In this document: piece after piece, positions 1 through 46,018 of the stretch
Layout of the letters: each line of letters opens with the position of its first letter
Numbering within the stretch: position 1 is the stretch's first letter
Source: Hyphomicrobiales bacterium
Lineage (GTDB): Bacteria > Pseudomonadota > Alphaproteobacteria > Rhizobiales > Rhizobiaceae
Direction: 5' to 3'
Length of the DNA: 46,018 nucleotides
Assembly: GCA_021775455.1 (NCBI GenBank)
Contig: JAJFHU010000001.1
Span: forward strand, 1-46,018
Program-made: the position numbers and the translations under genes
The notes under the pieces: model-generated
Told to the model about the DNA's origin: nothing
What the model saw: only the letters and a program-made list of their open reading frames with translations
Databases searched by the model: none

Positions 1-71
1 ATCCAGTCCTCTAGACTGTCAGGAAACAGCGTCACCTGATCGCGCTCAACCCCTTCAATAAAACCCGCCAT
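1..71 (-). CDS. IS1182-type transposase, N-terminal part (runs off window)
   Basis: On the minus strand an ATG at 71-69, preceded by the ribosome-binding sequence CGGAGGGACGA, opens a frame that stays open to the left edge. The peptide begins MAGFIEGVERDQVTLFP and continues to a Trp-Ile pair. This resembles the conserved N-terminus of IS1182-family transposases, DDE enzymes that move insertion sequences by cut-and-paste. Only 23 codons are visible, so completeness and the catalytic residues cannot be judged. A TATAAT hexamer lies just upstream (about 97-102). The family call rests on recognition of the N-terminus only. Confidence 0.65.
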   Translation of the reverse strand, partial: MAGFIEGVERDQVTLFPDSLEDW

Positions 72-248
72 TCGTCCCTCCGACCATTCAGAGGATTATA
101 CCTGACTCGTGAGTTTCCACACACCCAGGGTCATTAGCAGATGTGGTACATCTACAATTGACGCCCGATTTGCATCTGATAATCGATATTGGCCATTGGG
201 ATTAACTGATGTTAAAATATCCCTTAGATTCAATAATGTAGGTGCATC

Positions 249-740
249 ATGACATCAAGCAAAAGTATATTTCCGCCAATTAACTTGCACGCATTCAAGT
301 TGATGATTCTTGCAGGTGCTTTCGCGACTGTAATTTTTGATCTTTGGGGTCAGGCCATTAGTCCCATGATGGGGTTTAGCCGGTTGTCTCCAGACGGGCT
401 TGCCCGGTCATTGTTGGGAACATTCGGATTACCAAACCAGCAAGAACATGGACAGTTTCTCCATTTGCTGCCCGTTGGATTGATCGCCTACCCAGTTGGG
501 TGGATGTATATTTTTAATCCGCTTTGGACTCGATTCGTTGGTAACTCAGGATGGTTCATCCCATCGGCCATCTATGGTGCTGGACTTTGGTTGTTTGCGA
601 TCGGAGGCATTACTGCTGTTGCTGGTTTGCCACTGTTCTTGAATTTTACCGGCATTACATGGGTCGCTCTTGTTGGGCATACAATTTACGGTATCGCGCT
701 GGTATGGGCTCTGAAGCAAATAGATCCCAACTGGGTTTGA
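249..740 (+). CDS. Small multipass membrane protein, unknown function
   Basis: 163 residues. Hydrophobic stretches near residues 15-35, 72-92, 102-128 and 133-155 predict about four transmembrane helices. A Phe-Asp-x-Trp-Gly-Gln segment follows the first helix and a His-rich loop (EHGQFLH) precedes the second. I do not recognise the family, and no catalytic motif is evident. The start is supported by TAGGTG nine bases before the ATG. It ends just before the small Cys-rich gene on the same strand, so the two may be co-transcribed. It sits between a transposase and the TetR-controlled catabolic cluster, which suggests accessory DNA. Confidence 0.6.
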   Translation: MTSSKSIFPPINLHAFKLMILAGAFATVIFDLWGQAISPMMGFSRLSPDGLARSLLGTFGLPNQQEHGQFLHLLPVGLIAYPVGWMYIFNPLWTRFVGNSGWFIPSAIYGAGLWLFAIGGITAVAGLPLFLNFTGITWVALVGHTIYGIALVWALKQIDPNWV

Positions 741-781
741 ATAAGTGCTGAAGCTTGGCGAATGGCCGCTTAGGGTCATCA

Positions 782-1180
782 ATGACGGCCGCCTACATCG
801 TGTTTTGTCCAGTTTGCGACGTATCAAGCTTGGTCAATTTGGACTCGAAGCTGTCACTGACTAAATTTTTGATGGACCCTTGGTCGCATGGTGTTCACGG
901 CCCATACCGGCCGTTCGATATTGTCTCAGATATCCAAGCTGATTTCCCGAAAGCGGTCATTCAACTGCATTCGTTCGATAACGGCAACTTTGCGGGCAAA
1001 CCGACTACGATAGGTTTTGCGAACCGTCCAACTTACAACAAAGATTGCACGATCAAAGAGTGCCAGGAACGGACATTTGAAGAGTATTATCACAATGCAC
1101 TACCGTTTCAATATAAATGCGAATGTTACAATAACGAATGGACATTCAACTGTCATATGAGGAACCATCTGAAAGGTTAA
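782..1180 (+). CDS. Small Cys-rich (zinc-ribbon-like) protein, unknown function
   Basis: 132 residues from the ATG at 782, which follows AGGG. An in-frame ATG at 755 is possible but lacks a ribosome-binding site, and the related copy at 14129 also begins at the equivalent codon. The N-terminus MTAAYIVFCPVCD carries a CxxC pair. The C-terminal third has further cysteines (DCTIKEC, YKCECY and a late Cys/His pair), a spacing that would suit zinc or another metal, although no ribbon family can be assigned. A diverged, broken copy lies at 14129-14276, so the gene belongs to a small repeated family flanking the catabolic island. Function is unknown. Confidence 0.55.
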   Translation: MTAAYIVFCPVCDVSSLVNLDSKLSLTKFLMDPWSHGVHGPYRPFDIVSDIQADFPKAVIQLHSFDNGNFAGKPTTIGFANRPTYNKDCTIKECQERTFEEYYHNALPFQYKCECYNNEWTFNCHMRNHLKG

Positions 1181-1234
1181 GAATTTTTACCGCCCCACCA
1201 AGTTGGCATGGCATTGCCCGAAATTTTAGTAGCG

Positions 1235-1873
1235 TTAGTCGACTTGGCACCCTTCAAAATCAAGCGTCAGGTTTTTGGTGACAAACTCGATATCTTGCAA
1301 CAACAGTGAATCGATTTTATCCCGGGAAATTCTGGAATCTGAAGAAAATTCTATAAACCGAGCATTGTGCATATGGTAGATGACTGTTGCAGCAACCGAA
1401 GTATCACAACAAAGATCCACGATCTTGCGATCCTTCAGTTGATTGAGCAGTCTAGCCAAGCGATCAATGAGTTCCTGCTCCAAAGCGGCAAACCCCTGGC
1501 CGAAGGTTGAGTTTCCTTCAAGAATGGATATGGCCAATACATGCGCCCATGTTCTTCGATCCAGGTAGGAAAATGCATGATCGAAGATGGTTGTTGAATA
1601 CATCGAGATGGCAGACATGGCATTTGAGAATTCTTGTGCCAGGATTTTGTCAATCTTGGTAATAAGATGACGGTCGCTTTCGGCCACAAGAGACAACAGC
1701 AGGCCACCTTTTGAGCCATAATAATTGTAGACGGTCATCGCCGAGAGATCAGCAGCGTCCGCAATCGCCTCGATTGTGACATCGCGATAATTGCTGGTTC
1801 GAACTTGCAGACGCGCAGCTTCCAGAATTCGCCGCTGCCTCTCTTCTTTCTGTTTTGCTCTAAGTCCGGTCAT
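1235..1873 (-). CDS. TetR/AcrR-family transcriptional regulator
   Basis: 212 residues, the usual TetR length. Residues 12-60 form the DNA-binding domain: a Lys/Arg-rich helix, then a helix-turn-helix around residues 33-55 with the typical VYNYYGSKGGLL segment. The remainder is the helical ligand-binding and dimerisation half, which varies too much to indicate the effector. The gene is divergent from the ABC importer operon starting at 2055. The 181 bp between them hold a TTTAGT-A-ACTAAA palindrome that may be its operator. It probably represses the importer and dehydrogenase operon until the substrate or a metabolite binds; that role is inferred from position. Confidence 0.85.
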   Translation of the reverse strand: MTGLRAKQKEERQRRILEAARLQVRTSNYRDVTIEAIADAADLSAMTVYNYYGSKGGLLLSLVAESDRHLITKIDKILAQEFSNAMSAISMYSTTIFDHAFSYLDRRTWAHVLAISILEGNSTFGQGFAALEQELIDRLARLLNQLKDRKIVDLCCDTSVAATVIYHMHNARFIEFSSDSRISRDKIDSLLLQDIEFVTKNLTLDFEGCQVD

Positions 1874-1938
1874 TTTTTCCGTTGCTTAATTCATGCAGGA
1901 ATTGGCGATAATATGGAAACTATACCCAGTCTGAAAAA

Positions 1939-1951
1939 TTTAGTAACTAAA
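1939..1951. promoter_or_regulatory. Candidate TetR operator palindrome with adjacent promoter
   Basis: TTTAGT-A-ACTAAA is a perfect 6+1+6 palindrome in the intergenic region between the TetR gene and the importer operon. A TTGACT hexamer follows at 1960-1965 and could serve as a -35 element for the operon. The matching -10 (TTTACT or TACTAT near 1983-1990) is poor. The assignment to the TetR protein is inferred from position only. Confidence 0.4.
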
Positions 1952-2054
1952 AATTTTTATTGACTACAAATTGCTAATGGCATTTACTATCTAAATGATA
2001 GGCCAAAGAAATCAAAAATAATGTGGCCAGGGCAACATCAACAGGAGAGGTATC

Positions 2055-3122
2055 ATGAAAATTGAAGGTCTCATTGCGAGAATTATGGCTGGCTTTGCGC
2101 TGGCAGTATCGGTTGTAGTTGGCGCAACTGCTGCCGAGAAGGTGAATGTAGGCATTTGTGTTTCATGGCCGGGTTATGCAATGTTGAAGGTGGCTGAAGA
2201 AAAAGGCCTTTCCCCGGATTTGGAGTACAACTTCACTTTGTTTGAAGATCCGATTGGTGGGCATTTGGCAACGGCAGCCGGGCAGATTGATGTTTACATG
2301 TGCACCGGCGACTATACTCCTCTAATCGCAGAGCGTGGCACTGATGTAGTGAATGTCGCCTTTACTAATCCGTCTTACGGCGTTGATCACATAATATTCT
2401 CACCCGGTGTAACCGCGGAAAACATCAAGGGGCAGAAGGTGGCTGCGCCACAGGCATATATTGGTCATTTGCTTATGGGCCTTATGCTCGACAGCATTAA
2501 TGTAGACGTTGGTGACGTCGAATGGGTCAACCTGAACTCCGACGAGGCCGTCGGACCAATGATGTCTGGAGACCTTGCGGCCGCGTATTTGTACGAACCG
2601 TGGATATCAAAGGTATTGGCAAATCGCGAAGGTGCATACAGCGCAATCAATACGGGTGATCCTGCGATGTTGAAGACCGGAATTTTTATGGACGTGATCT
2701 ACATGAACAAGAATTTCGTCAAGGATCGTCGTCAGGTAGCGCTGGATGTTATGAAAGCCCGCTGGGACTCGGTTCAATATTGGCATGACAATACTGAGGA
2801 AGTTAACCAACTGTTGGCGGATTATCTTCAATGGCCAGTTGAAGATATCGGTTTTGTGATCGGAACCAACGGCAAATTCTTCGAAGGTGGTATTTACATG
2901 TATGATTTCGATGAAACTGCCCGGGTATGTGGAGCGCTGGACGGTGATCCGCCATTTGGACTCGGTAACGGCAGCATGGTCGACGTTGTCACGTTCATCA
3001 ATGAATGGTGGGTCAAACTAGGCCTCATGAAAGAGATCGTTGATTCCTCCAGTGCGGTGGACTGCTCTTTGGTAAAAGACCTAATTGCAAGCGGTTATCG
3101 TCAGTCCATATCAGCAAACTAG
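2055..3122 (+). CDS. NitT/TauT-type ABC importer, periplasmic substrate-binding protein
   Basis: 355 residues. A typical signal peptide (positive start, hydrophobic core, cleavage near ATA-A at residue 27) sends the protein to the periplasm. The mature part resembles the NrtA/SsuA/ThiY (NMT1-like) class of type II binding proteins: an early segment around GICVSWPGYAM, then the SGDLAAAYLYEPW region in which a Glu-Pro pair follows a stretch of small residues. This class binds small solutes such as nitrate, sulfonates, pyrimidines or other nitrogen compounds, and the substrate cannot be read from sequence. The start has a strong GGAGAGG site. A hairpin with T-rich tail follows the gene, so it may be expressed above the permease and ATPase. 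Confidence 0.85.
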   Translation: MKIEGLIARIMAGFALAVSVVVGATAAEKVNVGICVSWPGYAMLKVAEEKGLSPDLEYNFTLFEDPIGGHLATAAGQIDVYMCTGDYTPLIAERGTDVVNVAFTNPSYGVDHIIFSPGVTAENIKGQKVAAPQAYIGHLLMGLMLDSINVDVGDVEWVNLNSDEAVGPMMSGDLAAAYLYEPWISKVLANREGAYSAINTGDPAMLKTGIFMDVIYMNKNFVKDRRQVALDVMKARWDSVQYWHDNTEEVNQLLADYLQWPVEDIGFVIGTNGKFFEGGIYMYDFDETARVCGALDGDPPFGLGNGSMVDVVTFINEWWVKLGLMKEIVDSSSAVDCSLVKDLIASGYRQSISAN

Positions 3123-3136
3123 TCCTTATCACCGAT

Positions 3137-3164
3137 GGGGTGCTCCGGCACCCCTTTCATTTTT
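3137..3164 (+). terminator. Intra-operon hairpin with T-rich tail (attenuator or 3' stabiliser)
   Basis: GGGGTGC-TCCG-GCACCCC forms a perfect 7-bp stem with a tetraloop, followed by TTTCATTTTT. It lies 14 bases after the binding-protein stop and before the permease. In importer operons such structures commonly stop part of the transcripts or protect the upstream mRNA, giving an excess of binding protein. Confidence 0.75.
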
Positions 3165-3270
3165 AATTATGCCTGTTTCGTTTTGACAAACGCCGTTTGT
3201 GGGTGATGATGGTGTTGCAAAATTTACGTTTGGTAAGCCCATGTGGGTCGAACAGATTGGAACCGCTATC

Positions 3271-4098
3271 ATGTCGGCAGACTTAAACGAACCAATCCGA
3301 AATTCGGCTCGCCGGGTCACCATCCGAAAGCCAGTATCACGAAGTACATCCATTCTTCTGGGTATAGCCATTTGGGTCATCTTTTTTACGGCCTGGGAGT
3401 TGGCAGTTATCTATGAGAGCGTCAATCTCCTGCTGGTGCCACCGCCGGAGAAGGTTTTGGGTACGCTCTATGAACTTTTGATAGGGGGTCGGTTTCCGGG
3501 TGACATACTGGTTAGTGTTTTCCGAGTACTGGCTAGTTTTGCAGGAGCCTGTTTGTTAGCTGTACCACTAGGTATTCTAATGGGAACATTCCCCGCTGTT
3601 GAATCGTTCTTCAATCCATTCGTTTCCGCCTGGAGGTATCTGCCGGCGCCAGCCTTCATTCCGATACTACTGATGTGGTTGGGAACCGGTGAAGGACCAA
3701 AGTTGGCTCTTTTGTTCATTGGTGTGGTTTTCTTTCTGATTACGATGGTAATGGACTATACGCGGCAGGTCCGGATCGAGTTGATCGAGACTTCGTTGAC
3801 CCTTGGAGCAAACCAGAGACAAGTGTTGTGGACCGTAATTGTACCGGCAGTGCTACCAAACGTTGTAGTTGCCATGCGCCAGATGCTCGCAGTGAGTTGG
3901 ACCTATCTAGTCATTGCTGAGATCGTCGCCTCCACGACCGGCATTGGAGCTATGATGATGCGCGCACGAAGATTCCTGCACACTGATGAGATCATGGCCG
4001 GGATTTTGGTTATTGGCCTGCTGGGTCTGTTGTTCGATGTGCTGTTTCGATGGCTGCATCGTGTGCTGTTTGGTTATTTGTATAATCAGGGGCGATAG
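3271..4098 (+). CDS. NitT/TauT-type ABC importer, permease
   Basis: Inner-membrane permease of the BPD_transp_1 (SsuC/TauC/NrtB) type, about 275 residues from the ATG at 3271. The frame is open back to a GTG at 3199 and includes an ATG at 3241, but neither has a ribosome-binding site, whereas GGA precedes 3271. After a basic N-terminus come about six hydrophobic helices. The cytoplasmic EAA-type loop, which contacts the ATPase, is seen in the segment ETSLTLGANQRQVLWTVIVP. It pairs with the binding protein at 2055 and the ATPase at 4108, forming a complete importer. The exact start is uncertain. Confidence 0.88.
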   Translation: MSADLNEPIRNSARRVTIRKPVSRSTSILLGIAIWVIFFTAWELAVIYESVNLLLVPPPEKVLGTLYELLIGGRFPGDILVSVFRVLASFAGACLLAVPLGILMGTFPAVESFFNPFVSAWRYLPAPAFIPILLMWLGTGEGPKLALLFIGVVFFLITMVMDYTRQVRIELIETSLTLGANQRQVLWTVIVPAVLPNVVVAMRQMLAVSWTYLVIAEIVASTTGIGAMMMRARRFLHTDEIMAGILVIGLLGLLFDVLFRWLHRVLFGYLYNQGR

Positions 4099-4107
4099 GA
4101 GATTAGC

Positions 4108-4929
4108 ATGCCGAGCACGAACACATTGCGACAGACTGATATCACCAAATTGATTGTTGAAAGAGTGGGGAAGGTTTTTACACTTGCCGACGGCCAGGAA
4201 ATTAATGCAATTTCAGATGTGAGCTTTTCGGTCAAGCGGAATGAGTATTGTGTGCTGCTCGGACCGTCCGGTTGCGGAAAATCAACCGTTTTGAGGATGA
4301 TTGCCGGTTTGGAAACACCCACCTCTGGGACAATGTTGCTCGATGATGAACTGATTCTGGGGCCTGATCGCGACCGGGGTATGATCTTTCAGAACTACAC
4401 GTCCTTCGATTGGTTGACTGTTGAGAAGAATGTCGAATACGGCATGAAGTGCAATGGTGTTCCGGCAAAAGAGCGTAAGGAAATGGCGGCAGATTTCATT
4501 GATCTGGTTCGGCTAACCAAGTTTAAAAATGCCTATCCGAGCCAATTGTCAGGCGGTATGAAACAGCGGGTGGCTATCGCACGAACTCTTGCCAACAAAC
4601 CCGGCGTTTTGCTGATGGATGAACCGTTTGGTGCATTGGATGCTGAAACTCGCTGGAACATGCAGGAACTCATGATCTCAATTTTGGAATCGACGGATAC
4701 CACCGTGGTGATGGTGACGCACGATATTGAGGAAGCTTTGTTCTTGGGCGACCGGATCGTTTTCTTTTCAAGCCACCCCGGTACAATTTTAGAAGACGGC
4801 CCAGTCGCATTCAAAAAGGGTCAAAGAATTGGCGTCAAAGAGGATGCTCTTGTGATGAAGGGCTACGTTGAAGCAGAGCGTCATATCATGGCTTTAATGC
4901 GCTCCCAAAGACCGACGACAGATGAATAG
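4108..4929 (+). CDS. NitT/TauT-type ABC importer, ATP-binding protein
   Basis: 273 residues of the SsuB/TauB/NrtD class, which powers uptake by ATP hydrolysis on the cytoplasmic face. Walker A is GPSGCGKST (residues 52-60), the Q-loop Gln is residue 95, the signature LSGGMKQR is at 147-154, Walker B is LLMDEP (168-173) and the H-loop His is residue 205. All key residues are intact. AGGAG lies seven bases before the start, and the permease ends nine bases upstream. A C-terminal tail of about 60 residues follows the catalytic core, as is usual in this group. Confidence 0.92.
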   Translation: MPSTNTLRQTDITKLIVERVGKVFTLADGQEINAISDVSFSVKRNEYCVLLGPSGCGKSTVLRMIAGLETPTSGTMLLDDELILGPDRDRGMIFQNYTSFDWLTVEKNVEYGMKCNGVPAKERKEMAADFIDLVRLTKFKNAYPSQLSGGMKQRVAIARTLANKPGVLLMDEPFGALDAETRWNMQELMISILESTDTTVVMVTHDIEEALFLGDRIVFFSSHPGTILEDGPVAFKKGQRIGVKEDALVMKGYVEAERHIMALMRSQRPTTDE

Positions 4930-4947
4930 GGGTAATCCAATAGACTG

Positions 4948-5730
4948 ATGGGGAACGTACAATACGATTTTTCGGGAAAAACTGTTCTGGTAACCGGAGG
5001 TAGCAGGGGCATTGGCTACGGCATTGCAGAAGGATTTGCCATGGCCAGTGCAAATGTTGTCATTCTTGCTGAAAACAATGACGTGCAGGCATCGGCAGAG
5101 AAACTGGCAGATGAAACGGGTGCTTCAGTTCGTGCAATCCAGTGTGATATTACAGATGTAACATCAGTCCGTGCAGCGACTGAATCATTGGATAGTATTG
5201 ATGTTTTGATCAACAATGCGGGTTTGGAACGCATTACACCGATTTTTGATGAAGGTAATGATGTTGAGAAGACTTTTCGTCGGATAGTCGATATCAACAT
5301 TATGGGCACATTTTTTGTGACTCGTTACGCTGCACCAAAAATGCCTCCCGGTTCCGCCATGATTTTTACATGTTCGATTTGGAGTCGAACTGCCGTACCT
5401 GAATTTTCAGCTTATTGTAGCTCAAAACACGCCAATCTGGGTTTTATGCGTTCCATGGCGCATGAATTGGCGTCTAAAGGCATACGTGTAAATGGTGTCT
5501 GCCCAGGTTGGGTACGGACGGAGGCGTCTATGCTGTCACTGAAGAAAATGTCAATCCGTGAGGCTCGGGCTGAACAGGAACTACTGGATGAAATTACAGG
5601 AGCACAAGTTTTGGATGGACTGATGGAACCCAAAGATTTGGCATCTACCTACTTGTTTTTAGCTTCTGAGGCATCCTCCAATATTGTCGGGCAAGCCCTC
5701 ATGGTTGACCGCGGAGAGGTACAGGCATGA
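4948..5730 (+). CDS. Short-chain dehydrogenase/reductase (SDR) 1
   Basis: 260 residues, classical SDR length. The dinucleotide-binding motif TGGSRGIG is at residues 16-23, NNAG at 89-92, the catalytic Ser near 143 and YxxxK at 156-160. The enzyme should oxidise or reduce an alcohol/carbonyl group with NAD(P). A C-terminal loop with many charged residues (about 190-225) probably shapes the substrate pocket. The ribosome-binding site is weak and distant (AGGGG about 15 bases upstream), so it may depend on translation from the ATPase gene 18 bases before. Its stop overlaps the next start (ATGA), implying that the two dehydrogenases are made together and may act on consecutive intermediates. Confidence 0.9.
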   Translation: MGNVQYDFSGKTVLVTGGSRGIGYGIAEGFAMASANVVILAENNDVQASAEKLADETGASVRAIQCDITDVTSVRAATESLDSIDVLINNAGLERITPIFDEGNDVEKTFRRIVDINIMGTFFVTRYAAPKMPPGSAMIFTCSIWSRTAVPEFSAYCSSKHANLGFMRSMAHELASKGIRVNGVCPGWVRTEASMLSLKKMSIREARAEQELLDEITGAQVLDGLMEPKDLASTYLFLASEASSNIVGQALMVDRGEVQA

Positions 5731-6464
5731 GCATTGCCGGGAGTACAGCATTGGTTACCGGTGCAAGCCGGGGCATTGGTCGAGCTTGTGCGGAGTCCCT
5801 GGCATCCAAAGGGGTGAAGGTAACAATCGTCGACCTCCTGGATTGTAGTGAAACCGTTGAAGCAATAGCAGCTTTGGGTGGCAAAGCAGACCAAGGGATT
5901 TGCGATGTTGCTGATGAACAATCGGTGAAGGCTGTGTTCGAAAGGCATTTTGCAGTACCGGGTAGGCTTGATTTTCTCGTTCATTGTGCAGGCATAATTC
6001 ATGAGCGGCCATTGCTCGAAACACCCATCGACGAATTTGACAAAGTAATTGCGGTTAATTTGCGTGGAACATTTCTGATTGGTCGGGAAGCGCTTCGTTG
6101 CATGTCTACAACAGGAAGCGGACGTGTTGTTCTCACATCTTCAGACATGGGATACTATGGACGCGAAACATTCTCACCCTATGTGGCTTCCAAGCATGGG
6201 GTAATGGGACTGGTTAGATCTTGGGCTAAAGAATTCGCCCCGGCAATTACAGTAAATGCACTTTGCCCCGGCCCGATTGATACGGCAATGTTGGATACCC
6301 AAAATATGAGCCCAGATTGGCGTGAGAGAGAACTCGACATTCCACTGAGACGTTTTGGACAACCAGAAGAAATTGCTGAAATGGCAACATTCCTTTGCGG
6401 TGAGGGCGGTGCTTACATCACCGGTCAGGGAATTGGAATAAATGGTGGGAGTGTTATGCCTTGA
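5727..6464 (+). CDS. Short-chain dehydrogenase/reductase (SDR) 2
   Basis: 245 residues. TGASRGIG at residues 11-18 binds the cofactor. The usual NNAG is replaced by HCAG at 86-89, a tolerated variant. A Ser near 138 and YxxxK (Tyr152, Lys156) complete the catalytic site. The C-terminus ends in the common GQGIGINGG-type segment. It overlaps SDR 1 by four bases and has a GAGAGG site. The two SDRs are clearly diverged from each other and so probably have different substrates. The last bases overlap a candidate 51-residue ORF in another frame. Confidence 0.9.
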   Translation: MSIAGSTALVTGASRGIGRACAESLASKGVKVTIVDLLDCSETVEAIAALGGKADQGICDVADEQSVKAVFERHFAVPGRLDFLVHCAGIIHERPLLETPIDEFDKVIAVNLRGTFLIGREALRCMSTTGSGRVVLTSSDMGYYGRETFSPYVASKHGVMGLVRSWAKEFAPAITVNALCPGPIDTAMLDTQNMSPDWRERELDIPLRRFGQPEEIAEMATFLCGEGGAYITGQGIGINGGSVMP

Positions 6465-6597
6465 CAATAGCACTGACTTCAAAGCACAGGTTCAACAATG
6501 CGATCTTGGTAAGTTGGATATTTATCCCGGAGCCAAGCGGCGGTTTGAGGGAGAAATAAAACATGCATACGTACTACCTGGAAAGGTTCAGTCATGA
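6442..6597 (+). CDS. Candidate small protein (51 aa) coupled to the deacetylase
   Basis: An ATG at 6442, preceded by TTGGAATAA, opens a 52-codon frame that overlaps the end of SDR 2 and closes at TGA 6595-6597, sharing ATGA with the deacetylase start at 6594. It fills most of what would otherwise be a 129-base gap in a tightly packed operon. The peptide begins MVGVLCLDNSTDF, has a central KLDIYPGAKRRFEGE segment and ends YVLPGKVQS. No transmembrane helix or known family is recognised. The four-base overlap and ordinary codon choice favour a real gene; absence of a known family argues for caution. It might instead be the remnant of a longer gene. Confidence 0.4.
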   Translation: MVGVLCLDNSTDFKAQVQQCDLGKLDIYPGAKRRFEGEIKHAYVLPGKVQS

Positions 6598-7475
6598 TCA
6601 GTAACCCGATACCTTGGCCAAATGGTGCAAAATGTGCAGTTGCAATTACCTTCGACATGGATGCAGATAGCCTGATCCACATTGCGAAACCAGACGATGC
6701 TCACCAACGGTTGTATCCCGTATCCATGGGGCGTTACGGGCCAACCGTTGCCTTGCCACGAATTCTCGAAACCTACCGGAAATTCGGTTTGAAACAATCA
6801 TTCTTCATTCCCGGTTGGTGCCTGGAAACCTATCCGGAAACAGTCGAGGCTATTTTGAAAGATGGCCACGAAATCGGCCATCACGGATGGATTCATGAAG
6901 ATCCGATTTCAACTATCGGCAATCAACGAGAATGGGTCGAAAAGGCATTGGAATCACATAAAAAAATTTGCGGTGGCAAACCGAGAGGGTATCGCGCTCC
7001 TGTCTACAACATTACCCAGGAAGTAGTTGATCTGCTTATTGAACATGGGTTCGAATATGACAGTTCACTAATGGCTGACGACATTCCTTATCTAATGAAG
7101 AGTGCGGAAGGCGAGTTATATGAAATGCCCGTTCACTGGGGCACTGATGACTGGCCACCATTCGCACATTTTGACGAAATTGGTTACTTGATGCCCATTC
7201 GCGGCCCTTCAGCAGGGCTTCAAGGATTTTGGGAAGAATTCGATGCTCAATATGAAGCAGGTGGTTTTTTCATGCTGGTTGTTCATCCATTTCTTACCGG
7301 TCGTTTGGCTCGTTGGCGACTAGTGGATCAATGGATCGAAAAAACATTAGATACTCATGATGTCTGGTTCGCCCCCCTTGAGGAGATATGCGCGCACGTC
7401 AAACAACTGAAAAGTAACGGCGCATATACACCGCGCATTGAACATTTGCCCTACTACACTGAGCCACAACGATAG
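6594..7475 (+). CDS. Polysaccharide-deacetylase-fold hydrolase (PuuE/HpPgdA-like)
   Basis: 293 residues of the carbohydrate esterase 4 (NodB) fold. Metal and catalytic residues are visible: TFDMDAD (Asp21, Asp23), HEIGHHGWIH (residues 92-101) and GYRAP (131-135). A late LVVHPF segment supplies the distal His. There is no signal peptide, so it works in the cytoplasm. Cytoplasmic members of this subgroup (PuuE allantoinase, Helicobacter HP0310 type) hydrolyse amide or cyclic amide bonds of small molecules rather than cell-wall sugars. With an importer for small solutes in the same operon, an amidohydrolase role is more likely than peptidoglycan deacetylation; that is inference. A GGAAAGG site precedes the start. 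A solo IS30 end follows directly. Confidence 0.85.
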   Translation: MISNPIPWPNGAKCAVAITFDMDADSLIHIAKPDDAHQRLYPVSMGRYGPTVALPRILETYRKFGLKQSFFIPGWCLETYPETVEAILKDGHEIGHHGWIHEDPISTIGNQREWVEKALESHKKICGGKPRGYRAPVYNITQEVVDLLIEHGFEYDSSLMADDIPYLMKSAEGELYEMPVHWGTDDWPPFAHFDEIGYLMPIRGPSAGLQGFWEEFDAQYEAGGFFMLVVHPFLTGRLARWRLVDQWIEKTLDTHDVWFAPLEEICAHVKQLKSNGAYTPRIEHLPYYTEPQR

Positions 7476-7486
7476 CAGAATTATTT

Positions 7487-7529
7487 AATGTGTTGCGTCG
7501 ACCGGTTGAGGTGGCAGCTACTAGCGGAC
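7487..7529 (+). mobile_element. Solo right end of an IS30-type element (relic)
   Basis: This stretch closely matches the right end of the IS30 element at 20443-20483. It shares TGTTGCGTCGACCGGTT, then GAGGTGGCAG, then CTAGCGGAC, with small differences, and it keeps the last codons of the transposase (CVASTG and stop). No other part of an IS is present nearby. It begins right after the deacetylase stop codon and marks an old insertion that has been almost entirely deleted. Confidence 0.75.
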
Positions 7530-7608
7530 AAATATAGAGTAAACCTATTGGCACCTAAATACCTGAAAATCATGTTATTACCCGCTGTGGGGTCGACGAA
7601 CCAAGCGG

Positions 7609-9267
7609 TTACAGGGAACGTTGTGTGACCCCAATTCCGGGGGCCCTGCCTACTGCTGCATTCTCCGGCGAAAGCGGGGTTATACCCCTTATAATGTCGC
7701 TTGCGCGTTCCGCCAACATCATGGTTGGAGCATTGAGGTTTCCGTTCGGTTCGTTTGGAAAAACAGAGCTATCGACTACACGTAGATTTTCCAATCCGTG
7801 CACCTTCAACCTCGGGTCAATCACTGCATTTTTATCAATTCCCATTTTGCATGTACCGCAAGGATGATACGTACTTTCAAGATTGTCACGAACAAAGGCA
7901 TCAATTTCCTCATCAGAATTAACATTGGCACCAGGCGTAATTTCACCGGAATTAAACCTAGTCATGGCAGGTTGCTCCATGATCTCTCTGGTTAGTCGAA
8001 CACAATCTCGGAATCCCTTTCGGTCTTCTTCACGATCGAGGTAATTGAACAATATGTCTGGATGTGTGTAGGGATCTGCATTCCTCAACCGCACATATCC
8101 ACGGCTTTTTGGTTTGTTCGGACCCGTGAGTATCATGAAACCGTGCCCTTTGATCGGGCGTTTACCATCGTATCGAACAGCTGCAGGTAAAAAATGAAAC
8201 TGAATATCCGGCCATTCCATTTCAGAAGACGATCGAATAAACCCTCCCGCTTCAAAGTGATTGGTGGCTCCAAGGCCATTCTTAAATAGTAACCATTGAA
8301 TACCTATCAATCCTTTGGCAAACCAATTCATTTTCGAATTTAGTGTAATCGGCTTCTTGCAGCCGTATTGTATGTAAATTTCTGCATGATCTTGGAGATT
8401 TTCACCAACACCCGGCAAGTCATGTACTACTTCTACTCCCGCCTGCTGCAACACCGCGCCTGGACCGATGCCAGAGCGTTGCAGAAGGTGTGGAGAACCG
8501 ATAGGGCCGCTTGCAACAATTACTTCTTTTCTCGCGGTTACACTTACAATCTTTTTACCACGTTCATACTCAACTCCTACAGCTCTGCCATCCTCGATCA
8601 GGATGCGTCTGGTCATTGCTTTAGTTCTGACTTCGAGGTTTGGCCGATCCATCGCCGGTCTTAGGTATGCATTCGCAGCGGACCAGCGGACTCCATCCTT
8701 AATGGTCATATGCATCGGTCCAAATCCCTCCTGCATATATCCGTTCGAATCGTCTGTCCTTATGTATCCGGCCTCTGCGCCCGCTTCTACAAAAGCGCCG
8801 TAGAGCGGGTTCTGCATTTTGTTGCCGTTGTTAACACTCAGTGGCCCGCTTGTTCCCCTATAAGTGGGGTCTCCATTATCAAAAGATTCCGACTTCTTGA
8901 AGTACGGCAAACAACTCGCATATCCCCAGCCGGAGGCTCCAAGTGACTCCCACTCATCAAAGTCACGAGCATTTCCGCGAACATATACTAACCCGTTTAT
9001 TGATGAAGATCCTCCAAGCACCTTCCCACGAGGACAGTGAATACGTCGGCCGTTGAGACCCGGTTCGGGAAGCGTTTCGTACTTCCAATTGTAAGTTTTT
9101 GTGTTCATGGGCATTGAGAAGGCCGAGGGCATTTGGATAATCACGTTACGATCCGAACCGCCAAATTCCAAAACCAGAACCGTATTGTTGGCATCTTCGG
9201 AAAGCCGATTGGCAAGCACACAGCCAGCTGATCCTGCACCAATCACTATATAATCGAACTCTTCCAT
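7609..9267 (-). CDS. GMC-family flavin-dependent alcohol oxidoreductase
   Basis: 552 residues from the ATG at 9267, where the FAD-binding GAGSAG motif falls at residues 10-15 and an AGAGAAG site lies upstream. The frame extends to 9330 but that would overlap the ATPase gene. GMC signature 1 is seen around GKVLGGSSSINGLVYVRG and signature 2 around GSPHLLQRSGIG. The catalytic His is in STYHPCGTCKMG and the partner Asn in GNLNAPTMM. Relatives include choline and other alcohol dehydrogenases, which oxidise primary alcohols to aldehydes with FAD. It is the last gene of the LysR-linked operon, so it may oxidise the imported compound or a product of the ureohydrolase. Substrate unknown. Confidence 0.9.
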   Translation of the reverse strand: MEEFDYIVIGAGSAGCVLANRLSEDANNTVLVLEFGGSDRNVIIQMPSAFSMPMNTKTYNWKYETLPEPGLNGRRIHCPRGKVLGGSSSINGLVYVRGNARDFDEWESLGASGWGYASCLPYFKKSESFDNGDPTYRGTSGPLSVNNGNKMQNPLYGAFVEAGAEAGYIRTDDSNGYMQEGFGPMHMTIKDGVRWSAANAYLRPAMDRPNLEVRTKAMTRRILIEDGRAVGVEYERGKKIVSVTARKEVIVASGPIGSPHLLQRSGIGPGAVLQQAGVEVVHDLPGVGENLQDHAEIYIQYGCKKPITLNSKMNWFAKGLIGIQWLLFKNGLGATNHFEAGGFIRSSSEMEWPDIQFHFLPAAVRYDGKRPIKGHGFMILTGPNKPKSRGYVRLRNADPYTHPDILFNYLDREEDRKGFRDCVRLTREIMEQPAMTRFNSGEITPGANVNSDEEIDAFVRDNLESTYHPCGTCKMGIDKNAVIDPRLKVHGLENLRVVDSSVFPNEPNGNLNAPTMMLAERASDIIRGITPLSPENAAVGRAPGIGVTQRSL

Positions 9268-9295
9268 TTGAACTTCTCTTTTATGTTGGATTCGC

Positions 9296-10078
9296 TTACG
9301 AAATAGCCAGTGCCTTATCCACCTCATCATGAAGGCTGGACATTATTCGCCGCTTCAACTTGACGAACCCGGCACTTGTCGTAACCGTGTAGTCACGTGG
9401 GCGCTTTATGTTCACTGGTATGGTGTCAATAATTCTGCCTGGGCGTGCTGACATCACATAAACAACGTCACCCAGAAACAATGCTTCATCTATGTCGTGG
9501 GTAATGAATAATACTGTCTTGCGTTCTTTTTGCCAGATTTTCAGGAGCAGCTCCTGCATGACCGATCGTGTTTGACTGTCAAGGGCACCGAAGGGTTCAT
9601 CCATCAACAATACCTCCGGATCAACTGCTAGCGCGCGCGCTATGGCCACGCGTTGTTTCATCCCACCAGAAAGTTGTGAGGGATATGAATCACGAAACTT
9701 GGTTAAGCCTACAGCTTCAACATAGTTCGCAGCGCGCTCTTCACGTTCAGCCTTCGAAGTATTGTTCAACGCAAGGCCGAACTCCACATTCTTCTGCACC
9801 GTAAGCCAGGGAAACAGCGAGTAATTTTGTGGCACCATTCCCCTTTCGGGACCGGGTTTTTCAATTAAGGTATCACCGAAAAGTGTCTTACCTTCTGTTG
9901 CACGATTGAGACCGGCGACAAGATCAAGGCAACTGGATTTACCGCAACCTGAAGGCCCCACAATAACAGCGAATTGTTGTTCTGGAATTACGAGGTCAAG
10001 ATTCTCCAATGCAGTAATTTGTGTAGCCTTGCTTTCACCAAACCGCACACTGACATTTTCTAGACGAACTTCAGTCAT
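9296..10078 (-). CDS. Second NitT/TauT-type importer, ATP-binding protein
   Basis: 260 residues. Walker [10 protein letters not shown] is at residues 41-49, with a Q-loop in PQNYSLFPW, then [14 protein letters not shown] and a THD H-loop, all intact. It is the SsuB/TauB-like motor of the second importer and is encoded between its permease (10 bases upstream) and the GMC oxidoreductase (28 bases downstream). AGGA precedes the start. It is similar to but clearly distinct from the ATPase at 4108, so the two importers are not a recent duplication. Confidence 0.92.
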
Positions 10079-10088
10079 GACTTAATCC

Positions 10089-10898
10089 TTACTTTCCAAC
10101 GTATTCCCAAGGCAGCACGAGGCGTTTGATCCACTTGAAGGCCATGTCTGTGATGAGCCCAAGAAAACCGATGACAAAGATTCCGACGAAAATTCCGGCA
10201 GGATCGAGCCCCCGCATCGATTGCAAGATCATGTAACCCAGACCGGAACTGGCTGCGACCAATTCGGCGACAACAAGAAAGGTCCAAGCCCATCCCATCG
10301 TCACTCGAAGTGTATCAAGAACGCCCGATAGAGTTGCCGGAACCAACACCCGGGATACTATCTGACCGCGCGTTGCTCCTAGGGTGTATGAAACATTGAA
10401 CAAGTCAGCATGGACGCCTCGTGCCACATCTGAAACCATGACGATCTGTTGAAAGAAAGTTCCCAGAAAAATTACCGCAACCTTTTCTTCCAACCCAATT
10501 CCGATCCATAAAATAAGTAATGGTATGAGGGACGTAACCGGCAAATAGCGCATAAAGTTTACGACGGGCTCAAGGGCTGCTTGTACAATTTTGAAGCCAC
10601 CCATAAATATTCCTATTGGAATTGCTATTACGGACGAGAGAAAAAACCCCAAGTAAATTTCCGTCAACGAGACGCCTATATGTTTTTGAAGAGATCCGTT
10701 TGACACTTTCTCTACGAACGAATTCCAAACATCAGACGGCGCAGGCAGAAAATCTCGAGTTACAAAGCCCGTGTAGGTAGCAATTGCCCAGCAAGCGAGA
10801 ATTGTTCCCGATACAAGGATTCCTGCTCCGAACTCGGTCTTTCGCGGTATCGCCAATTTTGGTGTTAGATAGCGATCTAGAAAACTCATGGTGGACAT
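10089..10898 (-). CDS. Second NitT/TauT-type importer, permease
   Basis: 269 residues with about six transmembrane helices. The coupling loop is seen in the segment NVSYTLGATRGQIVSRVLVP. The start at 10898 has an ACGGAG site. It follows the binding-protein gene by 24 bases and precedes the ATPase, giving the standard order for this importer class. It delivers solute from the binding protein at 10923 across the inner membrane. Confidence 0.9.
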   Translation of the reverse strand: MSTMSFLDRYLTPKLAIPRKTEFGAGILVSGTILACWAIATYTGFVTRDFLPAPSDVWNSFVEKVSNGSLQKHIGVSLTEIYLGFFLSSVIAIPIGIFMGGFKIVQAALEPVVNFMRYLPVTSLIPLLILWIGIGLEEKVAVIFLGTFFQQIVMVSDVARGVHADLFNVSYTLGATRGQIVSRVLVPATLSGVLDTLRVTMGWAWTFLVVAELVAASSGLGYMILQSMRGLDPAGIFVGIFVIGFLGLITDMAFKWIKRLVLPWEYVGK

Positions 10899-10922
10899 CT
10901 GTCTACTCCGTCTGGTTTTGGA

Positions 10923-11897
10923 TTAGTTCAAGAAAGACCTGTCGATCAAATCGTCTGCACTAAGATCTTTCACTTTGATCCTGCCGAGATCACTCCAAAT
11001 TGTAATCGCGTTGGATATTGTCTCATGAAGAACCCCTGGCTCTGAGGAAGTCCCAAACATTTCGTGGTTACGGGCAACTGTCAGATATTCAATTCCAGAT
11101 GCTGCACCTTTGAATTCATTTGGATCTTCCAACCATCCACCCACGCCATCAGCCATAATCTGAAATGCTTCATCAGGATTACTTTCAACAAATTGCAAAG
11201 CGCGCTCCCAAGCCCGAACAAAGGCTTTAAGTTCTTCTTTGTGTTCTGTTGCGGTATCTTCCAATACTGCGATAACATCGACGATCAATCCGGGGGTTTG
11301 AGAACTATTGATCAGGACTTTCCCATGGTCAGTAGCTGCCCCTTGGCTTAGATGTGGTTCCCAAGTGACTGCAGCGTCAACGCGGTTTGCCGTAAAAGCA
11401 ACTCCGGCATCAGTAGCGGTCATATTTACCATGTTGATATCGTCTTGAGTTAGACCCTCGCGCCGTAACAACGCATTGATGAAAAATTGAGATACAGAGC
11501 CTTCTTCAAAGGCAACAGTGCGGCCTGCCAAATCAGCAACGGTTCCGATGTCTTTGTTTGAAACAACACCGTCCCCACCGTTCGAATTATCTACAGCGAG
11601 AATGTATTTAAGTGGTTTACCTTCGCGCATATATGTTGGAAATTCGTCAGCAGTTGACGCAACAATGTCTATTTGTCCGGCCATCAATGCGCCCATTTTC
11701 AGGGGCGTATTTTCCATGACAGTGAGTTCGATTTCGACACCTTCATCGACAAAGAATCCTTTTTCCTGGGCAATATAGAACGGCCCGTATCCAACCCAAG
11801 TAGAATGGGCCAGTTTCAAAGCATCAGCGTCTGCCGCAACAACTGTCGCGACAGTCATTGCAGCAGCAGCCACCAGGCTCTTAAGCACTTGTTTCAT
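10923..11897 (-). CDS. Second NitT/TauT-type importer, periplasmic substrate-binding protein
   Basis: 324 residues with a signal peptide (MKQVLKSLVAAAAM core, cleavage in the AADADA region around residues 22-26). The mature N-terminus, LKLAHSTWVGYGPFYIAQEKG, is characteristic of NMT1/SsuA-like proteins, and the ATDAGVAFTANRVDAAVTWEPH segment is the usual hinge and ligand-pocket region. The start has a CGGAG site. A gap of 140 bases separates it from the upstream ureohydrolase on the same strand, so it may have its own promoter or lie in one operon with it. The ligand is probably what the ureohydrolase or GMC oxidoreductase consumes, for instance a guanidino compound; that is inference from context. 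Confidence 0.88.
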   Translation of the reverse strand: MKQVLKSLVAAAAMTVATVVAADADALKLAHSTWVGYGPFYIAQEKGFFVDEGVEIELTVMENTPLKMGALMAGQIDIVASTADEFPTYMREGKPLKYILAVDNSNGGDGVVSNKDIGTVADLAGRTVAFEEGSVSQFFINALLRREGLTQDDINMVNMTATDAGVAFTANRVDAAVTWEPHLSQGAATDHGKVLINSSQTPGLIVDVIAVLEDTATEHKEELKAFVRAWERALQFVESNPDEAFQIMADGVGGWLEDPNEFKGAASGIEYLTVARNHEMFGTSSEPGVLHETISNAITIWSDLGRIKVKDLSADDLIDRSFLN

Positions 11898-12037
11898 AGT
11901 TTTCTCCGTTTAGTTCTTTGGCCGTAACTGGCCGTTGGTAGTATGGTAATTAATCAATTCGCGGCGACTAGGTACCCGCGACTACCGCAGGTTTTCAGTA
12001 CCTCTTAACCTTGAAAATTGAACTTGATGCTGGCCAT

Positions 12038-13018
12038 TTATTTTTCACCGCCCTTGCGCGCGTGCATGACCCTACCTATAAAGTTCATTAGTATTTGTGC
12101 TGCTAGAATTGCTGTAGTCCCGGTGTGATCATAATCGGGAGCCACTTCTACAAGGTCGATGCCCACAATAGTACCCTGGTTTGTTAGCCTGGAGATAAGC
12201 TCCAAAACTTCATAATAGTAAAATCCACCATGACTTGGCGTGCCGGTTCCTGGCGCGATTGAAGGATCGAAGCCATCTATGTCGATGGTCACGTAATATC
12301 GCATTCCCTTTGGTATTCTGGATAGGACAGCTTCGACACCCAGTTTTCGAATTTGCCGTACGGACAATATATCCGATCCCATTGCACGGGCATCTTCGTA
12401 ACCTTCACGTGCAGTCGATGATACGTTTCGTATACCTAGTTGGGACAATCCACTTACATATTCTTTTTCAGCGGCTCGTCGCATTGGATTGCCATGCCCG
12501 TTACGGACTCCGTGGCGTTCATCCACAAAATCAAGATGGGCGTCAATTTGTACAATGTGGATGGGCCCATTCACATCGCAATCTTCATCAAATGCATTGA
12601 TGCATGGAATGTTTATGGAATGATCACCACCAAGAATTACCGGCAAAGCACCTGCTTTGAGTATTTTACGAACACCATACTCAATGTTGGCGTGACTGGT
12701 GGTGGTATTGGTATGCACAATATCCGCATCGCCAAGGTCTACAATTTTCACTTCACCAGACGGCAGATAAGTAATGTCATCTTCATAGTCATAGGCACCA
12801 CCATGACCAAATGAGAACAAAGTTGACGCGTCCCGAATAGAACGTGGGCCAAAGCGGGCTCCAGGGCGATATTGCGTGCCAAAATCAAATGGCGCTCCCA
12901 TAATTGCAACATCAGCATCAATGTGATCCCAGTCTTCTACATATGGATTCTTCCCAAATGTAGCAATACCCACAAATGGAAGATTGAGCCGCCCTGTCTT
13001 GTATCCATGCTCCGACAT
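12038..13018 (-). CDS. Ureohydrolase (agmatinase/arginase family), guanidino-compound hydrolase
   Basis: 326 residues from the ATG at 13018 (GGA eight bases before it); the frame extends to 13057 but family alignment favours the later start. All six metal-binding residues of the family are present: His133 in GGDHS, Asp159, His161 and Asp163 in DAHLD, Asp246 and Asp248 in DIDGFDP. The enzyme should hydrolyse a guanidino group, releasing urea, using Mn or Ni. A GHGNPMRR segment (174-181) occupies the usual substrate-loop position. The family includes agmatinase, guanidinobutyrase, guanidinopropionase and the nickel guanidine hydrolase, and I cannot choose among them. Its place at the head of an importer operon, next to a LysR regulator, points to catabolism rather than polyamine synthesis. 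Confidence 0.88.
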   Translation of the reverse strand: MSEHGYKTGRLNLPFVGIATFGKNPYVEDWDHIDADVAIMGAPFDFGTQYRPGARFGPRSIRDASTLFSFGHGGAYDYEDDITYLPSGEVKIVDLGDADIVHTNTTTSHANIEYGVRKILKAGALPVILGGDHSINIPCINAFDEDCDVNGPIHIVQIDAHLDFVDERHGVRNGHGNPMRRAAEKEYVSGLSQLGIRNVSSTAREGYEDARAMGSDILSVRQIRKLGVEAVLSRIPKGMRYYVTIDIDGFDPSIAPGTGTPSHGGFYYYEVLELISRLTNQGTIVGIDLVEVAPDYDHTGTTAILAAQILMNFIGRVMHARKGGEK

Positions 13019-13116
13019 GTTGTTTTCCGTGTCCCATTTAATTGGGTAAATTTGCAACTTTTGATAAGATAAAAAAATATCATTGTTTAAATGCTTACTT
13101 ATAATATTATCTATGT

Positions 13117-14031
13117 ATGCATAATTTTGACGCGAACATTAGTGACATCGATTTGCGGCTGCTACGGGTATTTCAAAGTGTGGTGCGCTACAACGGATTT
13201 TCGGCCGCCCAACAACACCTCGGCCTAACTCAGGCAACAATCAGCAATCATATGAACCAATTGGAAGAACGACTTGGCATGCGATTGTGCGAACGTGGCC
13301 GAAGTGGGTTCTTTCTGACTGAGCATGGCAAACTTGTACATGCAGCAATGCTTGACTTGTTCGGTTCGCTAGAAAGCTTTCGCAGCGTTCTGGGTTCAGC
13401 CAAGGGAGAACTGATTGGCAATCTGCATTTCGGTACCGTCGACGCGATGTACACGAACCCGCAATTCAACCTTGCCGCTGCACTCGGTGAATTCACAAAA
13501 TTTGCTCCTAACGTTTTCCTTGATCTGGATATCGCGACACCTCAAGCCCTTAACCAGGGTTTGCTGAGCGGCCGCTACCACATAGTTCTAACGCCTGAAC
13601 AACCGTATCCAAAATCAATGCGCAGTGTACCGGTTATGAAAGAACGACAGATGCTGTATTGCGGCATTGGGCACCCACTCTTTGAAACTTCTGATGCTAC
13701 GATTGCCCCTGCGATGCTAGCCCAGTTCCAGTTTGCGGGTCGCTCCTACATGAATGAGGAAGAAATTTGTGACATCAAATTCAATTGGGCTTCAGTGACC
13801 GCACACATGGAAAGTACGGCACTGTTGATTAGCTCCGGGCAATACATTGGTTTTTTGCCAGATCATTTTGCAGAAAGATGGACCAGGCGAAATCTGATGA
13901 GGGCACTCTCACCAGACGTTATAGCGTTTAACGACATATTTCATGTGGTATTTCGCCGGAAGGAACAAAACCCAGCTGCCGCGCATTTTGCCGAGTGCAT
14001 AAAGCGACAAACAAGAATGGAGATTGGATGA
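13117..14031 (+). CDS. LysR-family transcriptional regulator
   Basis: 304 residues. The winged helix-turn-helix occupies residues 13-72 (LRLLRVFQSVVRYNGFSAAQ, then TQATISNHMNQLEERLG), followed by a LysR-type effector-binding domain. It is divergent from the ureohydrolase with 98 bases between start codons, the usual arrangement for a LysR activator and its target operon. That gap is very AT-rich and contains GATA-N6-TATC around 13065-13080, a possible binding half-site pair. There is no ribosome-binding site before the ATG at 13117, but a TATAAT lies at 13100-13105, suggesting a nearly leaderless mRNA. It probably activates the ureohydrolase-importer-GMC operon. Confidence 0.9.
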   Translation: MHNFDANISDIDLRLLRVFQSVVRYNGFSAAQQHLGLTQATISNHMNQLEERLGMRLCERGRSGFFLTEHGKLVHAAMLDLFGSLESFRSVLGSAKGELIGNLHFGTVDAMYTNPQFNLAAALGEFTKFAPNVFLDLDIATPQALNQGLLSGRYHIVLTPEQPYPKSMRSVPVMKERQMLYCGIGHPLFETSDATIAPAMLAQFQFAGRSYMNEEEICDIKFNWASVTAHMESTALLISSGQYIGFLPDHFAERWTRRNLMRALSPDVIAFNDIFHVVFRRKEQNPAAAHFAECIKRQTRMEIG

Positions 14032-14128
14032 TGTTTGTCATTGGGCCGCATTTTGTAGAAAACATCAACATAATTTGACGCTAATAGGATTTGGTTAGTT
14101 CCCAAGAAATGTCCCATTTGGATCATCA

Positions 14129-14276
14129 ATGACAGTGTCTCACTTCATAATTTGTTTAAATTGCGACGCATCAAATTTGGTCAATAAAAGGCTCTTTTCA
14201 GCCCTCTAGACTGTATTTCCTCTATGCTTTTGAATGTCAGCATTGTGTTGATGGTGCGGCGTGGAGGGTTGGATAG
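14129..14276 (+). pseudogene. Decayed copy of the small Cys-rich gene (782-1180)
   Basis: From the ATG at 14129 the frame reads MTVSHFIICLNCDASNLVN and stops at TAG 14207-14209. This aligns without gaps to MTAAYIVFCPVCDVSSLVN of the gene at 782, and GG(G/A)TCATCA before the ATG is also shared. Just after the stop, another frame (14208-14276) reads YAFECQHCVDG, which may be a remnant of a Cys-rich C-terminus. The middle of the gene is missing. It lies between the LysR gene and the tyrosine recombinase. Confidence 0.55.
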
Positions 14277-14287
14277 GAGAATGTGTC

Positions 14288-14920
14288 ATGAACACTCTCA
14301 ACCTTCCAATGGTAATCCAGCAACGTCACGCTTGGAACAGGGGCCGTATAATCGGGCAGAAGCGGCCTCTAATGCCTAAGCATGTTTGGGCAATTCGTGT
14401 CCGTTTGGAACTAGCCGAAAACCATCGTGATCTAGCTCTGTTTAATATGGCCGTGGACAGTAAGCTTCGTGGTTGCGACTTAGTATGCTTGAAAGTACCT
14501 GACGTCTATTCTGCGGGCAGGATCAAAGAACGAACTTCGGTAGTTCAGAGCAAAACTGGCAAACCTGTCCAGTTTGAAATCACAGATGGTACAAGAAAAT
14601 CACTTCGTGAATGGATAGGTCATCCAGGAATGACAGGTTGTGATTTCCTTTGGCCAAGCAGGTTTCATGCGCCTGATCATGTTTCGACAAGACAATATGC
14701 AAGACTTGTGAAAGATTGGGTAGCATCGATTGGCTTGGAACCGAGCGCATACGGAACGCATTCGCTCCGAAGGACAAAGGCAGCGCAGATTTACAAGAAA
14801 ACTGGCAATCTCAGAGCTGTTCAGCTTTTACTTGGCCACACCAAGATGGACAGTACTGTCCGCTATCTTGGGGTAGAACTTGAAGATGCGTTAGCTATTT
14901 CAGAAAGTGTGGAAATCTAG
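14288..14920 (+). CDS. Short tyrosine recombinase (phage-integrase family), catalytic domain only
   Basis: 210 residues from the ATG at 14288, seven bases after GGAG (the frame is open to a GTG at 14261). The complete catalytic set is visible: Arg61, Lys89, His158-x-x-Arg161, His184 and the nucleophile Tyr193 in TVRYLGV. There is no separate N-terminal core-binding domain of the usual 80-100 residues, so it is about half the size of a typical integrase. Such short enzymes occur in alphaproteobacteria, but their targets are poorly known. It may act on a nearby site with a partner protein. It lies at the edge of the catabolic island beside a decayed gene. Confidence 0.85.
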   Translation: MNTLNLPMVIQQRHAWNRGRIIGQKRPLMPKHVWAIRVRLELAENHRDLALFNMAVDSKLRGCDLVCLKVPDVYSAGRIKERTSVVQSKTGKPVQFEITDGTRKSLREWIGHPGMTGCDFLWPSRFHAPDHVSTRQYARLVKDWVASIGLEPSAYGTHSLRRTKAAQIYKKTGNLRAVQLLLGHTKMDSTVRYLGVELEDALAISESVEI

Positions 14921-14930
14921 CTTCCATATT

Positions 14931-14952
14931 GGGCCGGTTTCACTGCCGGCCC
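14931..14952 (+). terminator. Strong stem-loop after the recombinase gene
   Basis: GGGCCGG-TTTCACTG-CCGGCCC forms a perfect 7-bp GC stem 11 bases after the stop codon. No T-run follows, so it may be a weak terminator or an mRNA 3' stabiliser rather than a classical intrinsic terminator. Confidence 0.4.
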
Positions 14953-15146
14953 ATACCAACTCAATGTCAGCTTTTCAATATTTGATTAGGATACCGCAAG
15001 AACAGTGAATGACCGCTTATTGCGAATTTTTGCCCTTAGCGCAATCTTACAGTTTTCCAAATTGCCGCCAAAGCCCGGTTCTACTCCCATACTGACATTT
15101 CGAAAATTCTGTGAAATAATTACACGGCACAACCAGGGTAAATTCG

Positions 15147-16418
15147 ATGAAGGATCGATATGGCAATGTCTTGTCCACCACTTCTGAGGCGGCGCGTGAT
15201 GCATATGTCTTGGGACTTGATCGATTCCTTGGTGCTGAACCGGGAGTTGAGCAGGCTCTGTCAGTTGCAATTGAGGAAGATGAAGATTTCGCCCTTGCAC
15301 ATTTGACACTGGCTCGATTTCACCAAGTTATTGGCAACCGCAACGTTGCTCAAACCTCGCTTGCAAAGGCGCAAATATGTTCCCGAAAACTGAGTGATCG
15401 AGAGAATTATCAGATTGAGATTTTTTCACTGCTTATTGATGGGAAGAGTGACGATGGATACCGAGCAGCACGTGTTCAACTGCGGGAATATCCCCGAGAT
15501 GTGCTAACGGCGCAGGCGTGTCTTGGTGTCCTGAGTTTAATTGGATTTAGTGGCCAGCCAGGACGCGAAGCTGAAAACCTCGCTTTGGCTGAAATTTTGG
15601 AACCCCATTACGGTGATGACTGGTGGTTGCAGGGCCTTTTGGGATTTGCGCAAGTCGAGGTGGGCCAGTTTGATAGGGCAGAAAAGAGCATAGAAAAATC
15701 ACTAAGAACTAATCCGCGAAACGCGCATGGCGCGCATTTCCAATCCCATCTCTATTATGAAACGGGCCAGACCGAGGCGGGTTATGCCTTCATTACAGAC
15801 TGGCAGCGTGGTTATGACAAATCAGGGCTGATGCATTGCCATATTGCCTGGCATATTGCCTTATGGGCATTAGCGCAGGGCGACGTGGACGAAATGTGGC
15901 GTGTGGTTGACCGCGACATCGATCCAAGATGGAGCTCAGGTCCACCAATAAATATGATGGTCGATCTGGCGGCCGTGCTCTACAGAGCAAATATGGCGGG
16001 AATCGACGTTCCATCGGAACGTTGGCAAGTTGTAAGTGATTATGCTTCTGAGAAATTTCCAAATCCTGGAATCGGGTTTGCTGATGTTCATGCAGCACTT
16101 GCTTATGCGATGGCGGGAAAATCTGATGCTCTCAAGCGGATCATTGTGGGTGCCAAAGGCCCTGCAGCAGATTTAGTGCAATATTTGGCAGAAGCGTTTG
16201 GAGCGATCGCGTCGCAGAATTGGTTAAAAGCAAACGATCTTTTGACAAAAGCGCTTTGGGATCATGCCCGGATTGGTGGCAGTCGTGCACAACGTGACTT
16301 AATTGAGTACGCCTCGGTTGGAGTATTGATGCGATTGGGTCGCACCGAGGAAGCGCGACGGCAGCTTGCCATGCACCGCCCCAAAGCCTTAATAAAAAAT
16401 GCAGTGATTGGAATTTAG
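15147..16418 (+). CDS. Tetratricopeptide-repeat protein (TTC38-like)
   Basis: 423 residues, soluble and helical, with repeated TPR-like pairs such as HLTLARFHQVIGNRNVA, WLQGLLGFAQVEVGQFDRAE, HFQSHLYYETGQTEAG and MRLGRTEEARRQLA. The overall layout, with a conserved CHIAWHIALWALAQGD segment near the centre, resembles the TTC38 group of TPR proteins, whose function is not well established. No signal peptide or membrane helix is seen. AGGG precedes the ATG. It is a single gene, not obviously in an operon; the gap after it (16419-16781) holds no recognised gene. Confidence 0.7.
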   Translation: MKDRYGNVLSTTSEAARDAYVLGLDRFLGAEPGVEQALSVAIEEDEDFALAHLTLARFHQVIGNRNVAQTSLAKAQICSRKLSDRENYQIEIFSLLIDGKSDDGYRAARVQLREYPRDVLTAQACLGVLSLIGFSGQPGREAENLALAEILEPHYGDDWWLQGLLGFAQVEVGQFDRAEKSIEKSLRTNPRNAHGAHFQSHLYYETGQTEAGYAFITDWQRGYDKSGLMHCHIAWHIALWALAQGDVDEMWRVVDRDIDPRWSSGPPINMMVDLAAVLYRANMAGIDVPSERWQVVSDYASEKFPNPGIGFADVHAALAYAMAGKSDALKRIIVGAKGPAADLVQYLAEAFGAIASQNWLKANDLLTKALWDHARIGGSRAQRDLIEYASVGVLMRLGRTEEARRQLAMHRPKALIKNAVIGI

Positions 16419-16781
16419 AAAACCAAACAGCTTAATCAAGAGGTAAAAATATCAACGGCGAGGCGGCTTAGTAGACATAAGACTTATTGATTGCCATGGC
16501 CTATGTAGCATAGTGAGCGTAGTTGAATAACCCGCTCTCCACCCTACATTCTCCTCGTTTCGCCACCGAAAATGGGCACCATATTAAGCAAAAATTAGGC
16601 CCGTTTCGTGCCATGTGTTGATGGCACCGTATCGTCAACGGTTTGATTAATACTGCACTGCTTTGTTGAAGTTGCGATGTGTTCCGTTTGCACGGATAGT
16701 ACGTTGGCGGGATATGGTCACAGAAGGAACCGATTGGCTTCCACTACCGAATGCTGCTACCAGCGCGTGCACCTGCTCCGG
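16419..16781. other. Intergenic stretch, nothing recognised
   Basis: 363 bases between the TPR gene and the small exported-protein gene, which converge. I see no convincing coding frame, RNA gene or strong terminator here on either strand. Confidence 0.5.
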
Positions 16782-17186
16782 CTAGTAACAGTGGTGATAA
16801 CGCATGCACCCTATATAGTTGGAGCCACCACCCCAGTTACTGTAGCACATCGCGCTCCAGTACTCGCACCTACCGCTGTAACGGGGTGCTGAATAATGAG
16901 GTTCGTAATGGTGAGGCTCCAGCAGGTAGGGAAGCACAAACCAGATATCATCGTTGTTATGTCGGTGACGATGCCGTCCTTTTTTGCCAAACCGCTTTTT
17001 ATGGTAGCGGCGTTTGAAGCGCTTTTTCTTGTGTTTGATTTCAAGAACGCGTGCTTGTGATGCTGATTTTGCATCAGGTATGGCGATCACATGCGAAAAG
17101 ATGCCCGCGTTGGAAATTTGCGCACTGCTCAATGCGATACTCAATCCTATGGCAGATGACAGCATTGTTGTTTTCAGCGTATTCAA
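16782..17186 (-). CDS. Small exported basic, His/Tyr-rich protein
   Basis: 134 residues. The start appears to be TTG at 17186, because GGGAGGAAG lies five bases before it, whereas the first ATG is seven codons further in. An N-terminal signal peptide (about residues 1-27, ending SNA) is followed by a strongly basic stretch with Lys/Arg/His repeats (about 51-77) and a Cys-Trp-rich tail: CEYWSAMCYSNWGGGSNYIG and a final Cys. Similar small secreted proteins with a C-x-x-W-x3-C...NWG pattern occur in Rhizobiales, with unknown function. The four Cys in the tail probably form disulfides in the periplasm. Confidence 0.6.
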   Translation of the reverse strand: MNTLKTTMLSSAIGLSIALSSAQISNAGIFSHVIAIPDAKSASQARVLEIKHKKKRFKRRYHKKRFGKKGRHRHRHNNDDIWFVLPYLLEPHHYEPHYSAPRYSGRCEYWSAMCYSNWGGGSNYIGCMRYHHCY

Positions 17187-17358
17187 AACTTCCTCCCGGG
17201 TAATTGTGACTAGCTATAGTCTTGATGATAGAGTTTCAACGTAGGACAGGGATGTGTCAACCGGAGCCATACTTTGGAAACCGTGACCGCTAAGAGCTTA
17301 CAACTAAAACCAAAACGCTCACCAAAACGAGAACAGCTTATGCTTGGCAGATGAAAGA

Positions 17359-18213
17359 TCAAGGTAGGGCTTCGAACCAATCTAACACCGCCTCCCGCCA
17401 ACCCTTCGGCACACCGTGCCCACCTCTGGTGAGCCTCAATCGGATCGATCCGGAGGCGCACTTAGTCCAATCCTTCTGCATTGAACCATCATCGTGGAGG
17501 CTGTTCGTCGCGCTCCCTTTACAGGAGTTTTCATCGCGCCAAACATCCAGACCTTTCATGACATTGCCTTGGATAAATCTGATTCCCTCCCATTTCATTT
17601 CACGACCTTCGAACGGCACCATTCGGTCTTTGAACCCATGGGTGTGAAATAGGTGCACGGGTGCGGCGCACGCGTTGGGCATGGGCTCCCAGAATGCCCC
17701 TGAAACTGCCGCAAATCCTTTTGCTTGCTCTGGCTCTTGGCAAGCAAAATCCCAGACCATTGAACCACCCCGGGAGAAGCCAGCGAAAAGGATACGTGTG
17801 GGATCGAGGTCGAAGCGCACCACCGCGTCTGCACGCACTGCTTTGAGAAAATTGATGTCATCCCGCGCCCATTCGTAGCCGTCGGCCACGCCCCAATCTA
17901 ACTCTTTGAGACCCGGAAAAGATTGGCCGCTTGGCATTATCACGGCAAAACCGCGGCGGATGAAAGGATCAACATAGGTTGGTTTCTGGATCATCGCTTT
18001 TCCAGAACGGCCGTAACCGTGCAGCCAGATGACTGCAGGCGGTATGTTCACAACGTCGGGCAAGGCGACGTAATATTCACCACTTTCCACCTCGCATGGC
18101 ACGTCGGGTACACCACAGTTGGTATCCATGGCCAACAAAGAATATGGCTCCGCAGCGCAAAGAACGATAGCGATACAGAATGTCAGAATACTGATACATA
18201 TTCCTGGCCGCAT
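17359..18213 (-). CDS. Exported esterase, PHB-depolymerase (LpqC) family
   Basis: 284 residues with a signal peptide (hydrophobic 5-28). The alpha/beta-hydrolase fold is shown by WLHGYGRSG (oxyanion region, 63-71), the nucleophile elbow GFSRGG with Ser147, an Asp at 196 in HGFKDRMVPFEG, and the catalytic His266 in RGGHGVPKGW. Several cysteines probably form disulfides in the periplasm. This family contains polyhydroxybutyrate depolymerases and feruloyl/acetyl esterases; with no binding domain it may cleave soluble esters or oligomers. It is monocistronic, with no coupled neighbours. Confidence 0.82.
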   Translation of the reverse strand: MRPGICISILTFCIAIVLCAAEPYSLLAMDTNCGVPDVPCEVESGEYYVALPDVVNIPPAVIWLHGYGRSGKAMIQKPTYVDPFIRRGFAVIMPSGQSFPGLKELDWGVADGYEWARDDINFLKAVRADAVVRFDLDPTRILFAGFSRGGSMVWDFACQEPEQAKGFAAVSGAFWEPMPNACAAPVHLFHTHGFKDRMVPFEGREMKWEGIRFIQGNVMKGLDVWRDENSCKGSATNSLHDDGSMQKDWTKCASGSIRLRLTRGGHGVPKGWREAVLDWFEALP

Positions 18214-18539
18214 AGCAGGTGCTCCTATGTCATTTGAACACCCGCAATTATAGCACAGGAGCGCTTTCTCAAGAAAGTTCGGAGACTATACTGAACATTC
18301 GGGTGGCTCTTTTCCTCTTCGTCGGGGCGTTGGGAGTGTATCATAAACGTAATTAAAATTGATCTGGCAGCCATTAAGGATAAACAGGAACGAACATCAA
18401 TCGGGTGAAGATCTCTGCCATAATCTCTTCGAGCGATATTTGAAAGGATCGTTCTGATTGAAGCGGTTGCGATCTTCACAATCAAACATTAAGGTTTTGG
18501 CAACGAAAATTGAACGACCAGTGAAGATCGGGGTTCAAG
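18214..18539. other. Intergenic stretch between divergent genes
   Basis: 326 bases between the divergent esterase and DUF1326 genes, so it should contain both promoters. No promoter could be assigned with confidence, and no RNA gene or small ORF with a good start was found. Confidence 0.5.
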
Positions 18540-19193
18540 ATGTCGGAAAAGCCGAAATGGCATATTGTCGGTGATTGGTTTGACAATTGCAGTTGTGCGG
18601 TGGCGTGTCCATGCACATTTGGTCAACCACCGGACAAAAATCTCTGTGAGTTCGTTTTGTTCTGGCACATCCGGGAAGGACACTTTGAAGAAGTCATACT
18701 CAATAATCTAAGTGTAGTCAGAGTAGGTGAATTTGATGGAAATCTTTGGGACTTTGATGCGCGAGGTCGTTCCGGCATGATTATCGATGATTGCGCCAAT
18801 GAAGTACAGGTGGAAGCTCTATTGGAAATCTTTGGTGGCCGGGCGGGCGGATGGCCAGAAGTGATGGGATCGTGGTTTTCACGTGGCCGCGAAAACCTTG
18901 GTATTGAACGGGCCAAGATAAATTTTGAAATCACTCCAAATCAATCCCGTTGGGGTGTGAACATTCCTGACAAGGTCAAGGCATGGGCGGAAGCTTTGAA
19001 AGGACCAACAAGCACTTCGGAAGAACCACCGCGAATGAGCAGCCCGCCTGGATCGGAAACCGGTCCCGGTCAAATTGTTACTTGGGGAAAATCGACGATT
19101 TGCAAAGTTGATGCCTTTGGTCTCGATTTCTCTTGGACTATTAACTCGGCAAAGTATATTCCTTTCGATTGGTCGAATGACCATTTATTTTAG
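18540..19193 (+). CDS. DUF1326 family protein
   Basis: 217 residues. The N-terminal WHIVGDWFDNCSCAVACPCT segment is diagnostic of DUF1326, with paired cysteines C17/C19 and C23/C25 that could bind a metal. The rest is beta-rich with no membrane helix or signal peptide. The biochemical role of the family is unknown. It starts with GGGG about six bases upstream of the ATG. The IS30 left end begins 20 bases after the stop, so a downstream partner, if any, may have been separated by the insertion. Confidence 0.8.
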   Translation: MSEKPKWHIVGDWFDNCSCAVACPCTFGQPPDKNLCEFVLFWHIREGHFEEVILNNLSVVRVGEFDGNLWDFDARGRSGMIIDDCANEVQVEALLEIFGGRAGGWPEVMGSWFSRGRENLGIERAKINFEITPNQSRWGVNIPDKVKAWAEALKGPTSTSEEPPRMSSPPGSETGPGQIVTWGKSTICKVDAFGLDFSWTINSAKYIPFDWSNDHLF

Positions 19194-19213
19194 CAAGGCT
19201 GATCTGTGTGAAA

Positions 19214-19253
19214 GTCCGCTAAGGGTGGTGGTCTCAACCGGTCGACGCAACAC
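19214..19253 (+). repeat. IS30 left terminal inverted repeat
   Basis: The first nine bases GTCCGCTAA and the inner 18 bases AACCGGTCGACGCAACAC match the right end in inverted orientation. The middle portion has diverged and differs by two bases in length. Confidence 0.8.
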
Positions 19254-19266
19254 TTTATGATCTCTG

Positions 19267-20478
19267 ATGAAGATATGGAGTGTTGGAATGGGTTACAGAC
19301 GTCGGATATATTTTACAACAGAACAGAAGTGCGAGATATGGGATCGCTGGCAGCGTGGCTGTTCGATGAGTTCGATTGGACGGTTGTTTGAACGGGGTTC
19401 ATCGTCGATTTATCCGCTACTGTCGCGCACGGGTGGTATTCGTCCACCTGATCGAAGGCGGTCAAGGCTGGCACTGACGCTGGTTGAGCGTGAGGTTATC
19501 TCCAGAGGGATAGCCGCCCTGCGCTCGATACGTTCAATTGCGCGTGAGCTTTGCCGCCCGGCATCCACGGTCAGTCGTGAGATCAGGCGCAATGGCGGGC
19601 CAGACAATTACAGAGCCGCTTGTTCAGATCAGGCGGCCTGGGGTCGTGCGCTTCGTCCCAAACTGTGCAAGCTTTCCGGGAACGCATACCTGCAACGTGT
19701 GATATCGGAAAAGCTTGTCATACACTGGTCACCGGAGCAGATTGCAGGCTGGCTGAAGCGAAGATATCCAAACGAAGAGCATCATCAAGTGTCCCACGAG
19801 ACGATCTATAAAAGCCTGTTTGTCCAGGCCAGAGGCGTGCTGAAGAAGGAATTGATGCAGTATCTGCGCACAAAGCGAACAATACGCCGTTCCAGACATG
19901 CGAGCCTCAAGCGCAACGGGCTGGGTCAGATAACGGATGCGGTGTCGATCCGCGAACGGCCTGCTTGCGTGGAGGACCGTGCCGTACCAGGACATTGGGA
20001 AGGTGATCTGATTGCGGGTAGCAAGAACAGTTACATCGCGACGCTTGTGGAACGCCATACGCGTTATGTGATGCTGGCCAAGGTTCACAACAAAGATACC
20101 GAGAGTGTTGTGTCAGCCCTGATCAAGCAGGCTCATAAACTACCCGGTGAAGTGTACAAGTCGCTTACCTGGGCCAACTGTTCTAATCACCATGGGGCAA
20201 GGAGCTTGCAGACCACAAGCGCTTTACACTTGCAACCGATATTGATGTGTACTTCTGTGAACCGCAAAGCCCGTGGCAACGTGGTTCCAACGAGAATACC
20301 AATGGTCTGCTCAGGCAATACTTTCCCAAGGGCACCGACCTGTCGCTACACTCCCAGGCCTATCTCGACAAGATTGCACGTCAACTCAACGAACGCCCAA
20401 GAAAGACATTGCAATTTGAAACACCAGCAGACAGATTTAACCAATGTGTTGCGTCGACCGGTTAAGGTGGCAGTTTAG
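19267..20478 (+). pseudogene. IS30-family transposase, frameshifted at the second catalytic Asp
   Basis: The first frame gives an N-terminal helix-turn-helix region (residues 20-110) and the first catalytic Asp247 in GHWEGDLIAG. At TW (301-302), where IS30 enzymes have TWDRGKE with the second Asp, the DNA instead reads about 17 extra bases (20175-20197), turning Asp into Ala and shifting frame. The true C-terminal part continues in another frame (about 20197-20465), with [19 protein letters not shown] carrying the catalytic Glu and ending CVASTG. No intact DDE enzyme can be made, so this copy cannot move itself. Confidence 0.85.
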
Positions 20479-20483
20479 CGGAC
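20446..20483 (-). repeat. IS30 right terminal inverted repeat
   Basis: Inverted copy of the left end. It overlaps the last codons and the stop of the transposase frame, as in related elements. The same sequence recurs as a solo relic at 7487-7529. Confidence 0.8.
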
Positions 20484-20938
20484 ATGCAGCGATCGTTATG
20501 TGATTTCCGTTTTACCCCCGAAAGCAGGCATACCGTGAACGCAATCACAGAAGAGTTTTTTACTTCGTCTTGTTTTCGGTAAGTTGGTATGAGAAAATCT
20601 CGAATCGTAAAAAATGGCTCTTTCAGAAATTGCATTTTTAACGTTGTGAACATTCTGAACTATGATGTTAGCCCAAATTCCAATCAAACTGAGTAAGTTG
20701 CAAATGGGGGATATTTTGGGGGATCAGTAAGCAGCATAATCGGTAACATGCTGTTTTATAACAATATTAATAATAGTTCTGGCGGAGAGGAAGGGATTCG
20801 AAATTCAGGGGTGGATCAGCAGCACATTCGTTGCGCGCCAATAGTCTGATCCCATGTGGTTTTCGCACATTTGTTACCCCCACCGTTACCCCAGCTCAAA
20901 GCCATAAGCTGATACATTATCTAAGCATTTGATTTTAT
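20484..20938. other. Gene-poor stretch between IS30 and tRNA-Thr
   Basis: 455 bases with no convincing protein-coding frame. It contains a detached tRNA-Ser 3' end (20780-20802) and is otherwise unrecognised, consistent with the worn edge of an integrated element. Confidence 0.5.
20780..20802 (-). repeat. Detached tRNA-Ser 3' end (probable integration-site scar)
   Basis: On the minus strand this reads TTCGAATCCC, then TTCCTCTCCGCCA, which is the T-arm 3' half, acceptor strand and CCA of a tRNA-Ser. No D-arm, anticodon arm or variable loop precedes it, so it is not a gene. Such fragments arise when an element using a tRNA-Ser 3' end as attachment site integrates and leaves a duplicate. Confidence 0.6.
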
Positions 20939-21014
20939 TGGTGCCCCCACACGGACTCGAACCGCGGACCTACTGATTACAAATCAGTTGCTCTACCAGC
21001 TGAGCTATAGGGGC
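20939..21014 (-). tRNA. trnT: tRNA-Thr(TGT)
   Basis: On the minus strand the gene starts GCCCCTATAGCTCAG. The anticodon stem ACTGA/TCAGT encloses the loop TTTGTAA with anticodon TGT. The T-arm is GGTTCGAGTCC and the acceptor 3' strand TGGGGGC pairs with GCCCCTA (one G-T pair), with discriminator A. CCA is encoded (20939-20941). The cloverleaf is complete. Confidence 0.95.
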
Positions 21015-21165
21015 ATGGCCAATGGTGCGACCGGGGATTCAGGCGTCCATGATTTACTGTCACGTCTGAACCGGAGGCATCTCTAATGAATTTGATCTTG
21101 CGACGCAAGTGGGATTACGAGGGAACCGAACAATTTCTTTGAAGTAGGGTTAGAGCAGCTTGGCG

Positions 21166-22188
21166 TTATTCTGCGCTACGAATGAAATGCCTTCGAACCC
21201 CAAATGCGAGTGCAAGTCCAACCCACAGCATGACTAGTTGCTGGATAAGGGAATTTAAATCCTGCGCCTTGTAGCTGAGTGCACACAGGATTGCAGTCGT
21301 TACTCCCACTGATAGCGTAATCTTGTATGCAGAATTTCCACCTCGAAATGCAATCTGGTAAGCGTGCTCGCTGTGCGCCTTGAAGATATTCTTCCTTGCG
21401 CAGAGCCGCGTCCAGAGTGTCATTCCCGTATCGACAAAAAAATAGAGGAAGGGCAGGAGGGCGCTGACCGGGTTTAGATGAATGCTTGCCGCAATGATCA
21501 ATCCGGCAGAAACTGTCCCACAAAGCAGGCTTCCGCTGTCGCCAAGAATAATGGTACCGCCTGGTTTGTTGTACATCGCAAATCCAGCCAACGAACCGGC
21601 GGTTGCCAATCCTGCAAAGGCAATGGCTGTATTGGCATTTGGCTTCGATATAAGCCAAATCGACAGAAACAAAACCGGCAGGAGTAATCCTGATACGATC
21701 ATCCAGTCGATACCGTCCATGAAGTTGGTTGCGTTAATCCAGTAAACAACCAACACCAATGCGCATACTGCAATAGTGAGTGTCATGGTGTCCATGAAAA
21801 GACCCAGGTGCCCGATGATTGCCAGCAAGAGCAATGCAGAAATGACAAATTGGGAAAGGAATTTGATGTAAAAACTTATATTGAATACGTCATCAATCAG
21901 GCCTAACAAGAATGCAATTGAGAAAGAACTGAATAGCAGCAGCAATCGCGGTTCATAGGATGCGATCTTGTGGGCATAAAGAATCAATGCGATCACACTT
22001 ACCGGATACAATGCCAGGCCACCTAATTGTAATTTTGGTGTATGGTGATTGGATCGATCTGATGGAGTTGGTGCGAACCACCGAGCAACGGGGAGCTTCT
22101 TCAGTCCAGCCAGTATGGCCAATGAAATTGATACCGACAATACCAGAGTCAGAACAACTCCACCTGTTGAGTCCAAATCCATGCTCAT
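21166..22188 (-). CDS. Polyprenyl-phosphate sugar-1-phosphate transferase (WecA/TagO/MraY-like)
   Basis: 340 residues with about ten transmembrane helices. Characteristic loop motifs are present: an Asp pair in LIDDVFN, NATNFMDGID, and ILGDSGSLLCG. Enzymes of this family move a sugar-1-phosphate from a UDP-sugar to undecaprenyl phosphate on the cytoplasmic face, starting O-antigen, exopolysaccharide or wall-polymer synthesis. Its start overlaps the stop of the O-antigen-ligase-like gene (22185-22188), so the two are translationally coupled. The sugar cannot be read from sequence. It is last in a three-gene operon that reads toward tRNA-Thr. Confidence 0.85.
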   Translation of the reverse strand: MSMDLDSTGGVVLTLVLSVSISLAILAGLKKLPVARWFAPTPSDRSNHHTPKLQLGGLALYPVSVIALILYAHKIASYEPRLLLLFSSFSIAFLLGLIDDVFNISFYIKFLSQFVISALLLLAIIGHLGLFMDTMTLTIAVCALVLVVYWINATNFMDGIDWMIVSGLLLPVLFLSIWLISKPNANTAIAFAGLATAGSLAGFAMYNKPGGTIILGDSGSLLCGTVSAGLIIAASIHLNPVSALLPFLYFFVDTGMTLWTRLCARKNIFKAHSEHAYQIAFRGGNSAYKITLSVGVTTAILCALSYKAQDLNSLIQQLVMLWVGLALAFGVRRHFIRSAE

Positions 22189-23438
22189 GATCGGATCTCT
22201 TCAGAATGCGCGGTTTCGCCTAGCATGGTGAAACAGTATGCCATCATGAAAACGTACAAGAAATCCATGAGATCGTGGCCAAACGCTATGTTCAGCAAAC
22301 CGGACAAAAGATAAGTGACAGTCACGCAGGCGATCAATCCAAATGCGTAGCGCCAGTTTTCTGAGTTTCTGGTACGCCAGGCAACTATCAATGGGCCAAA
22401 CAAAAGCACAGTCAGAGCCAAAATGTTTATTACTCCGCCACGCATCAAGGCGGTCAAAAACATATTATGATAGTGCGTCTTTTTTATATCCAGATTGTAC
22501 ACTTCCATTGCATGTTCTGAAAAATTTTTGACAGACTGCAATTCGCCAAAGCCTGTCCATGGCGAATTAGAGATATTGTTGATTGCATATTCCCACATGA
22601 TCAATCGCACACCTATCGAAGTTTTATAGTTGCTGGTTTCCCGGATTGTCTCCAGATCCTTCCAAATTTCATTGAACCGGTCTGCTACGATCGGATTTAG
22701 CGTAACGATCGCTGCGAGTATGAGAGCGCCGGTCAGGCCGAGTAATTTCTGCCTTGTGGAAAGCCGAGAAAAATCCAGCAAACACATTCCTGCGATGGCC
22801 GGTGTAATCAAAATCATTGGTAGCAGGGTCCGCATTCCGGATGCCAATATGCAAAAAGCCGCTGCCGCGGCACCTGCGGAATAGAGCAGGGGACGTTTGA
22901 AGGGCGAACCCATGAGAGCAAACATGCAGATACTGTAATTTACACACATAATCACGGCAAAAGGACCAGGATTGCCGGCACCGGCCCATGCTCGCACATG
23001 AAGATAGGAAAGTTCGTAAATCACAAACAATCCAATGAGCAGGGATCCAATTGCGGCACCGGTCTCCAGGGAAAACCGAAGCTGATCAGGTGGCGTAAGC
23101 ACAAATGCCGAGGCCAGGGGGAGAAACGCAAGAAACGGTGCATTCATGGCAAGTGCCCGCACACTGGCTTCCAGATCAAAGTGTATGACCGCCAAAACCA
23201 TCATTAACAGGAAATAAAACAAAAAACATGCTGCGGCTTTGCGGACAATTTGACTTGAGTTGGTTGGCACCTTTCCAAGAAAATAAAGCGCCAAGACGAA
23301 TATCGAAGAAACCGACAAGGCTATCGTTGCGAGTACACCGGTAAGACCAAACAATCCTGGTAACAGCGTTACCAGAACACGATTGTTATGTGCGATCTTG
23401 CCGTGAAGTTCGGAATTATGTTGGGTAGTCGTATTCAT
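22185..23438 (-). CDS. O-antigen ligase/polymerase-like membrane protein (Wzy_C)
   Basis: 417 residues with ten or more transmembrane helices. A large periplasmic loop between about residues 265 and 330 holds the segment THYHNMFLTALMRGG, a pattern typical of WaaL/Wzy enzymes, in which a conserved His helps move polymer from its lipid carrier. It may ligate O-antigen to lipid A-core or polymerise repeat units; the two are hard to separate by sequence. It lies between a DUF218 protein and the priming transferase, with overlaps or one-base gaps on each side. Confidence 0.75.
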   Translation of the reverse strand: MNTTTQHNSELHGKIAHNNRVLVTLLPGLFGLTGVLATIALSVSSIFVLALYFLGKVPTNSSQIVRKAAACFLFYFLLMMVLAVIHFDLEASVRALAMNAPFLAFLPLASAFVLTPPDQLRFSLETGAAIGSLLIGLFVIYELSYLHVRAWAGAGNPGPFAVIMCVNYSICMFALMGSPFKRPLLYSAGAAAAAFCILASGMRTLLPMILITPAIAGMCLLDFSRLSTRQKLLGLTGALILAAIVTLNPIVADRFNEIWKDLETIRETSNYKTSIGVRLIMWEYAINNISNSPWTGFGELQSVKNFSEHAMEVYNLDIKKTHYHNMFLTALMRGGVINILALTVLLFGPLIVAWRTRNSENWRYAFGLIACVTVTYLLSGLLNIAFGHDLMDFLYVFMMAYCFTMLGETAHSEEIRS

Positions 23439-23439
23439 A

Positions 23440-24222
23440 TCAACTCAATGACTCAAATCTGCCGCTAAACCAATATACTACGATACCGATTATTTCTTTT
23501 GCTGCGAGTTCAAGTTTGCCAAATTGAACGCTTGCCCGTGATGCCAGATAGGGAAACTCGATTTCGTCCGATGCATAATCGACGGGGTAGGCTTGTGTCG
23601 AGTATCCAAGTTTCTTGAACACGCCCATTGCGCGCGGCATGTGCCATGCGGATGTAACCAGTAACCAGGTGTTTTTTCGTTCCGCTTCGCTTGTAATGCT
23701 CAAAAGGTTTAGAGCATTCTCAAATGTGGTGCGCGACTTGCGTTCGAATTCAATATCAAAGCTGCTACCGAACAAATCCCGTGTCAGTTTTTTTACTGCG
23801 TCTGCTTCAGCCATGCCAGGCTCCAATAGGTTTGCATTACCTCCGGTGAAAACAAGCCGCGACTTTGAAAACCGTTGTTTCAGGGCAAGCCCCTTAATCA
23901 GGCGGTCGCTACCTCCCGTGAGTTTGTAATCATGGGGCCCGGGAAAGTTCCGGGCTTCCAATCCGCCGCCCAAAATTATAATACCGTAAGGAGCTTCTGA
24001 CAAAACTGGCACGGGGTATTGTTTTTCAAGCCTTTGAAGCAAAAAATCCGGAATTTGGGTAAAGCCTCCGATTACCATTAGGAACAAGCAAAGCGCCCCC
24101 AAATTTCTTGCTGATTTGTGAAATCCACACTTGAAAAGAACAAGAGCGGCAACGGTACACATTGCAAGAAAATTCAGTGGGGCAAACAAAATCCAAAAAA
24201 CTTTTGAGGTGATGAAGAACAT
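23440..24222 (-). CDS. YdcF/ElyC-type DUF218 envelope protein
   Basis: About 260 residues from the ATG at 24222; the frame extends to 24321 but the hydrophobic N-terminus characteristic of the family starts at MFFITSKVFWILFAPL. Two N-terminal transmembrane helices precede the DUF218 domain, which opens with GIIILGGGLEAR, carries a GGSDRLIKGLAL segment, and contains RTTFENALN and LLVTSAWHMPRA. In enterobacteria ElyC and SanA affect envelope integrity and the use of undecaprenyl lipid carrier, which fits its position before a polymerase/ligase and a priming transferase. The start has no clear ribosome-binding site, so it is uncertain. Confidence 0.8.
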   Translation of the reverse strand: MFFITSKVFWILFAPLNFLAMCTVAALVLFKCGFHKSARNLGALCLFLMVIGGFTQIPDFLLQRLEKQYPVPVLSEAPYGIIILGGGLEARNFPGPHDYKLTGGSDRLIKGLALKQRFSKSRLVFTGGNANLLEPGMAEADAVKKLTRDLFGSSFDIEFERKSRTTFENALNLLSITSEAERKNTWLLVTSAWHMPRAMGVFKKLGYSTQAYPVDYASDEIEFPYLASRASVQFGKLELAAKEIIGIVVYWFSGRFESLS

Positions 24223-24520
24223 CAAGAGGCAATAACCGGTTTGCTTATTGAGGTCCAATGCAAATATTTGGAGTTGCTTGAAAAAATTTCTTGTTACCGC
24301 CGAGGCTTGCCAGCAAAACAACCCTCTGCTATTGGCATGCGCAAATGCGGGCGTTTGCAGGTCCGAAAATCATGAAATTTGTTCTTCCTTGCTCTATGAT
24401 GAGCATGGGGTCAAAATTCACAAGGACTATCCCGCCGCATATAAAGACATAAATCCTAACCGTATGATTAGCCGCTGACCGGACAAAGCGGATAATTGTT
24501 GCAATGAACGCAGGTAAAAA

Positions 24521-25864
24521 ATGCAAGTTACTGAAACCCTCAAAGAAGGCCTTAAACGCGAGCTCAAAGTTGTTGTTCCAAAGGGCGATATGGAAGTGAA
24601 ACTCAATGAACGCCTGGAGCGAATGAAATCCCAGGTAAAATTGAATGGGTTCCGACAAGGCAAAGTACCGGTTTCTCACCTGAAGAAGGTATACGGCAAG
24701 CAGGCGATGGCAGAAATCGTCAACGAGCTAATAAACAATCGAACTGGTGAGGTATTGAAAGGGCGCGACGAGCGCGCTGCCCAGCAACCAGAAATCTCCA
24801 TGACGGAAGATGAAAAAGAGGCAGAGAAAATTCTTGCAGGAGAGCGGGATTTTGAATTCTCCATCGCCTATGAAGTCATTCCCGAAATCAACACTCCAGA
24901 TCTGGATAAGTTGAAATTGGAACGCCCGATTGCAGAGATCTCTGATGAGAAAGTTGACGAGCAAGTTCTTGAACTGGCCTCCAGTGCACGTCCTTACGAA
25001 GATAAAACCGGCAAGGCTGCCAAGGATGACCGCATTACAATGAATTATCTCGGTAAAATTGATGGTGAGCCGTTTGAAGGTGGCGCTGATCAGGACGCCC
25101 AATTGGTAATTGGTTCTGGCCGTTTTATCCCCGGTTTTGAAGACCAGTTGGAAGGCGCAAAAGCTGGTGATGAAAAGACAGTTAAAGTCACTTTCCCAGA
25201 AGATTATGGCGCGGCTCAACTTGCAGGAAAAGAAGCTGTATTCGAGGTGACTGTCAGCAAGGTAGAAAAACCGGGTGATTTGGAAATTAACGATGAGTTG
25301 GCAACCAAACTCGGCTTAGAGAGTGCTGAAAAATTGCGTGAAACCGTCAAGGACCAAATGGAACGCCGAAACGGCTCCTTTACCCGTACAAAGGTCAAGC
25401 GCCAAATTCTGGATGAGTTAGACAAGAAAACCAAGATGGAACTGCCAAAGAAGATGGTCGAACAGGAGTTTGATAACATTTGGCAGCAGATTACACAGGA
25501 ACTCGAAAAGACGGGTCGCACATTTGAGGATGAGGACACTACTGAAGAAAAGGCCCGTATAGAGTATCAGGAACTTGCCGAGCGCCGGGTGCGTTTGGGT
25601 TTGGTTCTCGCTGATATTGGAGACAAGGCAGATGTTGAAATAACGGACGACGAAATGCAGGCGGCAGTTTATCAACAGGTTCAGCAATATCCTGGCCAGG
25701 AAAAAGAAGTCCTGCAGTACTTTCGTGATCACCCGGATGCGGTAGCAGGCCTGCGGGCACCGATCTATGAAGACAAGGTGATAGACCTTATTATGGGCAA
25801 AGCCGATATTACCGACAAAATGGTAACTCAAGAAGAGTTGGAAAAACAAGAAGACGATGAATAA
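24521..25864 (+). CDS. tig: Trigger factor, ribosome-associated chaperone and peptidyl-prolyl isomerase
   Basis: 447 residues, standard length. The ribosome-binding domain (1-115) has the signature GFRQGKVP near residue 46. The FKBP-type isomerase domain follows (about 155-245, with [19 protein letters not shown]), then the long helical C-terminal chaperone domain. It binds nascent chains at the ribosome exit tunnel and aids folding. The C-terminus is rich in Glu and Gln. It is followed by a strong intrinsic terminator and, further on, by clpP and clpX, the usual bacterial order. Confidence 0.96.
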
Positions 25865-25901
25865 CAACTAGTTATTCGATAATATTAAAGTAATTTACTA
25901 A

Positions 25902-25929
25902 AACACCCTGCATTGCAGGGTGTTTTTTT
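25902..25929 (+). terminator. Intrinsic terminator after tig
   Basis: AACACCCTGC-ATT-GCAGGGTGTT forms a perfect ten-base-pair stem with a three-base loop and runs into seven Ts. The complement has only a short A-rich lead, so it acts mainly on tig transcription, but it may also serve the convergent M24 peptidase gene. Confidence 0.9.
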
Positions 25930-25982
25930 ATGAGCAAAATCCGGTTGAATGTCTGGCGATAACAATCAGTTCCATCAGTTGA

Positions 25983-27152
25983 TCAAAAACCTTCGATTAC
26001 TGGTATGTCCCGGCTAGCCCTTTTGGAAAGCAGTTCGCAGCCATTTTCTCTGATAACCAAATTTTCCTCATGAACCATTTCCCTGCCTGGCGCAAAATCA
26101 AATCCTGGTTCAAGCGTGAGAACCATACCCTCCTGCAAAACGGTTTGATCAAATGCAGCATGAGAGGGATGTTCTGTAAGTTGCATACCTAATCCGTGGC
26201 CAAGTCTGCCCACGTTTCCAGAAGCACCGCCCATCGCCTTGTTCATGCAGTAAAACAGTTCGGCGCAAGTCGTTCCTGGTTTGGCAATCTCAATTGCTGC
26301 TTCAGTCGCATCCCAGATAATGTGATGGGCGCTGGCCACTTCATCAGTAGGTTTGCCAATTGAAAAATTGCGATCAAAATCGCAAAAGTATCCATCCCAG
26401 ATACTGCCGGTATCCAGAATAACAACGTCGCCCTTTTCCAGCAGCCGTTCTGTCGGTTGGGAAATGATATCATTATATCCGGAATTTCGTGCGCCACCGA
26501 CCAGGTATGAGACATCATCAATCCCCTCATCCAGCAGAACATGCTTGAAGGCCTGAAACATCTGGCGAACACTAATTCCGCGCTTGATAATGTCTGGTGT
26601 TCGTGAAAAGGCGCGCGATGCAGCCTGAGCAGCAAACCGGATTTTCTCAATTTCGCGTTCACTTTTAATGACGCGCTGTGCCCGCACAAGATCGTTACAA
26701 TCCTTGAATTCGACACATGGAAGATTTGATTTCAACCTTGCAAAGTCTGCGAGCGGCATCCGCAGATGACTTTCCGGCCCTTCAAGCAGTCCAATTGTTG
26801 CTGATTTTCCCAGTAACTCGGTAATTGTGTCTGCCAGAATGCTTATGCCTTCATCATCCGGATTGGGTGAAGACCACGTTCTGATGTCATCAATCCAGGT
26901 TTTCTCCATACATACCTTGCCGATACCCGGAATGACCGCCACGGGTTTTCCTTCCTCCGGAACAATCAGGAACCAGGGTCGGGTAGGGCTTTGCCAAAAC
27001 AGTGAATGAAATCCTGAGAAGTATCTAAACTCAGGTTCGGTCGTTAGAAACAAGCCATCAATGCCTTCAGCCGCCATCTTGCGCTGAGCCGTTCCAAGTC
27101 TCGTTTGGTACTCTGAATCGGGAAACCCGCGTTCCGGTTGTTTAACAGTCAT
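25983..27152 (-). CDS. M24-family metallopeptidase (Xaa-Pro peptidase-like)
   Basis: 389 residues from the ATG at 27152, where GTGGGA lies upstream; the frame is open to 27239 but those residues lack family likeness. A creatinase-like N-terminal domain (about 1-140) precedes the pita-bread catalytic domain. Metal ligands are visible in VILDTGSIWDGYFCDFDRNF (two Asp), GHGLGMQLTEHP (His), LTLEPGF (Glu) and VHEENLV (Glu). The enzyme should cleave Xaa-Pro dipeptides or act on creatine-like compounds. It is divergent from clpP and convergent with tig. Cytoplasmic. Confidence 0.85.
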   Translation of the reverse strand: MTVKQPERGFPDSEYQTRLGTAQRKMAAEGIDGLFLTTEPEFRYFSGFHSLFWQSPTRPWFLIVPEEGKPVAVIPGIGKVCMEKTWIDDIRTWSSPNPDDEGISILADTITELLGKSATIGLLEGPESHLRMPLADFARLKSNLPCVEFKDCNDLVRAQRVIKSEREIEKIRFAAQAASRAFSRTPDIIKRGISVRQMFQAFKHVLLDEGIDDVSYLVGGARNSGYNDIISQPTERLLEKGDVVILDTGSIWDGYFCDFDRNFSIGKPTDEVASAHHIIWDATEAAIEIAKPGTTCAELFYCMNKAMGGASGNVGRLGHGLGMQLTEHPSHAAFDQTVLQEGMVLTLEPGFDFAPGREMVHEENLVIRENGCELLSKRASRDIPVIEGF

Positions 27153-27328
27153 ATCATTCCCACATTTTCTTGTTCGTTGTTGAACACCACTCAGTTTCCG
27201 ATTGCTCAATTTAATATATTCGTTTTCCAGAATCTTCACTTTGACGGATCACGCAACAAATATTTAGCAGTTGGCTAACGTTAATTGACAAAATTAGGCA
27301 TTTAGCACACGCAGATGGCAGAAGAGCA

Positions 27329-27356
27329 CTTTAATAATCAGGGTTGTTACCCTATT
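27329..27356 (+). promoter_or_regulatory. Candidate heat-shock (RpoH-type) promoter of clpP
   Basis: CTTTAA at 27329-27334 and CCTATT at 27351-27356 are separated by 16 bases, resembling the alphaproteobacterial RpoH pattern CTTGAA-N16/17-CCTAT/CCANAT with one mismatch in the -35. It lies 50 bases before the clpP start. The assignment is tentative. Confidence 0.4.
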
Positions 27357-27405
27357 TTCTGCGCAAAGAAAAAGATTCGCGAAAATCGGGAAAGGCCGTA
27401 GGCGT

Positions 27406-28032
27406 ATGAAAGATCCAGTCGAAACTTATATGAACCTGGTTCCAATGGTAGTGGAGCAATCCAACCGCGGGGAGCGTGCATATGATATCTTTTCACGACT
27501 TCTGAAGGAACGGGTGATTTTCATTACGGGCCCGATTGAAGATTCAATGGCGACCCTGGTCAGTGCACAGTTGCTTTACCTCGAAGCCGAAAACCCTAAA
27601 AAAGAAATCAACCTGTATATTAATTCTCCTGGTGGCGTTGTGACATCAGGAATGGGTATCTATGACACAATGCAGTTTATCCGTCCTCCGGTCTCTACCC
27701 TTTGTATGGGGCAAGCGGCGTCAATGGGTTCATTGTTGCTGGCATCTGGACACAAGGATATGCGGTTTGCATTGCCGAACGCACGGATTATGGTTCACCA
27801 GCCTTCGGGTGGGTTCCAGGGGCAGGCTTCCGATATAGCGCGCCACGCTGAAGACATCATGAACATGAAGCGTCGTCTAAATGAAATTTATGTTAGTCAC
27901 ACTGGACAGGATTACGAAACCATTGAAAAGACCCTGGACCGCGACCACTTTATGACTTCCGATGAAGCTGCAGAATTTGGCTTGATTGATAAGGTTATTG
28001 ATAAACGTGAATTGGACGATAAATCAGAATAA
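27406..28032 (+). CDS. clpP: ATP-dependent Clp protease proteolytic subunit
   Basis: 208 residues. The catalytic triad is Ser106 (GQAASMGS), His131 (VHQPSGG) and Asp180. ClpP forms a barrel of two heptamer rings that degrades unfolded proteins fed by ClpX or ClpA. The N-terminus includes a short propeptide-like stretch before the LVPMVVEQ segment. GGCCGTAGGCG precedes the start. clpX follows on the same strand after 239 bases, long enough for its own promoter. Confidence 0.97.
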
Positions 28033-28070
28033 GTTTATCAACCATTCCGAAAGTGTGATTGGATTATGTG

Positions 28071-28099
28071 ACAAATCCGCCACAAAGTGCGGTATTTGT
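28071..28099 (+). promoter_or_regulatory. Hairpin between clpP and clpX
   Basis: ACAAATCCGC and GCGGTATTTGT pair as ten base pairs with one bulged base around an eight-base loop. No T-run follows, so it is more likely an mRNA-processing or partial-attenuation structure than a full terminator. Confidence 0.35.
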
Positions 28100-28271
28100 T
28101 AAGCGTATGTAGACTTTTTAATGTCTATATTGATGCGGAAGGTATGTTTGCGCTTGCGCCGTTTCAATCCGAATGATTGACTTGGTGAAGGTGCTGAAAG
28201 AGGCTAGGCTGGCAAATTGAAGCAGAAGCTTTGTGTCAATTACTGGTCGAAGGCTGTAACAAGGACTGTCT

Positions 28272-29540
<1,269 letters not shown>

Positions 29541-29566
29541 ACTGTTGTTTTAAAGAAGAGATTCAT

Positions 29567-29592
29567 GGGCTGCCGTTTTGGCGGCCCTTTTT
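29567..29592 (+). terminator. Intrinsic terminator after clpX
   Basis: GGGCTGCC-GTTTT-GGCGGCCC gives an eight-base-pair stem with one G-T pair and a five-base loop, followed by TTTTT. It lies 27 bases after the clpX stop. Confidence 0.85.
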
Positions 29593-29631
29593 CGTTGTTC
29601 CTGACAAAAATTTCCTGTTTTTCCTTGTCAG

Positions 29632-29662
29632 CGCTTGAACCATCGTTGGTTGAGTCCCAAAT
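29632..29662 (+). promoter_or_regulatory. Heat-shock (RpoH-type) promoter candidate for lon
   Basis: CGCTTGAA (29632-29639), 17 bases, then CCAAAT (29657-29662). This fits, without mismatch, the Sinorhizobium RpoH pattern CNCTTGAA-N17-CCANAT as I recall it. It lies about 160 bases before lon, whose expression is commonly heat-induced. Confidence 0.6.
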
Positions 29663-29820
29663 AAGATGCAGAATAATGCTTGATGTAATCAAACTCATAT
29701 GTGTGTAACTCCTGTCAAAATTAAGCAAATCACCAATTGAAGGTGTTGTTCTTGATAGGTGCTGTTTAAAATAGAGATTCGCAGGTGTGATAATTCATTT
29801 GCAATCAAAGGACTAATTGG

Positions 29821-32250
29821 ATGAGTGACGATAAAGCCGCGATTGAATTTGGAACCGGAGAAGTTTTACCTCTCCTGCCTTTACGCGACATAGTGGTTTT
29901 CCCCCACATGATCGTTCCGTTGTTTGTGGGGCGGGGAAAATCGATCGCTGCGCTGGAAGAGGTCATGAACAATGATCGCCAAATCCTGCTGTTTACCCAA
30001 AAGAATGCAAGCGATGACGATCCCACCCCGGAATCTCTGTATGAAATCGGTACAGTTGCTTCTGTCCTGCAGTTGTTGAAACTGCCGGATGGTACAGTGA
30101 AAGTGCTGGTTGAGGGTGTTTCCCGTGCGCGGGTATTGAAGTTCACCGAACGCAGTGATTTTGTTGAGGCGGTAGGCGAATTTATTGAAGATGAAGACGA
30201 CGATCCGGTGGAAATTGAGGCGCTTGCTCGTTCCGTTGTCAGTGATTTTGAAAACTATGTGAAGTTGAACAAGAAAATCTCACCGGAAGTTGTGAGCACG
30301 GTTTCTCAAATTGAAGAATATTCCAAACTGAGCGACACCATAGCGTCTCACTTGGCAGTCAAGATATCCGATAAGCAGAAAATCCTTGGAATGTTCAGTG
30401 TGAAGGAACGGCTTGAGCACATCATCGGCCTAATGGAGAGTGAAGTGTCCGTTCTGCAGGTGGAAAAGCGTATTCGCGGGCGCGTCAAACGCCAGATGGA
30501 AAAAACCCAGCGCGAGTACTATTTGAACGAACAAATGAAGGCGATCCAAAAAGAGCTTGGTGATGGTGAAGATGGCCGGGATGAAATGCAGGAGCTCGAA
30601 GAGCGCATTTCCAAAACCAAACTTTCCAAGGAAGCCCGTGAAAAAGCCGAAGGTGAGATGCGGAAACTCAAACAGATGAGCCCGATGTCCGCAGAGGCTA
30701 CAGTTGTTCGCAATTACCTTGACTGGCTAGTCGGAATACCGTGGGGCAAACGCTCTGTGGTCAAAAAGGACCTGAACAAGGCAGAAGATATTCTGGACGA
30801 AGATCACTACGGCCTGGAGAAGGTCAAAGAACGTATAATTGAGTATTTGGCCGTGCAGGCCCGTCAGAAGAAACTCAAAGGCCCTATTCTGTGTCTGGTA
30901 GGCCCTCCAGGTGTTGGTAAAACATCACTTGGTAAATCGATCGCGAAAGCAACCGGCCGCGAATTTGTGCGTATGGCTTTGGGTGGCGTACGCGATGAAG
31001 CCGAGATTCGCGGTCACCGGCGTACTTACATTGGTTCGATGCCCGGCAAGGTCATTCAATCCATGAAAAAGGCAAAGAAGAACAATCCGCTCTTCTTGTT
31101 GGACGAGATCGATAAAATGGGAATGGATTTCCGCGGCGATCCATCCTCAGCTTTGCTGGAGGTTCTTGATCCGGAACAGAACCATACTTTCAATGATCAC
31201 TATTTGGAGGTCGATTACGACCTGTCCAATGTAATGTTTGTAACCACTGCGAATACGTTGAATATTCCCAGTCCGCTTATGGATCGAATGGAGATCATCC
31301 GTATTGCTGGTTATACCGAGGATGAAAAACTGGAAATTGCCAAGCGGCACCTTTTGCCGAAGCTGATCCGTGATCACGCGCTCGGTGAGAAGGAGTTTTC
31401 GGTTACTGATGGCGCCATTCATGAAACCATTCGCACGTACACCCGCGAGGCCGGTGTGCGGAACCTTGAGCGTGAACTGTCAAAACTTGCCCGAAAAGCA
31501 GTTACCGAAATCGTGAAAGGAAACCGCAAATCGATCAAGGTTACTGTGAAAAATCTTGATGAATATCTTGGAGTTCCAAAATTCCGTTACGGTGAAGCTG
31601 AACAGGATGACAGTGTCGGTATTGTAACCGGTTTGGCATGGACGGAAGTTGGTGGCGAATTGCTCACAATTGAAGGCGTATCCATGCCCGGTAAGGGCAA
31701 AATGACCGTCACTGGCAACCTCAAGGATGTCATGAAAGAGTCGATCTCGGCTGCTGCATCATATGTGCGGTCCCGAGCCATAGATTTTGGTATCGAGCCG
31801 CCGACTTTTGACCGCATGGATATCCATGTTCACGTTCCTGAAGGTGCTACACCAAAAGATGGTCCGTCTGCTGGTGTGGCAATGGCTACCGCGATTGTTT
31901 CTGTGATGACTGGAATTCCGGTCCGCGCTGATCTTGCCATGACCGGTGAAATTACGCTGCGTGGTCGCGTGCTGCCTATTGGCGGGTTGAAAGAGAAGTT
32001 ACTTGCAGCACTTCGTGGCGGCATCAAGAAAGTGCTCATACCTGATGAGAACGCCAAGGATCTCGTCGAGATCCCGGACAATGTGAAGAACAATCTCGAG
32101 ATTGTACCAGTCGGTCAAATTGATGAAGTTCTTGAACATGCGCTCTTGTCAAAACCCAAGCCCATTGAGTGGACAGTCGAAGACGCCGAACGCGCCAGAC
32201 AGGAAATGGCAATTTCACATAGAGATGAGAGTTCTACGGTCGCGCACTAA
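29821..32250 (+). CDS. lon: Lon ATP-dependent protease
   Basis: 809 residues, standard for LonA. The N-terminal substrate-binding domain (about 12-205, opening with [16 protein letters not shown]) is followed by the AAA+ module with Walker [10 protein letters not shown] (361-369), Walker [10 protein letters not shown], and the C-terminal protease domain with catalytic Ser683 in KDGPSAG and Lys726 in GGLKEKLL. Lon degrades damaged proteins and short-lived regulators in the cytoplasm. AAGGA precedes the ATG. It is followed by hup, as in many alphaproteobacteria. Confidence 0.97.
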
Positions 32251-32559
32251 AGTGCACTTTGATCATACTTGATATTTCCACCGAAAAGTTTTGGCCTTAA
32301 TCCCCTAAATCAAGCTTTCGCGGTTACTAAATCAGTAAATTAACGCGAATCATTTTCAAATGATTCGCGTAAAAATTTTCAAATTCCAATGCAATCATTC
32401 ACGCTTATATTACGCATACGTCAATTAATAACAGGAAATGCACCTAAAAAGCCCTGATTTCAGCCGTTTTCGTGGTTTATCTGTTGTGTTTCTGGCGTCA
32501 AACAGAGACGATTGCCAATAAGTTTAGTGAGTCGTTCATTTTCAACGGAAGGAAAGACT
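32251..32559. other. lon-hup intergenic region with a perfect palindrome
   Basis: 309 bases without a gene. It should contain the hup promoter. The notable item is the 28-base inverted repeat at 32343-32370. No RNA gene was recognised. Confidence 0.5.
32343..32370. repeat. Perfect 13-bp inverted repeat (hairpin or operator)
   Basis: ACGCGAATCATTT and its exact complement flank a two-base spacer (TC). AAAAATTTT follows. As RNA it is a stable hairpin after lon without a proper T-run; as DNA it is a long, perfectly symmetric site between lon and hup that could bind a dimeric protein. Confidence 0.7.
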
Positions 32560-32835
32560 ATGAATAAAAATGAGCTTATCGCCTCTGTTGCTGACAAGTG
32601 CAGCATGACAAAAACGCAGGCAAATGATGCATTGGAAGCTGTCCTTGATACAGTGACTGGAGCATTGTCTGGCGGTCAGGAAGTCCGTATTTTGGGCTTT
32701 GGAAACTTTTCAGTTTCAAATCGCAAAGCAACAACCGCACGCAACCCACGTACTGGTGAAACAATCCAGGTTCCTGCCTCAAAGGCTCCAAAGTTCAAAG
32801 CTGGTAAAGCCTTGAAAGAAGCCGTGAACCATTAG
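32560..32835 (+). CDS. hup: DNA-binding protein HU
   Basis: 91 residues from the ATG at 32560, seven bases after GGAAGGAAAG. Helical dimerisation region (1-45), the GFGNFSV turn, then the DNA-binding arm with ARNPRTGE. HU is an abundant histone-like protein that bends and compacts DNA. An upstream in-frame codon at 32512 exists but lacks the HU-type N-terminus. A strong terminator lies 22 bases after the stop. Confidence 0.96.
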   Translation: MNKNELIASVADKCSMTKTQANDALEAVLDTVTGALSGGQEVRILGFGNFSVSNRKATTARNPRTGETIQVPASKAPKFKAGKALKEAVNH

Positions 32836-32857
32836 TATTGCTTTTAAGATTTAGGAG

Positions 32858-32883
32858 CCCGCCATCAATTGGCGGGTTTTTTT
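32858..32883 (+). terminator. Intrinsic terminator after hup
   Basis: CCCGCCA-TCAAT-TGGCGGG gives a perfect seven-base-pair stem followed by seven Ts. It ends eight bases before the convergent rirA stop. Confidence 0.92.
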
Positions 32884-32890
32884 GTGCCTG

Positions 32891-33355
32891 CTACTGAATT
32901 TTATTGTTGCCAGCTTCAAGTAAATGAATGCCGAGTAATTCATAGATCCCCGAGCGGGGAGCAGCCAGATCAGCTATGGTATATTTGTCCAACACCGCAA
33001 AGAATGCTTTCAGCGCTTCATTCAACGCATGGCTTAATCCACAGTGATCGAGTAGCGGACAGTCTGTGTCTTCATCGTGAAAACATTCTGCCATCGCGAA
33101 ACCATCTTCTGTCACTTTGACCACTTCTGACAATCGGATGCTTTCAGCAGGCCGTGCCAACCGGATACCGCCATTCCTGCCACGAACGGATTCGACAAAT
33201 CCATGTTGAGTGATCGGTCGCAAAATTTTGAACAAAAATGCATCTGATAAATTGTATGCCTTTGCAATTTCCGGGATTTGGCTCAATGAACCCTCGTTTG
33301 CTGCGCAATACATTAATATCCGAACCGCATAATTTGTTTGTCGTGTAAGGCGCAT
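32891..33355 (-). CDS. rirA: Rrf2-family iron regulator RirA
   Basis: 154 residues from the ATG at 33355 (MRLTRQTNYAVRI, the RirA-type N-terminus; the frame is open to 33385). Winged helix-turn-helix at residues 10-65. Cysteines 91, 99 and 105, the ligands of the iron-sulfur cluster in rhizobial RirA, are conserved at the same positions. In iron-rich cells the cluster-loaded protein represses iron-uptake genes; when the cluster is lost, repression ends. It is divergent from the ferric-iron importer genes fbpA-fbpB, which carry a matching operator. This is one of the strongest pointers to Rhizobiales. Confidence 0.93.
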   Translation of the reverse strand: MRLTRQTNYAVRILMYCAANEGSLSQIPEIAKAYNLSDAFLFKILRPITQHGFVESVRGRNGGIRLARPAESIRLSEVVKVTEDGFAMAECFHDEDTDCPLLDHCGLSHALNEALKAFFAVLDKYTIADLAAPRSGIYELLGIHLLEAGNNKIQ

Positions 33356-33451
33356 GTGATCTCCAAGAGGGATTGATACCCGCAAAACTGGCTACAGTTT
33401 AGAACAGTTCCAAGAAATGTAAACTTTTTTTGTCATGTTTTCGAATTCTGA

Positions 33452-33479
33452 TTGACTTGGCCAAAAATTCGAATTTAAT
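33452..33479 (+). promoter_or_regulatory. Promoter of fbpAB
   Basis: TTGACT (33452-33457), a spacer of 16 bases and TTTAAT (33474-33479). The predicted transcription start falls at about 33485-33487, inside the iron-responsive operator. The sequence TTCGAATT occurs twice nearby, once just before the -35 and once overlapping the -10. Confidence 0.55.
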
Positions 33480-33481
33480 CC

Positions 33482-33496
33482 TGACCCTATTAGTCA
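33482..33496 (+). promoter_or_regulatory. Iron-responsive operator (RirA box)
   Basis: TGACCCTATTAGTCA matches the TGA-N9-TCA pattern described for RirA-regulated promoters in Rhizobiales. It lies directly after the -10 element and 36 bases before the fbpA start codon, where a bound repressor would block RNA polymerase. Confidence 0.7.
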
Positions 33497-33532
33497 AGTT
33501 AAAGCGCCACCAAAACAGGAGCAAGTGGTAGA

Positions 33533-34576
33533 ATGTTCAGGATCAAGAATTGTGTGGCTTCGGTCTTCAGTATTGCGGTAATGAGTATGGCGACAATCCC
33601 CGTGTTGGCGGCTGACAAAGTCAACGTCTACTCCTATCGCCAACCCGAATTGATCAAACCGCTCCTAGAGGAATTTACTGCAAGCACTGGAATTGAAACC
33701 GAAGTGCTTTTTCTGAAAAAAGGGATGATCGAGAAACTTGAAGCTGAAGGTATTAATTCGCCAGCGGACGTGATCCTTACCACCGATATTGGCCGGTTGT
33801 CTGGTATTGCCGCAAATGAATTATCCCAGCCGCTTGCCAACACAACTCTACAAGAAAATATTCCGGCGCAGTACCGCGACCCAAAAGGATACTGGTTTGG
33901 CCTTACCATGCGCGGGCGGGTAATATACGCCTCGAAAGACAGGGTGGAGCAAAATACTATCACCTACGAGGAACTTGCTGATCCGAAATGGAAAGGCAAG
34001 ATCTGCACGCGGTCAGGGCAACACGCTTACAACGTGGCGCTATTTGCCTCAATGATTGCCCATCATGGCCACGAAAAAGCGCAGGAATGGCTTGAAGGCG
34101 TGAAGCAAAATCTCGCCCGCAAGCCAAATGGAAATGACCGTGCGCAAGCCAAGGGTGTTTATTCCGGTGAGTGTGACCTTGGTTTGGGAAATACCTACTA
34201 CGTGGGCAAGATGCAAACCAATGAAAAGGAACCGGAACAACAGGACTGGGCAAAATCTATCAAAGTGTTATTCCCGAACAATGAAGATCGAGGCGCCCAT
34301 GTGAATATCTCCGGCATGGCGCTGGCAAAACATTCTCCGAATAGGGAAAACGCGATCAAGCTGATGGAATATCTGTCAAGTGGTGAAGCTCAGGAAATCT
34401 ACGCAGAAGTTGTTTACGAATATCCTCTCAAAGAAGGTACCAAGCCATCAGATTTGGTGAATTCCTGGGGAGAGATCAAGCCTGATACATTGCCTCTTGA
34501 AACAATCGCAAAACATAGAAAAGATGCGTCGCGAATGGTAGATACTGTTGGATATGACGACGGCCCGCAGAGCTGA
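33533..34576 (+). CDS. fbpA: Ferric-iron ABC importer, periplasmic binding protein
   Basis: 347 residues. Signal peptide with cleavage around residues 26-27 (VLAA). The mature protein is of the FbpA/FutA class: it starts NVYSYRQPELIKPLL and has adjacent Tyr222-Tyr223 in GNTYYVGK, which bind Fe(III) in this family. It captures ferric iron in the periplasm. The start has an AGGAG site. Its stop codon overlaps the first base of the permease gene. Expression is probably repressed by RirA through the box at 33482. Confidence 0.92.
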   Translation: MFRIKNCVASVFSIAVMSMATIPVLAADKVNVYSYRQPELIKPLLEEFTASTGIETEVLFLKKGMIEKLEAEGINSPADVILTTDIGRLSGIAANELSQPLANTTLQENIPAQYRDPKGYWFGLTMRGRVIYASKDRVEQNTITYEELADPKWKGKICTRSGQHAYNVALFASMIAHHGHEKAQEWLEGVKQNLARKPNGNDRAQAKGVYSGECDLGLGNTYYVGKMQTNEKEPEQQDWAKSIKVLFPNNEDRGAHVNISGMALAKHSPNRENAIKLMEYLSSGEAQEIYAEVVYEYPLKEGTKPSDLVNSWGEIKPDTLPLETIAKHRKDASRMVDTVGYDDGPQS

Positions 34577-36276
34577 TGCAGCTTGATAATACAACAAACG
34601 AATTTGAACGCGGAAAGTCTCAGCTTTCCGCGTTTTTCTCGTTTTTGTTCAGTTACAAGACAGCGGTGATTCTGCTTGCCGCTTTGATGGTGCTGCCAAT
34701 TGCCTTTTTGGTATTCGTGGCGGCAAGTGGTGATTTTGAAAGCATTGGTCATCTGGCAAGGACTGTCGTTCCACAATCGAGCTTGACGACACTGGAAATC
34801 CTCCTTGGTGTCGGTGTCATGGTTGCGCTAGTTGGTACATTCTCGGCTTGGCTGGTATCGTTTTATGATTTTCCCGGGCGAAGCATATTTTCCTGGGCAT
34901 TGATGTTGCCAATGGCAGTTCCAACCTATATTTCTGCTTACACATTTGTCGAATTTTTTTCCTATACCGGTCCCCTGCAGACGTTGGTGAGACATGCAGG
35001 TGAGTTTTCAAGTGCAAGAGACTATTGGTTTCCCGATATTAGAAGCGTCAGCGGAACAATCCTCGTCATGGGTATTGTGCTTTATCCATACGTTTATTTG
35101 AGCACCCGGGCATTGTTCCAGTATCAATCCTCCAAGGTCATTGATTGCGCACGGTCACTGGGAGCAGGGAGGATGCGTGTATTTGCACAAGTGATTTTAC
35201 CAATGGCCCGGCCAGCAATTGTTCTTGGTGTGGCATTGGCACTGATGGAAACCATAAATGATATCGGTGCAGTTGAGTATTTGGGTACGAGAACTCTCAC
35301 ATTCTCTATTTTTTCAGTGTGGTTGAACCAGAATGACCTCGCAGGCGCCGCTCAATTGTCCCTAGTTCTTTTGTTGGTAGTCGCTGGATTGTTGATGTTG
35401 GAGCGAATTAGTCGTCGCAATCGGCAGTTTCATGATTTGAGAACCGAACGTGCAGATCAGCCGGTTGAGCGCATTCGGCTTACTGGAAAACCAGCCTGGT
35501 TTGCGGTTATCGGATGCTCACTTCCTGTCGCAATGGGGTTCGGGATTCCAATGACCGTCCTGGTTAACTATGCGGCCAGAAGACTTTCTGAAAGCCTTAA
35601 TCCAGAATTGTATAAAGCCCTGTTTACCAGTCTGGTGTTGGCCGGATTTGCTGCACTGGTGGCCGCATTGATTGGCTTGATGTTTGCGTATGCCCTCAGG
35701 AAAGACAAAAGCCATGCCATGGTAACACTGGTTCGCTTCGCATCAACGGGATATGCCATGCCTGGAACCATATTGGCATTGGGAATATTTTTGTCGCTCG
35801 CCATGTTTGACAATTACATTGACGGAATGTTCAGGCACTATTTGGGGATTTCAACGGGCCTTCTCATCACCGGTTCTGGCGCAACGATTATTTATGCCTA
35901 CGTGGTTCGGTTCATGGTCATGGCAGAGGGCACGCTTGATGCCGGATTATCGCGAATATCTCCCAGCATAGACATGGCTGCCCGTTCACTCGGTCGAAAT
36001 CAACTGCGTACATTCATGTCTGTATTGTTGCCAAACCTCAGACCGGCTATCGCGGTTGCCGCGCTACTGGTTATGGTGGAATCCATCAAGGAACTCTCAG
36101 CGACTATCATGTTGCGCCCGTTTGGAATTCAAACCCTTTCCACGCATGTCTATGATTACGCTTCGCAGGCATTGATTGAAGATGCTGCCCTTGGGTGCCT
36201 TTTGATCGTTGTGGCTGGAACAATCCCGGTAATTGTGTTGCTGAAGTATAGCGGCATCGGTGACGTCAGGAACTAG
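34576..36276 (+). CDS. fbpB: Ferric-iron ABC importer, two-domain permease
   Basis: 566 residues formed by two fused permease halves, each with about six transmembrane helices. The two cytoplasmic coupling loops are seen as CARSLGAGRMRVFAQVILP and MAARSLGRNQLRTFMSVLLP. It conducts iron released by FbpA. The ATG overlaps the fbpA stop (TGATG). No ATPase gene follows: the next gene is convergent and unrelated, so the motor must be encoded elsewhere or shared. Confidence 0.92.
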   Translation: MQLDNTTNEFERGKSQLSAFFSFLFSYKTAVILLAALMVLPIAFLVFVAASGDFESIGHLARTVVPQSSLTTLEILLGVGVMVALVGTFSAWLVSFYDFPGRSIFSWALMLPMAVPTYISAYTFVEFFSYTGPLQTLVRHAGEFSSARDYWFPDIRSVSGTILVMGIVLYPYVYLSTRALFQYQSSKVIDCARSLGAGRMRVFAQVILPMARPAIVLGVALALMETINDIGAVEYLGTRTLTFSIFSVWLNQNDLAGAAQLSLVLLLVVAGLLMLERISRRNRQFHDLRTERADQPVERIRLTGKPAWFAVIGCSLPVAMGFGIPMTVLVNYAARRLSESLNPELYKALFTSLVLAGFAALVAALIGLMFAYALRKDKSHAMVTLVRFASTGYAMPGTILALGIFLSLAMFDNYIDGMFRHYLGISTGLLITGSGATIIYAYVVRFMVMAEGTLDAGLSRISPSIDMAARSLGRNQLRTFMSVLLPNLRPAIAVAALLVMVESIKELSATIMLRPFGIQTLSTHVYDYASQALIEDAALGCLLIVVAGTIPVIVLLKYSGIGDVRN

Positions 36277-36290
36277 GGTCCTGACCCTAG
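36273..36290. repeat. Inverted repeat containing both stop codons of convergent genes
   Basis: CTAGGGTC-CT-GACCCTAG is a perfect eight-base palindrome with a two-base spacer. The left arm holds the fbpB stop and the right arm, read on the minus strand, the stop of the quinone reductase gene. It may act as a bidirectional stem-loop end, although T-runs are absent. Confidence 0.55.
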
Positions 36291-37282
36291 ACTTTCAGTA
36301 CAATCTTGCCGATATGACGACCTGATTCCATGCGCGCATGTGCCTTTGAAGCCGCGACAAGTTCAAATTCGCTGTCCATCACTACTTTCACTTCACCCGC
36401 TTCAAGAAGTGGCCAGACTTGTCCCGTTAATTCCTTCACGATTACAGATTTGAACTCGACTGACCGTGTGCGCATTGTTGAACCGGTATATGTTAAACGT
36501 TTGAGCATGACGGGTAGCAAATTTATCTCTGATCTAAACCCCTCCATTGTTGCGATTTGAACAATCCTTCCTTCATTTGCCGCCGCCTTGAAATTGCGAG
36601 CCACGTAAGCACCGCCAACCATGTCCAAAATTACATCGCACCCACGGCCACCGGTAATTTCCAGTACGCGTTCTTCAAACGGAGTTTCGTGGTAATTGAT
36701 GGCATGATCGGCTCCGAGCTTTCGACATGCGTCACATTTCTCCTCGGTTCCGGCTGTCGCGATGACAGACGCCCCGAAAGACTTTGCCAACTGAATTGCA
36801 GTTGTGCCGATCCCGCTGGTTCCTCCGTGCACAAGAAATGTCTCACCGGATTTCAATTGTCCGCGCTGAAAGACATTGTGCCAAACGGTGAAAAAAGTTT
36901 CTGGTACCGACGCGGCCTCGGTTATCGACAGGCCTGCGGGGATGGGCAAAGTGTTGTCCAGCGCGGCGGTTGCGAACTCTGCGTAAGCGCCGCCTGCCAC
37001 AAGTGCCATAACCATTTTGCCGATAGTTGTGCTGTCCACACCCTTGCCAACCGAAACAATTTCACCGGCAAGCTCCAGTCCCGGAATATCGGATGTGCCT
37101 TCAGGCGGTGGATATTTACCAGCACGCTGCATGCAGTCGACACGGTTTACCCCTGCAGCAGCAACTTTGATCAACACCTCCCCGCTTCCTGGTCTGGGAA
37201 CCGGCCGCTGACCCAGTTTGAGCACCTCAGGTGGGCCATTTTCCGAAATTTCAATCGCGTTCATTAAATCTTGATGGCTCAT
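36287..37282 (-). CDS. NAD(P)H:quinone oxidoreductase-like (zeta-crystallin/MDR superfamily)
   Basis: 331 residues from the ATG at 37282, which has AGGA at good spacing; the frame extends to 37330. The N-terminal GroES-like domain carries AAAGVNRVDCMQRAGKYPPP. The Rossmann domain holds VHGGTSGIGTTAIQLAK for NADPH binding. Structural-zinc cysteines are absent, so it belongs to the zinc-free quinone reductase group (PIG3-like). It should reduce quinones or alpha,beta-unsaturated carbonyls. It is divergent from fhs. Confidence 0.88.
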   Translation of the reverse strand: MSHQDLMNAIEISENGPPEVLKLGQRPVPRPGSGEVLIKVAAAGVNRVDCMQRAGKYPPPEGTSDIPGLELAGEIVSVGKGVDSTTIGKMVMALVAGGAYAEFATAALDNTLPIPAGLSITEAASVPETFFTVWHNVFQRGQLKSGETFLVHGGTSGIGTTAIQLAKSFGASVIATAGTEEKCDACRKLGADHAINYHETPFEERVLEITGGRGCDVILDMVGGAYVARNFKAAANEGRIVQIATMEGFRSEINLLPVMLKRLTYTGSTMRTRSVEFKSVIVKELTGQVWPLLEAGEVKVVMDSEFELVAASKAHARMESGRHIGKIVLKV

Positions 37283-37521
37283 ACTAGTTCCTAACCGGTT
37301 GGGGGAAATTGGACTATAATTGGTTGCCATTGGTTGAAATTGGTATTTTCACGTGATAATTGTCCATTCGACGTTCGAATTACATTAAATGACGTGAATA
37401 TTAAAGTTTGCAATTCTGTCATGATCAATTAGTAACGCGGCATTGTAGGGCTGGATACAGAAGATGGGGAGTACAAAGTAACCCATTCAGGGACATTGAC
37501 CACGAACTGATAAACAAGGGA

Positions 37522-37536
37522 CGGCAGTGACTGCCG
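37522..37536 (+). promoter_or_regulatory. Small hairpin just before the fhs ribosome-binding site
   Basis: CGGCAG-TGA-CTGCCG, a perfect six-base stem, ends five bases before the GGAG site (37542-37545) of fhs. It could influence ribosome access. No known riboswitch was recognised in the 220-base leader. Confidence 0.35.
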
Positions 37537-37551
37537 ATATCGGAGCAACAA

Positions 37552-39228
37552 ATGGCTGTAAAATCAGATATTGAAATCGCCAGAGCGGCAAACAAGAAAC
37601 CTATTCAGGAAATTGGTGCCAAGTTGGGTATCCCTGAGAAGGATTTGCTGCCTTACGGCCATGACAAAGCGAAGGTTTCCCAGGATTTTATCGAATCTGT
37701 GCAGGGTAACAAGAATGGCAAGTTAATTCTTGTTACGGCAATTAACCCAACTCCTGCAGGCGAAGGCAAGACCACTACTACAGTTGGTCTTGGTGATGGC
37801 CTCAATGCAATTGGTAAAAAGGCGACTATCTGTATCCGCGAAGCTTCACTCGGTCCATGTTTTGGCATGAAAGGTGGCGCAGCTGGTGGTGGCTATGCAC
37901 AGGTAGTTCCAATGGAGGAAATGAACCTTCACTTTACCGGAGACTTTCACGCAATCACATCCGCCCACAATTTATTGTCCGCGATGATCGATAACCACAT
38001 TTATTGGGGTAACGAACTTGATATCGACACTCGCCGCGTAGTCTGGCGCCGAGTCATGGACATGAACGACCGTGCACTTCGCCAGATAACTGCTTCTTTG
38101 GGTGGAGTGGCGAACGGTTTTCCGCGAGAAGCTGGATTTGATATTACCGTGGCATCAGAAGTGATGGCAATTCTTTGCCTTTCTAATGATCTGGATGATC
38201 TGGAGAAGCGGTTGGGCGACATTATCGTAGCCTATCGACGTGATCGTAGTCCGGTGTACTGCCGCGATATCAAGGCAGACGGAGCCATGACCGTTTTGCT
38301 AAAGGATGCAATGCAGCCAAACATTGTTCAAACCCTGGAAAATAACCCGGCATTTGTTCACGGCGGCCCATTCGCCAACATTGCTCATGGTTGTAACTCG
38401 GTTGTCGCAACCAAGACCGCGCTGAAAATTTCAGATTACGTTGTTACCGAAGCAGGTTTTGGTGCTGACTTGGGTGCAGAAAAATTCCTCAACATCAAAT
38501 GTCGCAAGGCAGGCCTTACGCCTGAAGCTGTGGTTATTGTTGCGACAGTCCGTGCGATGAAAATGAATGGCGGGGTCGCCAAGGCAGACCTCAATGCGGA
38601 AAATGTTGATGCAGTGAAAAAAGGTTGTGCAAACCTTGGTCGCCATATTGAAAACATAAAGCAGTTTGGCGTTCCGGCGGTCGTGGCAATCAACCACTTC
38701 ATTGCCGATACTGATGCGGAAGTTGAAGCGGTCAGAGAATATGTGAAAACACAGGGTGCTGAGGCAATTCTGTGTAAACATTGGGCCAACGGTTCGAAAG
38801 GCACGATTGATCTGGCCAATAAAGTTGTGGAAATTATCGAGGGTGGTCAGGCACAGTATGCGCCACTCTACCCCGATGAAATGTCGCTTTTTGATAAAAT
38901 TGACACAATCGCCAAGCGTATCTACCGCGCTGATGAAGTAATGGCGGACAAAAAAATCCGCGAGCAACTGAAACAGTGGGAAGAGGCGGGTTACGGAAAT
39001 CTTCCGGTTTGCATGGCAAAAACGCAGTATTCCTTCTCAACTGACCCGAATTTGCGTGGAGCTCCAACCGGACACAGCCTTCCAATTCGCGAGGTTCGGC
39101 TTTCTGCCGGGGCGGGGTTTGTCGTGGTTATCTGTGGTGAAATCATGACCATGCCGGGTCTGCCAAGAGTTCCTAGTGCAGAAGCCATTCGTCTTGATGA
39201 CAAAGGTGATATTCAAGGCCTCTTCTAG
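37552..39228 (+). CDS. fhs: Formate-tetrahydrofolate ligase
   Basis: 558 residues, standard length. The ATP-binding motif TPAGEGKTT is at residues 67-75. The [20 protein letters not shown] segment and the C-terminal [11 protein letters not shown] are diagnostic. It makes 10-formyl-tetrahydrofolate from formate, ATP and tetrahydrofolate, feeding C1 units into purine, serine or methylene-tetrahydrofolate pathways, or running in reverse to release formate. A GGAG site lies six bases before the start. The formate dehydrogenase genes follow on the same strand, so formate can be assimilated or oxidised from one locus. Confidence 0.96.
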
Positions 39229-39246
39229 AACTCAATTAGGGCTTGT

Positions 39247-39287
39247 CCTGTCCGGTTCATGTGATAAAAAACAAAACACCGGACAGG
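39247..39287 (+). repeat. Long inverted repeat between fhs and the formate dehydrogenase genes
   Basis: CCTGTCCGGT (39247-39256) and its exact complement ACCGGACAGG (39278-39287) flank a 21-base A-rich loop. It lies 18 bases after the fhs stop. It may form a hairpin that terminates or insulates fhs transcription, although no T-run follows; alternatively it is a protein-binding site in the promoter of the next operon. Confidence 0.6.
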
Positions 39288-39425
39288 GTTCCCGGTCGGG
39301 TTGGCGGGCCAGAATTTTTGATAATTATGGCCGCCTGTGCATTAATCTAAGTCGCAGGCAGCAGTCTCCCACCACACAACGCAGTTGTGCTTGAGATGGC
39401 AACCGGACCGGAAAGACGAAAATAC

Positions 39426-41135
39426 ATGAACAAGCCGTTCGCAATGGAACGCCGTGGCAAGGGCGAAGGACGAAAGTCCCACCATACCAAAGGCAGGCAG
39501 TTGGATGAGACTGCCTTGGGCGAAGTTGAAGCGTTGCTGGGAGATACGCCACGCAATCGCGATCTGCTGATTGAGTTTTTACATAGAATACAGGATCATT
39601 TTGGCAGTCTGCAAGCGAAACACATGCGGGCTCTTGCAACTAGCATGAAACTTTCGCAGGCTGAAATCTACGAAGTTGCTTCCTTCTATGATCATTTCGA
39701 CATTGTGAGGGAAGGTGAGGATGTTCCCGCACCGGTTACTATTCGGGTGTGTGATTCTCTATCTTGCATGATGGCTGGTGCAGAAACGCTAATCTCAGAA
39801 CTTGAATCCGGTATGGATCCGAAAAATGTTCGCATCATGCGAGCGCCATGCATGGGCGGGTGTGATGTAGCACCTGCCGTGCGGGTAGGCGATCTTGAAG
39901 TCGGAAACGCTTCCGTTGAAGGTTTGTTGAAACTCGTTGAGGGTAAATCCGGCAACAAGGATATTCCGGCCTCAATTCCAGATTACAAAAATCTCGATGC
40001 TTACAAGGCCGATGGTGGTTATTCAGCGCTTGAAAAAATTCGCTCTGGTAGCATCACCTTTGACAACATGCAGGAGACGCTTTCCGATGCCGGGCTGCGC
40101 GGTCTTGGTGGAGCCGGATTCCCGGCACACATGAAATGGAAATTTGTTCGTGGCTACAAAGGCCCTCGGCTGATGACCATTAATGGCGATGAGGGCGAAC
40201 CAGGTACGTTCAAGGATCGCTACTATCTGGAGCGCAATCCGCATCCAATGTTTGAAGGCGCGTTGATTGCGGCGCACATGGTTGAAGCGGAGCGTATCTA
40301 TCTTTACATGCGTGACGAGTATCCCGCAGTTTTGGAAATCCTTCGTCGTGAAATCGCCGCGCTCGAAGCCGCTGGACTTACAGAAAAAGGTTTCATTGAA
40401 CTGCGCCGTGGGGCAGGGGCTTATATTTGTGGTGAAGAAAGCGCGATGATTGAATCAATCGAAGGCAAGCGCGGTCTTCCTCGTCATCGTCCGCCATATA
40501 TTGCTGAAGTTGGCGTATTTGGGCGCCCGACCTTAAACCACAATGTGGAAACCCTTTGGTGGATACCCGACATCATCAACAAGGGGCCGAAATGGTTTGC
40601 CGATCAGGGTAAGGAAGGCCATCCGGGAGTTCGTTCCTGGTCAGTATCCGGGCGCGTCAAAGAACCCGGCGTTAAACTCGCACCAGCCGGTGTCACCATT
40701 CGCGAACTGATTGATGATTACTGTGGTGGTATGGCTGATGGCCACAGTTTCAAGGCGTATTATCCTGGTGGTGCTTCTGGTGGTGTTTTGCCAGCCGAAA
40801 TGGATGATTTGCCGCTTGATTTCGGTGAGCCACTTGCTAGCCTCGGTTCATTCGTTGGCTCTCATGCTGTCGTGGTGCTGTCTGACAAGGACAATATCAA
40901 GGATGCAGTGTTGAATACGCTCAAATTCTTCAAACACGAAAGTTGCGGGCAATGTACACCATGCCGCGGCGGGACCGAAAAAATGGTCACAATGCTGTTG
41001 AAGGATGGGCCTCTAGACGAAGATGCAATCCGTGATCTTGAAATAGTCATGCGCGATGCTTCGATTTGCGGTTTGGGGCAGGCAGCACCCAATCCGGTCA
41101 ATCATCTGCTAAAATATTTCCGGGATGATTTGTGA
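39426..41135 (+). CDS. fdsB: NAD-dependent formate dehydrogenase, beta subunit (NuoE-NuoF fusion)
   Basis: 569 residues from the ATG at 39426, preceded by GGAAAGACG (the frame is open to 39387). The N-terminal 150 residues are NuoE/FdsG-like, with [2Fe-2S] cysteines in VCDSLSCMMAG and APCMGGCDVA. The rest is NuoF/FdsB-like: GLGGAGFPAHMKW in the FMN region, the INGDEGEPGTFKDR segment, and a C-terminal [4Fe-4S] site in SCGQCTPCRGG plus a later Cys in ICGLGQ. It passes electrons from the alpha subunit to NAD+. The fusion resembles the Methylorubrum Fdh1 type. The partner alpha subunit lies 1.9 kb downstream after four other genes. Confidence 0.92.
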   Translation: MNKPFAMERRGKGEGRKSHHTKGRQLDETALGEVEALLGDTPRNRDLLIEFLHRIQDHFGSLQAKHMRALATSMKLSQAEIYEVASFYDHFDIVREGEDVPAPVTIRVCDSLSCMMAGAETLISELESGMDPKNVRIMRAPCMGGCDVAPAVRVGDLEVGNASVEGLLKLVEGKSGNKDIPASIPDYKNLDAYKADGGYSALEKIRSGSITFDNMQETLSDAGLRGLGGAGFPAHMKWKFVRGYKGPRLMTINGDEGEPGTFKDRYYLERNPHPMFEGALIAAHMVEAERIYLYMRDEYPAVLEILRREIAALEAAGLTEKGFIELRRGAGAYICGEESAMIESIEGKRGLPRHRPPYIAEVGVFGRPTLNHNVETLWWIPDIINKGPKWFADQGKEGHPGVRSWSVSGRVKEPGVKLAPAGVTIRELIDDYCGGMADGHSFKAYYPGGASGGVLPAEMDDLPLDFGEPLASLGSFVGSHAVVVLSDKDNIKDAVLNTLKFFKHESCGQCTPCRGGTEKMVTMLLKDGPLDEDAIRDLEIVMRDASICGLGQAAPNPVNHLLKYFRDDL

Positions 41136-41830
41136 TGTTTATGTGTATACAGCGAATGATTTCACTGATGGCCCTGTTGTTAACTTTGGGCTCTCATGCA
41201 ACAGCTCAAACTGTAGAAGAGGCAGCAAAGACACTATATTTCGAGGAAAATAGGTCATTCTCGGTTTTTGTGGAAAGTGGTGGAACCCAAAAAGGCGCTG
41301 CCGAGGTAATGAAAAATATTTGTGGTGATCAAAAAAATATTGGAAATGCCATTTTCGTTATTAGCAAAGAGGGGAAAGAGTTTTTAATCAAAGCCAATAT
41401 TTCCAAGGAAAGCCTGATTAATTATCTAAGAGACGATAAATTTTTCGAAAAGTTTCTGAAATTCGAGGTGGAAAGAATGAAGCTTCTTGGCGCAAACGAT
41501 TACATTGTTGGTGTGCGTCTGGAATCGCTTGTTAACTTACGACGTGCAGTAATTGTGAACGACAAAGAATTTATAATTCTGGATGGTGAAGTCGCAGTCA
41601 CACAGATTAACTTGGCTTGCAAAAGGTTTGAAGAGCGGAAAAACGAAAGCGATGTTCGATCCGCTGTAGCAATTAGAGAGTTGGTAGGCGGTTTTGCATT
41701 AGTCGGTGGCAACATTATCGTTGAAGTAGCGACTGGCGGACTGGGTACTGCATTTGCTGCCGCATCTATCACATTGGGCGGTGCCCTCTCAATACAAGGT
41801 TACAACGAGCTTAAGGGCGAGGAAAAATGA
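41135..41830 (+). CDS. Exported protein of unknown function, inside the formate dehydrogenase operon
   Basis: 231 residues from the ATG at 41135, overlapping the fdsB stop by one base (a GTG at 41132 is possible). A signal peptide ends at about TAQ (residue 25). The mature part is charged and Lys-rich, with a Cys in NICGDQ and another in LACKRFEER. It ends with a hydrophobic, Gly/Ala-rich segment (VGGFALVGGNIIVEVATGG and onward) resembling a membrane-anchoring glycine-rich hairpin. I do not recognise the family. It is more AT-rich by eye than the genes around it, suggesting later acquisition, yet its ends overlap both neighbours. Confidence 0.65.
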   Translation: MFMCIQRMISLMALLLTLGSHATAQTVEEAAKTLYFEENRSFSVFVESGGTQKGAAEVMKNICGDQKNIGNAIFVISKEGKEFLIKANISKESLINYLRDDKFFEKFLKFEVERMKLLGANDYIVGVRLESLVNLRRAVIVNDKEFIILDGEVAVTQINLACKRFEERKNESDVRSAVAIRELVGGFALVGGNIIVEVATGGLGTAFAAASITLGGALSIQGYNELKGEEK

Positions 41831-42111
41831 CCCTTGGCACCGGCACGGTTCAAATTGACAATGAGCGCACCCGCGTTACCGAGTGGCGGTTTGCGCCGGG
41901 TGCAGAGACAGGCGAGCACATTCATGAATATGACTATGTGGTGGTGCCGGGAGCGGACGGTACATTGAAAATAGTTGATCCGGAAGGGAATGAAACCTTC
42001 GCGGACATGAAGGAAGGCCAGTCCTATTTTCGGAACAAGGGCATTCATCACAATGTGATCAATGCCAATGACTTTGAATATACGTTTGTTGAAGTGGAGT
42101 TGAAGCAATGA
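41827..42111 (+). CDS. Small cupin-domain protein
   Basis: 94 residues, a single cupin barrel. Possible metal ligands are in PGAETGEHIHEYDYVVV (His-x-His and Glu, first cupin motif) and the His pair of NKGIHHNVINA (second motif). It overlaps the previous gene by ATGA and the next by ATGA. The role is unknown; small cupins of this kind are often isomerases, dioxygenase-like enzymes or sensors of a small acid. Confidence 0.8.
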   Translation: MTLGTGTVQIDNERTRVTEWRFAPGAETGEHIHEYDYVVVPGADGTLKIVDPEGNETFADMKEGQSYFRNKGIHHNVINANDFEYTFVEVELKQ

Positions 42112-42404
42112 GTGCCTACATGATCGCCCGGGTTGATGTCACTGATCTTGATGCCTGGAAAAATTATGCCGCCAATGCAGGACCAACGGTTGCGCAGTAT
42201 GGCGGGAAATACATCGCTCGCGGTGGAGAGTTAACCGGCCTTGAAAACTTCGAGGATGAAGGCAAGCGTGTTGTAATCATCCAGTTTCCGGATGTTGAAA
42301 CGGCTGAGAAATGGTACCATTCGCCTGAATATACGGAAGTTCGAAAACTCCGTGAAACTGCGGGACATGCCCGTTTCATGATTGTAGACGGATATGATGG
42401 CTGA
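42108..42404 (+). CDS. DUF1330 family protein
   Basis: 98 residues of the DUF1330 (dimeric alpha/beta barrel) family: MIARVDVTDLDAWKNYA at the start, then GGKYIARGGE, then VIIQFPDVETAEKWYHSPEY. The fold is shared with ferredoxin-like monooxygenases and stress-linked proteins; no reaction is established for the family. It overlaps both neighbours, so it is made with the formate dehydrogenase subunits. Confidence 0.88.
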   Translation: MSAYMIARVDVTDLDAWKNYAANAGPTVAQYGGKYIARGGELTGLENFEDEGKRVVIIQFPDVETAEKWYHSPEYTEVRKLRETAGHARFMIVDGYDG

Positions 42405-43056
42405 CCAGTTGCTAGAATATGGGCCATATTTGCTTGCCGGATATCTGGCGTTTTTCATGGGCATCATGAGCCCGGGTCCCAACATTCTTGCAATTATTGG
42501 TACCTCGATGGGAACATCTCGACGCGCTGGCCTGATAATCGCGTGCGGTATATCAACCGGTAGCCTTTTCTGGGCAATTCTGGCCGTGCTGGGACTAACT
42601 GCCCTGCTTGCGAATTTTGCCTGGTTTGGCTCGATTTTGCGAGTTATCGGTGGGTGCTATTTGCTTTGGCTGGCTTCAAAATATATTCGGGCTGCATGGG
42701 TAGGCGGTGAGATTAAAGTAACCGCCCAAATAGTTAAACAGGACGATGTTGGTTTGTATTGCCAGGGTATTGGGGTGCAACTTACCAATCCGAAAGCCGC
42801 ATTGTATTGGCTGTCGGTAATGTCAATCATTTTGCGCCCGGATGCGCCCTCATGGGTTGCAATGACAATGATTGTTGGAGTTGGTATCATTTCATTTGTG
42901 AGCCACATTGCGTGGGCAATTTTGTTTTCGACAAATCGCGTTGTTGGCTTCTACCAAAGTTTCAAACGTGTTTTTGATACGGTCATAGGAACATTTTTCA
43001 GCGCGCTGGGACTCGGTCTTATCCTCAGCATTTTTAAAAGTGGAAGCAGGGTATGA
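42394..43056 (+). CDS. LysE/RhtB-family transporter
   Basis: 220 residues with about six transmembrane helices. The conserved segment SPGPNILAIIGTSMGTSRRAG lies near the first helix and QLTNPKAALYWLS at the middle. Members export amino acids or related small molecules from the cytoplasm. It overlaps DUF1330 by 11 bases and the fdsA start by four (ATGA). Its relation to formate oxidation is not apparent. Confidence 0.88.
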   Translation: MMADQLLEYGPYLLAGYLAFFMGIMSPGPNILAIIGTSMGTSRRAGLIIACGISTGSLFWAILAVLGLTALLANFAWFGSILRVIGGCYLLWLASKYIRAAWVGGEIKVTAQIVKQDDVGLYCQGIGVQLTNPKAALYWLSVMSIILRPDAPSWVAMTMIVGVGIISFVSHIAWAILFSTNRVVGFYQSFKRVFDTVIGTFFSALGLGLILSIFKSGSRV

Positions 43057-45842
43057 GCAAGGAAATCAAATTCAGTCTCGACGGCAAGGAAGTCTCAGCT
43101 TCAACTGAAGAGACCATTTGGGAAGTGGCGAAACGCGAAGGGACCCGCATCCCCCATCTTTGCCATCTCGACAAGCCGGGCTATTGCTCTGACGGAAATT
43201 GCCGTGCCTGTATGGTGGAGATTGAAGGTGAGCGCGTACTTGCCGCCTCCTGCATCCGGACGCCGAGTGAAGGCATGGTGGTCAAGACCGATACGGAACG
43301 GGCAGACAAATCCCGCAAGATGGTCTTCGAAATGCTGGCGGCCGACATGCGTCCGCGCGAGGAAGGCCCTGACGACCAGTCCGATTTCTGGGTTTGGGCA
43401 GAATCCATGGGGATTTCCGGATCGGATCGCTTTGATGGTAAATTTGATGACGCTCACCCGGCAGAGTTTGACATTTCCAACCCGGCCATTGCCGTCAACA
43501 TGGAAGCCTGTATTGCATGTAACGCGTGCGTTCGTGCCTGCCGCGAAGTTCAGGTGAACGATGTGATTGGTATGGGAGAACGCGGTTCTTATTCCGTCCC
43601 GGTATTTGATCTTGCGGACCCGATGGGCATATCCACCTGTGTAACGTGTGGCGAATGTGTGCAGGCCTGTCCGACCGGTGCGCTATATGAAAAATCCATG
43701 ATGGATGATGAGTGCAAGACGCGCAAGGTCAAGGATTTTGACAAGGTTGTCGACAGTGTCTGTCCTTTCTGTGGCGTTGGTTGCCAGACGACCATGTATG
43801 TCAAGGACAACAAGATTGTGCAGGTCGATGGCCGAATGGGTCCTGCCAACGAAAATCGCCTCTGCGTCAAAGGCCGTTTTGGTTACGACTACGCCATGTC
43901 ACCGGAACGATTAACCAAACCTTTGATCCGACGTGATGACGCGCCAAAGGCTGGCGATATCGACATGCGTTTCATGAAGGTTGAGGACGTTTTTCGTGAG
44001 GCGACTTGGGAAGAGGCAATGGACAAGGCTGCCTCCGGCTTGAAATCCATTCTGGAGAAGCGTGGCGGTTCAGCGCTTGCCGGCTTTGGTTCTGCCAAGG
44101 GTTCGAACGAGGAAGCCTATTTGTTCCAAAAGTTGATCCGTCAGGGTTTCGGCACGAACAATGTGGATCATTGCACCCGTCTTTGCCATGCTTCTTCTGT
44201 AGCCGCACTTCTTGAAGGTGTTGGTTCCGGCGCTGTTTCGGCTCCATTTACCGACGCCATGAAATCCGATTGTATAGTCGTCATTGGGGCGCGACCGGCA
44301 CAGAACCACCCGGTAGCGGCTACTTACTTCAAGCAGGCTGCCAAGAACGGCACCAAGCTGATTATCATGGATCCACGCGGGCAGGACCTGATGCGTCATG
44401 CAAGTCATGAACTGCGGTTCAAGCCGGGAACCGATGTAGCCCTGCTCAACGCCCTCCTTCATGTGATTATCGAGGAGGAACTCTATGATAAGCAATACAT
44501 TCAAGCCAATGTAACCGGCTTCGAAGCGTTGAAGGAGAAGGTCAAAGACTTTTCGCCTGAAGCCATGAGCGAAGTGTGTGGCATTGACGCGGATTTGCTG
44601 CGCGATGTGGCACGAACCTACGCAACGTCCGAGCGTTCAATCATCTTCTGGGGTATGGGCATTTCACAACATACGCATGGTACTGACAATTCCCGCTGCC
44701 TGATTGCACTTGCTCTCATCACCGGCCAGGTTGGTCGCGAAGGTACGGGCCTACATCCGTTACGGGGCCAAAACAATGTGCAGGGAGCATCCGATGCGGG
44801 GTTAATTCCGATGATGTATCCTGACTACCGACTAGTTGAGGATGAAGACGTGCGCGCCAACATGGAAGATGTCTGGGGACGGCCTCTCGACCCGAAACGT
44901 GGTTTGACTGTTGTCGAAATCGTGGATGCAATTCATGAAGGCGAAATCACCGGAATGTATATCATGGGTGAGAACCCGGCGATGTCCGACCCGGATCAAA
45001 TTCATGCCCGCGGTGCTTTGGCAAAACTTGATCATCTGGTTGTACAGGATATTTTCCTGACCGAGACCTGCTGGCATGCAGATGTTATTCTTCCTGCCTC
45101 GGCTCATGCGGAAAAGCTTGGCACTTATACCAATACCAACCGCCAGGTGCAGATAGGCCGCCCGGCGATCGACATGCCAGGCGAAGCGCGCCAGGATTGG
45201 GAACTGATTGTTGACCTTGCCAATCGGGTTGGCCTTGACTGGGACTATGATGGAGTGGGCGACGTCTACACGGAAATGGCGTCGGTCATGAAATCACTCA
45301 ACCATATTGATTGGGATCGTCTCAACAAGGAAGATGTGGTGACCTATCCGGTAGATGAGCCCGGCGGGTTTGGCAATGAGGTTATCTTCACCAATGGTTT
45401 CCCCACTGCCGATGGTCGCGGCAAGATTGTGCCCGCTGATCTCCTGCCACCAGATGAGGTGCCGGATGATGAATACCCAATGGTGCTCACCACAGGTCGA
45501 TTGCTGGAACATTGGCATACTGGTGCCATGACGCGCCGGTCCAGCGTACTGCATGAGATTGAACCGGAAGGTATTGCAGCCATGAACCGCTGGGAAATCG
45601 AACGGTTGGGCCTGGAAGCAGGTCAAATGATTGAGGTCGCAACGCGTCGCGGAGCAATTCATGCGGTTTTACGCGAGGATCGTGATGTGGCGGACAATAT
45701 GGTTTTCATTCCATTCTGCTTCAACGAATCTCCCGCCAATCGCCTGACCAATCCGCAGCTTGATCCTTTCGGCAAGATTCCTGAATTTAAATACTGCGCT
45801 GCACGTGTCTCATTGTCAGCGCAGAAGGAAGCGGCTGAGTAG
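43053..45842 (+). CDS. fdsA: NAD-dependent formate dehydrogenase, molybdenum alpha subunit
   Basis: 929 residues. The N-terminal [2Fe-2S] domain has C37, C45, C50, C53 and C67. Two ferredoxin-type clusters follow (CIACNACVRAC and CVTCGECVQACP), then the cluster of the catalytic domain (CPFCGVGCQTT). The Mo/W-bis-MGD domain has DHCTRLCHASS with Cys378 as the likely metal ligand (Cys, not selenocysteine). The C-terminal molybdopterin-binding domain includes TTGRLLEHWHTGAMTRRS. It oxidises formate to CO2 and feeds electrons to the beta subunit. The start overlaps the LysE-type gene. No FdsC/FdhD or FdsD gene is seen before the window ends. Confidence 0.95.
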   Translation: MSKEIKFSLDGKEVSASTEETIWEVAKREGTRIPHLCHLDKPGYCSDGNCRACMVEIEGERVLAASCIRTPSEGMVVKTDTERADKSRKMVFEMLAADMRPREEGPDDQSDFWVWAESMGISGSDRFDGKFDDAHPAEFDISNPAIAVNMEACIACNACVRACREVQVNDVIGMGERGSYSVPVFDLADPMGISTCVTCGECVQACPTGALYEKSMMDDECKTRKVKDFDKVVDSVCPFCGVGCQTTMYVKDNKIVQVDGRMGPANENRLCVKGRFGYDYAMSPERLTKPLIRRDDAPKAGDIDMRFMKVEDVFREATWEEAMDKAASGLKSILEKRGGSALAGFGSAKGSNEEAYLFQKLIRQGFGTNNVDHCTRLCHASSVAALLEGVGSGAVSAPFTDAMKSDCIVVIGARPAQNHPVAATYFKQAAKNGTKLIIMDPRGQDLMRHASHELRFKPGTDVALLNALLHVIIEEELYDKQYIQANVTGFEALKEKVKDFSPEAMSEVCGIDADLLRDVARTYATSERSIIFWGMGISQHTHGTDNSRCLIALALITGQVGREGTGLHPLRGQNNVQGASDAGLIPMMYPDYRLVEDEDVRANMEDVWGRPLDPKRGLTVVEIVDAIHEGEITGMYIMGENPAMSDPDQIHARGALAKLDHLVVQDIFLTETCWHADVILPASAHAEKLGTYTNTNRQVQIGRPAIDMPGEARQDWELIVDLANRVGLDWDYDGVGDVYTEMASVMKSLNHIDWDRLNKEDVVTYPVDEPGGFGNEVIFTNGFPTADGRGKIVPADLLPPDEVPDDEYPMVLTTGRLLEHWHTGAMTRRSSVLHEIEPEGIAAMNRWEIERLGLEAGQMIEVATRRGAIHAVLREDRDVADNMVFIPFCFNESPANRLTNPQLDPFGKIPEFKYCAARVSLSAQKEAAE

Positions 45843-45909
45843 GCGGAGCCATCCAAATTCATTGTAGCCGTCCTTTGCCCGAATCGCGATGCTTGACTAG
45901 AGTGCGCCG

Positions 45910-46018
45910 ATGAAATCGGATCTCTCCCATCTTCCCGGCAAGAAGCAGCTTGAGCTTGAGCGTATCGTAGCGGTTCTGCATGAGGAATTTGATGAGGCGC
46001 AGAAGATTGCCACAACCG
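45910..46018 (+). CDS. Probable nucleotidyltransferase/HEPN protein, N-terminal part (runs off window)
   Basis: An ATG at 45910 opens a frame that stays open to the right edge. The peptide, with MKSDLSHLPGKKQLELERI followed by an acidic helix, resembles the start of fused nucleotidyltransferase and HEPN-domain proteins, which can act in toxin-antitoxin-like or RNA-modifying systems. Only 36 codons are seen, and no ribosome-binding site is obvious before the ATG. The nucleotidyltransferase motif would lie beyond the edge. Confidence 0.5.
   Translation, partial: MKSDLSHLPGKKQLELERIVAVLHEEFDEAQKIATT

Follow-up and report, generated by a model that had tools for sequence, protein, structure and literature searches.

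The two facing gene modules at positions 1235–14031, the region under study within the window (the whole 46,018-nt stretch of DNA that was analysed), probably form, on balance, a single unit for the catabolism of a small molecule with a guanidine group, its genes divided between two convergent operons. The analysis shows the gene content, linkage of the same genes elsewhere, the mutual exclusion of a CE4-fold hydrolase and creatininase in related loci, conservation of the metal ligands, and a recruited origin for the CE4 gene. All genes named in the earlier note are open and fall in their families, at or near the positions first assigned to them, and the two operons do face each other, with the point of convergence between 7475 and 7609. 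A TetR-family regulator (1235–1873, reverse strand; TetR_N 35 bits) is divergent from importer A, which is made up of an NMT1-type binding protein (2055–3122; NMT1_2 and NMT1 over cut-off), a permease (3199–4098; BPD_transp_1), and an ATPase (4108–4929; ABC_tran), all on the forward strand and followed on that strand by the dehydrogenases SDR1 (4948–5730; family profile match) and SDR2 (5727–6464; adh_short_C2), a small ORF (6451–6597), and the CE4-fold hydrolase (6594–7475; Polysacc_deac_1), a putative ring-opening enzyme for a cyclic acylguanidine. The facing operon lies on the reverse strand and comprises a ureohydrolase, UREO (12038 to about 13024; six metal ligands H146, D172, H174, D176, D259, and D261), importer B with an SsuA/NMT1-type binding protein (10923–11897), a permease (10089–10898; BPD_transp_1), and an ATPase (9296–10078; ABC_tran), and a BetA-like GMC oxidoreductase (7609 to about 9267), whose start was set at about 9267 because the start of the 573-codon ORF overlaps the ATPase gene. 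A LysR-type regulator (13117–14031, forward strand; NF040786 75 bits, below cut-off) is divergent from UREO. Each module carries a full importer set with one NMT1/SsuA-type binding protein, one permease gene, and one ATPase gene, both sets being of the NitT/TauT type, and the importers are, as had been proposed, not recent duplicates (identities of 23% for the binding proteins, 35% for the permeases, and 46% for the ATPases). The binding protein of importer B, scanned with NCBIfam only, scores 153.1 against the SsuA model TIGR01728, which has a cut-off of 163.5. A riboswitch scan of the window at gathering thresholds gave a tRNA as the sole match, and promoter and terminator scans showed no excess over shuffles. 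The stretch also holds an IS30 copy and an integrase-like ORF.

The same enzymes are linked in other bacteria. A Gemmobacter plasmid carries LysR, ureohydrolase, SDR1, SDR2, CE4, an NCS1 permease, and a BetA-like GMC gene in one cluster, and UREO, SDR1, SDR2, CE4, LysR, and the BetA-like GMC gene are likewise clustered together in Ensifer adhaerens. One divergent unit made up of importer A, TetR, UREO, SDR1, SDR2, and CE4 occurs in a same-genus genome and in Roseovarius; it is found in loci L004, L062, L064 (same genus), L197, and L198. The window combines the Gemmobacter-type (LysR) layout with the TetR/importer A-type layout. The TetR-type units lack both importer B and the BetA-like GMC gene, neither of which is an obligatory part. 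Relatives of the importer A binding protein (62–68%) adjoin TetR and SDR1, and relatives of TetR (35–41%) adjoin importer A, in L004, L062, L064, L110, L197, L198, and L211. Relatives of LysR (53–56%) adjoin UREO in L003, L096, L100, L101, and L102, the same loci in which BetA relatives (71–74%) lie 3–6 kb from UREO, and relatives of the importer B binding protein (26–31%) occur within LysR-linked SDR1 operons. Fifteen plasmid records, among which seven Ensifer adhaerens plasmids are counted repeatedly, carry UREO at 80% or more; SDR1 (59–62%) and CE4 (51–54%) are also present in at least 12 of them and BetA at 70% or more in at least 13. The joint function that the earlier note proposed for the modules is supported because the same enzymes are linked in these neighbourhoods, with UREO, SDR1, SDR2, and CE4 in single operons elsewhere. 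Of the 53 loci fetched via UREO, 50 have no SDR1 nearby (SDR1 and CE4 are nearby in three, creatininase in none). Being usually apart from SDR1, UREO therefore serves other routes too. These 50 loci would also suit two independent modules with unrelated substrates that were made neighbours by insertion, as would the separate importer and regulator of each module and the IS30 copy, integrase-like ORF, and IS30 scar in the stretch. The same applies to the result obtained with trigger factor (tig) as anchor, taken instead of wecA beside the site, which gave nothing in seven same-genus genomes: for none of the window genes tested, from 1–24.3 kb, did a close relative turn up next to tig in three genomes of the same genus. 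Independence of the modules is nevertheless unlikely given the co-clustering of UREO, SDR1, SDR2, CE4, LysR, and BetA in both Gemmobacter and Ensifer adhaerens.

The earlier guess of a ring-opening step is strengthened by a survey of SDR1 loci, because creatininase stands near SDR1 where CE4 is absent. Among 35 loci fetched via SDR1 alone, creatininase lies within 8 kb in 17, CE4 in eight, both in none, and ureohydrolase in 22; within 3 kb the corresponding counts are 17, six, none, and 19. Neither hydrolase is found in 10 of the 35, four of these being on contigs shorter than 7 kb. In the whole set of 49 SDR1 loci, to which the window itself and loci retrieved with UREO or CE4 also belong, creatininase is present in 21, CE4 in 18, both in none, and ureohydrolase in 34, with an SDR2 relative no more than 2.5 kb from SDR1 in 39. 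CE4 and creatininase are mutually exclusive near SDR1, the exclusion probabilities being computed ignoring kinship between loci, and the window proteins scanned include no creatininase, CE4 being present instead. As a control, 79 distant SDR loci (other taxa, unmatched) have creatininase in one and CE4 or UREO in none; these loci (≤36% identity) come from a scan of genome contigs with the SDR1 alignment that returned mostly generic SDRs, and of the 80 loci kept, the remaining one, L117 (48%), belongs with SDR1. An alignment of 13 sequences, among them SDR1 of the window, shows no variation at SDR1 residues N117, S143, Y156, and K160. Both creatininases scanned, those of L110 and L112, pass TIGR04448 (321 and 314 bits; cut-off 235), and the HxE motif has Asn in these two and His in the other 20 of 22. 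The presence of creatininase near SDR1 in 17 of the 35 loci, never together with CE4, could also mean that creatinine itself is the substrate, with CE4 taking the part of creatininase and UREO hydrolysing creatine to sarcosine and urea, and the NCS1 "cytosine permease" genes alongside some cassettes would agree with this. Such a pathway is quite unlikely, as it leaves no role for two SDRs and the GMC enzyme, and a human ureohydrolase is reported not to hydrolyse creatine or guanidinoacetate (PMC9772407).

In the window CE4 enzyme, residues D21, D23, H97, H101, and R134, which we take to be the Asp-His-His metal motif and the RxP motif of CE4 enzymes, are shared by at least 95% of the 26 sequences counted (L109 left out) and invariant in 18. 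In a tree of 27 of the 28 sequences, those of at least 250 aa, the window enzyme groups with same-genus CE4s. Its nearest solved structure, at 195 bits, is an uncharacterised deacetylase-fold protein; H. pylori HP0310 follows at 110 bits, two allantoinase structures come well below HP0310, and its score against the PuuE allantoinase model TIGR03212 is 63.9 bits, compared with a cut-off of 424.6. HP0310 itself is reported to have no activity on allantoin (PMC3084791). The small ORF, previously counted among the members of the operon, is instead a C-terminal tail remnant of an ABC ATPase (similarity from about 6463; polyamine type by eye) between SDR2 and CE4; as a conserved peptide it was rejected, with two weak plasmid matches only (E 0.7 and 6). 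Its similarity is to the tail of the ATPase whose gene immediately precedes CE4 in other loci: 47% over 38 aa in L106 and 28% over 39 aa in L104. Directly after the CE4 stop codon lies an IS30-family end remnant (7476–7530), which matches 20432–20484 at 85% over 55 nt, and 25 nt of which match the opposite element end (19233–19257) at 96%. With an ATPase tail as found upstream of native same-genus CE4 and an IS30 end just after, the window CE4 gene is therefore of recruited origin.

The six metal ligands are kept in at least 95% of sequences each of UREO and of UREO2, a second ureohydrolase whose gene adjoins that of UREO in several related operons (counts without L067_18404 and L078_9425 for UREO and one short UREO2). 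With TIGR01230, the agmatinase model, UREO scores 185.9 (cut-off 174.3); the model is not specific, because the GpuA-like ureohydrolase of L004 passes too (184.3). Against solved structures, UREO scores 139.7 bits for GpuA (3nip), 160 for GbuA, and 188 for a Deinococcus agmatinase and is thus not a close match of GpuA, whereas UREO2 of L004 reaches 400 bits against P. aeruginosa 3-guanidinopropionase. Loci L207 and L216 have DUF1989, and a ureohydrolase was not found there. The similarity of the L004 partner to 3-guanidinopropionase would accord with a reductive, pyrimidine-like route in which an SDR reduces a 2-aminopyrimidinone of the isocytosine type, CE4 hydrolyses the dihydro ring, yielding 3-guanidinopropionate, and the ureohydrolase releases β-alanine and urea. 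Pyrimidine-type genes near same-genus CE4s would fit as well, namely those for dihydropyrimidinase and carbamoylase in L104 and a deaminase gene and a uracil phosphoribosyltransferase-like ORF (the latter by eye) in L107. However, pyrimidine-ring reduction is to our knowledge not an activity of the SDR family, the ring of the creatininase substrate is five-membered, and GMC is left without a role, which makes this route very unlikely. Use of the compound as a nitrogen source through urea, another earlier suggestion, is weakened, because neither urease alpha nor a complete urea carboxylase scoring above the cut-off was found in this genome.

The GMC oxidoreductase passes the choline dehydrogenase BetA model TIGR01810 (785.3; cut-off 732.1), and its best solved match is choline dehydrogenase (626 bits). 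Together with the TIGR01230 score of UREO, these values could indicate a set of ordinary parts, with UREO an agmatinase, BetA a choline dehydrogenase, and CE4 a deacetylase, serving polyamine and osmolyte use. This is highly improbable, since CE4 and creatininase alternate, nearly all of the plasmid records above have BetA together with UREO, and the region from 1235 to 14031 holds no aldehyde dehydrogenase next to BetA, with neither a betaine aldehyde dehydrogenase nor a BetI neighbour found there; TetR scores 36.7 bits against the BetI model, compared with a cut-off of 201.3.

For a single unit acting on a guanidine-bearing molecule, the reactions, their order, and the substrate may be predicted from the enzyme families, and the best reading has an oxidation first, the opening of a creatinine-like cyclic guanidine second, and urea release last. 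Importers A and B would take up the substrate or close analogues, and the BetA-like GMC enzyme and two SDRs may carry out redox steps at its alcohol or carbinolamine positions. Hydrolysis by the CE4-fold enzyme would then open the ring of a creatinine-like lactam, a cyclic acylguanidine, and the ureohydrolase would split the resulting guanidino acid into urea and an amino acid. We know of no assayed member of the clades to which these enzymes belong. In the sister operons L096 and L116, and by spacing perhaps in L101 and L102, an aldehyde dehydrogenase replaces SDR1-SDR2-CE4. A tentative and somewhat doubtful possibility is that a guanidino-aldehyde is oxidised via its cyclic form, without an aldehyde dehydrogenase. 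The aldehyde would close to a cyclic carbinolamine, from which the SDR would make a creatinine-like lactam; creatininase and CE4 would be interchangeable as lactam hydrolase, and the resulting guanidino acid would feed the ureohydrolase. If so, these sister operons would represent the direct route to the same acid. Searches of the open PMC literature, judged by titles and abstract openings, did not turn up this pathway or gene set.

Guanidino compounds are widespread, and many of the routes by which they are used are unmapped. The loci surveyed suggest a recurring family of operons in which an importer and two SDRs are joined by one or two ureohydrolases and by an exchangeable, putatively ring-opening hydrolase, either creatininase or CE4. 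Such genes are annotated in the records examined as "agmatinase," "SDR family oxidoreductase," "polysaccharide deacetylase," and "choline dehydrogenase," names behind which the proposed pathway is hidden. From the exchange of CE4 and creatininase, a specific function can be predicted for CE4 enzymes of these clades. In the creatininase-creatinase pathway, a cyclic amidohydrolase opens a cyclic acylguanidine and a hydrolase then frees urea. The window resembles this pathway in the proposed ring opening followed by urea release, and over-cut-off creatininases occur in related operons, but it has CE4 in place of creatininase and a ureohydrolase in place of creatinase, with two SDRs and GMC in addition. 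PuuE allantoinase, which is reported to act on a small cyclic imide (PMC3084791), shares the CE4 fold with the window enzyme, although the latter scores only 46–58 bits to allantoinase structures and lies far below the TIGR03212 cut-off. The neighbouring ureohydrolase gene pair of several related operons is reminiscent of the paired-arginase metformin hydrolase MetCaCb, whose MetCb is described as a pseudoenzyme (PMC11271267); a heteromer of this kind was considered and rejected for UREO and UREO2, since both retain the six metal ligands and a pseudo-subunit is not indicated. Like P. aeruginosa GpuA (3-guanidinopropionase) and GbuA (guanidinobutyrase), enzymes of short guanidino acids, UREO is a ureohydrolase, and its L004 partner is GpuA-like; unlike them, UREO forms a separate branch and sits with proposed ring-opening and oxidising enzymes.

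The two convergent operons at 1235-14031 of the window, one linked to a TetR gene and the other to a LysR gene, on balance seem likely to form a single catabolic unit for a guanidine-bearing small molecule. In the proposed pathway the substrate would be imported, BetA (a BetA-like GMC oxidoreductase) and the two SDRs would oxidize an alcohol or carbinolamine, the CE4-fold hydrolase (CE4) would hydrolyze a creatinine-like cyclic acylguanidine, and the ureohydrolase UREO would free urea, these reactions being the ones suggested by the protein families. Possible candidate substrates, suggested on general chemical grounds only, include 2-guanidinoethanol, 3-guanidinopropanol, products of gamma-hydroxyarginine, and creatinine analogues. 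The window genome (62 contigs, 3.51 Mb, estimated 99.99% complete) contains the ORFs and families assigned to the window by the earlier note, and the view that importers A (TetR operon) and B (LysR operon) are not recent duplicates holds, with identities of 23% for the binding protein, 35% for the permease, and 46% for the ATPase. The binding protein of importer B has relatives in LysR-linked operons at 26-31% only.

The check set by the earlier note, a search for both modules in common genomes, showed that UREO, SDR1, SDR2, CE4, LysR, and BetA are clustered elsewhere. A tblastn search against plasmids found UREO at 80% or above in 15 records, including seven Ensifer adhaerens plasmids; CE4 (51-54%) and SDR1 (59-62%) are present in at least 12 of the 15, and a BetA-like GMC oxidoreductase at 70% or above in at least 13. 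The type I layout comprises LysR, UREO, SDR1, SDR2, CE4, a small ORF, an NCS1 permease, and BetA, as annotated in Gemmobacter, and LysR, UREO, SDR1, SDR2, CE4, and BetA follow the same order in the E. adhaerens locus L100, where the record is unannotated. Type II (LysR, UREO, aldehyde dehydrogenase, small ORF, NCS1 permease, BetA) is annotated in E. canadensis and Roseateles XES5; Shinella zoogloeoides (L101) and S. fredii (L102), with only LysR, UREO, and BetA identified, perhaps belong here by their similar spacing. Type III has importer A divergent from TetR, with UREO, SDR1, SDR2, and CE4 (Roseovarius, L062, same-genus L064, L197, and L198), and type IV, seen in Shinella HZN7 and Roseateles XES5, joins UREO, SDR1, SDR2, and CE4 to different importers. 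The window shares LysR, UREO, and BetA with type I and TetR and importer A with type III, and it has the common SDR1-SDR2-CE4 core. The Roseateles sp. XES5 plasmid (L095, L116) has two versions of the cassette, one with the aldehyde dehydrogenase and one with SDR1-SDR2-CE4, approximately 6 kb apart and each with a separate UREO. Among 53 loci fetched through UREO, leaving out matches in genomes G389, G393, and G429, SDR1 and CE4 are nearby in only 3 and a creatininase in none, a result that counts against an exclusive role of UREO in this pathway. No paper describing the gene set of the window modules was found among open PMC papers, as judged by title and abstract opening.

A search for SDR1 covered 397 genomes of the order, of which 32 matched at 1e-62, and 372 of the class, of which 9 matched; both tallies count the window's own genome. 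From 41 rows outside this genome 35 loci (L197-L231) were taken; of the other rows, two fall in L062 and L067, one is a second row in L203, and those in G558, G631, and G778 were left out. Within 8 kb of SDR1, a creatininase homologue is found in 17 of the 35 loci and CE4 in 8, the two together in none, and neither in 10, four of which are on contigs shorter than 7 kb; a ureohydrolase is present in 22, and SDR2 lies within 2.5 kb in 27. Narrowing the distance to 3 kb gives creatininase in 17, CE4 in 6, neither in 12, both in 0, and ureohydrolase in 19. In all 49 SDR1 loci, a set that also covers the window itself and loci reached by way of UREO, CE4, or plasmids, the corresponding counts are 21, 18, 10, 0, and 34. 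The chance of zero overlap between CE4 and creatininase is 0.0019 for 35 loci and 1.1e-6 for 49, with kinship ignored. Among 79 distant SDR loci of other taxa, used as a control, there was one creatininase and no CE4 or UREO. The genes usually run importer, SDR1, SDR2, creatininase or CE4, and ureohydrolase(s). The creatininase of L110 scores 241 bits against P. putida creatininase structures, and those of L110 and L112 score 321 and 314 bits against the creatininase model TIGR04448 (cut-off 235). The His of the creatininase HxE motif is conserved in 20 of 22 creatininases; Asn replaces it in L110 (12586-13356) and L112 (7198-7992), both above the equivalog cut-off and both adjoining a TetR gene and an importer.

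The window CE4 appears to have been captured from its native locus and set behind SDR2, because an ATPase tail precedes it and an IS30 end follows it. The small ORF in the SDR2-CE4 gap (6451-6597), which had been taken for an operon member, is instead a C-terminal remnant of the ABC ATPase whose gene stands ahead of CE4 in same-genus genomes (47% over 38 residues to the tail before CE4 in L106, 28% over 39 residues in L104) and is a recombination scar. Immediately 3' of the CE4 stop, an IS30-family end remnant of 55 nt (7476-7530) shares 85% identity with an end of the fuller IS30 copy 12 kb downstream (~19233-20484); the last third of that copy's transposase ORF (19267-20478) is apparently out of frame by eye. 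In a tree of 27 sequences, the window CE4 clusters with same-genus L103 and L104 (98/95) within a nine-row clade (100/99). An ABC ATPase gene, of polyamine type by eye, precedes CE4 in L103, L104, and L106, and in L007 an annotated spermidine/putrescine importer lies two genes before it. A separate 12-row clade (99/96) holds CE4s of SDR1-linked loci, same-genus L064 among them; other SDR1-linked CE4s fall outside both clades (L202, L203, L223, L226) or in that of the window (L005). Since CE4s of the two clades occupy the equivalent operon place, we argue that they share one job. The integrase-like ORF (14261-14920), IS30, and tRNA-Thr within window 1-24300 suggest that this region may be a genomic island. 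Close relatives of its tested genes are missing from the 29-32 kb next to the trigger factor gene (tig) in three same-genus genomes (L233-L238). In L233 and L237 tig is followed by pepP and clpP; neither was found in L235 within 6.4 kb on the equivalent side. An M24-type peptidase ORF, of the creatinase fold family, lies between tig and clpP in the window (25983-27239), with a homologue at the equivalent place in L233 and L237.

In comparison with structures, CE4 scores 110 bits to H. pylori HP0310 and only 58 and 46 bits to allantoinases, a result that counts against the ring-opening proposal. HP0310 reportedly showed no activity on allantoin (PMC3084791). UREO and BetA score above the agmatinase and choline dehydrogenase model cut-offs, respectively, and both results count against the joint pathway. 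A search of the window genome gave no urease alpha and no urea carboxylase above the cut-off, and urea may therefore be a waste product. L207 and L216 each have a DUF1989 protein together with a creatininase, with no ureohydrolase found within 8 kb of SDR1. Against TIGR03424, a family linked to guanidine use, the L005 and L008 DUF1989 proteins reach 107 and 102 bits (cut-off 285). The window genome carries a second UREO (79%; G000:C42:65336-66286). A tree of UREO sequences, whose bootstrap had not settled, puts the window copy outside the clade of solitary copies from the genus (10 rows, 99/96) and resolves it no further. The window genome also carries a relative (62%) of UREO2, the GpuA-like ureohydrolase type, at G000:C60:44413-45363 (L232), adjoining, by eye, an unpaired binding-protein ORF and a LysR-like ORF. 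Six metal ligands are conserved in both ureohydrolase types, each in at least 95% of the sequences compared (81 for UREO, 36 for UREO2). Against known enzymes, UREO2 of L004 scores 400 bits to 3-guanidinopropionase (GpuA) and 300 to guanidinobutyrase (GbuA), and for UREO the scores are 188 bits (Deinococcus agmatinase), 160 (GbuA), and 140 (GpuA).
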